Assembly: GCA_913060875.1 (NCBI GenBank)
Contig: CAJXSL010000003.1
Span: 1-64,000, forward strand
Origin: an uncultured Desulfobacteraceae bacterium
GTDB taxonomy: Bacteria; Desulfobacterota; Desulfobacteria; Desulfobacterales; UBA5852
Length of the DNA: 64,000 nucleotides
Direction of reading: 5' to 3'
Part shown: positions 1 to 64,000 of the stretch, piece by piece
Layout: every line of letters starts with the position of its first letter
Numbering within the stretch: position 1 is the first letter of the stretch
Position numbers and translations under genes: made by a program
Notes under the pieces: generated by a model
Seen by the model: only the letters and a program-made list of their open reading frames with translations
Told to the model about the DNA's origin: nothing
The model's database searches: none

Positions 1-95
1 TCTACCGCGATGCCAAGATCTGCGAAATCTACGAGGGCACCAAGGAAATCCAGAAAAATACCATCGCCAGCGCCCTGTTGGGAAAAATGAAATAG
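1..95 (+). CDS. acyl-CoA dehydrogenase, C-terminal end (partial)
   Basis: Only the last 30 codons lie in the window, read from base 3 to the TAG at 93-95. The residues include YRDAKICEIYEGTKEIQ, the conserved C-terminal helix of FAD-dependent acyl-CoA dehydrogenases, where the Glu-Gly-Thr turn lies near the flavin. The family oxidises acyl-CoA to enoyl-CoA and passes electrons to electron-transfer flavoprotein. Substrate length cannot be judged from this fragment. The stop codon is also the first three bases of a palindromic repeat element that follows. Confidence 0.85.
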   Translation, partial: YRDAKICEIYEGTKEIQKNTIASALLGKMK

Positions 96-305
96 AGTCC
101 GTCCCTAAATGGTAGCTTTTGGTTCCTGGCAAGTTCCGAGCGCGTTTTCCCTCTCCGTGGGATATGATCCCGATAGACGGGACTTCCCATTTCATCGATT
201 CCGAACGGAGGGTGTAAACCGGAGGAATAGCCCGCTATTGCGAGGATTGAAAACGAGCCGGAACGCCGCCAGGGGCCGAAAGATGCCATTGGTGGATGGA
301 CACGA
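93..305. repeat. hairpin repeat element, copy A (interrupted)
   Basis: An imperfect inverted repeat. The left end (TAGAGTCCGTCCC) pairs with the right end (GGTGGATGGACAC). The segment GCGAGGATTGAAAACGAG followed by GAACGCCGCCAGGGGCCGAA near 240-280 is the reverse complement of the same segment in the copy at 16439-16584. Compared with that copy, about 66 bp are inserted near 151-217. The first three bases are the TAG stop of the acyl-CoA dehydrogenase. No protein or transposase is encoded. Confidence 0.8.
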
Positions 306-337
306 AATAACAACAACTCAGGAGGAGGACACAGGAC

Positions 338-664
338 ATGCCGGACGTCTTGGATATCACCAAACGCGCTTTGTTGACGGGCATCGGCCTGGCACTGACC
401 GCCAAGGACGAAGCCGAAGATCTGGCCAAGGAGCTGGAGAAAAAATTAAACCTGAATGAAGAAGAGGGGAAAAAGTTCCTCAAAGACATTCGCAAACGTT
501 ACGATGAAACCCAAAGCAAACTCGAGGATCGTGTCGAAAAATCCGTGAAAGAGTTTCTTAAAAAAGCCGACATCGTCACGTCCGACGAACTTAAAGCGCT
601 TAAAAAGGAAATTCGCGACCTTAAACAAACCATCAATAAAACCGCTGGTGGCACTGAAGACTGA
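338..664 (+). CDS. phasin family protein
   Basis: A 108-residue protein, almost entirely charged amphipathic helix (runs such as KELEKKLNL and ALKKEIRDLKQTI) after a short hydrophobic start around GIGLALTA. This fits the phasin/polyhydroxyalkanoate granule-associated family, which coats storage granules or acts as a coiled-coil structural protein. The start follows a GGAGGAGG ribosome-binding site about 10 bases upstream. It lies just before the UbiB-family kinase, a pairing that I recall from other Desulfobacterota. The role at a granule is inferred; no PHA synthase gene is seen in the window. Confidence 0.7.
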   Translation: MPDVLDITKRALLTGIGLALTAKDEAEDLAKELEKKLNLNEEEGKKFLKDIRKRYDETQSKLEDRVEKSVKEFLKKADIVTSDELKALKKEIRDLKQTINKTAGGTED

Positions 665-763
665 ACGCCGGCCATGGTCTGATCCTCCATTGATGTCTCC
701 ACGGTGCCCCCGACGGGCGGCGCGGCTGGCAACCTTTCGGTCCTGCTTCAAGGTGACGACAGC

Positions 764-2461
764 ATGCTGAGCATACGAAAAATCGGCGTCATCGGCCGCA
801 CCTACCGCCACCTGACACGTTATCGGCAAATCCTGGCCGTTTTCTTCCGCTACGGCTTCGGTGACCTGGTCGATCTCCTGAAAATCGACCAGTACATCGA
901 AATCGGGCTGCAAATGATATCGCGCAACCGCCGGGAACGCCTCGAGAGGCTTTCCCGGGCCGAGCGGGTACGCATGGCCCTGGAAGAGCTCGGTCCCACC
1001 TATGTCAAACTGGGACAGGTCCTGTCCACCCGGCCGGACCTGATCCCGGTAGATTTTCTTACCGAACTGGCCAAACTACAGGATGAAGTGCCGCCGTTTG
1101 ACACCGGCGAGGTGGACCGGATCGTCACGGCCGAGTTAGGCGCTCCGCCGGATACAATTTTCACCGCTTTTGATCGCACACCGGTCGCTTCGGCCTCCAT
1201 TGGCCAGGTCCACAGCGCCATCCTGGCGGACGGTGAGCAGGTCGCCGTCAAAATTCAGCGGCCCGGCATCCAAAAGATCATCGAGGTCGATCTGGAAATC
1301 ATGCTCCATATGGCCACCCTGATGGAACGCCATGTGGAGGAGATGGCCTTTTTCCGGCCCGTCAAAATTGTCGAAGAATTTGCCAAAGTCCTCGAACGCG
1401 AAATCGACTATACCTTTGAAGCCGTCAATATGGAGCGCATGGCCGGACAGTTTCTGGCCGATCCGACCGTTTACATCCCCAAGGTCTATCGGGACCTGAC
1501 CACGGCGCGGGTGTTGACCGCCGAGTTTATCGACGGCATAAAAATTTCGGAACTCGACAAGCTGGAAGCGGCCGGCCTGGACCGCCGTCGAATCACCCAA
1601 CGCGGCAGCCAGATTCTCCTGCGCCAGATTTTCGATTTCGGTTTCTTCCATGGCGACCCGCACCCCGGCAACCTGTTCGTGCTGCCCGAAGATGTGATCT
1701 GTTTGTTGGATTTCGGCATGGTCGGGACGGTGGACCGCCAGACACGGGAAGACTTCGTCGACCTGGTGGATGCCGTGGTCCATCGGCAGGAAACCCGTAC
1801 CGCCCAGATTTTGCTCAAAATCACCCTCTGGGAGGAAAGGCCGCGCATGCGCGATTTCGAACGCGCCGTGGCCGAATTCATGGGCCGGCACCTCTATCGC
1901 CCCTTGAAAGAAATTCAGGTCGGCCTGCTGTTGCAGCATCTCCTGGAACTGGCCGCGAGCCATCAATTGGTCATCCCGCCCGATATATTCCTGATGATGA
2001 AAACCCTGACCGCCGTCGAAGGCGTGGCCTTGAGCCTGGATCCGGAATTCGATATTTTTGCCGCCGCCGCCCCCTTTATCAAACGGGTCAAAATGGAGCG
2101 CTATCACCCCCGGCGGCTGACCGATGATGTCGTGCGCCTGGGGGCGGATTTCATCGGCTTCATGCAGCAGTTTCCCAATGAGCTCCTCGATATTACACGT
2201 CAAATCCGCCAGCGCAAACTGACTGTGAATGTGGAGCTGGAAAGCCTCAGAACCATGCTGGAAACCCACGACCAGATCAGCAACCGGGTTTCTTTCGCCA
2301 TCATCATCGCCGGGCTGATCATCGGTTCTTCCATCATCGTGGTTTCCGGCGTGCCCCCCCTGTTTTACGGTATTTCCCTGATCGGCATCATTATTTTCAT
2401 TACCGGCGCCGTCATGGGGCTGTGGTTGCTGGTGGCCATTATCAAAAAAGGCCGTCTCTGA
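764..2461 (+). CDS. ubiB: ABC1/UbiB family atypical kinase
   Basis: 565 residues. It carries the UbiB-type sequence LGPTYVKLGQVLSTRPDLIP (KxGQ motif), an alanine-rich nucleotide loop (ASASIGQVH), the catalytic FHGDPHPGN and the metal-binding LLDFGMVG. Two transmembrane segments close the protein (near residues 505-560). UbiB/COQ8 proteins are ATPases that support quinone biosynthesis or lipid handling at the membrane. The ATG at 764 is preferred over a GTG at 704 because AAGGTGA lies 8 bases before it. The gene follows the phasin on the same strand. In an anaerobe the quinone target would be menaquinone, which is inference. Confidence 0.9.
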   Translation: MLSIRKIGVIGRTYRHLTRYRQILAVFFRYGFGDLVDLLKIDQYIEIGLQMISRNRRERLERLSRAERVRMALEELGPTYVKLGQVLSTRPDLIPVDFLTELAKLQDEVPPFDTGEVDRIVTAELGAPPDTIFTAFDRTPVASASIGQVHSAILADGEQVAVKIQRPGIQKIIEVDLEIMLHMATLMERHVEEMAFFRPVKIVEEFAKVLEREIDYTFEAVNMERMAGQFLADPTVYIPKVYRDLTTARVLTAEFIDGIKISELDKLEAAGLDRRRITQRGSQILLRQIFDFGFFHGDPHPGNLFVLPEDVICLLDFGMVGTVDRQTREDFVDLVDAVVHRQETRTAQILLKITLWEERPRMRDFERAVAEFMGRHLYRPLKEIQVGLLLQHLLELAASHQLVIPPDIFLMMKTLTAVEGVALSLDPEFDIFAAAAPFIKRVKMERYHPRRLTDDVVRLGADFIGFMQQFPNELLDITRQIRQRKLTVNVELESLRTMLETHDQISNRVSFAIIIAGLIIGSSIIVVSGVPPLFYGISLIGIIIFITGAVMGLWLLVAIIKKGRL

Positions 2462-2554
2462 CCCTCTGGCCCGAACATTTCGCTTTATTGGCCTTCGTCC
2501 GCCCTGCCGCCGTCCGAGACGGGATCTCACCAACAACATTTTTGTTCAAAACAG

Positions 2555-2582
2555 TTGCTTTCCATTACAATATTGTTATAAA
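2555..2582 (+). promoter_or_regulatory. candidate sigma-70 promoter for the sigma-54 activator gene
   Basis: TTGCTT (2555-2560) and TATAAA (2577-2582) are separated by 16 bases in an A+T-rich patch of an otherwise G+C-rich 200-bp gap, about 80 bases before the start codon. The -10 is a 5/6 match and the -35 a weak 3/6 match. Confidence 0.4.
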
Positions 2583-2664
2583 AGTTCCGGCTTGTATCCA
2601 TCAGGCAAGAGGACCATCCTTGGCAACCGCCTGATCACCAATATTGCAGGGAGGCGACCCCACA

Positions 2665-4188
2665 ATGAAAAAAATTGAAGAAGCCTCGTTTTTTTATGAA
2701 ATCAGCGAAACCCTGAACGAACACCTCGAGCTGAAAAAATCACTCTACAAGGTGCTCGATATCCTCTTCAATTCCCTGGATATGGCGCGGGGCACCATCA
2801 CCCTTTTGGACCCCGTACGCAATGAAATTCGCATCGAGGTGGCCCACGGCATCACCCGCAGGGCCATACAGCAGGTTAAATACAAACTGGGGGAGGGGAT
2901 TACCGGCCGGGTCATCCAGTCCGGCAAGGCCGTATCCATTCCCAAGATCAGCGAAGAGCCCAAGTTTCTCAACCGTACCGTATCCCGCCGGACCAAACAG
3001 GACCTGGATTTGTCGTTTATCTGCGTGCCGATCAAAAAGGGCCGCCAGGTCATCGGTGCCCTGAGCGTGGACAGGCCCTACGAGGCGTCCTATTCCCTCA
3101 AAAAAGCGGAAAAACTCCTGGCCGTGGTGGCCACCATGGTGGCCCGTCATGTGATCAACCTGGAAACGATCCGCCTGGAAAAGCAAACCCTGCGGGAAGA
3201 AAACCGGCGTCTGTTGCAGGAGCTGGAAAACAAATACCGCATCAACAATATCGTCGGGAACAGCAACAAGATGCGGGAGGTCTTCCAAATGGTCTCCCAG
3301 GTGTCCAAAAGCAACGCCACCGTTTTGGTGCGCGGTGAAAGCGGCACCGGCAAAGAGCTTGTGGCCAATTCCGTGCACTACAACAGCCATCGGGCCCAGC
3401 AACCCTTTGTCAAAATCAACTGTGCCGCCATACCGGCCAATCTGATCGAAAGCGAACTATTCGGTCATGAGAAAGGCGCCTTTACCGGCGCCATCAACCA
3501 GAAGCTGGGCAAATTTGAACTGGCCAACCGGGGCACCCTCTTTCTGGATGAGATCGGGTCCATCGGGCTCGACGTACAGGTCAACCTGCTGCGGGTGCTG
3601 CAGGAAAGGGAATTCGAAAGGGTCGGCGGCCAGCGGACCATCAAGGTGGATGTCCGCATCATTGCCGCCACCAATAAGAATCTGGAGCAAGCCGTTGAAG
3701 AAGGCACCTTTCGGGGCGACCTGTATTACCGGCTCAATGTCTTCCCCATCTACATGCCGCCCCTGCGCGAGCGCAAAACCGATATTTTGCTGCTGGCCGA
3801 CCATTTCTTGGAAAAATACGCCCGGGAAAACAACAAGGATATTCGCCGCTTTTCCACCCCGGCCATCGACATGCTGATGGCGTATCACTGGCCGGGCAAC
3901 GTGCGCGAACTGGAAAACTGTATCGAACGAGCCGTTTTGCTTTGTGAAGAAGGCGTGATTCACAGTTATCATCTCCCGCCCACATTGCAGACCGGATCGG
4001 AGTCCGACACCCTTCCGGCCTTGTCGCTTGAGGAGGCGGTGGCCAATCTCGAACGGGAGATGCTGATCGATGCCCTCAAGAATGCACGCGGCAACATTAC
4101 CCAGGCGGCCAAAATCCTGAAAACCACCGTACGCAAATTTGCCTACAAAGCCCAGAAATTCGGGATAAGCTACAAACACTACCGCTAA
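2665..4188 (+). CDS. GAF-domain sigma-54-dependent transcriptional activator (NifA-like)
   Basis: 507 residues in three parts. An N-terminal GAF sensor (about 1-175) has NifA-like wording ([12 protein letters not shown]). A central AAA+ domain has Walker A GESGTGKE, the sigma-54-contacting GAFTGA loop and a DEIG Walker B-type motif. A C-terminal Fis-type helix-turn-helix ends at [20 protein letters not shown]. Such proteins bind upstream enhancers and remodel RNA polymerase-sigma-54. The ATG at 2665 follows GGGAGG, which rules out the in-frame codon at 2644. No nitrogen-fixation genes are near, so its regulon is unknown; it resembles NifA in architecture only. It has no phosphoacceptor receiver domain. 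Confidence 0.88.
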
Positions 4189-4253
4189 GCCGGCCAGGCC
4201 CTTCCTGCCCATGGCAGGCAGCGGCCTCACGCCTCGGAGGAATCGTTCAGATT

Positions 4254-5084
4254 ATGACCGTTGTTCAAGCCGTGCTCTTGGGTATCGTCCAGGGACTGAC
4301 CGAATTTCTGCCCATCAGCAGTTCCGGACATCTTGTCCTGGTGCAGCATCTTTTCGGTCTGCACGGGGCGGAGCTGTCGTTCGATGTCAGCGTTCATGTG
4401 GGCACCCTGGCGGCGGTAATACTCTATTTCCGCAAGGACATTCTCGGCATCCTCGGCGGGGCAACCCGGGCCCTTCAGGTTACCCTTGCCCGCCGCGCCA
4501 TCAGTGCTGACGACCACGCCCAGGTCCGCCTGGCCGGCCTCATCGTCCTGGGTTCCATCCCCACCGCCGCCATCGGGTTGGGTTTGCACGGGATTGCCGA
4601 CCGCCTGTTCGCATCCCCTCTCCTGACCGGTTTCATGCTGCTCCTGACCGGCGGACTCCTTTTGGCCACCCGCACAAGCCGATGCGCCGTCGGGACGGAG
4701 GGCCGTACGCTCCAACAGCTAACCCGCACCGACGCCCTGGTGATGGGGCTGGTCCAGGGCCTGGCGATCATGCCGGGTATTTCCCGCTCCGGATCCACCA
4801 TTGCCGTAGGGATATTGACCGGCATCCGCCATGAAACCGCTGCCCGCTTTTCCTTTCTCCTCTCCATCCCCGCTGTCGCCGGGGCGGCCCTGCTGGTGCT
4901 CAAAGACGCCCTCCACGCCGGCGATGTGCATCTGCCAACCTGCCTGCTGGGTGGCCTGACGGCTTTCGTTGTCGGCTATGCCGCTTTGGCTATACTGGTG
5001 TTCCTGGTGCAAAAGGGCCGCCTCTACCTGTTTGCACCCTATTGCTGGATCATCGGGGGCCTTGCCATTGCCGCCAGTCTGTGA
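4254..5084 (+). CDS. uppP: undecaprenyl-diphosphatase
   Basis: 276 residues, polytopic inner-membrane protein. Two family signatures are present: GLTEFLPISSSGHL near residue 15 and MPGISRSGSTIAVGI near residue 175, which carry the active-site residues of the BacA/UppP family. It dephosphorylates undecaprenyl pyrophosphate to recycle the lipid carrier for peptidoglycan and surface polysaccharides. Length matches the family (about 270). GGAGG lies about 13 bases before the ATG, a rather long spacing. It is followed by an MFS gene on the same strand. Confidence 0.95.
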   Translation: MTVVQAVLLGIVQGLTEFLPISSSGHLVLVQHLFGLHGAELSFDVSVHVGTLAAVILYFRKDILGILGGATRALQVTLARRAISADDHAQVRLAGLIVLGSIPTAAIGLGLHGIADRLFASPLLTGFMLLLTGGLLLATRTSRCAVGTEGRTLQQLTRTDALVMGLVQGLAIMPGISRSGSTIAVGILTGIRHETAARFSFLLSIPAVAGAALLVLKDALHAGDVHLPTCLLGGLTAFVVGYAALAILVFLVQKGRLYLFAPYCWIIGGLAIAASL

Positions 5085-5172
5085 AACCCGTTCGGGGCAA
5101 TCCTTCCGGGATAAAAACCCGGTTGAGCCCGGTCCGTCCAGGTGATATGACCCGTCGGAACGGAAGCCCCAC

Positions 5173-6381
5173 ATGAATCCCAGAGAAATCAAAATTTTCT
5201 GCATCCTTTTTGTTGCGGTCCTGGCCGCCCTGACCGGCGTTGGCATCGTTGTGCCCCTGCTGCCTGTTTACGCTCGGGATCTCGGTGCCGGCGGATTCGC
5301 CATCGGTATGATTTTCGGCATTTTCTCCATCTCCCGGACCGCGTTTATACCTTATTTCGGGCGCACTTCCGACCGCCGGGGGCGCAAGCCGTTCATTGTC
5401 GCCGGCCTGCTCGGCTACGCCGCCGTGGCCCTTGCTCTTTATTACACCACCAACATCATGGCGCTGATCGGCATCCGGTTTTTTCAAGGCATCTTCTCGG
5501 CCATGATGATGCCGGTGCTCCAGGCCTATGTGGGCGACATTACCCCGGACGGACGGGAGGGGTTCACCATGGGCCTTTTCAACCTGGCAACCTTTGTCGG
5601 CATGGGAATGGGGCCTTTCATGGGAGGCGTGATCAGCGACCACTGGGGACTGCAGGCTGCTTTTGCCAGCATGGGGGTGTTGGCCCTGACCGGGTTTTCA
5701 TTGAGCGCGATGGGGCTTCCGTCCGCCGAAAAGGAGATTGCCTTGCGCCACTACGCCGCCCCGCTGGCCTGGCGGCAGCTCCTGAAAGACCGGGAAATCC
5801 TCGGGTTGTTCATTTTCCGCACGGCCTATACGACCTGTATCGGCGTCATCTGGGGGTTCCTGCCCATTTTTGCCGACCAGTCCCTGCATCTGAGCCGTTC
5901 CGCCATCGGCGCCCTCATCATGACGGGCGTCATGGTGAGCGGTGTGTTTCATGTTCCCATGGGCTATCTGTCCGATCGCGTGAAAAAGCCCCGGATGGTG
6001 GTCGTGGGCGGTCTTTTGGCCGGCATGGGGGTTCTGACCTTTATCTGGGGCCAGACCTTTATCCACATGTTGCTCAGCAGCGGGTTGTTCGGTCTGGGGG
6101 GCGGCATCGCCATGCCGGCCCTCATGGGCATGGCGGTCAGCAAGGGCAGCCGGTCCGGGGGCATGGGCTCCGTCATGGCCATCCTGACCCTCGGCCACAG
6201 CCTGGGAATGATGACCGGCGCCCTCGTGGCCGGGTTGTTCATGGACCAGTTTCAGCTCAAATGGGCCTTTCCCTTTGGCGGACTCGTGATGATTATCGGC
6301 GTCTTCAGCTTCCAGAGGCTGACTGCTGGAACCGAGTTTTTACCGGCGGCTTCGGAGCTTCCCGTCATCAATGACCACTGA
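5173..6381 (+). CDS. MFS transporter
   Basis: 402 residues with about 12 hydrophobic segments. The loop after TM2 reads FGRTSDRRGRKPF, a good match to the major facilitator motif A (GxxxDRxGRR), and a second copy-like loop GYLSDRVKKPRMV lies between TM8 and TM9. It starts directly in TM1 (IKIFCILFVAVLAALTGVGIVVPLLP). The general look is that of drug/sugar efflux members, but the substrate cannot be told. GGAAG precedes the ATG. It lies 88 bases after uppP and could share its transcript. Confidence 0.85.
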   Translation: MNPREIKIFCILFVAVLAALTGVGIVVPLLPVYARDLGAGGFAIGMIFGIFSISRTAFIPYFGRTSDRRGRKPFIVAGLLGYAAVALALYYTTNIMALIGIRFFQGIFSAMMMPVLQAYVGDITPDGREGFTMGLFNLATFVGMGMGPFMGGVISDHWGLQAAFASMGVLALTGFSLSAMGLPSAEKEIALRHYAAPLAWRQLLKDREILGLFIFRTAYTTCIGVIWGFLPIFADQSLHLSRSAIGALIMTGVMVSGVFHVPMGYLSDRVKKPRMVVVGGLLAGMGVLTFIWGQTFIHMLLSSGLFGLGGGIAMPALMGMAVSKGSRSGGMGSVMAILTLGHSLGMMTGALVAGLFMDQFQLKWAFPFGGLVMIIGVFSFQRLTAGTEFLPAASELPVINDH

Positions 6382-6418
6382 GACTGACCGCCAATGGCAG
6401 GTCCACGACCGGAATCGA

Positions 6419-6446
6419 TTGACATTTTTAGAATTTGCTTTACATT
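6419..6446 (+). promoter_or_regulatory. candidate sigma-70 promoter for dnaJ
   Basis: A consensus TTGACA (6419-6424) is followed by 16 A+T-rich bases and TACATT (6441-6446). Transcription would start near 6453, leaving a leader of about 150 nt before dnaJ. No CIRCE-type inverted repeat is visible here, so HrcA control is not suggested. Confidence 0.5.
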
Positions 6447-6601
6447 TACGCCACATTTGGGAGTCTGCCATAACTGTTTAAGCGCTCCGGAAGCCCTTGT
6501 GAATTATTGAAATTGCAGGACATAGGGGCCAATTGAGTTTAGACCAATAAAACCAATATGACGATGCCATTTATCAATAGCCTCGAAAAGCGGATGTGTC
6601 C

Positions 6602-7711
6602 ATGAGCAACAAAAGGGATTACTACGAAGTCCTCAACGTTGACCGCAATGCCAGTGATGCCGACCTAAAAAAAGCCTACCGTAAACTGGCCCTTCAATAT
6701 CACCCCGATCGCAACCCCGGTGACGCCGCGGCGGAAGAGAAGTTCAAGGAAGCCGCCGAAGCCTATGACGTGCTTTCCGATGCGCAAAAACGCCAGCTAT
6801 ATGACCGCTTCGGGCACCAGGGCCTGGAGGGATCCGGTTTCTCCGGCTTCTCGGGCTTCGAGGATATTTTTTCCAGTTTCGGCGACATCTTCGAGGACTT
6901 TTTCGGCCTGGGCGGTGGACGGGGTTCCCGCAGCCGGCACCAGCGCGGGGCAGATCTGCGCTATGACCTCTCGCTGGATTTCCTGGAAGCGGCTTTCGGG
7001 GTGGAAAAAGAACTCACCCTCGATAAAATGGACACCTGCCAGACTTGCGAAGGCAATGGCTGTGAGCCCGGCAGTCAGCCGGAAACCTGCAATTTCTGCC
7101 GGGGTACCGGTCAGATGGCCCGCAGCCAGGGTTTCTTTACAGTACGCACCACCTGCCCCCACTGCCGCGGCACCGGCCAGATGATCAGCAATCCCTGCCA
7201 TGAATGCCGGGGCACCGGTCAGATCAAGACCCGCAAAACCGTGTCGGTCAAAATTCCGGCCGGTGTCGATACCGGCTCGCGCCTGCGGTTGACCAACGAG
7301 GGGGAAGCCGGACGCCAGGGCGGTCCCCGGGGGGATCTCTACGTCTTCATCCATGTGGAACCCCACGACTTTTTCGAGCGCGACAATTCCGACGTCATCT
7401 GCCGGGTGCCGCTCTCCTTTGTCCAGGCCGCCCTGGGGGATACCATCAATGTCCCCACCCTGGACGGGGAAAAGAAACTGCGCATCCCCAAAGGCACCCA
7501 GTACGGTGACGTTTTCCGCTTCAACGGCGAGGGCATTCCTTCCCTGCGCAACGGACGTCGGGGTGACCAGATCATTCAGGTCATCATTAAAACCCCCACC
7601 AGCCTGAACAAAAAACAGGAATCCCTCTTAAAGGAATTCGCCAAGCTGGAATCCGGCAAGATCTCCAAACGGATTAAAAACATTCTGCGGGGTGAGTCGG
7701 TCGGCACCTGA
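6602..7711 (+). CDS. dnaJ: chaperone DnaJ
   Basis: 369 residues with complete type I DnaJ architecture. The J domain (about 5-70) contains HPDRNPGD, followed by a Gly/Phe-rich linker ([12 protein letters not shown]). Four CxxCxGxG zinc-finger repeats follow ([32 protein letters not shown]), then the C-terminal substrate-binding domains. It stimulates DnaK ATPase and delivers unfolded clients. The ATG at 6602 is preferred to the GTG at 6596 because the family starts [11 protein letters not shown]. No dnaK or grpE lies in the window. Confidence 0.96.
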
Positions 7712-7752
7712 CCCGAAAATCGACGACCGTCCGCCACCGCTGAGGACTCTTT

Positions 7753-8127
7753 ATGTTTGAACTACGCGTAGTCACCCGTTTTGCGGCCGCCCACCAATTG
7801 ACCATGGTCGGCACCAAATGTGAAAACCTGCACGGGCATAACTGGAAGATCGAGGTCTACGTCCAGGGGGAATCCCTCGACAAGGGTGGTGTTCTTGTGG
7901 ATTTTGGCGTTATCAAACGCCATGTGCGGGAACTGATGGAAACCCTGGACCACAAGTTCCTCAATGAGCTGGATTATTTCCGCAACGGCACGCCGCCGTC
8001 ATCGGAAAACATTGCCTGCTATATAGGGGACAGCCTGGCCGCCCGCCTGGAAAATCCCGGCATCCGCGTCTCCCGGGTAACCGCCTGGGAATCCGACGAC
8101 GCCTCCGCCACCTATATTCCGACCTGA
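7753..8127 (+). CDS. queD: 6-carboxy-5,6,7,8-tetrahydropterin synthase (QueD/PTPS family)
   Basis: 124 residues, the usual family length. Zinc-binding histidines are visible in FAAAHQL and in LHGHNWKIEVYV, and the catalytic cysteine is in TKCENLHGH. A conserved FGVIKR and a C-terminal WES complete the fold. QueD converts dihydroneopterin triphosphate to carboxytetrahydropterin for queuosine and 7-deazaguanine synthesis. PTPS members of other pathways share these motifs, so queD is the likeliest rather than the only assignment. It follows dnaJ by 41 bases; the partner queC/queE genes are not in the window. Confidence 0.85.
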   Translation: MFELRVVTRFAAAHQLTMVGTKCENLHGHNWKIEVYVQGESLDKGGVLVDFGVIKRHVRELMETLDHKFLNELDYFRNGTPPSSENIACYIGDSLAARLENPGIRVSRVTAWESDDASATYIPT

Positions 8128-8181
8128 TCGCCCTGAGACATCCTGGATGCTGTAAACAGCGGTCGTGCCAAGCGCCTCCTC

Positions 8182-8221
8182 CCAAAAGCGTCAGGATTGA
8201 AATCGATCTTTGCGCTTTTGG
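8182..8221. terminator. hairpin between convergent queD and pyrE
   Basis: CCAAAAGCG (8182-8190) pairs with CGCTTTTGG (8213-8221) around a 22-base loop. It lies between converging genes, where a bidirectional terminator is expected. There is no long T-run on either side, so the call is tentative. Confidence 0.35.
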
Positions 8222-8260
8222 CTTTGGGGATCCCTTTGTCCCGCGCCGAGCGGTGGCGGG

Positions 8261-8836
8261 TCAAGCCGACCCTTCCACATGGGCCATCAAATCGTCCCGC
8301 GTAATAACGGCCGTTACATCCGCCACGTGTTCGCGGATATTCTCAAGTCCACCTTCCTGACGATCCACAAGGATGACCGCTTTGACCACCTTGAGGCCTT
8401 CTTCCCGGGCCCGTTCAATGGCCTTGATGGTGGAGCCCCCGGTGGTGGCGACATCATCGATGATGGCGACCGACGCCCCGGGCTGGAGATCCCCCTCCAC
8501 CCAGCGGATGATGCCATGGTCCTTGCGGGTTTTGCGAATGGAGAAGGCCTGGATGGGCTGCTGCTGCAGCTCCGAGGCAAAAGCCGTGGCCACGGCAATC
8601 GGATCGGCACCGAACGTCAACCCTCCAACGCCCTGGACATCACAGGCCTTGATGGCATCAAAGACCAGATGGCCGGCCAGAAACATGCCCCGGGGACTCA
8701 GGGTCGTCGGTTTGCAGTTGACATAAAAGCGACTGAGCCGCCCCGATACGAGTTTGAATTTCGGCTCACGACTATACTGAAACGACTTGGCACACAAAAG
8801 GGCAATCAGTTCTTCTTGATAGGTCATACCCGCCAT
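8261..8836 (-). CDS. pyrE: orotate phosphoribosyltransferase
   Basis: 191 residues. The PRPP-binding loop reads [13 protein letters not shown] (about residues 123-135), diagnostic of type I phosphoribosyltransferases. [13 protein letters not shown] near residue 34 and the KxRK loop (IRKTRKDHG) fit OPRTase. It converts orotate and PRPP to OMP in pyrimidine synthesis. It is the only minus-strand gene in the first 16 kb. An ATG nine bases further in (8827) is an alternative start. Its 5' leader contains a strong terminator-like hairpin, suggesting attenuation. Confidence 0.93.
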
Positions 8837-8931
8837 CCGTTCTTGCTGCAGGGCCCCCCGCTGTGTCCATCTTTTCCACAGCGTGACACCCTTATGGTTA
8901 ACCAGTTGATTTTGAACCGCAATTTGGATAT

Positions 8932-8987
8932 AAAAAAAGCCTCCACTAATTTGGAAGAAGCCTGTTTAATGGGTTATAGTGGAGGCT
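8932..8987 (-). terminator. intrinsic terminator or attenuator in the pyrE leader
   Basis: On the minus strand an 11-bp perfect stem (AGCCTCCACTA with TAGTGGAGGCT, positions 8987-8977 and 8948-8938) closes a 28-nt loop and is followed by a run of seven U. It reads toward pyrE and ends about 95 bases before its start codon. The gene upstream (ftsE) is divergent, so no upstream minus-strand gene needs terminating. The simplest reading is a leader attenuator; a short RNA ending here is the alternative. Confidence 0.65.
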
Positions 8988-9031
8988 TGAGCAAGGAAAA
9001 CCGGGGACGGCACTCCCTGAACTCGAGGCCA

Positions 9032-9060
9032 GACTTACCAGTTAATCAGATCCGGGTCAA
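9032..9060 (-). promoter_or_regulatory. possible pyrE promoter
   Basis: On the minus strand TTGACC (9060-9055) is followed after 17 bases by TAAGTC (9037-9032), a poor -10. It would start transcription about 45 bases before the terminator-like hairpin, giving a leader of roughly 190 nt. Confidence 0.25.
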
Positions 9061-9101
9061 TCGTCGAAAGGATGGTCGCTGCACAACGGCCGACGCGTAT
9101 C

Positions 9102-9791
9102 ATGTCCGTAGAAGAAGGTAACGCCGCATTAATCCGACTTTTTCATGTGCACCGGCATTTTCACGCCACACGGGCCTTGACCGACGTCACCCTGGATATT
9201 TACCGCAACGAATTCCTGTTCGTCACCGGCGCCAGCGGCGCCGGCAAAACCACCCTGCTCAAACTGCTCTACCGGGGAGAAGTCGCCTCCCAGGGCCAGA
9301 TCCTGGTGGACGGCATGAACCTGGCCCGCATTCCCCGCCGACAGATTCATCTTCTGCGCCGGAAATTCGGCATCATCTTTCAGGATTACAAACTGATCCC
9401 CACCCGTACCGTCTATGACAATGTCGCCCTGGTCCTGGAAGCCGCCGGCCGCAAACCCAGTTATATTCGCAAAAAGGTCAACAGCGTGCTCAGGACCGTG
9501 GGCATGGAAAATCGGCACAATGCCCTGCCCCCAAGCCTTTCCGGCGGCGAACAGCAGCGGGTGGCCGTGGCCCGGGCCGTGGTGGGCGATCCCACCATTG
9601 TCCTGGCAGACGAACCCACCGGCAGTCTGGACACGGAATCCGCCGGTTTGATCATGAATTTCCTCAAAACCTTTCACACCCGGGGGGCCACCGTGGTCGT
9701 GGCCACCCATGACCGGGAGTTGATCCGCAGCATTCCCGGCCGCATCATCTATCTCCAGGAAGGACGCCTCACCGGCGCCCCGACGGTATGA
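9102..9791 (+). CDS. ftsE: cell division ATP-binding protein FtsE
   Basis: 229 residues from the ATG at 9102. It is an ABC ATPase with Walker [10 protein letters not shown]-loop ([16 protein letters not shown], the typical FtsE wording), signature LSGGEQQR and Walker [10 protein letters not shown]. FtsE and FtsX form the membrane complex that activates peptidoglycan hydrolases at the division septum. ftsX and an EnvC-like activator follow directly. The start is uncertain: neither 9072 nor 9102 has a convincing ribosome-binding site, and 9102 was chosen because it leaves a normal N-terminus. Confidence 0.93.
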
Positions 9792-9810
9792 GCACCGAGG
9801 AGCCCTGAGC

Positions 9811-10698
9811 ATGCCGATCCTCAAACTGCACCTGAGACGCGCCCTGCAGGACATCCGCAGCAATCGCACCCTGAGCCTGGTCACCACCAGCACGTTTGCA
9901 CTCTCCATCCTCATCGTGAGCGCCGCCCTTCTCTTCTTCGTCAACATGGGTGATCTCATCGACGGCTGGCGGCAGGGCATCCGCATCATGACCTATCTTC
10001 AGGATGGTTTGACCGCCACCGACCGCAGCCATCTTAGAGCCCGCATGGAAAACCTCTACGGGGTGCAGCGGGCCGCTTTCATTCCCAAAGACCAGGCGCT
10101 TTCGCGCCTAGAGAACCAAATGGGACGCCAGGCTTCGATCCTGGAAAATCTGGACCGCAATCCCCTCCCGGATGCTTTCGAGATCCAGATGATCGCCGCC
10201 CATCAATCCTGGGAAAAGGTGGAGGAGCTGGCCGGAACCCTGGAAAAACTCGAAGGTGTCAGCGAGGTTGAATACGGTCAGCGCTGGATTAAACGCATCA
10301 TCAATGTCTTCAACCTGTTTCAACTGACGGGCACCATCATGGGGGCCCTGTTTTTCATGGCGGCCATCTTTATCGTGGGCAACACCGTCCGACTGGTGCT
10401 CTATTCCCGACGGGAGGAGGTTGAAATCATGCGGTTGGTGGGGGCCACGGAGCGTTTTATCCTGGCGCCGTTTTACTTCCAGAGCCTGATCCAGGCCGCC
10501 CTGGGGGGCGTGGCGGGTCTTGTGATCCTCTATGTCATGTATCGGTTAATCCAGTCCCGTATCGCGACAGACATGGCCGCGTCGGTACTCCAGCTCCGTT
10601 TCCTGTCGCCGGCGACAATGCTGGGTATCGTGGTCTGCGGTATGCTGGTGGGTTGGTTGGGATGCCATTTATCAGTCAAACAATACGTCCGTATCTGA
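9811..10698 (+). CDS. ftsX: cell division protein FtsX
   Basis: 295 residues. It has an N-terminal transmembrane segment (TSTFALSILIVSAALLFF), a large extracytoplasmic domain (about 50-165) and three C-terminal membrane segments in the FtsX/MacB permease arrangement (NTVRLVLYSRREEVEIMRLVGA is the characteristic cytoplasmic loop region). It pairs with FtsE and passes ATP-driven movement to an EnvC-type activator outside the membrane. GAGGAG precedes the start. The following gene begins inside its 3' end, so the two are probably translationally coupled. Confidence 0.93.
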   Translation: MPILKLHLRRALQDIRSNRTLSLVTTSTFALSILIVSAALLFFVNMGDLIDGWRQGIRIMTYLQDGLTATDRSHLRARMENLYGVQRAAFIPKDQALSRLENQMGRQASILENLDRNPLPDAFEIQMIAAHQSWEKVEELAGTLEKLEGVSEVEYGQRWIKRIINVFNLFQLTGTIMGALFFMAAIFIVGNTVRLVLYSRREEVEIMRLVGATERFILAPFYFQSLIQAALGGVAGLVILYVMYRLIQSRIATDMAASVLQLRFLSPATMLGIVVCGMLVGWLGCHLSVKQYVRI

Positions 10699-12044
10699 TT
10701 GTTGCGGTTTGTCTCCTCCTTGCCGGATGGAGCGGGTCGGGCCTGGCCCTGGCCAAGGGACCGCGCGAGGTGACGGTGCGGGTAAACCGCCTGAATTTGC
10801 GGGCCCAGCCGGGAACGAACAGCGCCAGCCTGCGCCAGCTCGACCGGGGCAGCCGCCTGACCGTTCTGGAAAGCAGAGCGGATTGGCTCAAGGTGCGCTA
10901 CAAGGACACCATCGGCTATGTGCGCAACCGCGAACGCTATCTGGACACGTCTCCGGCCGTGGACAGGGTTCGGGAAGAACGTGCATCCATCGACCGGGAA
11001 CTGGCCACCCATCGTGAAGCCCTGGACGGTATCCAGGGGCATGAAAGTGATTTGCTGGACCGACTGGACGCCCTTAACCGCAACATCCAGACCACTCGCA
11101 AGGAAGCCGGAGAAATCCGACAGAAAATCAAGGCCATTGAAAAACGCATTGCCGACGCCGAAACCGAACGGCAGGAAGTGAAAAAGCGTATCGAGGCGCA
11201 GGAGCGCCATGTGGCCCGCCGGCTCGTCGCGCTGTATAAACTCAACTGGCTGGGCAACCTCAATGTGCTGGCATCCGCGGAATCCATCAACGGCATGGTG
11301 CAGCGCAAGGCGGCTCTGGAACGCATCCTCACCGTGGACAACATCGAGCGGGAAGCGTTGCTGCAGAACTACGAACGCTGGTCGTTTCTCCAGATCGATC
11401 TTGAAAACAGCCGCAAAGAGGAGCTGGCCCTGGAAGCCGGGTATGAAAACCGCATTCGCAAACTGGATCGCGAAAGAGCCGTCCGGGCCGCCCTGCTGGA
11501 TGATGTGCGCAGCCAGAAGGACCTGGAAACGGCCGCCATCGCCGCGCTGAAAAATGCGGCCGGTGAGCTCGACGCGGTCATGGCCTCGTTGAGCCACGGT
11601 CATATGCCTGATATGGCGCCGCCGCCACCAGGCTCCCTCGGTGCGTTAAAGGGGTTGCTAGATGCCCCTGTTAAAGGTAAAATTATTAATTTTTTCGGAC
11701 CCTTTAAAAATACGCGCTACAATGTTATGAATTTTCGCAGCGGGATCGACATCCAGTCCGACCGGGGCGAACCGGTCCAGGCCGTATTTTCCGGCAAAGT
11801 ACTTTTTGCCGACTGGTTCAAAGGCTATGGCAACATGGTGATCATCGACCATGGCCACAGCTATTGCACCCTATACGCCCATATCGAAGAGCTTTTCAAA
11901 CAAAAGGGCGATACGGTGGAGGGCGGCGAAGTGATCGCCACCGTAGGCGACTCCGGAACCTTGTCCGGCCCCGGCCTGTATTTTGAGGTGCGCCACCACG
12001 GCAAACCGGAAGATCCCCAGGCGTGGCTTAAAAAGCGGCCTTGA
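10662..12044 (+). CDS. envC: murein hydrolase activator EnvC-like protein (SH3b, coiled coil, degenerate LytM)
   Basis: 460 residues: signal peptide, a bacterial SH3 domain (about 36-95, VNRLNLRAQPG), a long coiled coil (about 100-310) and a C-terminal M23/LytM domain. The LytM zinc ligands are altered: the HxGID site reads RSGID and the HLHFE site reads GLYFE. It is therefore unlikely to cut peptidoglycan itself and fits the EnvC class that activates amidases. The start overlaps ftsX by 37 bases, as expected for an ftsEX-envC operon. The N-terminal SH3b domain is an addition relative to E. coli EnvC, probably for wall binding. Confidence 0.88.
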   Translation: MPFISQTIRPYLIVAVCLLLAGWSGSGLALAKGPREVTVRVNRLNLRAQPGTNSASLRQLDRGSRLTVLESRADWLKVRYKDTIGYVRNRERYLDTSPAVDRVREERASIDRELATHREALDGIQGHESDLLDRLDALNRNIQTTRKEAGEIRQKIKAIEKRIADAETERQEVKKRIEAQERHVARRLVALYKLNWLGNLNVLASAESINGMVQRKAALERILTVDNIEREALLQNYERWSFLQIDLENSRKEELALEAGYENRIRKLDRERAVRAALLDDVRSQKDLETAAIAALKNAAGELDAVMASLSHGHMPDMAPPPPGSLGALKGLLDAPVKGKIINFFGPFKNTRYNVMNFRSGIDIQSDRGEPVQAVFSGKVLFADWFKGYGNMVIIDHGHSYCTLYAHIEELFKQKGDTVEGGEVIATVGDSGTLSGPGLYFEVRHHGKPEDPQAWLKKRP

Positions 12045-12116
12045 GGAGCCTGCCGATTCCGGCGGTGCGGCACCCGCGAGACGTTGGCGGAATGAATACG
12101 CATGAAGGAGATTGAC

Positions 12117-13466
12117 ATGACAGTTAAACGCAACGGCAGCATCAAACTCTGGATGATTCTGGCCACTGCCGTCATCTTCTGGACGGTGGGCACCGGATTC
12201 CTGAAAGATCTCTCCGCCAGCAGCGACGAGACCTACCAGGGCTTGAAACTCTTTACCGACGTCCTTGAAATCGTTACCGAAAAATATGTGGACGAAGTGG
12301 ACACGGGCGAACTGATCGAAAAAGCCATCCAGGGCATGGTCCACAGCCTGGACCCCCATTCCAGCCTTTTGGCACCGGAAGCCTATGAGGATCTGCGCAT
12401 CGACACCAAGGGCAATTTTACCGGCATCGGCATTCACATCACTCTGCGCAACGGTTTTGTCACCGTGATTTCCCCCATTGAAGGCACCCCGGCCTTCAAG
12501 GCCGGCATCCAGGCCCAGGACCGCATCGTCAAAGTCGACGACACCCCGGTGGAAGACCTGCGGCAGGCGGTCAACATGATGCGCGGCCCCAAGGGCACAC
12601 CGGTCAAGGTCACCATTTTGCGCAAGGGCGAACAAGACCCCCTGGAGTTTGACCTGATTCGGGATGTCATCCCGGTCAAAAGCATCAAAGCCCAGTCCCT
12701 CAAACCCGGTTACGGTTACATCTGGATTACGAACTTCACCGGGAATACCACCGAAGATTTTCTTGATGCCCTCGAGAAGCTCGAAAGCGAAAACGCCCCC
12801 ATGAAAGGTCTCGTTCTGGATTTGCGCAATAACGGAGGGGGGCTCCTGGAAGAATCCCTGCGCGTCTCCGATATCTTTATCGACGAAGGCATCATCCTGT
12901 CCATCAAGGGACGCGGTGAGGGCAACGCCAAGGACTTCCCGGCCAAAGCCGCTTCGGTCAAACGCGACTATCCCATCGTGCTGCTGATCAACGGCGGGAG
13001 CGCCAGCGCGTCGGAAATCGTTGCCGGTGCCCTGCAGGACCACAAGCGCGCCCTTATTCTGGGAACGACCTCTTTTGGCAAAGGTTCGGTCCAGACCGTG
13101 GAATCGTTGCGGGATGGCTACGGCCTGAAGCTGACCATTGCCCGTTATTACACCCCGAGCGGGCGCTCCATCCAGGCCAAGGGCATCGAGCCGGACATCA
13201 TCGTGCCCTTCAAGCCGCTGGAGGAACCGGACGATGCCAATGGCGACGACGGCTTTGTCAAGGAAAGCGACCTCAAGAATCACCTCGAGCGGCAAACCAA
13301 AGAAAAGGAAAAACCCGAGGCGGACAAGAAACAGGATCGCCCCCTGAAGGATCCTGAGTCCCGGGTCAACCCGCTGGAGCTCAACAATCTGAAGCGGGAC
13401 AATCAGGTCATGCGGGCCCTGGATATCCTGATCTCCTACGACTTGTTCAAAAATCTGGATTCCTGA
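12117..13466 (+). CDS. ctpA: S41 family carboxy-terminal processing peptidase
   Basis: 449 residues. It has an N-terminal membrane anchor/signal (about 12-30), then a PDZ domain (about 95-175: GIGIHITLRNGFVTVISPIEGTPA region). The S41 catalytic core follows, with serine in NGGSASASEIVAGAL and lysine in SFGKGSVQT. Ctp proteases trim periplasmic proteins, including wall hydrolases in several bacteria, which suits its place right after ftsEX-envC. AAGGAG lies 7 bases before the ATG at 12117, so the ATG at 12102 is not used. The C-terminal 80 residues are charged and likely disordered. Confidence 0.93.
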   Translation: MTVKRNGSIKLWMILATAVIFWTVGTGFLKDLSASSDETYQGLKLFTDVLEIVTEKYVDEVDTGELIEKAIQGMVHSLDPHSSLLAPEAYEDLRIDTKGNFTGIGIHITLRNGFVTVISPIEGTPAFKAGIQAQDRIVKVDDTPVEDLRQAVNMMRGPKGTPVKVTILRKGEQDPLEFDLIRDVIPVKSIKAQSLKPGYGYIWITNFTGNTTEDFLDALEKLESENAPMKGLVLDLRNNGGGLLEESLRVSDIFIDEGIILSIKGRGEGNAKDFPAKAASVKRDYPIVLLINGGSASASEIVAGALQDHKRALILGTTSFGKGSVQTVESLRDGYGLKLTIARYYTPSGRSIQAKGIEPDIIVPFKPLEEPDDANGDDGFVKESDLKNHLERQTKEKEKPEADKKQDRPLKDPESRVNPLELNNLKRDNQVMRALDILISYDLFKNLDS

Positions 13467-13479
13467 TGGGGCGCTGTAG

Positions 13480-13513
13480 CCGCCGAGCCCTGCCTTGCAT
13501 TGAGGCTCGGCGG
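13480..13513. terminator. strong hairpin after ctpA
   Basis: CCGCCGAGCC (13480-13489) and GGCTCGGCGG (13504-13513) form a 10-bp G+C stem with a 14-base loop, 14 bases after the ctpA stop. No T-run follows, so it may be an mRNA-stabilising hairpin or a Rho-type end rather than an intrinsic terminator. Confidence 0.35.
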
Positions 13514-13591
13514 TACGGCCCAACGCCATCGGTTCAACCCCATCCGGCCCCTTTTCAACGGCCGCCCGCGGCCCCATAGAGACCACCCTGG

Positions 13592-14644
13592 ATGAGCACC
13601 CCCAAGAAGAAGAAAAAGAAAACGACCCCCAAGCGGCGCCGCAAGACCAAACCCCAGGCCATTCCCAAAGGAACAGGGCTCAAGATTGCCGTTGCCCTGA
13701 CCCTGCTGATCGGCATCGTCGTGGGGGCCGGTCTGCTGCTTCACCGCTATCTGCCGCCCGCACCGGGATCGCCCCCGACCGCGGTGCGACCCCAAACCCC
13801 TGTGGCCGTCACAAAAAAGCCGCCGAAACCGAAAGCACCAAAGCCGCACAAAACCGCCAAACCTTCCCGGAAAGCACCCGCCCCGGTTAAGCCGCCGGTG
13901 TATGAAGTTTATCCGGATCACCAGGTGGCCGGCCCCCACCGGACCCCCCTGAGGCCGGCGGTACCGGTTACCGGCCAGCCCCGGGTGGCCATTGTCATCG
14001 ATGACATCGGTTACGACCGGGGACTGACACGCCAGTTCCTGGCCCTCAAGGTCCCCCTGACCTTTTCCGTGCTGCCCGAAAGCCCCTTCGGTGACCGCCT
14101 GGTCAAGGAAATCAAGGCCCAGGGCCATGAGTTGATGCTTCATCAACCCATGGAGCCCCGTGAATATCCCAAGGTGAACCCCGGTCCCGGGGCCCTGCTG
14201 TCGGCCATGTCGGCCGATGAACTTATCGCTCAACTGGAACGCAATCTGGACCATTTTCCCGGCGTGCGGGGCGTCAACAACCATATGGGCTCCCAGCTCA
14301 CCACCGAGTCCGCCCGCATGTACCAGGTTTTTTCCGTTCTCAAAAAACGCGGACTCTACTTTATCGACAGCCGCTCCACGGCCGACACCATTTGTCGCCC
14401 CTCGGCCCGTATGTTTCAGGTGCCGTTTGCCGAGCGTAATATCTTTCTGGATCACTTTCAGGAAGCCGCGTTTATACGCAAGCAGTTTCGCCTGCTGGCC
14501 AAGGAAGCCCGCAAACACGGCCAGGCCGTTGCTATTGCCCACCCCCACCCCCTGACCGTGAAAATTTTCCAGGAAATGCTGCCGGATCTCCAACAGCAGG
14601 TGCAACTGGTGCCGGCTTCGGCAATTGTCCACCTCATCGGTTGA
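13592..14644 (+). CDS. divergent polysaccharide deacetylase family protein
   Basis: 350 residues. A short Lys/Arg-rich cytoplasmic start and one transmembrane segment (about 30-50) lead into a Pro/Lys-rich linker (50-120) and the catalytic-like domain. Motifs are VAIVIDDIGYD (the Asp-Asp pair of the NodB-related fold), LMLHQPMEP and NNHMGSQ, typical of the divergent polysaccharide deacetylase (YibQ/DUF610) family. The family commonly sits beside envC and ctpA, which is seen here. The substrate is not established. The linker would let the domain reach the periplasm from the inner membrane. Confidence 0.88.
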   Translation: MSTPKKKKKKTTPKRRRKTKPQAIPKGTGLKIAVALTLLIGIVVGAGLLLHRYLPPAPGSPPTAVRPQTPVAVTKKPPKPKAPKPHKTAKPSRKAPAPVKPPVYEVYPDHQVAGPHRTPLRPAVPVTGQPRVAIVIDDIGYDRGLTRQFLALKVPLTFSVLPESPFGDRLVKEIKAQGHELMLHQPMEPREYPKVNPGPGALLSAMSADELIAQLERNLDHFPGVRGVNNHMGSQLTTESARMYQVFSVLKKRGLYFIDSRSTADTICRPSARMFQVPFAERNIFLDHFQEAAFIRKQFRLLAKEARKHGQAVAIAHPHPLTVKIFQEMLPDLQQQVQLVPASAIVHLIG

Positions 14645-14687
14645 GGCCCGGCCGGCCAGGCACCGGGCCAATAAGACAGGAGGCCTC

Positions 14688-16430
14688 ATGGAAGAACACG
14701 GTGGCACCCTTGTGGCCCGCTTTCTGGCCGAACGCCAGGTGCCCTTTCTGTTTACCCTCTGCGGCGGCCATATTTCCCCGATCCTGGTGGCCGCCCAAGC
14801 AGCCGGGATTCGCATCGTGGACCTGCGCCACGAGGCCAATGCCGTATTTGCCGCCGATGCCGTCGCCCGCCTGACCGGCCGGCCCGGCGTGGCGGCGGTA
14901 ACAGCCGGACCCGGTGTTACCAACGCGGTGACCGCCCTGAAGAACGCCGCCATGGCCCAGTCGCCGGTGATGCTCATCGGCGGCGCCGCCCCGACGGTGC
15001 TGAAGGGCCGCGGCGCCTTGCAGGACATCGACCAGATGAATCTGCTGCGGACCGTGGTCAAGCAGGCCGTCACCATCAAACGCAACTGCGACATCCTGCC
15101 AATGCTGACCAGGGCCTACGAGACAGCCGCCTCGGGGGTGCCGGGACCGGTGTTCGTGGAGTGCCCCATCGACCTGCTCTACCCGGAAAGCCTGGTACGG
15201 ACGTGGTATGGCGGCAAGCAGCAGGAGACCCCGGCCCGCGGCCTGCGTGAGCGCCTGCTCCAGGCCTACCTGCGCCGCCACGTGGACCGCATGTTCGCCT
15301 GCAGCTTTGAAACCATGGAAGCCGAACCCTGGACCATGGAAGAAGACACGGCCGATCCGGCCGTCGTTGCCCAAGCCGCCCAGATCCTGCGCCAAAGCCG
15401 TCAGCCCGTCGCCATTATCGGCAGTCAGGCCGTCCTGCGGCCGGCACGGGCCGCCGCCCTGGCTGAAAATCTGGCACAGATCGGCATTCCCCTCTATCTC
15501 ACCGGAACGGCCCGGGGGCTCATGGGCCGCGAACACCCCCTGGTCTTTCGCCAACAGCGCCGCCGGGCGCTCCAGGCGGCCGACACGGTCCTGATCGCCG
15601 GCATGCCCTGTGATTTCCGCCTGGATTACGGACGGGCCATTGCCCGCGCCGCCACCGTCATCGGCATCAATCGCAGCCGTCGCGACCTGAAGCTGAACCG
15701 GTCGCCCCAGCTGGCCGCGGCGGCCGACCCCGGCACCTTCCTGGCCGCCCTTGCCCAGGCCGGCTCCTTCCCGGCCGAACGATGGTCGCCCTGGCGGGCA
15801 ACCCTGCAAGCAAACGAAGCCGAGCGGGAAGCCGCCATCCGTTCTCAGGCGTCCGAAACGGTGACCGGCGTCAACCCACTTCAGTTTCTGCTGGCCCTGG
15901 AGGATTTTCTGGACGAGCGGGCCCTTCTGGTGGCCGACGGCGGTGATTTCGTGGCTTCGGCCGCCTACACCCTGCGGCCACGGAGCCCCTTGTCCTGGCT
16001 CGATCCGGGGGTTTTCGGCACCCTGGGGGTGGGCGCCGGGTTTGCGGCCGGGGCCAAGCTCTGCCGCCCGGATGCCGAAGTCTGGCTGATTTACGGCGAT
16101 GGTTCGGCCGGCTATACCTTGACCGAATTTGATTCCTTCGTACGCCACCGGCTGCCGGTTATCGCCGTGGTGGGCAACGACGCCGGCTGGTCCCAGATCG
16201 CCCGGGACCAGGTCACCTACCTGAAGGACGATGTCGCCACCGTGCTGGCGCCCACCGCCTATGAGCGGGTGGTGGAAGGTTTTGGAGCCAAAGGGATTCG
16301 CATCGAACACTCGGAGGAGATCAAACCGGCCTTGGAAGAAGCCCGCAGGGCAGCCGCACAGGGCCGGCCCGTCCTGATCAATGTCCTCATCGGCCGCACC
16401 GGCTTCCGCGAGGGGTCCATTTCCATGTAG
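14688..16430 (+). CDS. thiamine diphosphate-dependent enzyme, acetolactate synthase/2-hydroxyacyl-CoA lyase-like
   Basis: 580 residues with the three-domain layout of the acetolactate synthase superfamily. The N-terminal pyrimidine-binding domain has the catalytic glutamate in LRHEANAVFAADA. The C-terminal diphosphate-binding motif is GDGSAGYTLTEFDSFVRH followed by VVGNDAGW. The wording GYTLTEFDSFVRH and IGGAAPTVLKGRGALQDIDQ resembles ILVBL/2-hydroxyacyl-CoA lyase members more than biosynthetic IlvB. No small subunit gene is nearby, arguing against valine/isoleucine synthesis. AGGAGG precedes the ATG at 14688. The likely reaction is cleavage or ligation of 2-hydroxyacyl compounds, which is inference. 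Confidence 0.8.
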   Translation: MEEHGGTLVARFLAERQVPFLFTLCGGHISPILVAAQAAGIRIVDLRHEANAVFAADAVARLTGRPGVAAVTAGPGVTNAVTALKNAAMAQSPVMLIGGAAPTVLKGRGALQDIDQMNLLRTVVKQAVTIKRNCDILPMLTRAYETAASGVPGPVFVECPIDLLYPESLVRTWYGGKQQETPARGLRERLLQAYLRRHVDRMFACSFETMEAEPWTMEEDTADPAVVAQAAQILRQSRQPVAIIGSQAVLRPARAAALAENLAQIGIPLYLTGTARGLMGREHPLVFRQQRRRALQAADTVLIAGMPCDFRLDYGRAIARAATVIGINRSRRDLKLNRSPQLAAAADPGTFLAALAQAGSFPAERWSPWRATLQANEAEREAAIRSQASETVTGVNPLQFLLALEDFLDERALLVADGGDFVASAAYTLRPRSPLSWLDPGVFGTLGVGAGFAAGAKLCRPDAEVWLIYGDGSAGYTLTEFDSFVRHRLPVIAVVGNDAGWSQIARDQVTYLKDDVATVLAPTAYERVVEGFGAKGIRIEHSEEIKPALEEARRAAAQGRPVLINVLIGRTGFREGSISM

Positions 16431-16438
16431 CCGCTATT

Positions 16439-16584
16439 TAGTGTCTATCCATAAATGGCATCTTTCGGCCCCTGGCGGCGTTCTCGCTCGTTTTCAATCC
16501 TCGAAATAGTGCACTATTCCTCCGGTCGAAAACTCGCTCGGGCCTTGCCAGAGACCAAAACCTACCACTTCTGGATGGACACTA
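16439..16584. repeat. hairpin repeat element, copy B
   Basis: A 146-bp imperfect inverted repeat. TAGTGTCTATCC at the left pairs with GGATGGACACTA at the right, and the centre is the palindrome AATAGTGCACTATT. The middle 80 bp are nearly identical to the copy at 43316-43457. It starts nine bases after the stop of the thiamine-diphosphate enzyme gene. It contains no reading frame of its own. Confidence 0.85.
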
Positions 16585-16667
16585 TTTAACCTGCTAAGGG
16601 TTAAGGCTTGACACCTTCTTTAAATTCATGGCAATATCCATGCAAAACATAAAAGATAGTTGTTGAT

Positions 16668-17825
16668 ATGCATGGATATGTATCAAGATTGATTGAAAAG
16701 GAACTCGGCCGGGCGCTGGCCCGTTCACCCGCCGTTGCCATCCTGGGACCTCGGCAGAGCGGGAAAACAACGGCTGCCAGAGAATCGCTCAAAAAGATCC
16801 CTTCCGTATACCTCGACTTACAAAATCGGGTTGATCGCAATAAGCTGACAGAACCGGAACTCTTCTTCGACGCCTACCGAGACAAACTCATCTGCCTGGA
16901 TGAAATCCAGCTTCTTCCGGATTTTTTTTCCACACTTCGGTCGGAGATCGATAATGACCGCCGGCCAGGGAGGTTTTTGATTTTAGGTTCCGCTTCCCGT
17001 GATCTGATCAAACAGTCGTCGGAGTCGCTGGCCGGCCGCATTGCCTATCTCGATTTAACGCCCTTTTTAATCCAGGAAGTTAGCGGCCTCGTTCCCTGGA
17101 CGGATCTCTGGCTCAGGGGTGGTTTCCCGGAAAGCACCCTTGCGGCCAATCCGACGGATAGTTTTGACTGGCGTCTCGATTTTATCCGAACCTTTATGGA
17201 GCGGGACATTCCGGCCCTGGGTTTTGCCATTCCCGTTCCCGTGATCGAGCGGCTATGGCTGCTTCTGGCTCATTATCATGGCCAAACCATAAATTACCAT
17301 AAACTGGCAGCCGCTGCAGATATTTCAATTCCCACTCTGAAAAAGTATCTTGCCATTCTGGAACAAACCTACATGATCCGATTGCTGCCTCCGGCAGCCT
17401 CAAACCTTAAAAAAAGGCTAATCAAGTCACCGAAAGTCTATTTACGGGACAGTGGCATTCTCCACACACTTCTCGATATCGAGGCGTATGATTCCCTCCT
17501 GGCCAACCCTGTTGCCGGCGCCTCCTGGGAAGGATTCGTGATCGAAAATATCGTTGCCCGCTATGACAAGTGGAGACCATCCTATCTGCGCACCTCCAAT
17601 GGGGCTGAAATTGATTTGGTCCTTGAACGTGCCGGGCAACTTCATCTTTTCGAATGCAAACTCTCAAAAGCCCCCAAGCCTTCACGCGGGTTTTATAGTC
17701 TGGTTGAAACCATCCAGCCGGCATCCGCCCATGTTATTGCTCCGGTCGATGAACCCTATGAAATAAAAAAGGGCGTCGTTGTCCGCCCGCTGGAACAGCT
17801 GGGGAAATTTGGGATCAAGCCCTGA
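16668..17825 (+). CDS. AAA ATPase with DUF4143 domain
   Basis: 385 residues. The N-terminal AAA_14 domain has Walker A ILGPRQSGKTT (about 26-36) and Walker B LICLDEIQLLPDF. The sensor region LILGSASRDL is typical. The C-terminal DUF4143 part (about 195-350) contains a winged-helix-like stretch and ends with a nuclease-like FECKLSK segment (E and K of a PD-(D/E)xK-type core, with EIDLVLE upstream). These proteins are widespread and of unknown role, often near mobile elements. It is a single gene just after repeat copy B. It lies in a less G+C-rich patch than its neighbours. Confidence 0.88.
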   Translation: MHGYVSRLIEKELGRALARSPAVAILGPRQSGKTTAARESLKKIPSVYLDLQNRVDRNKLTEPELFFDAYRDKLICLDEIQLLPDFFSTLRSEIDNDRRPGRFLILGSASRDLIKQSSESLAGRIAYLDLTPFLIQEVSGLVPWTDLWLRGGFPESTLAANPTDSFDWRLDFIRTFMERDIPALGFAIPVPVIERLWLLLAHYHGQTINYHKLAAAADISIPTLKKYLAILEQTYMIRLLPPAASNLKKRLIKSPKVYLRDSGILHTLLDIEAYDSLLANPVAGASWEGFVIENIVARYDKWRPSYLRTSNGAEIDLVLERAGQLHLFECKLSKAPKPSRGFYSLVETIQPASAHVIAPVDEPYEIKKGVVVRPLEQLGKFGIKP

Positions 17826-17991
17826 CTGCGGTGCTTTGGCCTGGCGTTGTTTCAGCTTTCCATCGAAAACAACTGTTTCCAATTTTGAGCACAGGACATA
17901 TAAGAATTGAGCCATAACGATAGTGAGACGGGTAAACCACCACAAGAAGAGCTTTAGCGTACCGCCGGAAATAAAGAAGGAAGGCATCATC

Positions 17992-18876
17992 ATGCACAGC
18001 AATTTCTACGGACGTAAAACAACCGTCACCATCCTGGGGTTGGCGATAATGCTGGCGACCCTCTTTGCCCGACCGATATACGCCCAAGCAGCCCAGACAA
18101 CCCTCAAAATCGCCATCATCCCCCATCGCTCCACAATGGGCAACGACCGGGCCTACGGCATGCTCATCAATGCGTTGGAAAGGGAAACGGGGATTTCGTT
18201 TCAATGGACGGGCGGCAGGACTTACAGCGACGTCATCGAAAAAATCGGGACCAACCAGGCCGCTATCGGTTATGTGGGGGCTTTCGGCTATATCGAAGCG
18301 CGCGAAAAATACGGTGTCCGGTTGATCGCCCGCACCTATGGTAAAAACAAACAGGAATCCTATTACAGCATGATCATCGCAAGGCAAGATTCCGGCCTGA
18401 ATTCGCTGCAAGATCTTAAAGGAAAAAGTTTCGTCTTCAACGATCCCAAATCCACTTCCGGCTTCCTGTTCCCGATGGTGGGGCTGCAGAAGGCCGGCGT
18501 CAGGATCGCGGATTTTTCCGAGGTGCGGCATGTGACCCGACACGCCAATTCCCTCTTGGCGGTTTACAACAACCATGTGGATGCCGGCGCCATATCGAGC
18601 ACGGCCCAGGTAAAGGTCGATATCGATTTAAATAAAATTAAGGTCTTGTGGAAATCCGGGCCAATATTCCGCGGCCCCTGGATTGCCAGCAAAGATCTTC
18701 CGGAGGAACAATATCAACGGATCCAGAGTGCGCTGTTGCGGATAAGCAACGATCAAGATGCGCCGCGCATCTTCAGTGAATTGGGTACGAAGGGATTTAC
18801 CAAGGGGACGGATGGAGATTATGACAACATCCGTGAAATCCGCAGGCTAAAGCAGGAATTATCGCCGCCCGAGTAA
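17992..18876 (+). CDS. PhnD/SsuA-type periplasmic binding protein
   Basis: 294 residues from the ATG at 17992, preceded by AAGGAAGG. A signal peptide (about 9-35, ending ARPIYAQAAQ) directs it to the periplasm. The mature part has the phosphate/phosphonate-binding family pattern: LKIAIIPHRS, then YVGAFGYIEAREKYG, and LKGKSFVFNDPKSTSGFLFPM. No ABC permease or ATPase gene follows. Instead a membrane histidine kinase lies 39 bases downstream, so the protein more likely feeds a ligand signal to that sensor than supplies a transporter. The ligand (phosphonate, phosphite or other oxyanion) is not determined. Confidence 0.82.
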   Translation: MHSNFYGRKTTVTILGLAIMLATLFARPIYAQAAQTTLKIAIIPHRSTMGNDRAYGMLINALERETGISFQWTGGRTYSDVIEKIGTNQAAIGYVGAFGYIEAREKYGVRLIARTYGKNKQESYYSMIIARQDSGLNSLQDLKGKSFVFNDPKSTSGFLFPMVGLQKAGVRIADFSEVRHVTRHANSLLAVYNNHVDAGAISSTAQVKVDIDLNKIKVLWKSGPIFRGPWIASKDLPEEQYQRIQSALLRISNDQDAPRIFSELGTKGFTKGTDGDYDNIREIRRLKQELSPPE

Positions 18877-18915
18877 CTTTTTCAGGCTTTATTTTTGGTT
18901 TCGGAACAATCGATT

Positions 18916-20949
18916 ATGCCCGTATCGCGTTTCAATATCCGTCTGAAGCTCATTCTGCTATTATCCCTGCTGGTTCTCAGCATTATCTTCATTTCGACCT
19001 TCGTGTCCTATTTTCGCGACCATCAAAATCTACAGGCGGAAATTCAGAAGTATGGGACGGCCGTGACGGAAACGTTCACGCAAATGGCCGCCACCTACAT
19101 CTTCGAAATGGATTTCGTTACGGTGCTGGAGAATGCCGAACGCCTGATCGACAGTAGCGATGTTCAATCCGTCACGATTATCGATGGGAACGGTCGCGTC
19201 TGGATCAGCACGCAAAAAAACGAGTTGAACGCGGCCGCCATCAGGTCCTTCTGGGAGGAGACCGCCGGACACGGAGGCCTTACGCATCGAAAAATCCAAA
19301 AAGACGGTGAAGAAATCCTGGAATTTGTCAATCCCGTAACGGTATTGGGCAAAGTCTCGCATCTGGTAATTATCGAAATTTCCCTTAAGAGCATGCGGAC
19401 GCAATTGTCGGCCAGGATACAGAATATCCTCGTCCTTTCCTTTGTTTTGACCGGCATCGCCGTCATACTGGCGATTGTTTTTTCCAGGCTGCTGACGGAC
19501 CCCATCAAGAAACTGGTCAGCGGTACCAATGAAATCGCGCAAGGCCATTGGGACTATCGCATCAAGGTTGGCTCCCGGGATGAAATCGGCGAATTGTCCA
19601 AATCCTTCAACCTGATGGCCGACAACCTGCAAGAGGAATTATCCAAACGCAAACGGGCCCAGGAAGCGCTGCAGCATCACCGGGATCAGCTCGAAGTGCT
19701 GGTAACGGAGCGCACCGCTAAACTGGAGAAGGCCAACCAGGAGATGGCCCAGGAAATCAAAGACCGCAAACAGGCCCAGAAAGCACTGCGGGAGAGTGAA
19801 GAAAAGCTTGCCCGGGCCGAGAAAATGAATGCCCTGGGATTATTGGCGGGCGGGGTGGCCCACGACCTGAACAATGTCCTTTCCGGCATCGTCAGTTATC
19901 CGGACCTCCTCCTGAGGGACCTGCCGACGGACAGTCCCTTCCGAAAACCCATTACCACCATGCAGGCGTCGGGGCTCAGGGCCGCGGCGATCGTTCAGGA
20001 CCTGTTGACCGTGGCCCGGGGGGTGGCGACGGCCAAGATGCCGATACAGTTGAATGATATTCTCAAAGAATATCTGGATTCCCCCGAATTCGAAAAACAT
20101 GCCATGTATCACCCTGCTACCACCATCTACACCGAGATCGACCCGGATCTTCTCAACATCATCGGTTCTGGGGTTCATATCCGCAAGGCGCTGATGAATC
20201 TGGTGTCCAATGCCCTGGAAGCCATCGAGGGCCGCGGCCATGTGACCATCGCGACCATGAACTGCACCGTCGACAGGCCGATCAGGGGCTATGACGATGT
20301 CGCCATCGGTGATTATGCGGTTCTGTCGGTATCGGACAATGGCCCGGGCATCTCGGCAACCGATCTTCAACGAATATTTGAACCGTTTTACACCAAAAAG
20401 ATCATGGGCCGGAGCGGTACCGGGCTGGGCCTGGCGGTTGTGTGGAACGTTGTCCAGGATCACAAGGGCTACATCGATATCGACTCCGGTGAGCACGGTA
20501 CGACGTTTAAACTATACTTCCCCGGCACAAGAGAAAAACGCGCCAGGAACCGTCAGACCGTCAATGTCGATGATTGCCTGGGCAACGGCGAAACGATCCT
20601 AGTGGTCGACGACGTCGACAACCAGAGGGAAATATCCTGTGAAATGCTGGATTCTCTGGGATACAAAACCAGGGCCCAAGCCAGTGGTGAGGAAGCCGTC
20701 GAATACCTTAAAGAGCATTCGGTGGATTTAATTTTGCTCGATATGATCATGGATCCGGGCATCAATGGTCGTGAGACCTACGAACGCATCGTCAAGCTGC
20801 ACCCCAACCAGAAAGCCATTATCTTCAGCGGGTTCGCCGAAACCGATGAGGTCAGGGCCGCCCAGAAACTCGGGGCCGGCCAGTTTCTCAAAAAACCGGT
20901 TATCCTGGAAAAGCTGGCGGTCGCCGTGAAAGAAGAGCTGGCCAAATAG
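18916..20949 (+). CDS. hybrid sensor histidine kinase with receiver domain
   Basis: 677 residues. Two membrane segments (about 12-33 and 172-193) bracket a 140-residue periplasmic sensor, followed by HAMP, a coiled coil (about 245-305) and the kinase core. The core has the phosphoacceptor in GGVAHDLNNVLSGI and ATP-binding N/G boxes in NLVSNALEA and SDNGPGI. A C-terminal receiver domain (about 560-677) has DD and D in VVDDVDNQ and LLDMIMDPG. It probably works with the adjacent periplasmic binding protein. The receiver is not fused to an output domain and no response regulator gene follows, so the output is unknown. Confidence 0.9.
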   Translation: MPVSRFNIRLKLILLLSLLVLSIIFISTFVSYFRDHQNLQAEIQKYGTAVTETFTQMAATYIFEMDFVTVLENAERLIDSSDVQSVTIIDGNGRVWISTQKNELNAAAIRSFWEETAGHGGLTHRKIQKDGEEILEFVNPVTVLGKVSHLVIIEISLKSMRTQLSARIQNILVLSFVLTGIAVILAIVFSRLLTDPIKKLVSGTNEIAQGHWDYRIKVGSRDEIGELSKSFNLMADNLQEELSKRKRAQEALQHHRDQLEVLVTERTAKLEKANQEMAQEIKDRKQAQKALRESEEKLARAEKMNALGLLAGGVAHDLNNVLSGIVSYPDLLLRDLPTDSPFRKPITTMQASGLRAAAIVQDLLTVARGVATAKMPIQLNDILKEYLDSPEFEKHAMYHPATTIYTEIDPDLLNIIGSGVHIRKALMNLVSNALEAIEGRGHVTIATMNCTVDRPIRGYDDVAIGDYAVLSVSDNGPGISATDLQRIFEPFYTKKIMGRSGTGLGLAVVWNVVQDHKGYIDIDSGEHGTTFKLYFPGTREKRARNRQTVNVDDCLGNGETILVVDDVDNQREISCEMLDSLGYKTRAQASGEEAVEYLKEHSVDLILLDMIMDPGINGRETYERIVKLHPNQKAIIFSGFAETDEVRAAQKLGAGQFLKKPVILEKLAVAVKEELAK

Positions 20950-21022
20950 CCGTTGTCTCACAAAGATTTTGCGCCCGCCATCAGCATCTGTTGCTGTACG
21001 GGCGCCCTTGCCATAGGGCCCG

Positions 21023-21538
21023 TTACCGGTGCATCGGGTCGGCAATCCCCCCATCCTCCAGGGTCATGTGGTGCGACCGCCAGACATTGTTCTCTTCGGC
21101 GTAGTCCGCCACATTTTTTTCCGTAATCAGGGTGAACTGTTCGATGTCATCCCGGGCTTTATCATGGGCCCCCAAGCGCGTGTAGACGGCGGAACGGCTG
21201 TAATAGGCGGCGCCGTAATTGGGATCCCGCTCGATGGCCCGGGTGAAATCTTCCAGCGCCGCCTGGGTATGCCCCTGACGGTCATGGATGAGACCGCGCA
21301 GATGAAAAGGTTTCGCCGATCGGGTGTCGATGGCGATGGCCCGGTCGAGATCAGCCTGGGCTTCCGGCAATTTCATCAGTTGAAGATAGGCCGCCCCCCG
21401 GCTTACAAGGGCCAGCCGGTTTTGCGGGTCTTGGCCGATTACACGGGAAAAAGCGGTGGTGCTTTCCTCGAAAGCCTTGTTGATAAACGCGTGCATTCCA
21501 ACCGAGAAATCATCCTGAAAATGATCTTTCTGTGCCAT
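21023..21538 (-). CDS. tetratricopeptide repeat protein
   Basis: 171 residues with about three and a half TPR units (for example ALVSRGAAYLQLMKLPEAQADLDRAI and AAYYSRSAVYTRLGAHDKARDDIEQ, each shortened here). There is no signal peptide, so it is probably cytoplasmic. TPRs mediate protein binding; no partner is evident. GAGGTG lies 5 bases before the ATG. It converges with the histidine kinase gene. Confidence 0.85.
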   Translation of the reverse strand: MAQKDHFQDDFSVGMHAFINKAFEESTTAFSRVIGQDPQNRLALVSRGAAYLQLMKLPEAQADLDRAIAIDTRSAKPFHLRGLIHDRQGHTQAALEDFTRAIERDPNYGAAYYSRSAVYTRLGAHDKARDDIEQFTLITEKNVADYAEENNVWRSHHMTLEDGGIADPMHR

Positions 21539-21642
21539 GATTCACCTCGCAGTATAAGAAACGTCTGCTTCCAGACGGTTGTCAGTTGAATACGGTTTGC
21601 AAAAACCAACTTGGCCGGAAAGTAGGGGCCGGAGGGAAAAAG

Positions 21643-22215
21643 TCAAGAAAGAGCCGCGCCATGCCCGACCGCATCCAGAAAAGCGGATTCCATGGCGGCG
21701 CGCAGCGATTTGATACGGGTCCGCAGTTCGTCAGCCTGGAATCCGCCGCCGGGGATATCGCGTTCCAAAACCTGCCGCTGGAGGGGGCAGATATACCAGG
21801 TGCAGATCCAGGGGCGTGACCGCCGCGTCAGGCGGCAGCCTTCACGGCCCAGATAGCGGCAGGGCTCGTGAAGATTGCGGCGCAGTTGGTGGGGCGGCAG
21901 GGGCTCCCGGATGAGATGCAGGAACAGCAGGTCCTTGAAATCAAGCCAGACTTTGGCGTGGCCGCAGCAGGGATCCGGGCAGACCGCACAAGTGGCGGGG
22001 GTCAGTTCATCGAACAGGTCGGCCAGGCGATCGAGGCCGTGGGCAATGGCTTCGGCATGCCGGCGGGCCGGGCCCAGCCGGGCCGCGTTCCGAACCAGGC
22101 TGCGGCCCAAGGCCGCCCGGGCTTCCGCCCACAGGCGATCCGTGGGCCAGGGCACCAGCTCCGGAGCGGCCGTCAATCGGCTGTGCGCCCGCGCGAACGC
22201 CCCGCGTTCGTCCAT
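21643..22215 (-). CDS. cysteine-cluster protein (YkgJ-like), coupled to the J-domain gene
   Basis: 190 residues. The cysteines fall in a pattern CAVCPDPCCGHAK, then CRYLGREGCRL and ICTWYICPL, resembling the zinc/iron chelating CxnCxxCC families. An N-terminal helical part (about 1-80) precedes the cluster. The ATG at 22215 lies one base after the TAG of the J-domain gene, so the two are translationally coupled and probably work together. The metal (Fe-S or Zn) and function are unknown. The upstream in-frame ATG at 22284 would lie inside the J-domain gene and is less likely. Confidence 0.65.
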   Translation of the reverse strand: MDERGAFARAHSRLTAAPELVPWPTDRLWAEARAALGRSLVRNAARLGPARRHAEAIAHGLDRLADLFDELTPATCAVCPDPCCGHAKVWLDFKDLLFLHLIREPLPPHQLRRNLHEPCRYLGREGCRLTRRSRPWICTWYICPLQRQVLERDIPGGGFQADELRTRIKSLRAAMESAFLDAVGHGAALS

Positions 22216-22216
22216 C

Positions 22217-22966
22217 CTAGCGACGCCCGGCCCGCACCCGGGAGACGGGCACCGGCTGCACCCAGCGGTTGGTTTCCCCGTCATAGAACCATTTGTCGGG
22301 GAACCCGCGCCGACGCGTGAAGGAGGGGTTCTCGGCCCAGCCCATCAGGGATTCATAGGCCTTCTGAAGGCGCCGGAAGGCCTCGGGCCGCCCGCCGCGA
22401 TCCGGATGATGGCGCAGGGCCTGCTGGCGATAGGCCTTTTTGACCACCCGGTCCAGATTGGGCGCATCCAGGTCCTTACGATCGATTTTCAATTGGGTCA
22501 AAAAATTATCCTTGATCACGGCCCGGCGTTCTTCGGCCGGCATGACCGAACGGATATCGCCATTGCCCTGCCGGGCCGTGCGCAGGAGATGCTGGGAGGC
22601 CCGGTATTTTTTATGGGTGCGGCGCCGCTCGGCCCACCAGTCGTTGCCCAGCACGTTGGCCATGCAGCTGAAATCATCGGCCGGCGTCACCCCGGGTCGG
22701 CGGGCAAATATGAAGCTGTAGATTTCCTGGGTGCCGTAAGGCAGGATGTCCAGCACGATCACCCGATCATCGAAATAAAAGGTCGCGTAGCGGGTCTGCA
22801 GGGCCCGCAGCAGGCCGGTGCGCACCTGGAGCTTGTAGCGCAGGCGCTGGCGGCATTCCACTGAACAGTATTTGCGGCGGAGCATGTTCTCCCGCGTGCC
22901 GCAGGACAGACAGGCGTTCCCCTCCGGTTTGGGGGATATGGCACGGGTTGCGGAAGCGGATGTCAC
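22217..22966 (-). CDS. J-domain protein with N-terminal zinc ribbon
   Basis: 249 residues, GTG start with AGAGGT upstream. The N-terminus has a treble-clef-like finger (CLSCGTREN and YCSVEC, about 18-37). The J domain is near the C-terminus (about 165-215) with HHPDRGG as its HPD motif. A short tail ends in GWAENPSF and a Trp-rich stretch. The order finger-unknown-J domain is unlike DnaJ. It probably recruits an Hsp70 to a particular client, which may be the cysteine-cluster protein encoded directly downstream. No assignment to a named family is possible from sequence alone. Confidence 0.7.
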   Translation of the reverse strand: MTSASATRAISPKPEGNACLSCGTRENMLRRKYCSVECRQRLRYKLQVRTGLLRALQTRYATFYFDDRVIVLDILPYGTQEIYSFIFARRPGVTPADDFSCMANVLGNDWWAERRRTHKKYRASQHLLRTARQGNGDIRSVMPAEERRAVIKDNFLTQLKIDRKDLDAPNLDRVVKKAYRQQALRHHPDRGGRPEAFRRLQKAYESLMGWAENPSFTRRRGFPDKWFYDGETNRWVQPVPVSRVRAGRR

Positions 22967-23127
22967 GGGATCACGACCTCTTTCAGTTTATGGGCCACCA
23001 AGGCTTTTTTTTCACCGGGTGATGGTTATTATGATCACTGGCTGCGTTCCGGGCCGTAAACCTCCCGGGACCGATGAGATCCATTTTACCCATCCGAATA
23101 CGCATCCGGGAAACGACTGCCACGACC

Positions 23128-26100
23128 ATGTTAAAAATGAATGATCCTGCCATCAAAATCAAGGGGGCCTGCCAGCACAATCTCAAAAATCTCGACCTGG
23201 ACATCCCCCTGCACCGCTTCACCGTGGTAACGGGGGTCAGCGGCTCCGGGAAATCCTCTCTGGCCCTGGACACCCTCTACGCCGAAGGCCAGCGCCGCTA
23301 CGTGGAAACCTTTTCACCCTACGCCCGGCAGTTCATGGACCGCATGGACCGCCCCCGGGTGGCCAGCATCACGGGCATCCCCCCGGCCATCGCCATCGAC
23401 CGCAAAGACCCGGTGCGCACCTCCCGCTCCACCGTGGGCACCATGACCGAGGTCACCGACTACGTCAAAATCCTCTATGCCCGCCTGGGGGTCCTGCACT
23501 GCGCATCCTGCGGTGAGGCGGTGATTCCCGAAACGCCCCAGGTGATCTGGAACCGCCTCCAGGATCTGCCCCGGGAGAGCCGGCTCGTGCTGACCTTTCC
23601 CTTCGATGCCGACCGGTTCGTCGAACCGCCCGACGGCAATGGGTCGCCGGCCCCCGACCAGGTGCGGCAGACCCTGCGCCGGCTGGGCTTCGACCGCCTT
23701 TACGTGGACGGGAAAACCAAAGACATCGACGCCTGGGAACCCGGAGCATCCAATCGCCGGCCGGAAATCGTGGCCGACCGGGTGGTCCTGCGGCCCGACC
23801 GCCGCCAGCGCATTCTGGATTCGCTCGAGACGGCCGCCCGCTTCGGCAACGGACGTCTCAGCGTGCATACCGCTAGCGACCGCCTCGATTTCAGCGCCGC
23901 GCGGCACTGCGCCCGCTGTGACCGGTCCTATGCCGCCCCCCTGCCCAACCTGTTTTCCTTCAACAGCCCCATCGGCGCCTGCGACACCTGCCGCGGCTTC
24001 GGGCGGGTGATCGACATCGACCTGGACCTGATCATCCCCGATAAAGGCCGCTCCCTGGAAGACGGTGCCGTGAAACCATGGGGGGGCTTCGACGAGGGCG
24101 GCAACCACCGCATGGAGTTCGACGACCTGATGGCCTTCTGCCGCCAGGCCGGCATCCCCACCGACGTGCCTTTCCGCCGCCTGAAAAAACGCCAGCAGCA
24201 GGCCATCATCGACGGCCGGGGCGACTGGTACGGCATCCGGGGGTTTTTCCAGTGGCTGGAAACCAAGACCTATAAAATGCCGGTGCGGGTCTTTCTCTCC
24301 CGCTACCGCAGCTACGACATCTGCCCGGATTGCAAGGGCGCGCGCTTCCAGCCCGCCACCCTGCTCTATCGGCTGAACGGGCTCGACATCGCCGCCGTCT
24401 ACGCCATGAACATCGACGCGGCCATGCTGTTCTTCAATGGCCTGGAAGACACGATCCGCAACGAAGCCGACCGCCTGGTCTGGGACGAGGTCCGCCAGCG
24501 CCTGCGCTACCTCCAGGACGTGGGGCTGGGCTACCTGACCCTGGACCGCCAGTCCCGCACCCTCTCCGGCGGCGAGGTCCAGCGGGTGAGCCTGGCCTCG
24601 GCCCTCGGTTCCTCCCTGGTGAACACCCTTTACGTGCTGGACGAACCCAGCATCGGCCTGCACCCCCGGGACAACCACCGCCTGATCCGCATCCTCAAGG
24701 GCCTGCGCCACCTGGGCAACACCGTGGTGGTGGTGGAGCACGACCCCGACATCATCCGGGCCAGCGACTACCTTTTGGATCTCGGCCCCCGGGCGGGCGA
24801 GCAGGGGGGTGAAATCCAGTACTTCGGCCCCACGAGCAGCGTCAACGGGTCGCTGACCGGCCAGTACCTGCGGGGCCAGCGCGCGATCCCCACGCCGGAC
24901 CAACGGCGAGCGCCGGCCGCCCAAAACCGGCTCCGGATCAAGGGCGCCGGCGAACACAACCTCCAGGACATCGATGTGGAGATCCCCCTGGGGCTCCTGG
25001 TTTGTTTGACCGGCGTGTCCGGATCGGGCAAGTCCACCCTGGCGGAAGAGATACTCTTTCGCGCCCTGAAAAAAGAGCTGGGTGACCCCCAGGGCAAGCC
25101 CGGCCGTCACAAGAACCTCAGCGGCGCCAAGCTCCTGGCGGACGTGGTCCTGGTGGATCAGCGTCCCATCGGCCGCACCCCCCGGGCCAACGCCCTGACC
25201 TACACCAAGGCCATGGATCCCATCCGGCGCCTCCTGGCCCAGACCCCCGACGCCAGGGCCATGGGGTTCGGGCCGGGCCATTTCTCTTTCAACGTGGACG
25301 GAGGCCGCTGCCCCACCTGCAAGGGGGACGGGTTCGAAAAAATCGAGATGCAGTTCCTGTCGGACGTCTATGTGGCCTGCCCCCAGTGCCACGGCCGGCG
25401 GTTCACCGATGAGATCCTGGCCGTGCGCTACCAGGACCGCAACGTGGATGACATCCTGAGAATGACGGTGGATCAGGCCCTGGCCTTTTTTGCCGACCGT
25501 CGCAAGATCGTCGCCTCCCTGGCACCCCTGGCCGAAGTGGGGCTGGGTTACCTGCGCCTGGGGCAGCCCTTGAACACCCTTTCGGGCGGGGAGGCCCAGC
25601 GCCTCAAGCTCTCCCGCTTCCTGGCGCCCGCCCGGGCACGGGATGACGGGCGGGGCCGCCTGCTCATCTTCGACGAACCCACTACGGGCCTGCATTTCGA
25701 GGATATCCGCATTCTCCTGAAGGCGCTCCAGTCCCTGGTGGATCGGGGCCACAGCGTCCTGGTGATCGAACACAACCTGGATGTCATCAAGGCGGCCGAC
25801 TGGATTATCGATCTCGGCCCCGAGGGCGGCGACCGGGGGGGGCAGGTGGTGGCGGCCGGACCGCCGGAGACCATCGTTCGCAACCCCAAATCCCACACGG
25901 GCCGCTATCTGAAGCCATCCCTTACATCGCAGAAAACCGTCACGGGCAAACCCCGCGCCAACCGGACCAGGGAAACCCGTTCGGTTTACGAAGGCGGGCA
26001 GGCGGCGGATACGGTTCACATCCGGGGGGCGCGGGAGCACAACCTCCGCAATATCGATGTCACCATTCCGCACAAGGAGCTGGTGGTGCTGACCGGGGTC

Positions 26101-28491
26101 TCCGGGTCGGGCAAATCCACCCTGGCCTTCGACATCCTGTTTGCCGAAGGCCAGCGCCGCTATCTGGAGAGCCTGGCGCCCTATGTGCGCCAGTACATGA
26201 AAATCCTGGAGCGGCCGGACGTGGATCTCGTCACCGGCCTGGCCCCCACCGTGGCCATCGAGCAGCGGGTCAGCCACGCCAGCCGACGTTCCACCGTGGC
26301 CACCCTGACGGAAATCTACCACTTCCTGCGCCTGCTCTTCAGCAAACTGGGCGTGCCCCACTGCGCCGGCTGCCACCGGCCTCTCACGGCCCAGTCCGAA
26401 AAAGACATCCTGAACCAGCTGAACACCCGCTATCCCAAGGGCGCCGGCTGGATCCTGGCCCCCAAGATTGCCGGCCGCAAGGGCTTTCACAAGGATGTGT
26501 TCAAGCTGGCCCTGAAAAAGGGCATCCAACGCGCCCGGGTGGACGGACAACTGGTGGCGATCGAACCGGACATGGCCCTCAGCCGCTACCACGAGCACAC
26601 CATCGACCTGGTGATGGGCAGCCTCTCCGCCCAAGATCGCGAGGGGATCGTGGCCCGGGCCCTCAAGGAGGGGGACGGCAGCCTGATCGTCATCCGGGGC
26701 AAACGCGAGGAGATCTTCAGCCGGCACGGCATCTGCCCGGCCTGCGGCATCGGGGTGGAAAAACCCGATCCGCGCCTTTTTTCCTTCAACAGCAAGCAGG
26801 GCGCCTGCCCCCAGTGCCACGGACTGGGCGTCCAGGGCAGTGAGGACGATGACCGGCCGGCCAGCATCTGCATGGCCTGCCACGGCACACGGCTGCGCCC
26901 CGAGGCCCTGGCCGTCAAAATCAACCGCCAGTCCATCGGCGACCTGGTGCAGCAGCCGGCTCAAAGCCTGGAGAAAACCCTCGCCAAATGGCGCTTCCCG
27001 GACCACCAGGCCGCCGTGGCCGATCCGGTCATGACCGAAATCAGGTCCCGTCTGCGGCTTTTGAACCACCTCGGGCTGGGCTATCTGGCCCTGGGCCGCA
27101 GCGGCGAGACCCTGTCCGGCGGCGAGGCCCAGCGGGTGCGCCTGGCCGCCCAGCTGGGCTCCAATCTCACCGGCGTCACCTACGTGCTGGACGAGCCCAC
27201 CATCGGGCTGCACCCCAGGGACAACGGCATCCTGGTCCAGGCCCTGAAAGACCTGCGGGACCGGGGCAACACCATCGTGGTGGTGGAGCACGACGAGGAA
27301 ACCATCCAGGCCGCGGATACCCTCATCGACCTGGGCCCCGGGGCCGGCGCCCAGGGGGGGGACATCGTGGCCCAGGGCAGCCTCGAGGATCTTCGCCAGG
27401 CCCCGGAATCGATCACGGGCGCCTTTATCGGAACGGTTGCGAGCGAGAGCGGATCCCGTCGGCGCCCCTACCGGAAACACCCCCAAATAAAGGTCCGCCG
27501 GGCTGCGGCCAACAACCTCAGGGGGGTCACGGTGGACTTTCCCCTGGGATGCCTCATCGGTGTCACCGGGGTGTCCGGATCGGGCAAATCCTCCCTGCTC
27601 AAGGAGGTGCTTTACAAGAACCTGGCCAATCGCCTGCATGACCGGGAGGATCCCGCCGGCCCCTGCCAGAGGATCGAGGGATGGCAGCATATCGACCGGG
27701 TGCTGGAGGTGGACCACAGCCCCATCGGCCGCACCCCCCGTTCGGTGCCGGCCTCCTACGTGGGCTTTCTGGCCGATATCCGCCAGCTTTTCGCCCGCAC
27801 CCCCGAGGCCCGCTCCCGGGGATACGCCCCGGGGCGCTTTTCCTTCAATCTCACCGGCGGCCGCTGCGAGGCCTGCCAGGGCCAGGGACACCCCAAGGTG
27901 GCCATGAGCTTCCTGCCGGATGTCTACGTGCCCTGCGAGATCTGCCGGGGGTCGCGCTTCAATCCCGAAACCCTGGCCGTCACCTATCGGGGCAAGACCA
28001 TCGGCGAGGTGCTGGACATGACCTTTGCCGAAGCCCTCCAGTTTTTTAGCGCCATACCGTCCATCCGCACGGCGGTCCAGTTCGTGTGCGACATCGGGCT
28101 GGGCTACCTCAAACTGGGCCAGCCCAGCCCGACCCTGTCCGGTGGCGAGGCCCAGCGCATCAAGCTGGCCCGCCAGCTTGCCAAACCCGGTCGCGGCAAA
28201 ACCTTCTTCATCCTGGACGAGCCCACCACCGGCCTGCACCTGGCCGACGTCACCCGGCTGCTGGACGTGCTCCAGAGCCTGGTGGACCAGGGCCACACCG
28301 TGGCCGTGATCGAACACAATCTGGAATTCATCCGGGCGGCGGACTACCTCATCGATTTGGGGCCTGACGGCGGGGACCAGGGCGGCCGCATCGTGGCCAA
28401 AGGCGCCCCGGAGGAGTGGCTGAAAAAGGACGTCGCCACCCACACCGCCCGGGCGCTGCGGAAAATGGTGGAGGCCAAACCGCCGGTCTAA
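23128..28491 (+). CDS. uvrA: double-length excinuclease UvrA (tandem UvrA fusion)
   Basis: 1787 residues, about twice normal UvrA. Two complete UvrA units lie head to tail, the second starting near residue 965. There are four Walker A motifs (each GVSGSGKS) and four ABC signatures (LSGGE). Zinc-finger CxxC pairs appear in each half ([32 protein letters not shown]). UvrA scans DNA for damage as a dimer and loads UvrB; here both protomers would be one chain. Long UvrA forms occur in several bacterial groups. The ATG at 23128 is chosen because homology begins a few residues later; 23137 is also possible. A conventional uvrA may exist elsewhere in the genome. Confidence 0.92.
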
Positions 28492-28575
28492 AGATCCTGA
28501 GTCTAGAATCGAGGCTAAACGGATAGGGGTAAAGTATCTTTCGCGCTTTTAAGTGCGATGGCGATATGAGTTAGA

Positions 28576-28614
28576 TAGTGTCCATCCATAAATGGCATCT
28601 CTGGACGGACACTA
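28576..28614. repeat. hairpin repeat element, miniature copy E
   Basis: A 39-bp element that keeps both ends of the family (TAGTGTCCATCC and GGACGGACACTA form a 12-bp near-perfect stem) plus ATAAATGGCATCT of the left arm, while the middle of about 100 bp is missing. It lies 84 bases after the uvrA stop. Confidence 0.75.
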
Positions 28615-28687
28615 GATAGCGACTTCTTGGGCTTTCCTGGATGCGGTTCTCCGGAAAGACCAAGTTTGGTTAAATGCAACAGCTTGA

Positions 28688-28758
28688 ACCACGAAGAGCA
28701 CGAAGGACACGAAGGGGTTCAACTGCTCTGGCCGGTTTTTCTTCGTGCTCTTCGTGGT
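28688..28758. repeat. long hairpin between convergent uvrA and PLP decarboxylase
   Basis: ACCACGAAGAGCACGAAG (28688-28705) has its exact reverse complement at 28741-28758, giving an 18-bp stem with a 35-base loop. The CACGAAGG-type unit occurs as a dispersed intergenic palindrome in many bacteria. It lies in the 320-bp gap between converging genes and may serve as a bidirectional terminator. Apart from this and repeat copy E the gap holds nothing recognisable. Confidence 0.7.
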
Positions 28759-28811
28759 CAATTCTTGTTGACTGGAGCTTTGCAGAGACCCGTTTTCCTG
28801 GAGATACCCTT

Positions 28812-30221
28812 TCACGCCCGGCGCAGGTCGTGAACCGCCTTCTCTCGTGCCGCCACAAAGGCCCGCACCGACCGGGTAATGTCCGCCTCGGTGGTGGCCC
28901 AGGAGCAGACACTGATACGGATCACCGTCTTGCCCTGCCAGTTGGCGCCACCCGCCCAGCACTCCCCCGAAGCCTGCATGTGCCGCATGGTTTCCGCCGT
29001 GATGGCGTCACTGTCACAGGCAACCAGCACCTGGTTGAACACCACGTCGTTTAAAATCTGAAAGCCTTCCGCGGCGAGCTCCCGCGCCACCTGCACCGCC
29101 CGCTGGTGCAGGCCATACACCAGTGCATCCACGCCTTCCTGGCCCAGGTATTTCAAGGCGGCCCAAAGCTCCACCGCCCTGGCCCGGCGGGACATTTCCG
29201 GGGTGTAGAGCATGCCGTCCCGGTTTTCGCTGTAGGCGATGTAGGAGCCGGAGGCGTGCAGGGCGTGGGTCAGGGCCTCTTTGTCCCGGCACAGCACGAT
29301 GCCGCTGTCGTAGGGGGCGTTCAAGGTTTTATGCCCGTCCACCGAAAAGGAGTCGGCTTTGGCCATGCCTTTCGTAAGGTGCTCCAGCCGTTTAGAGGCC
29401 GCGGCCCAAAGCCCGAAGGCGCCGTCGATATGCACCCAGGCCCTGGCCTTGTTGGCTTTTTCACAAATCGCGTCAAAAGGATCGAAGGCCCCGGAGCTGA
29501 CATTGCCGGCCTGCAGGATCAGGAGGGTGCCGGCATCGAGTTCGGGAACAGCGGACGGGATAATCCGGCCCTGATCGTCGACATCCACCCATTCGATGTT
29601 GTCGATACCGAACCCCAGCAGGGCGATGGCTTTGACAACGGTGCCATGGGCCTGGCGCCCGGCCACGACCCTGACCCGCGGCGCCCCGGAAAACCCCTTT
29701 TTGTTAATGTCCCAGCCAAGGTTCTGCAAAATCCGGTAGCGCGCGGCCGCCAGGCCGCAGAAGATCGCCAGCGAAGAACCGCTCACAAAACCGGCCACGG
29801 TATTCTCCGGCAGGCCGAACAGCTCCCGCAGCCACGCTTCGCTGACTTCCTCGAGCTTGGCCGCAATGGGCGAGATGACATAAAGGGCGGTATTCTGATC
29901 CCAGAAATCCGACAGCCAGCGTGCAGCCAGCGCAGCCGGGATGACCCCGCCGTTGACGAAGCCGAAATAGCGGCCGCCGGTCTGGGCCACGCTGGCCGGC
30001 GAGCCATACTGCTGCAATTGCTTTATGATCGCTTCGGCATTGCCCGTGGACGGGGGAAGTTCTTCGACAAACCGCTCCAGGTCGGCGATGGCCTCCGGCG
30101 TGGGAAAAACATTGCGCTCCTGAACCCCATCGGCATAGTCAAAGGCCCATTCCTGCGCCTGCCTGAAAATCGCTTTTTGTTCCATTTCACGGAACATTTT
30201 CTTCTGCAGATCGTTGGGCAT
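28812..30221 (-). CDS. group II pyridoxal phosphate-dependent amino acid decarboxylase
   Basis: 469 residues. The PLP lysine lies in SFSVDGHKTLNAPYD (about residue 299), with WVHIDGAFG carrying the cofactor-contacting Asp and GFVSGSSLAIF binding the phosphate. This is the aromatic-L-amino-acid/glutamate decarboxylase superfamily, cytoplasmic. Substrate cannot be set from motifs alone; glutamate, aspartate and aromatic amino acids are all possible. AAGGTG precedes the ATG and lies directly after the T-run of a strong terminator hairpin, so expression may depend on readthrough or on a promoter just before it. Confidence 0.87.
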   Translation of the reverse strand: MPNDLQKKMFREMEQKAIFRQAQEWAFDYADGVQERNVFPTPEAIADLERFVEELPPSTGNAEAIIKQLQQYGSPASVAQTGGRYFGFVNGGVIPAALAARWLSDFWDQNTALYVISPIAAKLEEVSEAWLRELFGLPENTVAGFVSGSSLAIFCGLAAARYRILQNLGWDINKKGFSGAPRVRVVAGRQAHGTVVKAIALLGFGIDNIEWVDVDDQGRIIPSAVPELDAGTLLILQAGNVSSGAFDPFDAICEKANKARAWVHIDGAFGLWAAASKRLEHLTKGMAKADSFSVDGHKTLNAPYDSGIVLCRDKEALTHALHASGSYIAYSENRDGMLYTPEMSRRARAVELWAALKYLGQEGVDALVYGLHQRAVQVARELAAEGFQILNDVVFNQVLVACDSDAITAETMRHMQASGECWAGGANWQGKTVIRISVCSWATTEADITRSVRAFVAAREKAVHDLRRA

Positions 30222-30232
30222 GAATTCACCTT

Positions 30233-30260
30233 AAAAAAAAGCGCCGTTCTTGTTCGGCGC
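30233..30260 (-). terminator. intrinsic terminator abutting the decarboxylase start
   Basis: On the minus strand GCGCCG, an 8-nt loop and CGGCGC are followed by eight T. The T-run ends only a few bases before the Shine-Dalgarno AAGGTG of the decarboxylase gene. It could end the transcript of the upstream GAF gene or act as a leader attenuator. A possible promoter (TTGCCT, 17 bases, TACATT) ends immediately before the hairpin. Confidence 0.8.
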
Positions 30261-30311
30261 AATGTATCGACGTCATCATTTTCAGGCAACCGCCTGTTGG
30301 CCACCTTCGTC

Positions 30312-30355
30312 AGCCCGGATATTTCACGCGCCCGCATGGTGAAATGTTCGGGTTA
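30312..30355. repeat. short palindromic repeat, CCCGGATATTTCA family
   Basis: CCCGGATATTTCAC and GTGAAATGTTCGGG form the arms of a hairpin just after the GAF gene. Related copies are at 41721-41750 and 46881-46902, with a decayed one near 38902-38923. Confidence 0.6.
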
Positions 30356-30360
30356 GGCCA

Positions 30361-31074
30361 TCACCCCAGCTCCGGGTAAAGTTTTTTGGCACACTCCGGG
30401 CACAGACCGTGGCTGAACTCCACATCCGAGCGGTCCCTGATGTAGGATTCAAGCACCTCCCAACTGCCTTGGTCATCTCGTATCTTTTTGCAGTTGGCAC
30501 ATATCGGCAGGATGCCGCGGAGGGTTTTGATTTCCTCGAGCGCATTTTGCAGCTTTTCCCGCTGTAGAAACGCCCCCAGAATATTGGCCCCGGCCTTGAG
30601 CGCATCGAGCTCCTGGCTTTGCCAGACCCTTTCCCGGGTGCAATCGTCAAATCCCATGTACCCCCACGGATCGCTGCCGATAAAAATCGGTACCAGCACG
30701 ATGGAAACAATGCCCTGCATCTTATACAACAATGTAAATTTCGGTTCCGGCAGATTTTTCGTCAGGGCCACCACCGAGCGGCCCGAGGCCAAGGCCTGCA
30801 TCCAGTCCGCCACCCCGGCATCCTCCACCGGCAGGTTCTGAAGATCCGCATTGTCTATCTGGGGCGCGACCCCGGGCTTGGCCCATTCATACCGCTGGCT
30901 GGTAAGCGCTACCCCATCGGACGACCGGTGGTTTTCAAACACATATACCCGGTCCACAGCCGTCGCCTGCCCGAGATGTTCCAGCACCTGGGGCAGCCGC
31001 GCCGCCCAACTTTCCTCCCGGAGGCCTTCGGCCGCAAACGAAACCGCCCGCAGTATTTCATTCAACCTTGGCAT
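30361..31074 (-). CDS. GAF sensor protein with C-terminal Cys-pair motif
   Basis: 237 residues. A GAF domain (about 20-165) contains VLVPIFIGSDPWGYMGFD. After a short helix comes ILPICANCKKIRDD, then SWEVLESYI and EFSHGLCPECAKKLYP. This ending, with two CxxC pairs, recurs at the C-termini of many PAS, GAF and receiver proteins in Desulfobacterota and may bind a metal. There is no kinase or output domain, so the protein is likely a small-ligand or redox sensor acting through protein contacts. AGGAAAG lies upstream of the ATG. It is the likely gene closed by the terminator at 30233-30260. Confidence 0.8.
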   Translation of the reverse strand: MPRLNEILRAVSFAAEGLREESWAARLPQVLEHLGQATAVDRVYVFENHRSSDGVALTSQRYEWAKPGVAPQIDNADLQNLPVEDAGVADWMQALASGRSVVALTKNLPEPKFTLLYKMQGIVSIVLVPIFIGSDPWGYMGFDDCTRERVWQSQELDALKAGANILGAFLQREKLQNALEEIKTLRGILPICANCKKIRDDQGSWEVLESYIRDRSDVEFSHGLCPECAKKLYPELG

Positions 31075-31315
31075 ATTGCGTGTGCTTTCCTGTTAGAGGC
31101 TATTTCATTTGGCAATATCATAATCCGCCCAATGGTTAAATGCTGGGATGTGCCCCCCGATTACTGTACCGGATTCAATGCTGGCTGACCTACCTTGAGA
31201 TTCCCTATGAAATGAGCCCGACCCCCAGGACGTGCCTTATGGCCGAGCAGGGCAGTTGCCAGGGCCGCTTTACGTGTGAGTTCACCTGAACAGGTAACGT
31301 AAAAAATCACTGGCG

Positions 31316-31502
31316 CTAAGAACGAGCAGCCGATGCATCCGAATGATTTTGGGATTTTGTTTCTTCGGAATCGAAATCGGGATCGGCATCGAAATCGATT
31401 TCCTCAAACCCATAGCCCGCGGCGTCTTCCTTCACACAATACCCAGGCAACATAGCTGATTGAAAGGCGGTAGACATCGAGTTTTTCGTGTCCCAGTGTC
31501 AT
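31316..31502 (-). pseudogene. remnant of a four-helix-bundle (23S rRNA IVS-type) protein gene
   Basis: From the ATG at 31502 the minus strand reads MTLGHEKLDVYRLSISYVAW, the usual start of four-helix-bundle proteins of the 23S intervening-sequence type. After about 27 codons the frame changes and continues as GYGFEEIDFDADPDFDSE to a TAG at 31316. The central two thirds of the normal protein (about 120 residues) are missing. The decoded ends without the middle indicate an internal deletion with a frameshift. Function is lost. Confidence 0.7.
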
Positions 31503-31513
31503 TTTTGTTTTCT

Positions 31514-31560
31514 TTCGATGGGGATTTCGATTTGGATTTCGATACCGATAGCGATTTGGA
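31514..31560. repeat. GATTTCGATT-type low-complexity repeat
   Basis: Short units based on GATTTCGATTT/GATACCGATAGCGATTT precede the four-helix-bundle remnant. Similar units in inverse orientation occur at 31368-31403 inside its 3' end. A third block is at 39160-39252. Such tracts seem tied to the four-helix-bundle genes here. Confidence 0.6.
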
Positions 31561-31594
31561 TTATTCCGACACCATTCTTAATCAGTTGATTAGA

Positions 31595-31781
31595 GGTTGT
31601 TTCAAAATTCCAGATCGCGTTTAAGGGCAAGGCGCCGCTTGATGAAAAAGCGGAGCATATTCAATCATATGTGAGCATTTTGAAGAAGGGGTGACTCACC
31701 TTTGCGCCTCTGATCAGAAGAGGAATGCCGCGCAGGCGGCCAACGCCGACATTGAACGTTAGATGGGATTTTCAAATAGCC
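31595..31781. repeat. palindromic intergenic element F
   Basis: Imperfect inverted repeat of 187 bp. The left end (GGTTGTTTCAAAATTCCAGA) and the reverse complement of the right end (GGCTATTTGAAAATCCCATC) correspond, and the middle includes an ATATTCAATCATATG palindrome. The right end stops one base before the stop codon of the DUF2007 gene. Together with the four-helix remnant it accounts for most of the gap at 31075-31782; nothing else is recognisable there. Confidence 0.6.
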
Positions 31782-31782
31782 G

Positions 31783-32070
31783 CTAGGTTTGCCAGGGGAG
31801 TTCATCAGGAGCGGCATTGCGCCATTCCTCGATGATTCTATTGGCTTCAGAAAGGTCCTTCTCGGAAACAAGAATGCGTCCCCAGCCATATTGAGCCTGG
31901 AAAAGGCCGTCATAAGCCGTGTCATGGAATGATTTTATTTCAGCATAGATTCCATGTTCCTCTAAAACGGATTTGATGACATTTGCCTCTGCTTGGTTCT
32001 CAGGCTTGATTAATGTTTTCAAATTTGGGTCTTCTCCCGAATAGCTGGTGCAAATGAGCAATTGGGTCAC
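31783..32070 (-). CDS. DUF2007 domain protein
   Basis: 95 residues. The pattern ENQAEANVIKSVLEEHGIYAEI and GRILVSEKDLSEANRIIEEW fits DUF2007, a ferredoxin-like beta-alpha-beta fold annotated as a putative signal-transducing domain. No partner domain is fused. It stands alone between two decayed four-helix-bundle genes in an A+T-rich stretch. The function is unknown. Confidence 0.75.
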   Translation of the reverse strand: MTQLLICTSYSGEDPNLKTLIKPENQAEANVIKSVLEEHGIYAEIKSFHDTAYDGLFQAQYGWGRILVSEKDLSEANRIIEEWRNAAPDELPWQT

Positions 32071-32150
32071 AGGGTATTACCGCTTGGGCATCTCGGGATC
32101 ATAAGGGTTCCAGGCGTCAAGGGGTCAAGGATCCAGGTGAAATACTAAAA

Positions 32151-32309
32151 AATTACAAAGAATGGCAAAAAGCATATGCGCTTTGTTTGCATCTATATAA
32201 GGTATCGAAACGTTTTCCAAAATTAGCAGTGAAAATGGGGCCAATCGAGCGAATGCTGAAAGCTCTGATTAAATCTCCAGAGAACAACCCTTGGCCACTT
32301 GAATCCTAA
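32151..32309 (+). pseudogene. remnant of a second four-helix-bundle protein gene
   Basis: One open frame of 52 codons without a start reads NYKEWQKAYALCLHLYKVSK, then IERMLKALIKSPENN before a TAA. The first part matches the beginning and the second the end of four-helix-bundle proteins; about 70 central residues are missing. Stretches of GGGGTCAAGGATCC type just upstream (32119-32135) resemble a tract at 42310-42350. The upstream 80 bases and the following 117 bases hold nothing else recognised. Confidence 0.65.
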
Positions 32310-32426
32310 ACCCCTTGGACCCTTTCTCCCAACTAATTGGGAGAAGAACCTCAAATTTTAATGTCCCGTACTGTGAGAGGAAAGGTCGTCCCCATGTTTC
32401 ACCCTGGTAAGGTTTTCGCATAACAC

Positions 32427-33611
32427 CTAAACAAAAATATCCAGCGCCTGCTCCAAATCCGAAATCAAATCTTCCGCATTCTCGATACCGGTCGAGTAGC
32501 GTATCAACCCCTCCGGTATGCCGAGCTTGGCGCGTTCTTCTTGGGTACATTCCACATGACTGGTGGTCGCCGGCGGCCCTACGATTGTCTCAACCGCTCC
32601 CAAATTGGCGGCGGCATGGGCAAAACGCAGTCGGGTTATAAAACGGCCTACCGCTTCAAGCGTATTCTCTTTCAGCATAAAACTCATCATGCCGCCAAAA
32701 CCACGCATTTGTTGTTTGGCAATCTGATGGCCTTCATGCGAAGGAAGACCGGGATAATAAACACGCTCGATCGCTGAATGCGATTCCAGATACCGGGCTA
32801 TCCTTAGCGCGCTTTCGTTTTGTCTCTGAATCCTCAATTCAAGCGTCTTCATACCGCGCAGAATCAGATAAGCGGACATGGGGTGCAACGTTGCACCATT
32901 GATTTCGCGATAGTGATATACCTGATCGATTAAATCCTTTTTGCCGCAAACAACGCCGCCCAATGCGTCCGCATGACCGCCAAGGAATTTGGTGGCACTG
33001 TGCAGGACCAGATCCGCGCCCAATTGAATGGGGTTCTGGTTGATGGGGGTTGCGAAGGTATTATCGACCACGACGATGGCACCGACAGCCTTCGCCGCCT
33101 TCACCAAACGCGGGATATCGGTCACTTTTGTTGTGGGGTTGGTGGGGCTTTCCAAGTAAAGCACTTTAGAGCCGCGGGATACTTCTTTTTCGATTTGTTC
33201 ATGATCCGTCGTATCGCACAATTTTACCTTGATTTGAAATCTTGGCAAAAATTCATTGAAAATCACATTGGTGCCGCCATAGGTGTCTTTAACCGTGACC
33301 ACACGATCTTCCGCAGAAAGTAATCCAAACAATGTGCTGCTGATGATACCCATGCCGGTTGCGGCACTTGTGGCCGCTTCCGCATCTTCCAGATTGCGAA
33401 CTTTCTCCTCGAAAACCTGAACGGTTGGATTCGTGTTGCGACTGTAGATATGACCTTCTTTCCGCCCCAAGGCGACCTGCAGCCATTCATCCAAATCGCG
33501 ATAACCAAATGACACACTATGGACAACGGGCACCTGGGTGGCACCCTGCATCAAATATTCTTCTTCGCCTGCCCAAACCGTGCGTGTTCCCAGCCGTGGA
33601 TTTTCACTCAT
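32427..33611 (-). CDS. Cys/Met metabolism PLP-dependent enzyme (cystathionine gamma-synthase/methionine gamma-lyase family)
   Basis: 394 residues. The PLP lysine is in LHSATKFLGGHAD (about residue 202), with YSRNTNPT (phosphate contact from the neighbouring subunit), VVVDNTFATP and IRYSTGIEN as further family signatures. The family includes cystathionine gamma-synthase, O-acetylhomoserine sulfhydrylase, cystathionine beta-lyase and methionine gamma-lyase; motifs do not separate these. It is a single gene with a weak ribosome-binding site and an A+T-richer composition than the core genes. Confidence 0.87.
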   Translation of the reverse strand: MSENPRLGTRTVWAGEEEYLMQGATQVPVVHSVSFGYRDLDEWLQVALGRKEGHIYSRNTNPTVQVFEEKVRNLEDAEAATSAATGMGIISSTLFGLLSAEDRVVTVKDTYGGTNVIFNEFLPRFQIKVKLCDTTDHEQIEKEVSRGSKVLYLESPTNPTTKVTDIPRLVKAAKAVGAIVVVDNTFATPINQNPIQLGADLVLHSATKFLGGHADALGGVVCGKKDLIDQVYHYREINGATLHPMSAYLILRGMKTLELRIQRQNESALRIARYLESHSAIERVYYPGLPSHEGHQIAKQQMRGFGGMMSFMLKENTLEAVGRFITRLRFAHAAANLGAVETIVGPPATTSHVECTQEERAKLGIPEGLIRYSTGIENAEDLISDLEQALDIFV

Positions 33612-33861
33612 TATTTTTGTCCATTCTTTTTACACGTTCATTCAATATAGGGCGGTTGCCTGACATATCCCTATAAAATCAAATTGTCGATCTGGACCAC
33701 CATGGTCACAATTTGACCGCCGGAATCCGCTCTATACCCCGTTTGTCCCGCATTGCCCACCTGTAAGCTCCGATGCGCCTGGTGTCATACCTGACCGGTG
33801 GATAAAATGCCGATGAGGGCGTGCAATGATTACGGATTCTGTATAACGCCGATTTCGAGGT

Positions 33862-33944
33862 CAAAAATGCAGTTATAGGGGCATAATAATGGTGGTTTTA
33901 GGAATAATCATGCATGAAATCTATTCGTTGGCTTGGGTGACCCG
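33862..33944. repeat. direct repeat DR1 flanking the ThrRS-editing gene
   Basis: An 83-bp segment starting CAAAAATGCAGTTATAGGGG and ending GGCTTGGGTGACCCG. A second, clearly related copy in the same orientation lies at 34468-34551. The two enclose one gene. The rest of the gap at 33612-33989 holds nothing recognised. Confidence 0.75.
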
Positions 33945-33989
33945 GCGCGTCCCTTTCAAAAAAATCTCGTGACCTGATTTTGCACGGCG

Positions 33990-34397
33990 TCAGAATTCTT
34001 TGTAAATCCTCGCCAGCGGGTGTCCCGGCGCCTCCATGGTCAGGTCGTTGAAGTAGCCGTACGGGGTCTGAATCGGCTCGTACCCGGCGGCTTCGAGCCT
34101 TGTGTGCACCCGGTCGATGAGGTCCCTGGCCGCCTCCGGGTCCGCCTTGCGCTCTCCCAGGTGGGTAAAGGAGTGCAGGATGACCTTTTGCGTCTCCCAT
34201 TTCCGGGCCGCCCATTTGGCGTTTTTCACCAGCTTGGTTTCGGCCGAGCTGCCCTCATCGACGTCGTGCGGTTCCATGTGAATGAAGACCACGACCGCCT
34301 TCTCGTGGGTCATGGGACGCGCCTCCGGGGCATCCTCCAGGGTCTTCATGGCCGGGTTCCATCCAAAGCGGTCACAATACCAGATCAGCAAACGCAT
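33990..34397 (-). CDS. threonyl-tRNA synthetase editing-domain-like protein (stand-alone)
   Basis: 135 residues from the ATG at 34397, preceded by AAGAAGGG. It opens MRLLIWYCDRFGW and contains AVVVFIHMEPHDVDE, KVILHSFTHLGERKA and a C-terminal GYFNDLTMEAPGHPLARIYK. This resembles the archaeal-type ThrRS editing domain (D-aminoacyl deacylase-like fold), which hydrolyses misacylated Ser-tRNA(Thr); the FTHLGERKA stretch matches best. It is not fused to a synthetase. The trans-editing role is inferred. The gene sits between two 83-bp direct repeats. Confidence 0.6.
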   Translation of the reverse strand: MRLLIWYCDRFGWNPAMKTLEDAPEARPMTHEKAVVVFIHMEPHDVDEGSSAETKLVKNAKWAARKWETQKVILHSFTHLGERKADPEAARDLIDRVHTRLEAAGYEPIQTPYGYFNDLTMEAPGHPLARIYKEF

Positions 34398-34467
34398 GGC
34401 ACACACACCCTTCTTGAGGCAGCGGCAGCTTGCCCCTGAGCGAAAAAATCAACCCAGATTATTCGTT

Positions 34468-34551
34468 CAAAAATGCAATTATAGAGATCATTTTATGGTG
34501 GTTTTAGAAACAATTACAAGTGAAATCTATTAGTTGGCTTGGGCTGGCCCG
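34468..34551. repeat. direct repeat DR2 flanking the ThrRS-editing gene
   Basis: Second copy of the repeat at 33862-33944, roughly three quarters identical by eye (shared blocks TATGGTGGTTTTAG / TAATGGTGGTTTTAG and GTTGGCTTGGG). It lies in the 306-bp gap before the nuclease-STAND gene; no gene is seen in that gap. Confidence 0.75.
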
Positions 34552-34703
34552 ATTGAACCGACCGATTGATCCTATTGTAAATCGTTTTCATATACGAAAC
34601 GCTTAGAAATGGTTTGCGAAAAGCTTATATTTTATAGGCGACCTGAACTCCACCCCTGTTGTTGAATGTTGAGAGGCGCCCCTTACGTTTCCTTTCTTAG
34701 GCT

Positions 34704-37700
34704 TTAACGCCTCCAAGCTTCTCTTTCTTCAGAAATCTCCGCTCTATCAATTTCACCGTCAGCGACTCCGATCTCATGCTTTATCCAGTTAACAACCTGA
34801 GACTCATAACCCTTGCTAAGCCAATTTCTGAGTAATGTTCGTTTTTTGCGAAGATACTGGCTCATCGGACCAGTCCATCCTCCTGAGTGAAATGTTGCGC
34901 TTATACCGGAATTAACTCCATCAATGTCAGAATATTTTTCGAGCAGATGACGGGTAACCGCTCCTCCATTCTCATCTTCCAAGCTTCCTGGAACAGCGTG
35001 TGCCATCATTGGTGCACGAGTTTCTGGATTTTCCGCAATCCATTTAAAAATCTTTTCCGATGGAAATACTGCAAGTGGAGAAAGAGTTTCTTTTTCTCCG
35101 AAAAACCCTAATCCGCCTTTCATCCAATTTAGTACATCATTACGCCATTTTGGCGCTGCACTGAGTAAATGTTTTTCCACTATCTCCCAAGCTTCATCTG
35201 GTCGGCTGTTACAGAGTTTTATCATCAATGGTGCCGTGTAGTGGTCGTAGCTTATACTATAATTCGTCCTCATCTGTTCAAGCAACACATCCAGCAAGAG
35301 TATGGCCTTTTGTTGATCTACAGCGACCATTTTGTCACAGACATTGTTCCAGTGATAGTTGTGCATATGATCCAGTCCATCCTGAAAATTTATAGGGGAC
35401 GTAACGATCTGGAAGAGCAAGTCAGAGTCAATATGCCAACTGTCATCCATAAGAATCCAGTCTAACAATTCGACCATGATACCTGCAACTTCTCGATCGT
35501 TATGTCGCAGCATCAATTCAAGAAGTCGGGTAATCTTTTCCGGGGTCAAATACTGCCATGTTTTTCCGAATGTTAGAGTTTTCAAATAATTAGCTTTAAA
35601 CCAGCCTCGTTCGAAGCTTTGCAAAAAAACGTCGAAAACTTGGTCATTAAAACCGGAGCCCCAAACGAGTTCAGCGCCACGAGTGGCAGTTTCTTCATGG
35701 TGCAAAAGGTGCTGGATCTTGTCTTGCCATAGTTCGGGGTTAAGCCTCCTGAGAGCGCTAAAGTAGCCGCGTACGGCCTGTGAGTGTTCGTGGCTACTCC
35801 AGTGGGCAAATAGGGCATCCAAGCAGCGAAAATCTTGATCAGCTTTGCATATTTCCTCGCCAAATACAAAGAGGGCTCCGGTATCAGATGTGCTTGATGC
35901 AATCAGCGCCACAAGGCTTTCGAAGGTCTCACGGTTTCTCGCAATACGGCCGGCCAAGGCCCGCAAGAGCTTTGCTGGTCTTGAGTTTTTCTGGTTATCT
36001 ATTCCATAATCACCCCATTCATCCCAGGTAGTGTCCAAGACATAGCGCCGAAACCGGGTCTGAAGGTTTTGTCTGGAAAGTCTTCCATCTAAGCGTCGAA
36101 GCCGGTGGAATATTTCTTGATTGTCCTTATCTCTGAAGCGGCCCACATGGCGGATTATAAAATGATTGAGTTCTCGGCGATCAGTGGCTGTGTCTTCGGC
36201 CAACCTTTCAATTATATTTAACACAGGCTCAACCTGGGGTTTTACACGGAATTGTTTTCCCGCAGCCTTTAAAATAGCGGAATTTGCTTCGCTCCTAAGA
36301 TCATCAGCCCATTGACGAGTTTCGTCAATCAGACAGTTCCAATAGAGCCGATACCCATCAAACCAATCGCCATAGGTTACAGGCTTCCAGAGATTGGCAC
36401 GCTCCCTGATTCCTTGATACTCGGGACCGATAGTACGAAAGCCACCATAAGTATTTAATGCCGCAACCGCTACCTTAAGCCCAAGGCGTTGCATCTCAAG
36501 ATCTTTTGAACGGAGCATTTCCAGTAGAACAGGGAGCCTTTCCTCAGGGCTAGCCTCAGTCGCTGCCCATTCGTAACCGATTCTAAACAGTGAGAAAAGT
36601 GTACCAGCGGCATTGTTGACGTTATTGCTTTTCTCAAACAAAGCTATTTTGGCAAGCAATCTGAGAGCACCGAACAGGGTGGGACGCCACACTGCTAATT
36701 TTTCCAATATCCAGACGTATTTCTGGTGAATGGCCCTCCTGGCCACCAATTCTTCGGGCGACCACTTGCCGAGAGTACGCTCCAGCAACTCAAGTACACC
36801 ATCCGGTTCGGCTTCGGCGAGTGCATCTAGAAGGGAGGCGCCTTTCTCGGAGCCTAAAAATTCACGGTTTGAAAAAATGCCGTCTGGGCGAAGAATGTCC
36901 TTAATGATCCGTTTGGCCTCTGAATCGTGGGCGTAACGAAACATCTCCATAAACCATCCGTGGAGCGTTTCCGGCATTTCGGTAAAGGTTACTACAAAGT
37001 CGAAGCCACAGCCATGCCAACGCCAAAATTCGCGCCACAGATGGATATGAAGCGCTCTTGGGACGACGAACAGGGTGTGGCTGCCCTGTAATATTCTGCG
37101 GTCACGCATGGTTTGGACGATCTCCTGGAAAATTGCCCAAGTCACGGCGTGGTCGGCCTTCTCAACCAGTTTAGCAATATATGCAGCTTCGTTGCTTACC
37201 GGGTTTTCGAAACCGAATCGCGCAAATAGGGCGAGATGTCGCATCACTCTAGCTGTTTGCTGGGCCTCAAGGCTGGCATGCCGAGCGTAGCCGTGCAGAA
37301 AACGCTCCCAAACCGGTACCGTGGCAGGTGTCCGGAGTATATCGCCCGGGTTTGCGGCCAGGTTCTCCCCCACCGCCAGGGCCACGCGCGGGGAGCCTTC
37401 ACAGACCTCAACCCAACGCGATAGTTCATGGCGGTCGCCGACATGGCTGGCGAGAATGGCACGAATGGTCTGGTCCGGTAGACTTGGAGCTTTGATGATT
37501 TGGATCTCCGAATCATGGCTGCGATCAGGGCCATGATCAATGCTGATCAATTTCAGGGCACCGCCAATATGTTTGAGGTGCGCCCAAATTTCCGCCAACT
37601 CCCGTGAAGGGAGTTCATCTATAACAATGACGAGCGGGTAGTCGATGCCGGATCGAATGATTTCATTGAACAGGCCGGATTTGGAAAATTCCTCACCATG

Positions 37701-38471
37701 TTTTACATAAATAGAGTCTGGAGAAATATCTTCAACCCTTACAGCCTCCAATATCAACCGGGTCTTGCCGATACCAGGTTCGCCTAATATGCGAAGGTGT
37801 TTAGTGTCGCCGCGCAGGTGCTCCCTAATTTGATCCATGAGCTTGGTTTGCTCTTCGGATGGGAGAAACTCATTACACATGTGGGCGTGTTGTGACCAGG
37901 CTTCGACAGAAAGGAAAAGGTCGTCGATGCCGTCCATAAGGGTTAAGCGCAAAGAAGGATAGCGCTGAATATATCCGGCGATTTGGGCCTGGCCAAACAC
38001 CTCTACGCGTGAAGCAACGTTGCCGAAACCAAATTCGGCCAGAGTTCCGACGATGTGGCTGTGAATATCATTGCGTTGTTCAGGGCTGAAGTCATGACCG
38101 AAACAGAGTAGACTATATGTGCCACCATCTCGTATGGTCCTTCGAACCTCGGATTCCAATTCCCCTGTTGGAGTTAACAATTCATTCTTCATTGCCTGCT
38201 GTTGCCATGGCTTGAAAGATGTGCCAGTTTTGATTTGGAAGCCGGTCCGCCCAGAGCGGAGAAAGGTGTCAGTTGGCAAATCGCCTGACCAATTGAATTG
38301 GGCATCAATCCCACCGTCAGGATCGTTGATCCTGGTCGAAATGGTTATAGCATCCGCTCTGATTCGAGCGTGGCGCGCCTCACAGTAAAGCAGTTCTCTG
38401 AAGGTTTCGACCGCTTGTATGGCTGTTAACCTGCCAAGAATTTCAGGCTTTAAAGGACCTACTATAGGCAT
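34704..38471 (-). CDS. nuclease-STAND NTPase, candidate anti-phage defence protein
   Basis: 1255 residues. The N-terminal part (about 1-180) looks like a PD-(D/E)xK endonuclease: a helix with Glu (FRELLYCEAR), DPDGGIDAQF with Asp56, and GFQIKTG with Gln79-x-Lys81. A STAND/AAA-type ATPase follows, with Walker A LGEPGIGKTRLI (230-237) and Walker B VIVIDE (281-286). The remaining 800 residues are Trp-rich and helical without a familiar domain, like the sensor region of Avs-type proteins. Known nuclease-STAND proteins recognise phage proteins and then degrade DNA; that role here is inference. Base composition is visibly more A+T-rich than the flanking core genes. It is a single gene in an accessory region. 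Confidence 0.7.
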   Translation of the reverse strand: MPIVGPLKPEILGRLTAIQAVETFRELLYCEARHARIRADAITISTRINDPDGGIDAQFNWSGDLPTDTFLRSGRTGFQIKTGTSFKPWQQQAMKNELLTPTGELESEVRRTIRDGGTYSLLCFGHDFSPEQRNDIHSHIVGTLAEFGFGNVASRVEVFGQAQIAGYIQRYPSLRLTLMDGIDDLFLSVEAWSQHAHMCNEFLPSEEQTKLMDQIREHLRGDTKHLRILGEPGIGKTRLILEAVRVEDISPDSIYVKHGEEFSKSGLFNEIIRSGIDYPLVIVIDELPSRELAEIWAHLKHIGGALKLISIDHGPDRSHDSEIQIIKAPSLPDQTIRAILASHVGDRHELSRWVEVCEGSPRVALAVGENLAANPGDILRTPATVPVWERFLHGYARHASLEAQQTARVMRHLALFARFGFENPVSNEAAYIAKLVEKADHAVTWAIFQEIVQTMRDRRILQGSHTLFVVPRALHIHLWREFWRWHGCGFDFVVTFTEMPETLHGWFMEMFRYAHDSEAKRIIKDILRPDGIFSNREFLGSEKGASLLDALAEAEPDGVLELLERTLGKWSPEELVARRAIHQKYVWILEKLAVWRPTLFGALRLLAKIALFEKSNNVNNAAGTLFSLFRIGYEWAATEASPEERLPVLLEMLRSKDLEMQRLGLKVAVAALNTYGGFRTIGPEYQGIRERANLWKPVTYGDWFDGYRLYWNCLIDETRQWADDLRSEANSAILKAAGKQFRVKPQVEPVLNIIERLAEDTATDRRELNHFIIRHVGRFRDKDNQEIFHRLRRLDGRLSRQNLQTRFRRYVLDTTWDEWGDYGIDNQKNSRPAKLLRALAGRIARNRETFESLVALIASSTSDTGALFVFGEEICKADQDFRCLDALFAHWSSHEHSQAVRGYFSALRRLNPELWQDKIQHLLHHEETATRGAELVWGSGFNDQVFDVFLQSFERGWFKANYLKTLTFGKTWQYLTPEKITRLLELMLRHNDREVAGIMVELLDWILMDDSWHIDSDLLFQIVTSPINFQDGLDHMHNYHWNNVCDKMVAVDQQKAILLLDVLLEQMRTNYSISYDHYTAPLMIKLCNSRPDEAWEIVEKHLLSAAPKWRNDVLNWMKGGLGFFGEKETLSPLAVFPSEKIFKWIAENPETRAPMMAHAVPGSLEDENGGAVTRHLLEKYSDIDGVNSGISATFHSGGWTGPMSQYLRKKRTLLRNWLSKGYESQVVNWIKHEIGVADGEIDRAEISEEREAWRR

Positions 38472-39159
38472 AGCTCCATCCTATTTGAGGAAACCCGCTC
38501 CTAATCAGGATAAAAATCTGATTCAACACCACCATACTTTCTCTTCTGTCAAACGAATTTAGGGGTTTTATAGGAGCGTCTTTAATCAATTAAATAAATG
38601 GCGTATCTATTGAAAACGTGCGCAGGGCGCGCACACAAGCATGCGGGATGTTGGCCGGCTAAACTGCAGAGGAACTAATGAGACATAGCTAACATGTTCG
38701 GTACTACTTGTAAAGCATACCTGCCGGATATTCTATATTATTGTGATGACTTACACCTTTATTTCATTCTGGGCTATCGCTTTCACGGGCATGATGGTCT
38801 GGGGCTTTTTACGAACCTACCAGATGCCGAGCCCCAGGAACTTTTGTTCGAAACGACGGTATTTCAGGTCGCGCCAGAAATAATGGTTGGGTCTCAGCCT
38901 CTAACCTGCACATTTCATGAAATTTTTTCTACACAATAAATTTTATGTAACTATCCAAGGGTATAAACGCTATTCGGAGTATGATTTTCAGGTGACCCTT
39001 TGTACCTTTCGCCGATTTCCAGAATCATAGAAAAAGTTTCACCCTGCGGGCGCGCCCGAAATGCCCATTGACCGCGTTATCAGCGGCTTGCGGTACAGGC
39101 GTACAGCGGCGCCACAGATGCCTTGTCAATGAACATCGCGAACACTTTAAATATCCGGG
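38472..39159. other. gene-poor A+T-rich stretch upstream of the STAND gene
   Basis: No supported gene. It holds a decayed CCCGGATATTTCA-family palindrome (TAACCTGCACATTTCATGAAAT at 38905-38926 region) and, on the minus strand near 38800-38895, a short remnant frame ending FWRDLKYRRFEQKF that looks like the lost C-terminus of an unidentified protein. Confidence 0.4.
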
Positions 39160-39252
39160 ATAGAAATCGCTATCAAAATCGGGGTCGGGATCGAGCTTTT
39201 AAATATTTCGATTACGATTGCGATCCCGATAGCGATTTCGATTTCGATTTGC
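39160..39252. repeat. GATTTCGATT-type low-complexity tract
   Basis: Alternating units such as GAAATCGCTATCAAAATCGG and GATAGCGATTTCGATTTCGA on opposite strands, forming a loose inverted repeat. It is the same sequence type as at 31368-31403 and 31514-31560, but no four-helix-bundle coding remnant is visible here. Confidence 0.6.
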
Positions 39253-39256
39253 AAAA

Positions 39257-39385
39257 TTGATGGATTCGTAAAAGGTTCGAGATCAAGGCTTGCGAATTTC
39301 GAGGAAGGAGGCGTACTAATCGTACGCCGCAGTGACGAGAGATACGCGTAACACAGATGTCGGACCTTTTACGAAATCGTCAAGA
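39257..39385. repeat. palindromic intergenic element G
   Basis: ATTGATGGATTCGTAAAAGG at the left and CCTTTTACGAAATCGTCAAG at the right form the arms, and GGCGTACTAATCGTACGCC sits at the centre. It ends exactly where the rhlE -35 box begins, so the element may influence the helicase promoter. Confidence 0.7.
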
Positions 39386-39414
39386 TTGACAACGCCCTGC
39401 GGCGGGTGTATTGT
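39386..39414 (+). promoter_or_regulatory. sigma-70 promoter of the DEAD-box helicase gene
   Basis: Consensus TTGACA (39386-39391), 17-base spacer, TATTGT (39409-39414). The predicted start near 39421 gives a 140-nt leader before the TTG start codon. Confidence 0.6.
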
Positions 39415-39463
39415 ACCCCCATCTTTAACCGCTGTTCCTGGAAAACAAACGACATCATCGTAA

Positions 39464-39492
39464 AGCTCCGGAATGCATCCGGGGCTTTTTTT
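39464..39492 (+). terminator. terminator-like hairpin in the rhlE leader
   Basis: AGCTCCGG and CCGGGGCT (39464-39471, 39479-39486) make an 8-bp stem with a 7-base loop, followed by seven T. It lies between the predicted promoter and the helicase start. A second hairpin (CCGCACA with TGTGCGG, about 39501-39536) follows, so the leader could switch between structures. Confidence 0.65.
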
Positions 39493-39560
39493 ATTGGAAG
39501 CCCGCACAAAATTTTTGAGTAGGCTTCTGTGCGGAACGCGACAACCAAAGGAATACCTTT

Positions 39561-40859
39561 TTGAGTACTTTCGATTCATTTGACCTTCACCCCCGTGTGG
39601 TCGCCGGCATCAAGGCCGCTGGCTACACCACCCCCACCCCCATCCAGACCGAGGCCATCCCCACGGTCATGGAAGGCCGGGACGTCATGGGCCTGGCCCA
39701 GACCGGCACCGGCAAGACCGCAGCTTTCGTGCTGCCGATTTTAAACCGCCTGATAGGCGGCCCGCGCGGTACCCTGCGGGCCCTGATCGTGGCCCCCACG
39801 CGCGAACTGGCTGAGCAGATCCACGAGGCCATCCGCCTCCTGGGACGCAAGACCGGGCTTAAAAGCGCCACGGCCTATGGCGGGGTCAGCATCAATCCCC
39901 AGATCAACCGCTTCCGGCAGGGCATCGACATCCTGGTGGCCTGCCCCGGCCGCCTGCTGGACCATATGGAACGGAAAACCGTACGCCTTAAAAAGCTCGA
40001 AGTGCTGGTGCTGGACGAGGCCGACCAGATGTTCGACATGGGATTTTTCCCGGACATCCGGCGCATCGTCGCCCAGGTGCCCCGTGAGCGCCAGACCCTG
40101 CTCTTTTCCGCCACCATGCCCCCTGAAATCCGACGGCTGACCAAAGAGGTCCTCACCCGACCGGTGACCGTCCAGGTGGGGCGCACCGCTCCGGCGGAGA
40201 CCGTCAACCACGCCCTCTATCCGGTGGCCCAACACCTCAAGACCGCCATGCTGATGAACCTCCTGCACGGCACGGACGCAAAATCGGTGCTGATCTTTAC
40301 CCGCACCAAGCACCGCGCCAAACAGCTTGGCGTCAAACTGGGCAAGGCCGGCTACCGCTCCGCTTCACTACAGGGCAATTTGTCCCAGAACCGGCGCAAG
40401 GCCGCCATGGACGGCTTCCGGGACGGCACCTTCCAGATCCTGGTGGCCACCGACATCGCCGCCCGGGGCATCGACGTGACCCGGGTCTCCCATGTGATCA
40501 ACTACGACATCCCGGACACGCCCGAGGCCTATATCCACCGCATCGGCCGGACCGGGCGGGCCACCCGCACCGGGGACGCCTTCACCCTGGCCACCCAGGA
40601 AGATAAAGGCATGGTGCGCAGCATCGAACGCCTCCTGGGAAGCCCCCTGGAGCGCCGCCACCTGGATGATTTCGACTACCAGGCCCCGGCGCCTAAACGG
40701 AATAAAGAATTCGCCCGTCCCCCGCGCCCGGCCAGCCGCAACCGCCGCCCCGCCGGGGCCGCTAAAAGTCGCAAACCCTGGCCCCAGCGCAAGCCATCCG
40801 CGACGAGCACAGCGAACCGCCGTTCGCACGCACGCCGCCGACCGGCCGTAGCGGCCTGA
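39561..40859 (+). CDS. rhlE: DEAD-box RNA helicase, RhlE type
   Basis: 432 residues with all helicase motifs: Q motif (GYTTPTPIQTEAIP), Walker A AQTGTGKT, VLDEADQMFD, SAT in LLFSATMPPE and HRIGRTGRA. The C-terminal 60 residues are Arg/Lys/Pro-rich and disordered, typical of RhlE-type proteins that act on RNA in ribosome assembly and cold growth. The start is TTG at 39561 with AAAGGAA upstream; there is no better in-frame ATG before the Q motif. It has its own promoter, a structured leader and a strong terminator, so it is monocistronic. Confidence 0.92.
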   Translation: MSTFDSFDLHPRVVAGIKAAGYTTPTPIQTEAIPTVMEGRDVMGLAQTGTGKTAAFVLPILNRLIGGPRGTLRALIVAPTRELAEQIHEAIRLLGRKTGLKSATAYGGVSINPQINRFRQGIDILVACPGRLLDHMERKTVRLKKLEVLVLDEADQMFDMGFFPDIRRIVAQVPRERQTLLFSATMPPEIRRLTKEVLTRPVTVQVGRTAPAETVNHALYPVAQHLKTAMLMNLLHGTDAKSVLIFTRTKHRAKQLGVKLGKAGYRSASLQGNLSQNRRKAAMDGFRDGTFQILVATDIAARGIDVTRVSHVINYDIPDTPEAYIHRIGRTGRATRTGDAFTLATQEDKGMVRSIERLLGSPLERRHLDDFDYQAPAPKRNKEFARPPRPASRNRRPAGAAKSRKPWPQRKPSATSTANRRSHARRRPAVAA

Positions 40860-40888
40860 CAGATCCTTTTGCCATAGTACGAACAGAC

Positions 40889-40915
40889 AAAGGGCGGTCT
40901 TCGGACCGCCCTTTT
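40889..40915 (+). terminator. intrinsic terminator after rhlE
   Basis: GGGCGGTC and GACCGCCC pair over a TTCG tetraloop (40892-40911), preceded by A and followed by TTTT. It lies about 30 bases after the helicase stop. Confidence 0.9.
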
Positions 40916-41005
40916 CATGTTTCGAGGGGAGCTTTTGTACGCTTTTGAAAGGTTTGGGGATTTCTTCTCTTTGACGCGCGGGGACATGAAAGTTTCTAAG
41001 TTTCT

Positions 41006-41377
41006 CTATTTGGGAAAGTATTTTACACCGTCGATGTCTTGAAAATCGGCGTCCTGCGTCCAGATGGTACACCCATATGCTTGCGCCGTTGCCAAAATGA
41101 TGCTGTCGGCCATGGGCAGATCGTGGCGCAGGCTCAGCTTCGAAGCTTCCATCGCCAGTTTAGCGGTAAGGTCGACGATCCGCCCTTTTTGCATCGCGGC
41201 AACCGCCTGGAGGGCACTATTTTCGGAAGACTCCCTGAGAACGACCTTGAAAACCTCGTAAATGGTTATGGCGGGAACGACTAGAGACGGCGGATCATTC
41301 AGGGGCGGCAGGTAACAGTTTGCATTGGGTCCGTCGGAAAAATATTCCAACCAGCCGGAAGAATCGATGATATTCAT
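41006..41377 (-). CDS. vapC: PIN-domain toxin VapC
   Basis: 123 residues. PIN-domain acidic residues are visible in NIIDSSGWLEYF (Asp4), EVFKVVLRE, LPMADSIILATA and TQDADFQDI. VapC toxins are Mg-dependent ribonucleases that cut tRNA or rRNA. It overlaps the antitoxin gene by four bases (ATGA), the standard arrangement. The pair lies between the rhlE terminator and a small membrane-protein gene. Confidence 0.88.
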   Translation of the reverse strand: MNIIDSSGWLEYFSDGPNANCYLPPLNDPPSLVVPAITIYEVFKVVLRESSENSALQAVAAMQKGRIVDLTAKLAMEASKLSLRHDLPMADSIILATAQAYGCTIWTQDADFQDIDGVKYFPK

Positions 41378-41580
41378 AGCCGGTCTTTCTCGCGCTCCAA
41401 GCGCGTGTCGATACCTTTGAGAAATCCTCTGAGTTCAGCAATATCCCGATCCGGTATCAGCTCGATGCGTCCATCATACGCCATCACGCGCATTTTCTGC
41501 CCGGGCCGAAGTTTCAATGCTTCCCGGATATTTTTCGGTATAACCACTTGATATTTTGGAGAAACGATAACTGTTTGCAT
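41374..41580 (-). CDS. vapB: AbrB/MazE-type antitoxin VapB
   Basis: 68 residues. The N-terminal swapped-hairpin AbrB domain reads VSPKYQVVIPKNIREALKLRPGQ and binds operator DNA. The C-terminal helix (ELRGFLKGIDTRLERE) would neutralise VapC. GGAGGTG lies upstream of the ATG. Autoregulation by the VapBC complex is expected for the family. Confidence 0.88.
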   Translation of the reverse strand: MQTVIVSPKYQVVIPKNIREALKLRPGQKMRVMAYDGRIELIPDRDIAELRGFLKGIDTRLEREKDRL

Positions 41581-41611
41581 ACGACACCTCCATCGATAGA
41601 TCTTTGGTATT

Positions 41612-41639
41612 ACAATAACACGATCGATAAAGATGTCAA
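41612..41639 (-). promoter_or_regulatory. vapBC promoter/operator
   Basis: On the minus strand TTGACA (41639-41634) and TATTGT (41617-41612) are 16 bases apart. ATCGAT-containing half sites at 41593-41598 and 41621-41629 flank the -10 box and are candidate VapB operator sites. Confidence 0.55.
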
Positions 41640-41720
41640 TTTCCTGCTGTCAATGCGCGAATTATCCGGGCGGTTATTGGCGTTCTACGGTAAGGACTTT
41701 CTGGCAAGGGAGGCTGCTCA

Positions 41721-41750
41721 GCCCGAATATTTCATGAGGTGTTCGGGTTT
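41721..41750. repeat. short palindromic repeat, CCCGAATATTTCA family
   Basis: GCCCGAATATTTCATGA followed by GGTGTTCGGGTTT, the same family as 30312-30355 and 46881-46902. It is the only feature recognised between vapB and 41853. Confidence 0.55.
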
Positions 41751-41852
41751 ACATATTCCATCGCCAGAAAGGGTATTAACGACGGATCGTCATCAGACTG
41801 CTTTTTTTGTGCGGAAAGAAGCGAGGAAAAAGGCGCTGCGTCGGTGCAGCTC

Positions 41853-42155
41853 TCACCGACGCTTCCGAAACCCCGCCATCACCCAAACCACCCCCCACCC
41901 GACTATCACCGGGGCGGCACCCAGGCCGACGAAAAGGTTCTGGTTGCCCACCCAGGGCTGCAGCCACAGGGCCGTGGCCGCCAGCCAGACCACCGAGGCC
42001 AGGATGGCCAGGCGCCAGCGGCCGGACAGTTTCTTCAGAAGGGGTTGCGGCGGGGCCTTGCGCACGGCCGGGGCGGACCGGGACACCATGCGGGGGAGAA
42101 AAAACAGCACGACGATGATCAGCAAAATCAGCAGTATTTCGGTCAGTCCCGACAA
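41853..42155 (-). CDS. small membrane protein of unknown function
   Basis: 100 residues. Three hydrophobic segments lie at about 5-21, 49-65 and 74-93, and a Pro/Lys-rich cytoplasmic loop (RSAPAVRKAPPQPLLKK) lies between the first two. The start is a TTG at 42155, with GGGAGG seven bases upstream. It looks real from its hydropathy and ribosome-binding site, but I do not recognise the family. It may precede vapB or stand alone. Confidence 0.6.
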   Translation of the reverse strand: MSGLTEILLILLIIVVLFFLPRMVSRSAPAVRKAPPQPLLKKLSGRWRLAILASVVWLAATALWLQPWVGNQNLFVGLGAAPVIVGWGVVWVMAGFRKRR

Positions 42156-42378
42156 TCGGCCCTCCCTATGAACAGGATTGGATGCGCCACAGTTGATCGA
42201 AGGGAATTTAGCCCAGGGGTTCTAAATTCTCAACCCCCGAATCCTCTTATCCAATTGAGATTCCTCCCGCAGATTGGTTGGCCTCAAGTGCCTTCCTAAA
42301 ATTGGTCTTACCCTTGACCCCTTGAATCCTTGACCCCTCGCCCCCTCGAGGCCCCACCAGCGCTATGGAAGACGCTCT

Positions 42379-43299
42379 TTATTTAAATACCAACGCCACC
42401 CACTCCTCACGCTCCAGCGCCTCCACCAGATCCAATCCACATTTCCGGGCTTCGGCCGTCACGTCCTCCTGCTGGCTCTGGAGAATGCCCGAGCAGATAA
42501 AGCGGCCGCCCGGGGCCAGGAGCCCGGGTATATCCGGCAGCAGACCGATAATCACCTCCGCCAGAATATTGGCCACCACGAGATCGTAGCGCGAGGTCAC
42601 GCTGGCCACCCGATCCCCGGCCCAGACCCGGCTGGCATCGGCCGGCAAGTTGTTGAGCGCCAGATTCCGGCGGGCGACCTCCACCGCCACCGGGTCGTTG
42701 TCGATGCCGTGCACCGCGGCGGCCCCCAGCAGCGAAGCCGCCACCATGAGAATGCCCGACCCCGTGCCCACATCCAGCAGGCGTTCTCCCGCCTGCAGGT
42801 GCTTTTCCATAAGCTGAATGCACAACGCCGTGGTGGGGTGGGTGCCGGTCCCGAAGGCCATGCCCGGATCGATTTCGAGCACTTTTTCATCGCCGGCCGG
42901 CTGATAGTCCCGCCAGGTGGGTTTGACCACGATGGTCGCAGACACTTTATCCGGCCAGAAAAAGGCTTTCCAGGACTCGGCCCAATCCTCCTCGTTGAGG
43001 GAACGGTAAAAAATACGATGGCGCATGCTTATCTGCCGGCTCAGCGCCTTCAATTCTTTCTCAAACCCCTGCCGCTGCGCCTGGTCGAAGGTCGCGGCCG
43101 GGAAATACCCGCCCACGGCGTTGACCGTCGGCCGCACCTCATCTTCGATGATCACGTCGTCCCCGATCGGTGCCTCCATGGTGGGATCGTCCACCACCAC
43201 GCCCTTGACCCCGAAGCGGTAGAACACGTCGGCAATCAGTTCTTCGGCGGCCACCGAGGTGGGGGCATCGAAATCGACCTTGGCTTCGATCCATTCCAT
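42379..43299 (-). CDS. prmA: ribosomal protein L11 methyltransferase
   Basis: 306 residues. The N-terminal recognition domain (about 1-125) contains WIEAKVDF and FGVKGVVVDDP. The SAM-binding domain reads LLDVGTGSGILMVAASLLGA with GIDNDPVAVEVARRN, and VVANILAEVI is the PrmA (N/D)PPY-like site. MAFGTGTHPTTALC is characteristic of PrmA, which trimethylates L11. AGGAG lies eight bases before the ATG. Two hairpin repeats lie just upstream. Confidence 0.93.
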   Translation of the reverse strand: MEWIEAKVDFDAPTSVAAEELIADVFYRFGVKGVVVDDPTMEAPIGDDVIIEDEVRPTVNAVGGYFPAATFDQAQRQGFEKELKALSRQISMRHRIFYRSLNEEDWAESWKAFFWPDKVSATIVVKPTWRDYQPAGDEKVLEIDPGMAFGTGTHPTTALCIQLMEKHLQAGERLLDVGTGSGILMVAASLLGAAAVHGIDNDPVAVEVARRNLALNNLPADASRVWAGDRVASVTSRYDLVVANILAEVIIGLLPDIPGLLAPGGRFICSGILQSQQEDVTAEARKCGLDLVEALEREEWVALVFK

Positions 43300-43315
43300 A
43301 GGTGCGCTCCTGTGA

Positions 43316-43457
43316 GTGATCTGCCACAGGCGGCATCTTGCGCCCCCTGGCGGCGTTCTTGCTCGTTTTCAATCCTCGAAATAGTGCACTATTCCTCCGG
43401 TTGAAAAATCGCTCGGGCCTTGCCAGGGAACGCAATCTACCGTCTGTTGCAGATCAC
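43316..43457. repeat. hairpin repeat element, copy C
   Basis: 142 bp. The central 80 bp differ from copy B at only a few positions. The outer arms are different (GTGATCTGCCACAGGCGG and CCGTCTGTTGCAGATCAC) yet still complementary to each other. It lies directly upstream of the prmA ribosome-binding site. Confidence 0.85.
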
Positions 43458-43506
43458 CGTTCTGTTATGAAGCATCGTCGTAATCGCCTTTTTCTGTAAC
43501 TACGCA

Positions 43507-43653
43507 CAGTATTCGTCCAAAAAGGGTAGATTTTGGTTTCGGCCAAGGCCGCAGTTCTTTGGAAACCACAGGCGTAGATAAACTACGTCGAGGATTTCCA
43601 AAGAGCGAGAACGCCGGCCGGGGCCGCAAGGTACGCTTTCTGGACGGATACTA
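43507..43653. repeat. hairpin repeat element, copy D
   Basis: 147 bp, more diverged. The ends CAGTATTCGTCCA and TGGACGGATACTA pair, and GAGCGAGAACGCCGGCCG keeps the family core. Its last three bases are the reverse complement of the TAG stop of the radical SAM gene that ends here, as in copy A. Confidence 0.75.
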
Positions 43654-44970
43654 TTTCAAGGCTGGGTTAAAGTACCCAAACTTCAATTCCGGAAATCGCC
43701 GGTGGATCTTGCGCAGCAGCGCCGACACGCCCATGGGTTCGCCATGTTCCGCCGCGGCCTTCATCGCCGCGTAATACCGCAGGGGGTCGTAGTTCAGGTT
43801 GCGCCACTGGATCAGGTGGATGGGGCGTTCGGTCAGAAAGGCCGCCAGAGCCGCGTACTCTTCCGGCGTGTCCGTAAAGCCCGGCAGGTTGAGATAGTTC
43901 AGGGCTACGTGCCCGCCGCGGGCCAGGGCCTGGTCCACACTTGCCATCACGTCGCTGAACCGGTAGCCATGGGGGCGAAAATAGCCCAAGTAGCAGGCCT
44001 CTTGCAAACTGTTGATGCTTACCCGCATGCTGTCAAGGCCGGCGTCGAAAAGAGCCGCCACCGTGTCCGGCAGGCTGGCGTTGGAGTTCAGATTGATGGT
44101 GCCCCGATCGGTTTGCCGTCGGATCCGGCGGATGGCCGGCTCGATGGATGCGGCCGCCAGCAGGGGATCGCCCTCGCAGCCCTGGCCGAAGCTGACCACG
44201 CCGTCCGGCACCCGCTCGAAATGGGCCAGGGCCACTTCGGCAATTTCTTCCGGGCTCGGCATGAAATCGATGCGGTCCTGGCTGCAGGGGACGGGCGAAT
44301 CCTTTTGCAGGGACAGGCACCCCAGGCAGCGGGCATTGCACCGGGGGGAGCTGGGCAGGGGCGCTTCGCAGCGACCGATAAAAAAATTCTTGGCCGCCGG
44401 GCAGCCATACTCCAGGGCGCATTTCTCCAGGTGCTTGCGCAGGCGGTTGCCGGCCATCGTCTTCTGGAAATGCCGGACCCCGCCCCGGACCTTTTCCAGG
44501 GGCATCAGCCGCAGATCCTGGCGCCGCTCCTTGTCCACCTGCTGCACGGCCGTGAAAAACGCGCCGTCGTGCCAGCCCACCGCCCCGTAGGAAAACAGGG
44601 GCAGGCAATTCGCGTCCGGCGTTTCTTCGTAGGCGCACAGTTGCGTGATGATGTACCCCGGCGAGTTGAAGGCCGCCACGGGAAACACCGGCTCGCCCGG
44701 GGCAAACGGATTTTCCTCCACGATCACCAGCGCATCGCTCTCCAGGTCGTACACCACAGGCCGCCGGTCCGGCAGGAACATGAACTCACTGCCGTGGGGC
44801 ATCTTCCGGGTGGTGCGGGTGGTGAGGGGCGCCAGCAGGGGGCCGTCCATGCCCACGGCGGCAAAGCCCTCCAGGTCGATGATCTCCCCCTTGGCATTGG
44901 CCACCAGGGCGGTCAGTATTTTCTCCGGTGATCGCGAAGACCGGGAATGATGGTTGCGGCGTCTGGTCAT
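43651..44970 (-). CDS. radical SAM protein
   Basis: 439 residues. The 4Fe-4S/SAM motif is CNARCLGC (about residues 212-219), followed by GEGDP-like FGQGCEGDPLLA and SMRVSINSLQEACYLGYF. The first 200 residues form an uncharacterised N-terminal domain in which three more cysteines appear shortly before the motif (CALEYGC and GRC), perhaps an auxiliary cluster. The reaction is not known. Its stop codon is formed by hairpin repeat copy D. The upstream ribosome-binding site is weak. Confidence 0.8.
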   Translation of the reverse strand: MTRRRNHHSRSSRSPEKILTALVANAKGEIIDLEGFAAVGMDGPLLAPLTTRTTRKMPHGSEFMFLPDRRPVVYDLESDALVIVEENPFAPGEPVFPVAAFNSPGYIITQLCAYEETPDANCLPLFSYGAVGWHDGAFFTAVQQVDKERRQDLRLMPLEKVRGGVRHFQKTMAGNRLRKHLEKCALEYGCPAAKNFFIGRCEAPLPSSPRCNARCLGCLSLQKDSPVPCSQDRIDFMPSPEEIAEVALAHFERVPDGVVSFGQGCEGDPLLAAASIEPAIRRIRRQTDRGTINLNSNASLPDTVAALFDAGLDSMRVSINSLQEACYLGYFRPHGYRFSDVMASVDQALARGGHVALNYLNLPGFTDTPEEYAALAAFLTERPIHLIQWRNLNYDPLRYYAAMKAAAEHGEPMGVSALLRKIHRRFPELKFGYFNPALK

Positions 44971-45194
44971 GAATAAAGCGGCTTTCGAAAAAAGTTACCA
45001 AGCATGGGCCTGTGTGTAGGTATTGGAAACTTAACGCAATCTCAAGGTAAATCTTAGACGGTTTTGTAAAAAGCCCGAGCCACCAGAAGCGGATAAATAT
45101 CGGGGTTACGCTTCTTCGTCCCCACGTCTGCAGCATTCCTCGTCATTCCGGCACAAGCGCATGCGTCAAACGACGATAAAATAATCCCTTTTTG

Positions 45195-45279
45195 TCTGTC
45201 ATGCCGGACACGATCCGGCATCTCGTGTATCACACGGTATGAAATGAAAGAGATTCCGGATCAAGCCCGGAATGACAGA
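45195..45279. repeat. REP-like inverted repeat
   Basis: Arms TCTGTCATGCCGGACACG... (45195-45223) and the matching ...CCCGGAATGACAGA (45251-45279) form a 29-bp imperfect stem with a 27-base loop. A further half unit (CGTCATTCCGGCAC) is at 45139-45153. These GTCATTCCGG palindromes are common intergenic repeats in proteobacteria-like genomes. The rest of the gap at 44971-45336 holds nothing recognised. Confidence 0.75.
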
Positions 45280-45336
45280 TTAAAAACTTTTCACGTGACC
45301 ATCAATCTTAGCCCAATGACGCTTTTAGATTCGGGA

Positions 45337-46872
45337 TCAGAGCCTCATCCGGAAAAAGGCCGCATGGTTGGAGGTAAAAAACGGGGGATCATTTTGCAGG
45401 ATGGTGCGGATGGGCGCCGGTTTCTTGAACTCCCCGGACAGGAAACGCCGCACCTGATCCCGCTGCCAGCCTTGCGGGTGCGCGAACTCCCGGTAAAGGG
45501 AGAGGTCGCCGTCGTAAAAGGGCACGGTCGGGAGGGCGGCGGCCTCCTCACTGTAGGCCGGCAGGTTGAAGACGGCCAGGTTGAGAAAATCGATGGCGTG
45601 GGCGTGGGCCAGGGTGAAGTCCAGGGTCCGGCGGGCGCGCGCCAAATCTTCGGCCGGCGTGCCGAAAAGCAGATACACATAGGTGGCGATGCCGGCGGTT
45701 TTGAGATTGTTCAGCACCGCGGACACGGTGGCGATGTCCACCCCTTTGGAGAGGGCATCCAAAACGTCCTGGTCGCCGGACTCCACCCCCAGCTTGAGCA
45801 TGACACAGCCCGCGGCCCTGAGACCGGCGGCAAAATCCGGATCGGCCAGATGCGGGGTGACCCGCACGAATCCATACCAGGGCGCGCCGGGCGGATTGTC
45901 GATCAGGTGCGCCAGCAGGCGGGGCGACAGGGCATTGTCCAAAAAATGGATGAGGGGCCGCGATGCCCCGGCCAGAACCGCCAGGTCGTCGGCAACAGCG
46001 GCGGGTGCCATGGGTCGGTAGTCACTTTTTTCGGCTTTTTCAGGGCAGAAGGCGCACTTGCGCCAGTAGCAGCCCCGGGAGGTGCTGTAGGGCAGCACCG
46101 GCCGCGGCGCCAGGTAACGCGCCCGGTCGAAGGCGGCATAATCGTAGGACGGACCGGTATCGGTTCCCGGCGGATGGCCGCCGGCCATGGTTAGCAGCGC
46201 CGCTTCCCCCGGCCCGGCAACCAGGTCGTCCACCAGGCCCTGGAACGGATTGCCCACGCCGGGAATGTGCATCCACGAAGTCACCAAACCGCCGCCGCAC
46301 ACGATGCGGGTGGCGGGAAAACGGGAGCGAATGAATCCGATCATGGCAAAGGCGCACAGGGCCTGGCTCATGAAATTGATGGAAAAACCTACGATGGCCG
46401 GCTCCCGGTCCCGGAACAACGCTGTCAATTTATTGGAAAAGGAGGGGAAGAACGGATTGGCCTCAAACGTTTCGGCCGCCCGCAGCAGGTCCCGGCTGCG
46501 CACGGGCGAAAGATCCTTCGACCCGTAATTGGCCAGAGAAATCGCGACCCCGGCGGGCTGTCCCGCCAGCTGAAGGGCCCGGTTGACATCCATGACGGCC
46601 CGCTTGTAGCGATCCGCCTGACGATACAGGTCCGGGGACCGCAGGGCCGCCAGGTGGTCTTCCCGGTGGATCAACGCCCGGTGTGACCAGGTGTCTTCCG
46701 CTTCCAGGGGGAGCTGCAGCAGCGCCAGAAGGCCATCCTGACTGGCATCGTAGACCCGGCAGTCCACGCCCCCGGCGCGCAGCACCCGGGCCAGACGGGC
46801 CACGCCGGCCGGCGGCTCGCAGGGCTTGGCCACGGGGGGATAGATGAGCAGGATTGAGGGGTTGTTCGCCAT
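45337..46872 (-). CDS. B12-binding-type radical SAM protein
   Basis: 511 residues. An N-terminal Rossmann-like B12-binding domain (about 5-225) includes ILLIYPPVAKPCEPPAGVARL and RIVCGGGLVTSW. The radical SAM motif CYWRKCAFC follows (about 268-276), then ESGDQDVLDALSKG, as in elongator/B12-SAM proteins. AAGGA precedes the ATG. Members of this class often methylate unactivated carbons or rearrange carbon skeletons; the substrate is unknown. A gap of 327 bases separates it from the next, divergent B12-type radical SAM gene. Confidence 0.85.
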   Translation of the reverse strand: MANNPSILLIYPPVAKPCEPPAGVARLARVLRAGGVDCRVYDASQDGLLALLQLPLEAEDTWSHRALIHREDHLAALRSPDLYRQADRYKRAVMDVNRALQLAGQPAGVAISLANYGSKDLSPVRSRDLLRAAETFEANPFFPSFSNKLTALFRDREPAIVGFSINFMSQALCAFAMIGFIRSRFPATRIVCGGGLVTSWMHIPGVGNPFQGLVDDLVAGPGEAALLTMAGGHPPGTDTGPSYDYAAFDRARYLAPRPVLPYSTSRGCYWRKCAFCPEKAEKSDYRPMAPAAVADDLAVLAGASRPLIHFLDNALSPRLLAHLIDNPPGAPWYGFVRVTPHLADPDFAAGLRAAGCVMLKLGVESGDQDVLDALSKGVDIATVSAVLNNLKTAGIATYVYLLFGTPAEDLARARRTLDFTLAHAHAIDFLNLAVFNLPAYSEEAAALPTVPFYDGDLSLYREFAHPQGWQRDQVRRFLSGEFKKPAPIRTILQNDPPFFTSNHAAFFRMRL

Positions 46873-46880
46873 ATGTCCTT

Positions 46881-46902
46881 AACCCGGATATTTCATGAAA
46901 TA
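46881..46902. repeat. short palindromic repeat, CCCGGATATTTCATGAAATA family
   Basis: AACCCGGATATTTCATGAAA abuts the ribosome-binding site of the preceding minus-strand gene. It is a truncated copy of the family at 30312 and 41721. The rest of the gap at 46873-47199 has no clear gene; a short minus-strand stretch FPGHKVCGGGI near 47010-47045 may be debris of a radical SAM gene. Confidence 0.5.
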
Positions 46903-47199
46903 CCTATATTAACATGCTGCCATTCCCTATCATTGCGCAACAACGACGGGTGGTTGAGTTCGATGCCCGGATCGTATAAAACCGAATCAGCCCGATACCG
47001 CCGCCGCACACCTTGTGCCCCGGAAACACGGCGTTGTCAACGACGCACCTGATCGGCCGGCCGAACCGGCCCCGAATATCGTGCAATCGAACGAATCTAT
47101 CGGTTCCACACGATCGGCTTCGCGCTTCAATGCTTCCATGGTCTAAAGGGTTTCCATGCACAACCAACCAATGACGTAAAAAAGAAAAGGGCAGCCGGC

Positions 47200-48756
47200 A
47201 TGTTCGATGCGATCCTGATCTCTCCCCACTACGACTACACCCCAGAGGGCCAACCCATTCCCGGCCCCGACACCGGGGAGGTTCAGGACCTGTCCATGAT
47301 CATCCCCCTGGGGATCATCCATATCGCCCAGTATTTGCATGATCGCGGCCTGAACGTGCGCGTGGTTCATCTCCCGCATGAAATGCAGGCCCTGCAGCGC
47401 CTGGGGCTTTCCATCGATACGCTGAACAATCCGATCGAAACCGTATTGACCCACTATCCGGCCCGGGTGTGCGGAATCCAGTCGCATTTTTATCTTTACA
47501 CCGCCGGCGCAGCGCGCATCGCCGACATCTACCGCCATCTCTTCCCCGACAGCACGATTCTGGCGGGGGGCTACATGGCGAGTGCCTGCTGGCAGGAAAT
47601 CCTGACTGCCGTTCCCAGCATCGATGGTGTCGTCCTGGGGGAGGGTGAAAAAACCATCGAAACCATCGTCGCCAAAGCCAAAACACCAAACCATGGTTTC
47701 CTGAACACCGTTCCCGGGGTGGCCAGCCGAGACCCCGGGGGCGGGCCGGTTTGCAACCCGCCGCGTCCCGAAAACCTGCTGGCGCTCGATGAAATGCCGG
47801 TCATCAACCCGGATGCGCCCCCTTTTGGCCGGGTGGCCTGGTCCCGGCGCAGCTTCATGAATATCTCCCGGGGGCTTTGCCCGCAGACCTGCGCCTTTTG
47901 TGTAGCCAACAACCGGACCATCAACCCCAGGGCGTTTCAGACGATGACAATCGACCGGATTCTGGAGCAGCTGAACGTCTACCGGGCCCATGGCATCCAG
48001 AGCGTCTTTCTCGGGGAAAACCATTTTCTGGACACGGCCTTCATGCGGGAGCTGATCGAAGGGATCATGGGCGAAAATCTTGATATGGCCTTCGAGCTGG
48101 AAACCCATCCCGTTCTCTTTGCGGACAAAAACCTGCTCCGTAAAATGGTGGCGGCAGGCTTTTATCGCTTTACCATGGGGTGCGAAAGCGGCTCCAACGC
48201 CGTGTTGCAGCGTGTCGGACGACAGGCCCCCACCCGCCGGTTCCTGCAAAGTGTCAAAGCGGTTGCCGATGCCGGCGCACTGGCCGTAACGTCCTGGATC
48301 TGCAATCTGCCGGGCGAAACGGCGGACGAGTTCGAGGAAACCCAGGAGATGCTGCGCCAGGTGGTCGCGGCCGGGGGTTTTATCTACTGGATCGAAAACC
48401 TGCATCTGCTGCCCGGCAGCGCGCTGCATTGCCATCCGGAAAAGTGGCGGATCAAACTTCTGTTGAATGACCTGGAGGATTGGTTCCGCTGGTCCCTCGA
48501 TTCCAAGACCTACGTCGACCCCGATGACGCCCTCCGGTCGCCCCGGCGTTATTTAACCCACCTCAACCACAATACCGGTGCACGGGAGATGATGAAGCGC
48601 TTCTTCGATCATCGCCGCCTGGCGCGCCGACTGGTTCCGGATATGCAGCGCAATCTTGCGGAGCGTGCGCCCCGCCTGCCGCCGGAACTGGTCCGCGCGG
48701 AAATGCAAACACTGGACTGGTATCAGGCCCGGGGGTGGCAATTGCTGCTGTTTTAA
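47200..48756 (+). CDS. B12-binding radical SAM protein in the peptide locus
   Basis: 518 residues. The N-terminal B12-binding fold (about 1-160) contains IPLGIIHIAQYLHDRG and ILAGGYMAS. The cluster motif is CPQTCAFC (Cys227, 231, 234), followed by FLGENHFLD and GCESGSNAVLQRVGR. The DxHxxG cobalamin motif is not evident, so corrinoid binding is uncertain. It ends in a helical region (about 420-518). AAGGG lies upstream of the ATG. It is 77 bases before the C25 peptidase gene on the same strand, and I infer that both belong to the peptide-modification locus. Confidence 0.85.
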   Translation: MFDAILISPHYDYTPEGQPIPGPDTGEVQDLSMIIPLGIIHIAQYLHDRGLNVRVVHLPHEMQALQRLGLSIDTLNNPIETVLTHYPARVCGIQSHFYLYTAGAARIADIYRHLFPDSTILAGGYMASACWQEILTAVPSIDGVVLGEGEKTIETIVAKAKTPNHGFLNTVPGVASRDPGGGPVCNPPRPENLLALDEMPVINPDAPPFGRVAWSRRSFMNISRGLCPQTCAFCVANNRTINPRAFQTMTIDRILEQLNVYRAHGIQSVFLGENHFLDTAFMRELIEGIMGENLDMAFELETHPVLFADKNLLRKMVAAGFYRFTMGCESGSNAVLQRVGRQAPTRRFLQSVKAVADAGALAVTSWICNLPGETADEFEETQEMLRQVVAAGGFIYWIENLHLLPGSALHCHPEKWRIKLLLNDLEDWFRWSLDSKTYVDPDDALRSPRRYLTHLNHNTGAREMMKRFFDHRRLARRLVPDMQRNLAERAPRLPPELVRAEMQTLDWYQARGWQLLLF

Positions 48757-48833
48757 GGCGTGAGACCTCCGGCGTGTAAATTTCCGCCGGCCTATAGGCG
48801 CACCAACACCGATAGCATTAGGAGAAGCGTGGT

Positions 48834-51095
48834 ATGGCCCATATCAGATCGTTAGAGGCGCAGGGGCTTTCGGAGACGTTCGATCTTGCCCGGCACGGCA
48901 CGAAACCCATCGTCACGTTCACCTTCAAGGACAGCACCATCAGGCTGTCCTATGTGTTTCCCGGTTTCAGCTTTGCCGATCGGACCGTCGCCATGCCCCC
49001 CGAGGAAGACCCGTTCGAATCCGCCTTTCACCATGAAATCGGCATTGCCGGCGCCGGTTTTATCTCGGAAAGCGGCAAGCCGCTGCTGCCGTCCTTCGGG
49101 CGCTTTCTCCAGATTCCGGCCGGATACCGTTACACGGTTCAGGTGGAAGCGGCCGGACTTCAAAAGCATGACGACATCCACATCAAACCCGCCCAGGAAA
49201 ACGATCGGGACCAGAATGCCTGGGTCTACGAATTCAACCGGGCCACCTATGACGACGATAAATTCTATCCGGCTGAAACCGTCGCCATCAGCCCGCCGCT
49301 CTATATGGACGGCTACCGGGTCCTCGGCATTCACGTCCGGCCGATGCAGTACAACCCGGTACGCAAGCGGTTGCATGGCTACAGCAATATTGTCGTTTCG
49401 ATCGAACTGTCCGCCGAAACGGCAACCGGCCAAGACCGAACCAAGACCGGCGAAGTACCCGCATGGTGCTATCAGGACCGCGCCCATGACCTGGAGGGTT
49501 TCGGCAATTTTCTTTTCAATCCGGGGCGCACATATTTCGAAAAACGCGCCTTGCCGCTCATGCCGATGGACACACCGGCACACCGGCCTGCTATTCCGGA
49601 ATTTTTGATCATTTGCGGGGATGTGTTTGAAGGCCCGGCGCGCAGATTACAGGCCTGGAAGCAGAAATGCGGCCTGGAAACAGCGGTGGTCCCCCTATCG
49701 AAAATTATCGCGACTGGAAATGCCGACACCCCCCGGGCAGAACAGGTGGCCCGGCTCAAAGCCTATATCCGCTCGCAACGCAAGGTCCCCTTGTCACCCC
49801 TGCGATACGTTCTGCTCTTCGGCGATATCAGCGTCATTCCCACCGAAGAGCGGCAGCGTCCCGGCACTTCCGCAACCCCCCAGTTCGATACCACCGACTT
49901 TTACTACTTTACCCATCGGGATGCCCGGGGGGCGGAATGCCTGCTGCCCTGGATTGCCGGCGGCCGCATCGCCGCCGCCGAAGAAAGCGAAGGCTGGCAG
50001 GTGGTGGAGCAAATCATCCGCTATGAACAAACCCCTCCGGACGATCCGCAATACTACGATCGCATGGCCGTGGCCGCCTATTTCGAAGATCGCGATGACG
50101 GGGGCTGCCAGGACGGATGCGCCAACAAGGCCTATCTGAAAACCATGGAGACGGTTCGCGGGCACATGGCGTCAAAGGGGTTCGACGTCAGCTGCGTTTA
50201 TGTATCCAACACGCGCACACCCCGGACGTACTGTGACGGCACCCCCGTGCCGCCGCGCGTCAGGGAAAAACTGATATACAAAGCGGATGCCGCCGTTGCC
50301 ACCGGGGAGCTCATCCGTTTGATCGATGAAGGTCAGCTGGTCATTGGGCACAGGGGGCACGGCGATCGCTTCGGTTGGCTTAATCCGCCGCTGAAAACAG
50401 CCGATCTTACCCGCGTCCAGGTCCCCAGCCCGTCTGTTTTTTTCAGCATCAACTGTCGCACGGGCAGCTTTGACGGCGGCCGGGAATGCTTTGCCGAAGA
50501 GATACTGGCCTTGAATGGGGGCGCGCCAACCCTGATCGCCGCCACCGAACTGTCAGGGGCGTGGCGCAATGACAGCATGATCAAGGCCCTGTTCGACGCC
50601 GCCTGGCCGGGTATCATCCGTTGCTTCCCCGCAACGACTACCGGGTTCCCGGTAAAATACAGCCGTATCGGCGACATCATGAATTATGCCAAAGCCTATC
50701 TCCTGCTGGCCCACGGGTTCAACGCCAACACGCAGAAGCATTTGGAAATCTATCACGTCGTCGGCGACCCGACCCTGCCCGTCTGGACACATGCGCCCGA
50801 GAAACTGACGCTGCAAACGCACCTGGCCCAAAATCAGCTGAACGTCAGCATGCATCCATGTCCACCGGGGGCGGTTCTGTCGGTTTGGGATGAGGCGTCC
50901 TGCCTGTTGAAAACGGAGCCGACGGGCTCAACGCTGGCAATTCCGCTTACGGAACTGACGGGTCTGCCGAACGGCCATGGGGGAACCCTTCCAAACGGTC
51001 CCCGCCGGTTATCCATTTTTTTTACGGCGCCGGGCCACCGGCCGGCTGAAGCCAACCTGTGTTTTAAAAATCAACCACCGGAAGACCTCCTGTGA
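48834..51095 (+). CDS. C25 (gingipain) family cysteine peptidase
   Basis: 753 residues. A beta-rich N-terminal domain (about 30-215) resembles the gingipain propeptide. The caspase-like catalytic domain has His509 in GHRGHGD and Cys541 in SINCRTGSF, spaced as in gingipains (32 residues). A C-terminal Ig-like region (about 655-753) follows. Unlike most members it has no signal peptide (start MAHIRSLEAQGLSE), so it is predicted cytoplasmic. AGGAG precedes the ATG. It converges with the 74-residue peptide gene, 15 bases apart, and could be the peptide's processing protease. Confidence 0.87.
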   Translation: MAHIRSLEAQGLSETFDLARHGTKPIVTFTFKDSTIRLSYVFPGFSFADRTVAMPPEEDPFESAFHHEIGIAGAGFISESGKPLLPSFGRFLQIPAGYRYTVQVEAAGLQKHDDIHIKPAQENDRDQNAWVYEFNRATYDDDKFYPAETVAISPPLYMDGYRVLGIHVRPMQYNPVRKRLHGYSNIVVSIELSAETATGQDRTKTGEVPAWCYQDRAHDLEGFGNFLFNPGRTYFEKRALPLMPMDTPAHRPAIPEFLIICGDVFEGPARRLQAWKQKCGLETAVVPLSKIIATGNADTPRAEQVARLKAYIRSQRKVPLSPLRYVLLFGDISVIPTEERQRPGTSATPQFDTTDFYYFTHRDARGAECLLPWIAGGRIAAAEESEGWQVVEQIIRYEQTPPDDPQYYDRMAVAAYFEDRDDGGCQDGCANKAYLKTMETVRGHMASKGFDVSCVYVSNTRTPRTYCDGTPVPPRVREKLIYKADAAVATGELIRLIDEGQLVIGHRGHGDRFGWLNPPLKTADLTRVQVPSPSVFFSINCRTGSFDGGRECFAEEILALNGGAPTLIAATELSGAWRNDSMIKALFDAAWPGIIRCFPATTTGFPVKYSRIGDIMNYAKAYLLLAHGFNANTQKHLEIYHVVGDPTLPVWTHAPEKLTLQTHLAQNQLNVSMHPCPPGAVLSVWDEASCLLKTEPTGSTLAIPLTELTGLPNGHGGTLPNGPRRLSIFFTAPGHRPAEANLCFKNQPPEDLL

Positions 51096-51110
51096 CCCGG
51101 TTCGGCTGCG

Positions 51111-51335
51111 TTAGTAATCGACGTTGGGCGGGACGTTGAAGTCCCGTTTAATATTCTCCCGCTGGGCCAGGATCTTGTCGACGTCCGCCGGCGTCACATC
51201 GCTGTAATTGCGGGCGGCAAAAAAATCCGCAAGATCCTGCTGGGTGCAGTCGGGACTCGTTACGATACGGACAAATTCTCCTGATAAGTCACGATCACCA
51301 CCGACATCCGTCAAAAAATCCAGAATACCTGCCAT
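51111..51335 (-). CDS. 74-residue peptide, candidate modified-peptide precursor
   Basis: Start ATG at 51335 with AAGGAG 8 bases upstream. The first 60 residues form a probably helical leader (ILDFLTD, FVRIVTSPD, LADFFAARNY, DVDKILAQREN), reminiscent in length and pattern of Nif11-type leader peptides. It ends RDFNVPPNVDY. There is one cysteine (Cys30) and no Gly-Gly leader cleavage site at a core boundary. It is the last gene of the operon after a SPASM radical SAM gene. The precursor role is inference; a small adaptor or carrier protein is possible. The larger in-frame reading upstream lies inside the radical SAM gene and is not used. Confidence 0.65.
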   Translation of the reverse strand: MAGILDFLTDVGGDRDLSGEFVRIVTSPDCTQQDLADFFAARNYSDVTPADVDKILAQRENIKRDFNVPPNVDY

Positions 51336-51390
51336 TTTCTTCTCCTTTTCTGTGGGGGCCATGCCCCGTTGAGGATAATTGGAACACACG

Positions 51391-52482
51391 TTATTCTTGG
51401 AAACCACGTGCATCCCATGGTTGCCGCAGCCGATGGCCGCGTTGTTGATCGATGAGGGCCAGCGCCCGTTGGCAATAAAACGGCTCCCCGACCATATCCA
51501 AGGCTTCATTGGGGGGTTGCGGCATACCGTTTTCACGGCAGTGCGCAACAAATCGACAGGTCGGACAGTCAACCGTATCCGGAGCGACTGCCTTTGCGTA
51601 GCGGTTGTCGGACAGGACGGCACCGATCATGCCCGCCGTATACGTTCCAAAACGCTTCCCGGTTGAATGGGCCAGGGTCATGTCGCCATTGGCCCGAACC
51701 ATCAGTTTACCCGGACGGCAAAGCGGGTAGGAGCGTGGTATCATGGGCAGCCCCAACCGAGCCGCCGCCACATTGACCAGAGGATTGTTGAGCACATGGA
51801 TATGATAGCCGCAGATATTGAACGCCGAAACCATCCGAATGAGTCGAAGAAAAGCCTCTGGCGTCAACAACTCCCGACACAAATCGAGCGGCGCTTCCTT
51901 GACCGCGATCATCTGGATCAACGTCAACCGTTCGATAGCGCCAAATTTTGCGTATACATCCGCAACAAACGCGGGCAACAGGGGTAACAGGGTGCGGCCG
52001 ATGGCGGTAAAAAGGGACAGTCTCAGCCCCGCCTCCAGCCCCACCGCTATTCCCCGGCACGCCCCTCGGTAGGCCCCTCTGCCACGCATGCGGTCATGCA
52101 GCGTTTCCGGACCCTGCAAGCTCACCGACAGCGCCAGGCCGGGATATTGCGCCAGATGCCGTGCCACGGCGTCGGTCAGCAGCATGCCATTGGAGTTTAA
52201 AAAAACGGATTGGTACCCCAGGGTGAAAACATGGTCCAGAAGGTCCATGAGATATGGCCACAGCAGGGGCTCGCCCCCCGTCAAATGCAGCTGCCGATAG
52301 CCTTCCCGGTATCCTTCGGCACAAATTGCCCGGGCGAGATCCGGTGCCAAACAGGCTTCCTCCGCCCAACCGGCCCGGGCAAAACAGTGGGTGCACGCGC
52401 TGTTGCAGCGTGTCGTCAATTCGATACCGAGAGGCTTTGCCCTGTAGGCCGGGTCGTGTCGGGTCTCCGCAACGGCATTCAT
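51391..52482 (-). CDS. radical SAM/SPASM domain enzyme
   Basis: 363 residues. The SAM cluster is CNSACTHC (Cys26, 30, 33), followed by LTGGEPLLWP. The C-terminus has auxiliary-cluster cysteines in LCRPGK, CPTCRFVAHC and FYCQRAL, the SPASM/twitch pattern found in peptide-modifying enzymes such as PqqE, MftC and sactisynthases. Start and upstream stop overlap (TGATG), so it is coupled to the isoprenoid-synthase-like gene. The small peptide gene follows 55 bases later and is its most probable substrate. Confidence 0.88.
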   Translation of the reverse strand: MNAVAETRHDPAYRAKPLGIELTTRCNSACTHCFARAGWAEEACLAPDLARAICAEGYREGYRQLHLTGGEPLLWPYLMDLLDHVFTLGYQSVFLNSNGMLLTDAVARHLAQYPGLALSVSLQGPETLHDRMRGRGAYRGACRGIAVGLEAGLRLSLFTAIGRTLLPLLPAFVADVYAKFGAIERLTLIQMIAVKEAPLDLCRELLTPEAFLRLIRMVSAFNICGYHIHVLNNPLVNVAAARLGLPMIPRSYPLCRPGKLMVRANGDMTLAHSTGKRFGTYTAGMIGAVLSDNRYAKAVAPDTVDCPTCRFVAHCRENGMPQPPNEALDMVGEPFYCQRALALIDQQRGHRLRQPWDARGFQE

Positions 52483-53468
52483 CAGCGTATCGATTCCATT
52501 ATGAGGGGCGTGGCCAGGCTACGAATTTCTTCGGCGAGGCCTTCCAGCCGAAGACGAGCCATCTTCGATGCCGCCGAGGTCAATTCACTGCAAATTCTAT
52601 CCCGTATCATCTCCTGGATGCCGTGGTCACGGACAACCGATCGGATGTGGGTATCGTGGGCCTGGTCCTGATCCCGGGGCGCAAGATCCCACAACCCACG
52701 GCTTGCCATCGGCAAACCGAAGTAAATGGCAGAATGGCTCCCGCTGGCCATATCGCTCTCGAAATCCTGCAGATCGTCCATCAACCGCCAGGCAATACCG
52801 AAGGAAGCGTAGGCATCCAGCAAGGTGGTGACGAAATCATCGTCACGCCCCAGCTTGCTTCCCAAAAGGGATGGGGCGATGAGCCCCGTGGCCATTTGCG
52901 CACGGAAATGGCCACAGTAGCCGTCTATCGTCTCGTCCGCAGGCGTAGATCCGATGGCGGCATAATAGGCATCCAATAAATTGGCCACCCGTCTTTCGCC
53001 ATCCGCAATCCCGGCCGCCAGCCGGGCGGCGGCCAGGTTCATCCGCATCCAGGCCTGACTGCGAATGAGCACGTTCAGGTGGCTCGCCGGCAGTTGGCCA
53101 TCATTGAGGTGATCGTCGAGAGGATGCATGAAAAGGGCCATGGCATGAATTGTATTTGCGTCACGAAGATCCTGGGGTGCCGGTCTGGTAGCGTGGTTGT
53201 ACTCCCGATGAAGCCAATACAGAAGGGACCAGGATGGCGCATAGTAGTTGCGAAAATAGTCGAATCGCGGGAAACAGGGCGTCCCGAAATGTCGCATCAG
53301 GAAAACAACGGTATCCGTATGCACCGTTTCCGGCAACGACCGCAGCAGGGCCATGATTTCCGCATTCATTTCATGGCGAAAGGACTTCAAGGCCTCATTC
53401 AAGACGATTGGGCCGAAGCGAATCGAAGGGCCGGCGTCGGCCTTCGCTATGCCTGTGCTTTTTGCCAT
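52482..53468 (-). CDS. class I isoprenoid synthase-like protein
   Basis: 328 residues, all helical. Two Asp-rich motifs are visible: HPLDDHLNDG (Asp118, 119, 123) and RLMDDLQDFESD (231-235), as in trans-prenyl diphosphate synthases and terpene synthases. The first motif (DDxxxD) is not the exact DDxxD of chain-elongating enzymes. It could make or transfer a prenyl group, or be a repurposed member. It is coupled to the SPASM enzyme gene. An in-frame extension upstream (to 53702) overlaps the regulator gene and is rejected; start chosen at 53468, where family-like sequence begins. Confidence 0.72.
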   Translation of the reverse strand: MAKSTGIAKADAGPSIRFGPIVLNEALKSFRHEMNAEIMALLRSLPETVHTDTVVFLMRHFGTPCFPRFDYFRNYYAPSWSLLYWLHREYNHATRPAPQDLRDANTIHAMALFMHPLDDHLNDGQLPASHLNVLIRSQAWMRMNLAAARLAAGIADGERRVANLLDAYYAAIGSTPADETIDGYCGHFRAQMATGLIAPSLLGSKLGRDDDFVTTLLDAYASFGIAWRLMDDLQDFESDMASGSHSAIYFGLPMASRGLWDLAPRDQDQAHDTHIRSVVRDHGIQEMIRDRICSELTSAASKMARLRLEGLAEEIRSLATPLIMESIR

Positions 53469-53508
53469 TTGGTTCGGTGGATTCAGGGTGTATGGTGTTG
53501 CGTCAGCA

Positions 53509-56500
53509 TTACCCGGTCGCTGCCTGTATCGAGCGGGCGGGCGTATCGCTACCTGACCGGAGCGAACGTAACAACTGCAAATCCCACTCAAGCCCCAATT
53601 CGCGGAAAAGCGTGTCCGCTTTTTCCAAAAAGTCTTGGGAACGGATACCGTCCAACATGGTAACCGGGGTGTTTTCCTCCGACAGGCGCCGTCCGATTTC
53701 ACAATAGGTCCGCGACAATTGGAGCCGTGCCCCCAATTGTTCCCCGACCCTTATGGATTTACGCCACCACTTCAGGGCGGGCCGGGGTCTGCGTGTCAAC
53801 CAGTAGTAAGTTCCCATCAAGCGGCAGGCCTCGGTGCGGTGCTGGGCCACTTTGCGGGTCTGCCGCATCAATGCCCGGCAGGTCGTGCGGGCCTTCAGGC
53901 GCTGCTTTAACATCTCACCGTCGCCGTTGGATGCGACGGCCCCATGCAAACGATAGAGGGCCAACTCGGCTTGGCTGCGACAGAAAACAGACAGCATCCA
54001 GGGCACGGTTTCCTGCTCGCGCTGAAGGGCATCCGCTTTTGCCAGGGCTTCTTCCGCCGCCGGACGATTCCCCAGCAAGAGATAAATCTGGGCTTGGCAT
54101 CCGTAGAAATGGACCAAAGACAATCCGGAACGATTTTTCTTGGCGACATCGATCCCCGCCGCAATTTCTTCCAGGGCCTCCGGGAATCGCCGGGTTTCCA
54201 TCAGCAGGGCGGCATTCAACAATTGCTTGAACGACAGCGAAAAGTCATTTTCGTATATTTCCGAAATGGTATCCAGGCGCCCTATGCAATGTCGTACCCC
54301 GTCCAGATTGCCCTGGAAAAGCAGGGGAAAACCATGCCAGTAAAAGTGCATCGAGGCGGCCCAGAAATCGCCCATGTCAAGGCAGGCTTCGGCCAGTTGG
54401 TCATTGGGGCGGTCGATCGCCCCCCAGTTTCCCGAGAAATAATACAGCGTTGTCTGGATAAGATCGTAGGTGATCTTCTGGCGGGGATCTTCGGTAGCCA
54501 AACGGCTTTGCACCACGGACAGGATGCGCCGGCCCAAGCGGAAGGAAATACCTGTAAAAGTAAACATGGCGCTGGCACTCACGAGAACACCTGCCCCATT
54601 GGGGATCCTGGCAAAGTTGAACTTCGTAAAATGCCGGTAGAAGTAAAAAGACTCAATGAACCAGCGGCGTGGGTAGATAACGATCAGAGCCTGGCACTTC
54701 TTATAGTAGATGTCGATGACGTCGCGTTCATCCGTAGTCGGTATCTTTTTAAATTTTAGAATCGGCAGATAAAGGGCCACCAGCAAATGGATGAAACTGC
54801 TGGTGAAGCGCAGGCATGATGTCGCGATATTCCGGGGCGTCCTACCCAGGAAGACGTCAAGTGACCGATCGAAATATTGAATGGCTTCTTCATACTGCCC
54901 GCGATTATAGAAGGCCAAGGCAATGTTTTTCTCCAGAAGCGCCACCTTGGCCGCATCGGCCGACCGGCCCGATTTTTGCCGATAAAGGTTGAGGGCTTCC
55001 AGATAATAGTGCAGCGCCTCACTCGAGGCGGACGACTTGAGCGCCTCCTCGCCGGCCTTGATCAAAGCGTCTTCGGCCTTTTCCAGGTCCTCTGCGCGGC
55101 TGTAGTGGTATGCCAACATGCCGTAGAAGGCGTAGAGTTTCTCCGCAAATACCGTTTCAATCGCCTGGGCGACTTTCAAGTGCAGGGCCTTGCGCTTCTG
55201 GGGAAGAATGGCGGCATAGGCCGCCTCCTGGGTCAGGGCATGTTTGAATTGGTATTCCAGCTCATCACGCCGCTCTCTTTCATAGATAAGCTGGGTTTCT
55301 TTAAGGTAGGATAAACGCTCATCCACCCGATGCGCCGAACCGGTCACCTCCACGAGCACCCGATAGAAAAAATTGCGGCCGATGACCGCGGCGATTTTGA
55401 GCAACTCCCGCGCATCTTCTTCCAAACGATCGATACGGGCCATCAGCACATCATTGATGGTGTTGGGTATGGTCATGCGGCCGAACTTGTCCGTAATCTT
55501 GAACTGACCGTCCCGCAGGATGACCGCCCCTTCGTCGACGAAGGAACGGACGACCTCCTCGATAAAATAGGGATTGCCGCCGGCACGCTCGACGATCTGC
55601 TTCACAACCGCATGGTTGAACCCCTTCAGATCCAGCATGTCGGTGATCATGGTCGCGCTCATGCCGCCATCCAGGGGTTCCAGTTGGATATCGACCTGGT
55701 AAACCGCAAGATGTTCCTGAAGCGTATTTAAAACCCGCTGCCCTGTTTCCTCGTAGCCGGGCCGGAATAGATTGATGAAAAGAATGCGTGCTTGCTTGAC
55801 CAGGCGGAAGAGAAATTCCAGCAGATCGACGGTACTGCTGTCGGCCCAATGCAGATCGTCGACGACGACCATCAGCGGCCGCCTTTCACTCAGCCGGATC
55901 AAAAACTCCCGCAAACTTTTACGAATCAGTTTTTCCAGCGCCTCGCCTTCGATTCCCTTTAACCGATCGCTGTAGGGAACGTGCAGGCTCATGCCCATCA
56001 GGGTTGCCAGAAAAGGCAGCACCTCCCCGATCTTTCCCGGAAAGAGCGGTTGCAGGGCGGCCTCCAGTTTGGTAAGCGCCACCCGCCGGCCATCCTCATC
56101 CCCGATGCCGGCCCACTGCTTGAGGATGTCGACAACCGGGTGAAACGGCAGGTTGCGTCCCATGGATATGGCCCGGCCTTCCAATACGTTGACCTGCCGC
56201 ATTGATGTCCGCTGCCTGAGTTCGGCCATGAGCCGTGATTTGCCGATACCGGCCTCGCCGATAATATTGACAATCGCGCCTTCACCACCGGTCATTTTCA
56301 CCACGTGCCGCTCCAGCAGTTCCAGCTTGCTGTCACGGCCCACCATCTTGGAAAAAATCAAACGTTCGGAACCCAATTGCGGACGGTGAATGTCCTGATG
56401 GCCGGGCAGCACCTTGTAGACGGGAATGTTCTCACCCCAGCCCTTGACCACCTTACGCCCAAGATTTTCGAACTCAAACAACCCGCGGGTCAGTTTGAAC

Positions 56501-57144
56501 ACCTCACGGGTCACGCACGTGGTTCCCGGTTCGGCCAGCCTCTCCATGCGGGAGGCCAGGTTGACCGTATCCCCCACCGCCTTGAACTCCACCCGCAGGT
56601 CGTTGCCCAGGGTTCCCACCACCACCGGCCCGGAATGAACCCCGATCCGCATGCGAATGGTATTCGCGTCCATCTTGGTCTTGTTGAATAAAGCCATTTC
56701 CCTGTGGATGGCACGGGCTGCCCACAGGGCGCGCTGGGGCGCCTCCTCCAGGGCGATGGGGGCCCCGAACAAGGCCATGATCCCGTCCCCGGTCATTTCA
56801 TTGACGGTGCCCTCGTAATCGTTAACCTGTCGGATGAGGATCTCGTAAACCTGATCCATGAACAGATAGGCCAATTCGGCGCCGAGATGCTCCACCAGAG
56901 GTGTGAAGCCCTCCATGTCGCAAAACATGACCGTAACAAGCCGACGCTCACCCTCGATCCGGTCACGCTGGCTCAGAATCTTCTTGGTCAGCCCCTGAGG
57001 CAGGTAGCGTTGAATTTTGGCAAGGTTGTCGTCAAACACATGGAAGGAGAAATCGTCACAGGCCGTCTTTTCCAACGGATAACCGCACTGATTGCAGAAC
57101 CTGGCATTGTCCAGATTCGCAGACCGGCAGTGAGCGCATTCCAT
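53509..57144 (-). CDS. adenylate/guanylate cyclase domain-AAA ATPase-TPR protein
   Basis: 1211 residues. An N-terminal zinc ribbon (CAHC...CNQC, Cys3, 6, 17, 20) precedes a class III nucleotide cyclase domain (about 65-250; VTVMFCDMEGFT and GDGIMALFGAP with metal-binding Asp residues). A STAND-type ATPase follows (about 270-640; GEAGIGKSRL and VVVDDLHWAD), then TPR-like helices to about residue 1190. Such proteins act as large signalling hubs. It is the first gene of the operon, 40 bases before the isoprenoid-synthase-like gene, so it probably governs or responds to the peptide system. TAAGG lies upstream of the ATG. Confidence 0.87.
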   Translation of the reverse strand: MECAHCRSANLDNARFCNQCGYPLEKTACDDFSFHVFDDNLAKIQRYLPQGLTKKILSQRDRIEGERRLVTVMFCDMEGFTPLVEHLGAELAYLFMDQVYEILIRQVNDYEGTVNEMTGDGIMALFGAPIALEEAPQRALWAARAIHREMALFNKTKMDANTIRMRIGVHSGPVVVGTLGNDLRVEFKAVGDTVNLASRMERLAEPGTTCVTREVFKLTRGLFEFENLGRKVVKGWGENIPVYKVLPGHQDIHRPQLGSERLIFSKMVGRDSKLELLERHVVKMTGGEGAIVNIIGEAGIGKSRLMAELRQRTSMRQVNVLEGRAISMGRNLPFHPVVDILKQWAGIGDEDGRRVALTKLEAALQPLFPGKIGEVLPFLATLMGMSLHVPYSDRLKGIEGEALEKLIRKSLREFLIRLSERRPLMVVVDDLHWADSSTVDLLEFLFRLVKQARILFINLFRPGYEETGQRVLNTLQEHLAVYQVDIQLEPLDGGMSATMITDMLDLKGFNHAVVKQIVERAGGNPYFIEEVVRSFVDEGAVILRDGQFKITDKFGRMTIPNTINDVLMARIDRLEEDARELLKIAAVIGRNFFYRVLVEVTGSAHRVDERLSYLKETQLIYERERRDELEYQFKHALTQEAAYAAILPQKRKALHLKVAQAIETVFAEKLYAFYGMLAYHYSRAEDLEKAEDALIKAGEEALKSSASSEALHYYLEALNLYRQKSGRSADAAKVALLEKNIALAFYNRGQYEEAIQYFDRSLDVFLGRTPRNIATSCLRFTSSFIHLLVALYLPILKFKKIPTTDERDVIDIYYKKCQALIVIYPRRWFIESFYFYRHFTKFNFARIPNGAGVLVSASAMFTFTGISFRLGRRILSVVQSRLATEDPRQKITYDLIQTTLYYFSGNWGAIDRPNDQLAEACLDMGDFWAASMHFYWHGFPLLFQGNLDGVRHCIGRLDTISEIYENDFSLSFKQLLNAALLMETRRFPEALEEIAAGIDVAKKNRSGLSLVHFYGCQAQIYLLLGNRPAAEEALAKADALQREQETVPWMLSVFCRSQAELALYRLHGAVASNGDGEMLKQRLKARTTCRALMRQTRKVAQHRTEACRLMGTYYWLTRRPRPALKWWRKSIRVGEQLGARLQLSRTYCEIGRRLSEENTPVTMLDGIRSQDFLEKADTLFRELGLEWDLQLLRSLRSGSDTPARSIQAATG

Positions 57145-57344
57145 AAAGGTACCCTTAAGGAGCCGAGATATTCGACTTCAAATTCCATCGTGCAGGTCCG
57201 GCGCAATTATCGAAAGGCTTGCGTGCACGCCATGTATGATTCGGCCGTCGGCCAAGAATGGTAATTGCGGGATCGTCAACTTTTTGGACGTGTCCTGATT
57301 TTTGTCAAGAAAACAGGCGGTTGTCAAGTGCGGACTTCCAAATG

Positions 57345-57544
57345 AGAGAGAAGGGTTCCCTATCCCTTTTGCTTCTGGCCATTAAAACCACCCGGAATGC
57401 CTGCAAGGCGACCGAAGAAGATTTCAGACACCTGAAACAGAAAGGCGGCACGGAAGAGAAAATTTTTGAAGACGTATGGCCGCCCTGTTCAACGACATGA
57501 ATTGCATGCTGGACGCTCCGGGCGCCTCGGTGGAAGGATTATAG
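57345..57544 (+). pseudogene. remnant of a carboxymuconolactone decarboxylase/AhpD-like gene
   Basis: The frame reads LLLAIKTTRNACKATEEDFR up to IFEDVW, then shifts frame and continues AALFNDMNCMLDAPGASVEG to a TAG at 57542. This matches the C-terminal half of peroxidase-related AhpD-fold proteins. The N-terminal half with the CxxC active site is missing. Decay by truncation and one frameshift is the best explanation. The remaining parts of the gap at 57145-57689 show no gene. Confidence 0.6.
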
Positions 57545-57624
57545 GACATGACGACCCGAACGGTGCCGGGCTGACCTTGTGATGTCTATTGGCTTGCCAA
57601 ATTGATGAATGAGGGCAACCCGCA

Positions 57625-57662
57625 AATGCCCGGCTTTCCTTTATTACACTATGCCGGGCATT
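57625..57662. terminator. hairpin downstream of the Sel1 lipoprotein gene
   Basis: AATGCCCGGC (57625-57634) and GCCGGGCATT (57653-57662) form a 10-bp stem with an 18-base loop, 27 bases beyond the stop of the minus-strand gene. No T-run follows, so it may be a Rho-type end or a small repeat. Confidence 0.4.
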
Positions 57663-57689
57663 GGTTGATGCGCCATCTTTCGGTAACCG

Positions 57690-58499
57690 CTAGAGCGCCT
57701 TCTTAAGCGCCTCAAGGACCTGGGCCGTAGCGGATCCTTTCGGCTCCAGGTCATTTTCACGCTGGAAGGCCTGGATGGCAGCGCGCGTCTTGCTGCCGTA
57801 GAGGCCGTCGATGGGGCCGGGCTCGTAACCCAGATCCGTCAGGATCTGCTGAATCTCGCGCACCAGTTTTTGCCGGGCCAGGGCGTTACGGCGCGCCTGG
57901 GCGGCACCCCGGTTGACCTCCCGTTTGTAGGCCTGGATGCCGGAAATGGACAGGAACCGTTCTTCCACCCGCACCCCTTGGGCCTTTGCCAGTCGAAACC
58001 ATCGCAGGGCCTCCAGGTCGCTCTGTTCAACTCCGGTGCCGCTCGCATACATCAGGCCGAGCATATGCATCGAAGCCCCATGTTCTGCACGGGCCGCTGT
58101 TTCGAAATACCCTACGGCCAAACCTGCATCGGAGGAAATGTAGGCCATTCCCATCAAATAGTTGGCCGGCGGATAGCCGCGGTCCGCCGATTGCTCCATC
58201 CAATAGAGGTAGCGCTTCAGATCACGTTTGCCCCCCTCTCCGGCCAGGCACATGTTCGCCAGCATGAACTGGCCGTAGGCGCCACCCGCCTCGGCCGCCG
58301 TTCGGTATTCCCTCCTTGCCGCGGCAAAATTTTTGACCTGGTAAAAATGGTCGCCGCGGGTCTCGGCCGAACTGGCTTTAAAATAATTGGTGGTTTTGGA
58401 CATGCCCGACTGGACCGACTCCATAAACCCGGCGCAACCTGTCAGTACCAACAGAAGCAGCAGTAAAACCAGCGATAGGTGTAAGCGATGATTCGGCAT
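57690..58499 (-). CDS. Sel1-repeat lipoprotein with peptidoglycan-binding domain
   Basis: 269 residues from the ATG at 58499 (GGAG eight bases upstream). A lipoprotein signal ends LVLTGCAG, with the lipidated Cys near residue 22. Sel1-like repeats occupy about 45-175 (AEAGGAYGQFMLANMCLAGEG shortened; EHGASMHMLGLMYASGTG). The C-terminal domain (about 205-268; ILTDLGYEPGPIDGLYGSKT) is a PG_binding_1 fold. It would sit in the envelope, bound to the cell wall. It follows the Hint-domain lipoprotein gene on the same strand by 53 bases, so the two probably form an operon. Confidence 0.85.
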   Translation of the reverse strand: MPNHRLHLSLVLLLLLLVLTGCAGFMESVQSGMSKTTNYFKASSAETRGDHFYQVKNFAAARREYRTAAEAGGAYGQFMLANMCLAGEGGKRDLKRYLYWMEQSADRGYPPANYLMGMAYISSDAGLAVGYFETAARAEHGASMHMLGLMYASGTGVEQSDLEALRWFRLAKAQGVRVEERFLSISGIQAYKREVNRGAAQARRNALARQKLVREIQQILTDLGYEPGPIDGLYGSKTRAAIQAFQRENDLEPKGSATAQVLEALKKAL

Positions 58500-58552
58500 G
58501 ATCGACACTCCAATGGTCAAATACGATGGTTGGGGTTTAGATAGACGATGGA

Positions 58553-59407
58553 TTATTTTGCGCCACCGCCTCCGCCGCTTGAATTGTGGACCAGATAGCG
58601 ATCGCCATCGGAGGTTACCACATAGAAATTATGGGTGTCGTCAACCTGCATGTTGTGCAAAATCCGGTCTTCTTGACGATAGTCGATGCCGGTTATGCTC
58701 ATCATGCGCCCATCCACGTAGACCGCATCACCCACTTTCAGATTGCGTACCCGCTCCCATCCGTCCGGCGTCAGCAACCGCTCGCCCCCCGTCGTACTGA
58801 ATACACCGTTGATCGTGTACAGATGGTTGGCTTCCACCGTATAAAGGGAGAGTACAGGCCGGCTCACCACCTGATCATAGCCGATATCATAGGTCAGCAC
58901 CCTGTCGCCCGGCACAACCTGCTCGAACCGTTTGAAAGATCCATCGTCCATCTGCACCAGCGTATCGGGGGGAAAGCAGCCCCGGGACTCGTTGAGAATG
59001 GCCTGCTTCTCCTTTTCCACCCGGGCCAGCTCCCTTTCGAGCCGCTGGACTTCTTTTTCCGCCGCCGCGGCCTGTCCATAAGCCTGGTCGGCCAGATCTT
59101 CATAAGTGGGTTTGCCATCCCCTTTGATCCATCCCCTGGATTTATGGTTCTGCACGTCGTTGATGACAGCAATCTGGCGCTGCTGGTTCTCGAATTCTTT
59201 CATGTCCTCGATTTTTTGCTTGAGTCGATGAATGTCCGCATCCACTTCATCGACCGTCCTCAGGGCCGGTGTCGGTGGCGGCGGGTCATCCGGCGGTGGT
59301 GAAGAAACCTCGTAAGCATCGTAAAGGCAACCTGTCAGAAACAAAGCAAGGATGAAAGCAAGTGACAGTGGGAAATGCATCCGGTGGAGCAGGCGCTGTT
59401 TATTCAT
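58553..59407 (-). CDS. lipoprotein with C-terminal Hint (intein-like) domain
   Basis: 284 residues from the ATG at 59407 (GAGGAAG upstream). The lipobox is LFLTGC (Cys27). A Pro-rich spacer is followed by a coiled coil (about 50-140) and a Hint domain starting at Cys144 (GCFPPDTLVQMDDGS). The domain has DTHNFYVV near 257 and ends at VHNSS (His274, Asn275), leaving only nine residues ending GGGGGAK. The usual TxxH block B histidine is not seen (FSTTGGERLLTPDGW), so self-processing may be weakened or altered. Hint domains in polymorphic toxins release a C-terminal toxin, but here no toxin follows. Confidence 0.8.
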   Translation of the reverse strand: MNKQRLLHRMHFPLSLAFILALFLTGCLYDAYEVSSPPPDDPPPPTPALRTVDEVDADIHRLKQKIEDMKEFENQQRQIAVINDVQNHKSRGWIKGDGKPTYEDLADQAYGQAAAAEKEVQRLERELARVEKEKQAILNESRGCFPPDTLVQMDDGSFKRFEQVVPGDRVLTYDIGYDQVVSRPVLSLYTVEANHLYTINGVFSTTGGERLLTPDGWERVRNLKVGDAVYVDGRMMSITGIDYRQEDRILHNMQVDDTHNFYVVTSDGDRYLVHNSSGGGGGAK

Positions 59408-59650
59408 CGTCTTCCTCGTTGCAATGGCCGTCGTTGAATTGAAAGCGGCCAGCATAGCGGCGCCGCTCGTTTGCATACCGACATCGATACAGGTAGGTTA
59501 ACGCAGCCGCATCTATTATAGTAATCACATAAGGGAGTCAAAATAAAAAAGATTGGCTTGGCAACCGTTTGCTTTCGGTCTGATGTTTTGTATTATTGGT
59601 CGGTTTGATGAAAGCTTGAGAAGAAAATCGCCTGTCACGGAGACATTCCC

Positions 59651-60445
59651 ATGATCAATGATGTTTGCCTCACCCCGCTTTTTCTCGACCATCCCGTACC
59701 CGGCCTGGAAGCCCTGGTGGAACCGGGCTGGACCGTCCACCAGCCGATACTGTCCGCATCCGACTGCTTGAAAAGGATGTCTGCGGTGCACCAAAGCCTT
59801 GCCGGATGGGTTGAAAAGACCGTCGGCCAGGGCCGGCGGCCGGTCAGCATTGCGGGGGACTGCTGTACGGCCATCGGCGTACTGGCCGGGCTGCAGCGGT
59901 CCGGTATCGATCCGGCCCTGATCTGGTTCGACGCCCATGGCGATTTCAACACCCCGGAAACAACCCCCAGCGGCTTTCTGGGCGGCATGCCCCTGGCCAT
60001 GATGGTGGGCCGGGGCGACCTCACCCTGCCGGAGGCGGTGGGACTGGTTCTGCTGCCTGAAAACCAGGTCATCCTGACGGACGCACGGGATCTGGATCCC
60101 GGAGAAGCAGACGCACTGGCCCAATCAGAGGTGACCTTGCTGGCAGACCCCGGCGACCTCCTGGCATACGACCTGCCCGACGGTCCGCTCTATGTTCATT
60201 TCGATGTGGATGTGGTGGCTCTGGAAGAATCGCCGGCCCAGAACTACCCGGCCGCCGGGGGACCGACGGCCGCATGCCTACACGCCGTCTTCGGACACCT
60301 GGCAAAAACCGGGCGCGTCGCGGCGGTGTCCGTATCCACCTGGAATCCCGATCTGGATCGGGACCGCAGGAGCGAAACCGTCAGTATGGACTTGCTGCGA
60401 ACGCTGATAGGGCGCAAAGGCACCAAAAGCATAGAAGGCGCTTGA
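59651..60445 (+). CDS. arginase/ureohydrolase family protein
   Basis: 264 residues. Metal-binding motifs are WFDAHGDFNT (about 97-106) and YVHFDVDVV (about 180-188). The first family motif, usually GGDHS, reads AGDCC at about 68-72. The C-terminus has the expected VSVSTWNPDLDRD where SxDxDxxDP-type residues and a Glu would lie. Ureohydrolases cleave guanidino or amidino groups using two Mn or Ni ions. The Cys at the ligand position resembles variant members of unknown substrate. It has its own minus-free upstream region of about 240 bases and no obvious operon partner. Confidence 0.78.
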   Translation: MINDVCLTPLFLDHPVPGLEALVEPGWTVHQPILSASDCLKRMSAVHQSLAGWVEKTVGQGRRPVSIAGDCCTAIGVLAGLQRSGIDPALIWFDAHGDFNTPETTPSGFLGGMPLAMMVGRGDLTLPEAVGLVLLPENQVILTDARDLDPGEADALAQSEVTLLADPGDLLAYDLPDGPLYVHFDVDVVALEESPAQNYPAAGGPTAACLHAVFGHLAKTGRVAAVSVSTWNPDLDRDRRSETVSMDLLRTLIGRKGTKSIEGA

Positions 60446-60463
60446 GGGTTGAAAAGGAGAGAA

Positions 60464-61882
60464 TCAGCGGGCCATGACCACCTGGTCCCGGCCCCGGTCC
60501 TTGGCTTCATAAAGGGCCGTATCGGCCTTCTTCATGATCTGTTCCAGCGAAAGACCGCCCTGATCCATCGAAGCCAGGCCGATGCTGACGGTGAATCGAA
60601 TCTCACCCCCGGAGGTTGAAACCGTCAGCGCTTTCAGGGCTCTGCGCAGCCGTTCCGCAGCCAGGACAGCCTGTTCGGGCAGGGTGTGGGTGAGGATGGC
60701 GGCAAACTCTTCGCCGCCCAGCCGGTAGAACGGATCCGACCCGCGCAGCAGGGTCTGGCTTTCGGACACCATCTGTTTGAGCACGTCATCGCCGGCGTCG
60801 TGGCCATAAGTATCGTTGACGGATTTGAAATGATCGATGTCGATCATCAGAAGGGTCAGGGGGGTGTGGTAACGTTTACTCCGATCGATTTCCTCCTGGG
60901 CGCGCCGCATGAATTCCCGGCGGTTGAAGGCTCCGGTAAGGGGATCGGTGGTCGCCATTCGGCGAAGGTCTTCTTCGATCAATTTCCGGTCGGTGATATT
61001 CCTGTAGGTTGCCACGACCCCGGTCGTTTCCGCGGTCAGATCCAGCAGGGGCTGGGCACTGACAATAAACGTCTGCTTGCCCCCCTCGGCGGTGACCACC
61101 TCAATTTCTTCCTCGACCCGATCCTGGTCTTCCTGGAGAATGCGTTCCATGAGGCATCGGTCGGTGCCGCAAAGGTCATGCCCAAAGACAGCGGCACAGT
61201 TGCCTTTGCGCATCTCAAAGCCCATGCGGGCCATCATGTCCTGCAGGGTGCGATTGAACCTGGATATCTGCTGGTCTTTGTGGATAACGCAGATGCCATC
61301 CGAGGTGGCGTTGAAAATCTGGTTCATCTCGAGGGAGGCCACCTCGGCTTCCATGGCCATGGTATTGACACGGCTCAGGGCGTCCTCTAGCTGTTCTTGT
61401 GAACTTTCCGCCGAGTCCAGGGCCGCGCGGATTTCGTTTTCGACCTTTTTCCGTTCGGTCACGTCACGGTACAAGGCCATGATCACATTTTCGCTGATGC
61501 GCTTGACACTCTGCTCGAAGCAAATGTAGCCCCCATCTTTGCGGTGCAGCCGGCGTTCGATGGTAACGGCCTCGCCGGCCAGCAGCCGTTTGATCTGGGA
61601 TGGCAATTTTTCAAGGTCGTCGGGATGAATCAGGTCGGTAACTTTTCGGCCCTGGATGTCTTCGAAGCGGTACCCCAGCATCCGGAGAAAGGTGGGGTTG
61701 GCGTTGAAAATGATTTCACGGTCGTCAAACAGGACGATACCGTCCGAAGCCTTGTCGTAGAGGCTGCGATAAACAACCTTAAACGCCTCGAGCTTCTTTT
61801 CGGCATCCCTGCGCCGCTGGGTCTCTTGTTCCAGTGCTGCGGATGGATTCTCCATGAGCATTTCATCAATTTTGGTTCTCAT
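60464..61882 (-). CDS. PAS-PAS-GGDEF diguanylate cyclase
   Basis: About 472 residues from the ATG at 61882; an in-frame ATG at 61990 lacks a ribosome-binding site but cannot be excluded. Two PAS domains (about 30-135 with NANPTFLRMLGYRFEDIQG shortened, and 185-300 with IFNATSDGICVI) are joined by a coiled coil. The GGDEF domain ends the protein, with the active-site RLGGEEF and the typical DPLTGAFNRR start. An RxxD inhibitory site is not seen just before GGEEF. It would make cyclic di-GMP in response to a cytoplasmic signal; no membrane segment is visible. The PAS cysteines (CAAVFGHDLCGTDRC) could bind a metal or redox cofactor. Confidence 0.9.
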   Translation of the reverse strand: MRTKIDEMLMENPSAALEQETQRRRDAEKKLEAFKVVYRSLYDKASDGIVLFDDREIIFNANPTFLRMLGYRFEDIQGRKVTDLIHPDDLEKLPSQIKRLLAGEAVTIERRLHRKDGGYICFEQSVKRISENVIMALYRDVTERKKVENEIRAALDSAESSQEQLEDALSRVNTMAMEAEVASLEMNQIFNATSDGICVIHKDQQISRFNRTLQDMMARMGFEMRKGNCAAVFGHDLCGTDRCLMERILQEDQDRVEEEIEVVTAEGGKQTFIVSAQPLLDLTAETTGVVATYRNITDRKLIEEDLRRMATTDPLTGAFNRREFMRRAQEEIDRSKRYHTPLTLLMIDIDHFKSVNDTYGHDAGDDVLKQMVSESQTLLRGSDPFYRLGGEEFAAILTHTLPEQAVLAAERLRRALKALTVSTSGGEIRFTVSIGLASMDQGGLSLEQIMKKADTALYEAKDRGRDQVVMAR

Positions 61883-61990
61883 CGCGGCCCCGCCAACCAT
61901 TTGATCTGAACTGGCATACAATAGATCCCCATGACGATCAATCATTCCTTTGCCGTTCTGAAGCGCCCACAAGATTGCGCGTACGCGCAT

Positions 61991-62367
61991 GTTTAGGCCA
62001 AACCGGTACGCCGCTTACATCATGCGGCCCGTTGGGATTCGTCGCGTTCGAAAAATTCTATCGTTTTTTAGGGCCGTTGTGGTGGAGGGAATTCGCAGGG
62101 CACCAAAATTTTGGCAAGATGGCGGCGTGTTAAATTTCAAGACGCAAAACGATCTTAGATGCCGCAGTGCCTGGATCACAAAAAGAAGGCGTTCCGAACG
62201 ACACGAGCACTTGGATTTTTCTATACCGTCAGATCGAAATGATCACGCCATGCCCATCGATGGATGGCGTCCCGAAGGTAATTTTCCTCGCCTTCCCGCC
62301 GCCGTCGAAAAACTGGAGGGGCAATGGGGCCAGGAGCGCACACGCCCGCAGGGCATATACGCCACCT
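61991..62367. other. gap without a recognised gene
   Basis: About 375 bases between the diguanylate cyclase and the small minus-strand gene. Plus-strand frames are open here but show no known motif or ribosome-binding site. No repeat family of the window is present. Confidence 0.4.
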
Positions 62368-62628
62368 TCATTCAGAATGATGACGCTTCGCATAAACCGT
62401 TTCAGCTATTTCCGCAGCACTCTTACCCTCGGTTTCAATGCCGAGAGCTTCCACTTCCTCGTCGATAAAACTGGCGTACTCCGATACCAGGGGATAGCTG
62501 GAGGTGTATGAGTCGAAATAGGCGGCTTCGGAAGCCCCCTGCCGATAGGCGCTGCAGACCTCACCCGCCAGTTTGGCAGCATTGCGCAGGGCGAATTTTT
62601 TTAGAAAATTGCGTCGTTTCGGATTCAT
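62368..62628 (-). CDS. small hypothetical protein with twin-arginine-like start
   Basis: 86 residues. The N-terminus KRRNFLKKFA resembles a Tat motif (RRxFLK) but the following stretch (LRNAAKLAGEV) is only weakly hydrophobic, so export is uncertain. The rest is acidic and helical (SFIDEEVEALGIETEGKS). A GAGAGA lies upstream of the ATG. It is the last gene of a three-gene minus-strand group whose functions I do not recognise. Confidence 0.55.
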   Translation of the reverse strand: MNPKRRNFLKKFALRNAAKLAGEVCSAYRQGASEAAYFDSYTSSYPLVSEYASFIDEEVEALGIETEGKSAAEIAETVYAKRHHSE

Positions 62629-62647
62629 CGTCTCTCTCGCGGACTAA

Positions 62648-63631
62648 CTAATGGTCGTGGTAGCAGCACATATGCCCCTCTGCTCCATGGGGGGGTGTGA
62701 AGATCCGGTCCCTTATGGACCACCAAAATGGATTGACAAATACAGAAGCGGAATGGTCGGGGTCGGTCACCGTTTCCGCAATACGCCATCCCTCCGATTT
62801 CAGGCGTTGGCCGGCATCCTCGCATGTCATGTCGGCAAGCCTGCGCTTATCAGCACCAGACGTAAGCGGCAACCCCACGCACATAAGATGCGTTGCCGCC
62901 TCCGGATCTGGAATGGGACGGCCTTGCCGCCTTCCGATAACTTCCTGCTGCCAGGCAGGACGATTCGCATCGATGGCAAAGCATGGGGAACTGCCATACG
63001 CATGACAGAGGCTGCAGAGCAGCTTGTCATAGAACAGGAATGTCAGCTCCCAGCCAGGCACGTTGCGGTCGAAGCCACCGGGGGCAACCACTTCCACAGG
63101 TGTCTCCCCTTCGTTGCCGAGGTATAACCCTTCAGGGCGGATTTCACGCCACCGGTCCTGGGATATGCCGGCTATTTCGATGAAGCCGCGATCCGGAGCG
63201 ATCCGGACATCCACATACCCCACCACAAACAAATCCCTATGCAGCTGTTTTTGTCCGGCCGGCGTCGGGGTTCCGGTGGCATCGAACAATGGGCCCAGTC
63301 GAGCCAGATTTTCGATGGCGGAAAACCTGTCCAGGACTGTTTCGTCCATCGCAGGAAAATATCGTACCATCCACCGCCCTGTTATCCATTCTGGCGAGTC
63401 TTGATTTCCAGACGACCCACAATCGGCAGAGATCAGAGACATCTGGAAGGCCCCGGCGCGGCTGTCGAACCATAAATGCCATCCAGGCAAACCATCGGAG
63501 AGACTGAAGGCATTGATGTGGTCAAAACCGAAATGCGACCGGGCGCCCTCATTATGAAACAGGCGGTGCAGAGCGGTATAAAATACTTCCTCGATCACCC
63601 GCGCCGGGTCCAAATGAGGGCATGAAGTCAT
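62648..63631 (-). CDS. hypothetical protein
   Basis: 327 residues from the ATG at 63631, which overlaps the TGA of the upstream gene (ATGA), so the two are translationally coupled. No signal peptide or membrane segment is seen. There are several Trp- and Cys-rich stretches (WHLWFDSRAG, LLCSLCHAYGSSPCF, HMCCYHDH at the end). The terminal CCYHDH could bind a metal. I do not recognise the family. Confidence 0.65.
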   Translation of the reverse strand: MTSCPHLDPARVIEEVFYTALHRLFHNEGARSHFGFDHINAFSLSDGLPGWHLWFDSRAGAFQMSLISADCGSSGNQDSPEWITGRWMVRYFPAMDETVLDRFSAIENLARLGPLFDATGTPTPAGQKQLHRDLFVVGYVDVRIAPDRGFIEIAGISQDRWREIRPEGLYLGNEGETPVEVVAPGGFDRNVPGWELTFLFYDKLLCSLCHAYGSSPCFAIDANRPAWQQEVIGRRQGRPIPDPEAATHLMCVGLPLTSGADKRRLADMTCEDAGQRLKSEGWRIAETVTDPDHSASVFVNPFWWSIRDRIFTPPHGAEGHMCCYHDH

Positions 63632-64000
63632 CTCTGGAGATCCTCCGGCGCCACCAGACGATAGCCTGGCCATTTATCCATAAAGGCGTCATGAATGTTC
63701 AGCAGGACAATCAGCAGCACCAGAAAGGCCGACGGGTTTTCGGACGGATGAGATACGCCCTCACAAACACCGAGCAGCACCGGCGCCCAAGCATAATATG
63801 CCCATGCGAAAAGCAGCCCCAGGATGACCGACAGCACACTCATCGTCAGCCCGCGAAGCCAAGGCGCCAAACGGGAAAATGCCTCGCCGAAATAGGTGCC
63901 AAGAATGATGGCCGGCACCAGAATGAAGTTGCCCATGGTAACCGTGTGGCTGTAGCGCCAGCCGTAGTTATATTCATTCTGGCCGCCGATATAGGCCTCG
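63628..64000 (-). CDS. membrane protein, C-terminal part (cut by the window edge)
   Basis: The frame is open to base 63999, giving at least 123 residues with the start outside the window. Two or three hydrophobic segments are visible (NFILVPAIILGTYF, SVLSVILGLLFAWAYYAW and SAFLVLLIVLLNI). An ATG at 63936 is an internal alternative. It is coupled to the next gene through an ATGA overlap. Family not recognised. Confidence 0.55.
   Translation of the reverse strand, partial: EAYIGGQNEYNYGWRYSHTVTMGNFILVPAIILGTYFGEAFSRLAPWLRGLTMSVLSVILGLLFAWAYYAWAPVLLGVCEGVSHPSENPSAFLVLLIVLLNIHDAFMDKWPGYRLVAPEDLQR

What the first reader, a model, noticed from the sequence alone, without database searches (positions are those of the whole stretch)
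47200..57144. Possible new peptide-modification locus: radical SAM pair, C25 peptidase, isoprenoid-synthase-like protein, small peptide and cyclase-STAND regulator
A minus-strand operon encodes in order a cyclase-AAA-TPR protein, a class I isoprenoid-synthase-like protein, a SPASM radical SAM enzyme (coupled by TGATG) and a 74-residue peptide. Converging on it are a B12-type radical SAM gene and a gingipain-family peptidase. SPASM enzymes are known to modify ribosomal peptides, and small genes beside them are usually substrates. The combination with an isoprenoid-fold enzyme and a C25 protease is not a class I can name; it suggests a RiPP-like product that may be cross-linked, prenylated and proteolysed. 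No exporter is visible.
Basis: partly seen in the sequence, partly recalled or inferred. Interest (0 to 1): 0.8.

Follow-up and report, generated by a model that had tools for sequence, protein, structure and literature searches.

The report
Possible prenylated tyrosine-tailed peptide cassette
A small bacterial gene set seems to make a short peptide ending in tyrosine and to decorate that end with enzymes of the isoprenoid and radical types, most likely as a chemical signal; it resembles the prenylated pheromones of Gram-positive bacteria but turns up in desulfobacteria and spirochaetes.

Summary
The minus-strand operon (cyclase-AAA-TPR protein, isoprenoid-fold protein "ISO", radical SAM enzyme, 74-residue peptide) is real, as are the convergent C25 peptidase and B12-type radical SAM gene. 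The cassette is conserved: of 28 ISO loci examined, 23 have the same radical SAM enzyme and 24 a relative of the peptide in the stretch fetched. In 392 Spirochaetota genomes, all 18 with clear ISO also carry the radical SAM gene and 17 the peptide. The peptides share a helical leader and a hypervariable tail; 33 of 36 end exactly in tyrosine. ISO models confidently as a trans-isoprenyl-diphosphate-synthase fold with both aspartate motifs. Some loci add geranylgeranyl-reductase-like or isopentenyl-diphosphate isomerase genes. In spirochaetes the gene after the peptide encodes a 7TM-DISM sensor. Best reading: a RiPP whose C-terminal tyrosine is prenylated and radical-SAM-modified, used as a pheromone. 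This works like ComQX/PalQX, which use tryptophan, but is not a member of either: the acceptor is Tyr, the glutamine of Trp-specific enzymes is missing, and a radical SAM partner is present. No chemistry is shown. New variant of a known kind.

The parts
51111..51335 (-). precursor peptide, 74 aa, helical leader, variable tail, C-terminal Tyr (FNVPPNVDY end)
   Evidence: ORF; relatives in 10 of 11 genomes given; 33 of 36 aligned relatives end in Tyr; AlphaFold pLDDT 77.8: helices, residues 69-74 under 50
51391..52482 (-). radical SAM enzyme with a reduced SPASM-type C-terminal cluster
   Evidence: PF04055 63.5 bits; CX3CX2C and four C-terminal Cys invariant in 19 of 19 aligned; none of the 25 NCBIfam matches shown reaches its cut-off
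52482..53468 (-). ISO: class I trans-isoprenyl-diphosphate-synthase-fold protein, putative peptide prenyltransferase
   Evidence: AlphaFold pLDDT 89.5; Foldseek and VIA matches, Z up to 21.5; DDHLxD and DDxxDxxxD motifs invariant in 13 of 13 aligned
53509..57144 (-). zinc ribbon, class III nucleotide cyclase, AAA_16, TPR protein; putative cytoplasmic regulator/receptor
   Evidence: Pfam; upstream of ISO in 9 of 9 desulfobacterial-type loci, window included: next to it in eight (one a contig-edge fragment), with a flavoprotein gene between in L017; TIGR03903 324.5 bits, cut-off 705.75
48834..51095 (+). C25 (gingipain-family) peptidase, candidate leader peptidase
   Evidence: PF01364 144.5 bits; His and Cys motifs GHRGHG and NC present, no hydrophobic segment over the threshold used; also convergent in L013 and L017 (cut by contig ends) and as a remnant in L014
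47200..48756 (+). B12-binding radical SAM protein; membership of the cassette uncertain
   Evidence: Pfam; next to the C25 gene here and, interrupted, in L014

Best explanation
The locus makes a ribosomally synthesised, modified lipopeptide, probably an intercellular or autocrine signal. Shown by sequence: a precursor with a conserved helical leader and a hypervariable tail ending in one conserved Tyr; a trans-IDS-fold protein with both Asp-rich motifs; a radical SAM enzyme; and, in spirochaetes, a membrane sensor gene right after the peptide. Inferred: ISO uses Mg2+ on its two Asp motifs to ionise an allylic diphosphate and transfers the prenyl group to the C-terminal Tyr, as PalQ does to a C-terminal Trp. 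The radical SAM enzyme modifies the same C-terminal residue or its backbone (oxidative decarboxylation, as recalled for the mycofactocin enzyme MftC, is one option). Where present, the geranylgeranyl-reductase-like flavoprotein saturates the chain. The C25 (or S8) peptidase removes the leader, leaving a short lipopeptide of perhaps 10-20 residues. It is sensed by 7TM-DISM sensor proteins in spirochaetes and, in the window's group, may act on the cyclase-AAA-TPR protein to change a cyclic nucleotide level.
For: Conserved linkage in different phyla: of 28 ISO loci examined, 23 have the radical SAM gene and 24 the peptide within the stretch fetched. Co-occurrence in the same 392 Spirochaetota genomes: ISO 18, radical SAM 21, peptide 20; ISO and radical SAM 18, all three 17. 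33 of 36 peptides end in Tyr against 2.3% Tyr elsewhere in them. Fold and motifs of ISO. Isoprenoid context: isopentenyl-diphosphate isomerase above cut-off in L020 and L070; geranylgeranyl-reductase family above cut-off in two (L067, L071) of nine flavoproteins scanned, best family in all nine; one flavoprotein-ISO fusion. Sensor: of 17 genes following a spirochaete peptide that were scanned, 16 match 7TMR-DISM_7TM (14 above cut-off) and 15 have histidine-kinase domains; the 17th is a contig-cut start of 207 aa with no match. One relative (L014) lost radical SAM gene and peptide by a deletion that also truncates ISO and C25, while CYC and the flanking genes stay intact. Parallel: PalP-PalX-PalQ, a histidine kinase, a leader-type precursor with conserved C-terminal Trp, and a trans-IDS-like prenyltransferase (PMC10853753, parts 1-2 of 4 read).
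Against: No chemistry is shown. C-terminal Tyr persists where only one of the two enzymes is found (G628: radical SAM, no ISO; Telluribacter L025: ISO, no radical SAM of this family), so its link to ISO is not exclusive. One ISO locus (L016) has a peptide ending YAKL. All characterised trans-IDS-like peptide prenyltransferases take Trp (PMC13290415 section 9), and in the Nif11-leader system MppE/MppC a Trp-to-Tyr change gave no geranylated product (PMC12715784, passages). ISO has no significant sequence match to any solved structure, and its best fold matches are ordinary prenyl diphosphate synthases. I recognised no exporter, and in the window's group no membrane sensor beside the peptide. 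The genome scans used profiles built partly from loci of the same genomes, so the co-occurrence p-values are optimistic.
Confidence: 0.5

Rival explanations
1. Same peptide chemistry, but the product is a membrane-active or antagonistic lipopeptide rather than a signal; the regulators only control its production.
For: Neighbouring cyclase-STAND and histidine-kinase regulators would fit control of production equally well; the cyclase protein resembles TIGR03903, named for regulators of TOMM RiPP systems, below cut-off. In L100 the sensor output is a SpoIIE phosphatase without kinase domains.
Against: In one search the next gene in line, the sensor, starts 3-97 bases after the peptide in 10 of 15 spirochaete cases (-23 to 811 in the other five), as in pheromone-receptor pairs; I recognised no immunity gene or exporter, but did not search for them systematically.
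Confidence: 0.18
2. A peptide-derived redox cofactor or small molecule: the C-terminal Tyr is processed as in mycofactocin, the peptide is only a scaffold, and ISO/flavoprotein add a prenyl tail to the released Tyr-derived head group.
For: Only the last residue of the tail is conserved; radical SAM partner with weak similarity to the mycofactocin maturase (61.9 bits, cut-off 265); peptidase next door.
Against: No Val at the penultimate place in any of 36 peptides; mycofactocin cut-off not met; hypervariable tails and paired membrane sensors fit a signal better than a cofactor.
Confidence: 0.15
3. ISO is a terpene or prenyl-diphosphate synthase acting on a small molecule; the radical SAM enzyme and peptide form a separate RiPP, joined only by common regulation.
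For: Fold matches are canonical prenyl diphosphate synthases; G628 has peptide, radical SAM gene and sensor with no ISO found, and in G245 ISO lies on another contig than peptide and radical SAM gene.
Against: ISO and radical SAM genes overlap by 1 or 4 bases in 6 of 8 loci checked, window counted; ISO and peptide genes overlap in Telluribacter, where no radical SAM of this family is found; the window's genome has two polyprenyl synthases elsewhere.
Confidence: 0.12

Closest known systems
PalP-PalX-PalQ (Paenibacillus alvei C-terminal Trp prenyltransferase system)
   Same: Leader-type precursor with one conserved C-terminal aromatic residue, trans-IDS-like enzyme with both Asp motifs, histidine kinase gene in the cluster (PMC10853753, parts 1-2 read)
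   Different: Acceptor residue Tyr not Trp; invariant Trp-Arg and no Gln just before the second Asp motif; a radical SAM enzyme, often a GG-reductase-like flavoprotein; Gram-negative hosts; leader not recognised as NHLP
ComQXPA quorum sensing (Bacillus)
   Same: Isoprenoid-fold enzyme beside a small variable precursor and, in spirochaetes, a polytopic sensor kinase
   Different: ComX has an internal prenylated Trp and ComQ lacks the second Asp motif (PMC10853753); the 2014 census found none outside Firmicutes (PMC4008528, passages)
MppE/MppC (prenylated lanthipeptide with a Nif11-like leader)
   Same: Leader-dependent prenylation of a precursor with a structured leader followed by a disordered part (PMC12715784, passages)
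   Different: Acceptor Trp82, Tyr not accepted; a lanthipeptide; no C-terminal Tyr acceptor
Mycofactocin (MftA/MftC)
   Same: C-terminal Tyr precursor with a radical SAM partner (recalled)
   Different: No C-terminal Val-Tyr here, NCBIfam cut-off not met; has an isoprenoid-fold enzyme
Nif11-type leader peptides with radical SAM maturases
   Same: Short helical leader, radical SAM neighbour
   Different: Only 5 of 36 peptides match TIGR03798 at E up to 0.1, best 0.017; the conserved core residue is a terminal Tyr

Membership tests
PalQ/ComQ trans-IDS-like peptide prenyltransferase | trans-IDS (class I isoprenoid synthase) fold | tested here: met
   AlphaFold pLDDT 89.5; the 50 VIA rows shown have Z 18.2-21.5, mostly prenyl diphosphate synthases; Ord1 (9v4g) Foldseek E 7.9e-4
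PalQ/ComQ trans-IDS-like peptide prenyltransferase | first (and in PalQ second) Asp-rich motif | tested here: met
   DDHLxD 13 of 13; DDxxDxxxD 13 of 13
PalQ/ComQ trans-IDS-like peptide prenyltransferase | conserved Gln just before the second Asp motif (Trp recognition) | tested here: not met
   Invariant Trp-Arg in the 13 aligned; the only Gln in the stretch shown before the motif is its first residue, in L022 alone; feature as described in PMC13290415 section 9
PalQ/ComQ trans-IDS-like peptide prenyltransferase | Trp acceptor in the precursor | tested here: not met
   The window peptide has no Trp; the C-terminal residue is Tyr in 33 of 36, Trp in none
PalQ/ComQ trans-IDS-like peptide prenyltransferase | peptide prenylation activity | not testable with these tools
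   needs an assay
ComQXPA / PalPXQ signalling systems | sensor histidine kinase gene beside the precursor | tested here: inconclusive
   Met in spirochaetes (15 of 17 genes scanned); not in the window, where a cyclase-AAA-TPR gene is the regulator
PalX NHLP-type precursor | NHLP leader domain | tested here: not met
   No NHLP family among NCBIfam/Pfam matches of 36 peptides at E up to 0.1
Nif11 leader peptides | match to TIGR03798 / PF07862 | tested here: inconclusive
   5 of 36 and 2 of 36 weak matches, best E 0.017 and 0.049; none for the window peptide
SPASM radical SAM enzymes | CX3CX2C radical SAM motif | tested here: met
   19 of 19 aligned
SPASM radical SAM enzymes | seven-cysteine SPASM motif (recalled) for two auxiliary clusters | tested here: not met
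   Only four C-terminal Cys invariant; the usual X3C place is Gly in 18 and Ala in 1 of 19
Mycofactocin | maturase TIGR03962 cut-off and Val-Tyr terminus | tested here: not met
   61.9 bits against 265; no penultimate Val in 36
Peptidase C25 | domain match and His/Cys catalytic motifs | tested here: met
   PF01364 144.5 bits; GHRGHG and NC present (catalytic role of these residues recalled)
TOMM kinase/cyclase regulator TIGR03903 | NCBIfam cut-off | tested here: not met
   324.5 bits against 705.75, residues 63-719

The most novel reading that the evidence does not exclude
A RiPP pheromone system of Gram-negative bacteria in which a trans-IDS-like enzyme with a new acceptor specificity prenylates a C-terminal tyrosine, a radical SAM enzyme remodels the same residue (for example by oxidative decarboxylation), a GG-reductase-like flavoprotein saturates the tail, and 7TM-DISM sensors (or a cyclase-STAND protein) read the mature lipopeptide. 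It would be a ComX-like signalling mode outside Firmicutes and would give 7TMR-DISM sensors a ligand class.
Probability: 0.33. Interest if true: 0.88.

Novelty: new variant of a known kind. Interest (0 to 1): 0.76.

Why it matters
A 2026 review says that all characterised trans-IDS-like peptide prenyltransferases act on tryptophan (PMC13290415, section 9), and the 2014 census placed ComQXPA only in Firmicutes (PMC4008528, passages). A conserved C-terminal-Tyr cassette in desulfobacteria, spirochaetes and one Bacteroidota strain would extend prenylated-peptide signalling to Gram-negatives, offer a new tyrosine-selective tail-lipidation enzyme, and make ligands of 7TMR-DISM sensors directly testable.

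Tried and rejected
Viral contigs: 17 stretches matched a pattern, none encodes a relative of ISO. Rfam at gathering scores: nothing in the window. PADLOC: viperin models match the radical SAM core (best E 3e-13) and Pycsar cyclase models the cyclase domain (best E 1e-20); taken as shared domains, since no other PADLOC family matched the six cassette proteins; a defence role was not tested further. Peptide model against PDB: one match only, at E 10. ISO profiles against PDB sequences: nothing significant. ISO is sparse: 5 of 242 genomes of the order and 4 of 307 of the phylum, of which two are fragments with a stop inside, the window's own genome counted in both; Bacteroidota 2 of 238, Telluribacter itself and one weak hit. 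Dropped before the count of 28 loci: the weak hits G282 and G432 and the fragments G1060 and G977, not examined further; the weak hit L129 of G868, fetched, with no peptide or radical SAM match in the stretch. Weak peptide hits G337 and G500 were not followed. The peptide-like ORF L110 (runs on past NGY) was left out of the 36. Radical SAM or peptide without ISO in the 392 genomes: G326 (radical SAM gene alone on a 3-kb contig), G462 (two peptides, sensor, flavoprotein, radical SAM gene at the contig end), G628, G334 (peptide and flavoprotein), and the weaker peptide hit G453. Cross-linking was set aside because only one tail residue is conserved. That the two flanking radical SAM genes (43651-46872) belong to the cassette was judged unlikely: they are intact in L014, where the cassette is broken.
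Full report
What is in the window. The minus-strand order CYC (53509-57144), ISO (start 53468), radical SAM (51391-52482) and a 74-aa peptide (51111-51335) is as described, with a TGATG overlap between ISO and the radical SAM gene and 15 bases between the peptide's stop and the stop of the convergent C25 gene. CYC carries a zinc ribbon, a class III cyclase domain, AAA_16 and TPRs; the plus-strand neighbours are a C25 peptidase with its His and Cys motifs and a B12-binding radical SAM protein. ISO had no significant family match. My profile of the geranylgeranyl-reductase-like flavoprotein has no match in the window.

ISO. Thirteen ISO sequences (the window and 12 loci) align over their length; 33 columns are invariant, among them DDHLxD and WRxxDDxxDxxxD. 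AlphaFold gives pLDDT 89.5 and pTM 0.88. Foldseek and VIA-align place it with octaprenyl, geranylgeranyl and similar diphosphate synthases (Z up to 21.5 over 286 residues); Ord1, a Trp farnesyltransferase, appears at Foldseek E 7.9e-4, rank 39. The genome has two ordinary polyprenyl synthases on other contigs, so ISO is not likely the housekeeping enzyme.

Conservation of the cassette. The single-sequence search found ISO in 5 of 242 genomes of the order, the window's own included, and the profile search of named genome contigs gave 13 loci (desulfobacterial and deltaproteobacterial MAGs, Olavius symbionts, spirochaete MAGs, Telluribacter humicola). In the eight desulfobacterial-type loci CYC is upstream of ISO in all eight: next to it in seven (a contig-edge fragment in L016), with a flavoprotein gene between in L017. 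The radical SAM gene follows in six, and a peptide relative is present in seven. With the window the counts are 9, 7 and 8 of 9. In Spirochaetota, ISO occurs in 20 of 392 genomes, 18 of them clearly, four of these being the genomes. Eleven further loci that I fetched all have ISO, radical SAM gene and peptide, the radical SAM gene cut by the contig end in L064. Three more were fetched later (L103, L105, L111). In all, of 28 ISO loci examined, 23 have the radical SAM gene and 24 a peptide within the stretch. Over the same 392 genomes the counts are ISO 18, radical SAM 21 (E up to 1e-70), peptide 20 (E up to 1e-5), ISO and radical SAM 18, ISO and peptide 17, radical SAM and peptide 19, all three 17; chance would give about one per pair. 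All three profiles include loci from this set, so the p-values overstate the case; the near-absence elsewhere does not depend on that.

Exceptions, told in full. L014 has lost the radical SAM gene and the peptide: ISO is homologous to residue 257 and then joins C25 residue 151, and the B12 radical SAM gene is interrupted, while CYC and the flanking genes are intact; no peptide is found in that genome. L016 has ISO, a peptide ending YAKL and a flavoprotein, but no radical SAM gene. L022 lies on a 3.6 kb contig. In the genome of L024 the ISO gene is on another contig from the peptide, radical SAM and flavoprotein genes (L040). Telluribacter (L025) has ISO and a Tyr-ending peptide with overlapping genes but no radical SAM enzyme of this family in the genome at E up to 1e-20. 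G628 has peptide, radical SAM gene and sensor but no ISO match. L103 and L111 have no peptide in the stretch. G326, G462 and G334 have parts without ISO.

The peptide. Thirty-six relatives, the window's included (the others 77 to 15% identical to it), share an N-terminal D-F motif and a helical body, then a tail that varies in length and sequence. Yet 33 of 36 end exactly in Tyr, against 2.3% Tyr elsewhere. The three exceptions are L016 (YAKL) and two related orphans, L039 second copy and L107 (FLFLTR, YLFLTH). A 37th, L110, was left out because its frame runs on past NGY. The last six residues of the AlphaFold model are under pLDDT 50. Similarity to Nif11 leaders is weak. One conserved acceptor-like residue behind a variable tail is what a tail-modifying enzyme would need.

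Context. Isopentenyl-diphosphate isomerases above cut-off lie in two spirochaete loci (L020, L070). Geranylgeranyl-reductase-like flavoproteins lie in eleven stretches: L015, L016, L017, L019 (two pieces), L022 (fused to ISO), L040, L067, L071, L101, L104 (fragment) and L109; nine were scanned with NCBIfam and two pass its cut-off. Peptidases differ: C25 in the window, L013, L014 (remnant) and L017; an S8 subtilase in L015. Other radical SAM or B12-binding genes lie near in L015, L018, L020, L021, L065 and L100, not all of one family. In spirochaetes the gene after the peptide is a sensor, 3-97 bases away in 10 of 15 cases and -23 to 811 in the others. Of 17 scanned, 16 match 7TMR-DISM_7TM (14 above cut-off), 15 have histidine-kinase domains and 11 a SpoIIE domain; one of the 16 (L073) is split into two frames, and the 17th (L023) is a contig-cut start without match.

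Comparison. PalPXQ of Paenibacillus alvei has the same logic: kinase, leader-type precursor with a conserved terminal Trp, trans-IDS-like enzyme. PalQ prenylates that Trp in vitro and accepts no extension beyond it (PMC10853753 parts 1-2 of 4 read; PMC13290415 section 9 read and passages seen). The review states that all characterised enzymes of this kind target Trp and share a Gln before the second Asp motif. ISO has an invariant Trp-Arg there and its peptides end in Tyr, so it may work like PalQ but fails two of that group's features. MppC, which prenylates a Trp behind a Nif11-like leader, does not accept Tyr (PMC12715784, passages). The ComQXPA census found none outside Firmicutes (PMC4008528, passages). 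A 2014 survey of RiPP loci in anaerobes reports potential producers among Spirochaetes and has no word beginning with prenyl or isopren in its main text (PMC4289311, passages). My searches for C-terminal tyrosine with prenyltransferase and ribosomal peptides, and for related combinations, showed no report of such a system (an open-access library, listings capped at 10 or 20 papers, titles and abstract starts only apart from the papers named here).

Verdict. The locus is a real, conserved RiPP-type cassette (my confidence about 0.85). That ISO prenylates the terminal Tyr is likely but unproven (about 0.55), and that the product is a signal is likely in spirochaetes and less certain in the window's group (about 0.5). 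What the radical SAM enzyme does is open.

Noticed in passing
window 23074-28491 (+): 1,805-aa UvrA-like protein with two UvrA interaction-domain stretches, apparently a double-length or fused UvrA.
   Followed up: no
window 58553-59476 (-) and 57690-58520 (-): Hint-domain protein with a lipoprotein-like start, and a Sel1/peptidoglycan-binding protein, both kept near CYC in L014.
   Followed up: partly
window 43651-44970 and 45337-46872 (-): Two more radical SAM genes; intact (83% and 72%) in L014 although the peptide cassette there is broken.
   Followed up: partly
L039:10668-10889 (+), L107:7553-7771 (-): Relatives of the peptide that end in FLFLTR / YLFLTH instead of Tyr, with no ISO or radical SAM match in the stretch: perhaps a second peptide subfamily.
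   Followed up: partly
L022:1402-3603 (+): GG-reductase-like flavoprotein fused to ISO in one open frame.
   Followed up: partly
L025:11210-13383 (+): In Telluribacter, after ISO and peptide, a 276-aa protein without Pfam match and a FAD_binding_4 oxidase, perhaps replacing the radical SAM step.
   Followed up: partly
L040:9976-11028 (+): 351-aa ORF without Pfam match at E up to 0.001 beside flavoprotein and peptide in a spirochaete.
   Followed up: no
window 34704-38471 (-): 1,255-aa ORF without any Pfam match at E up to 1e-4.
   Followed up: no
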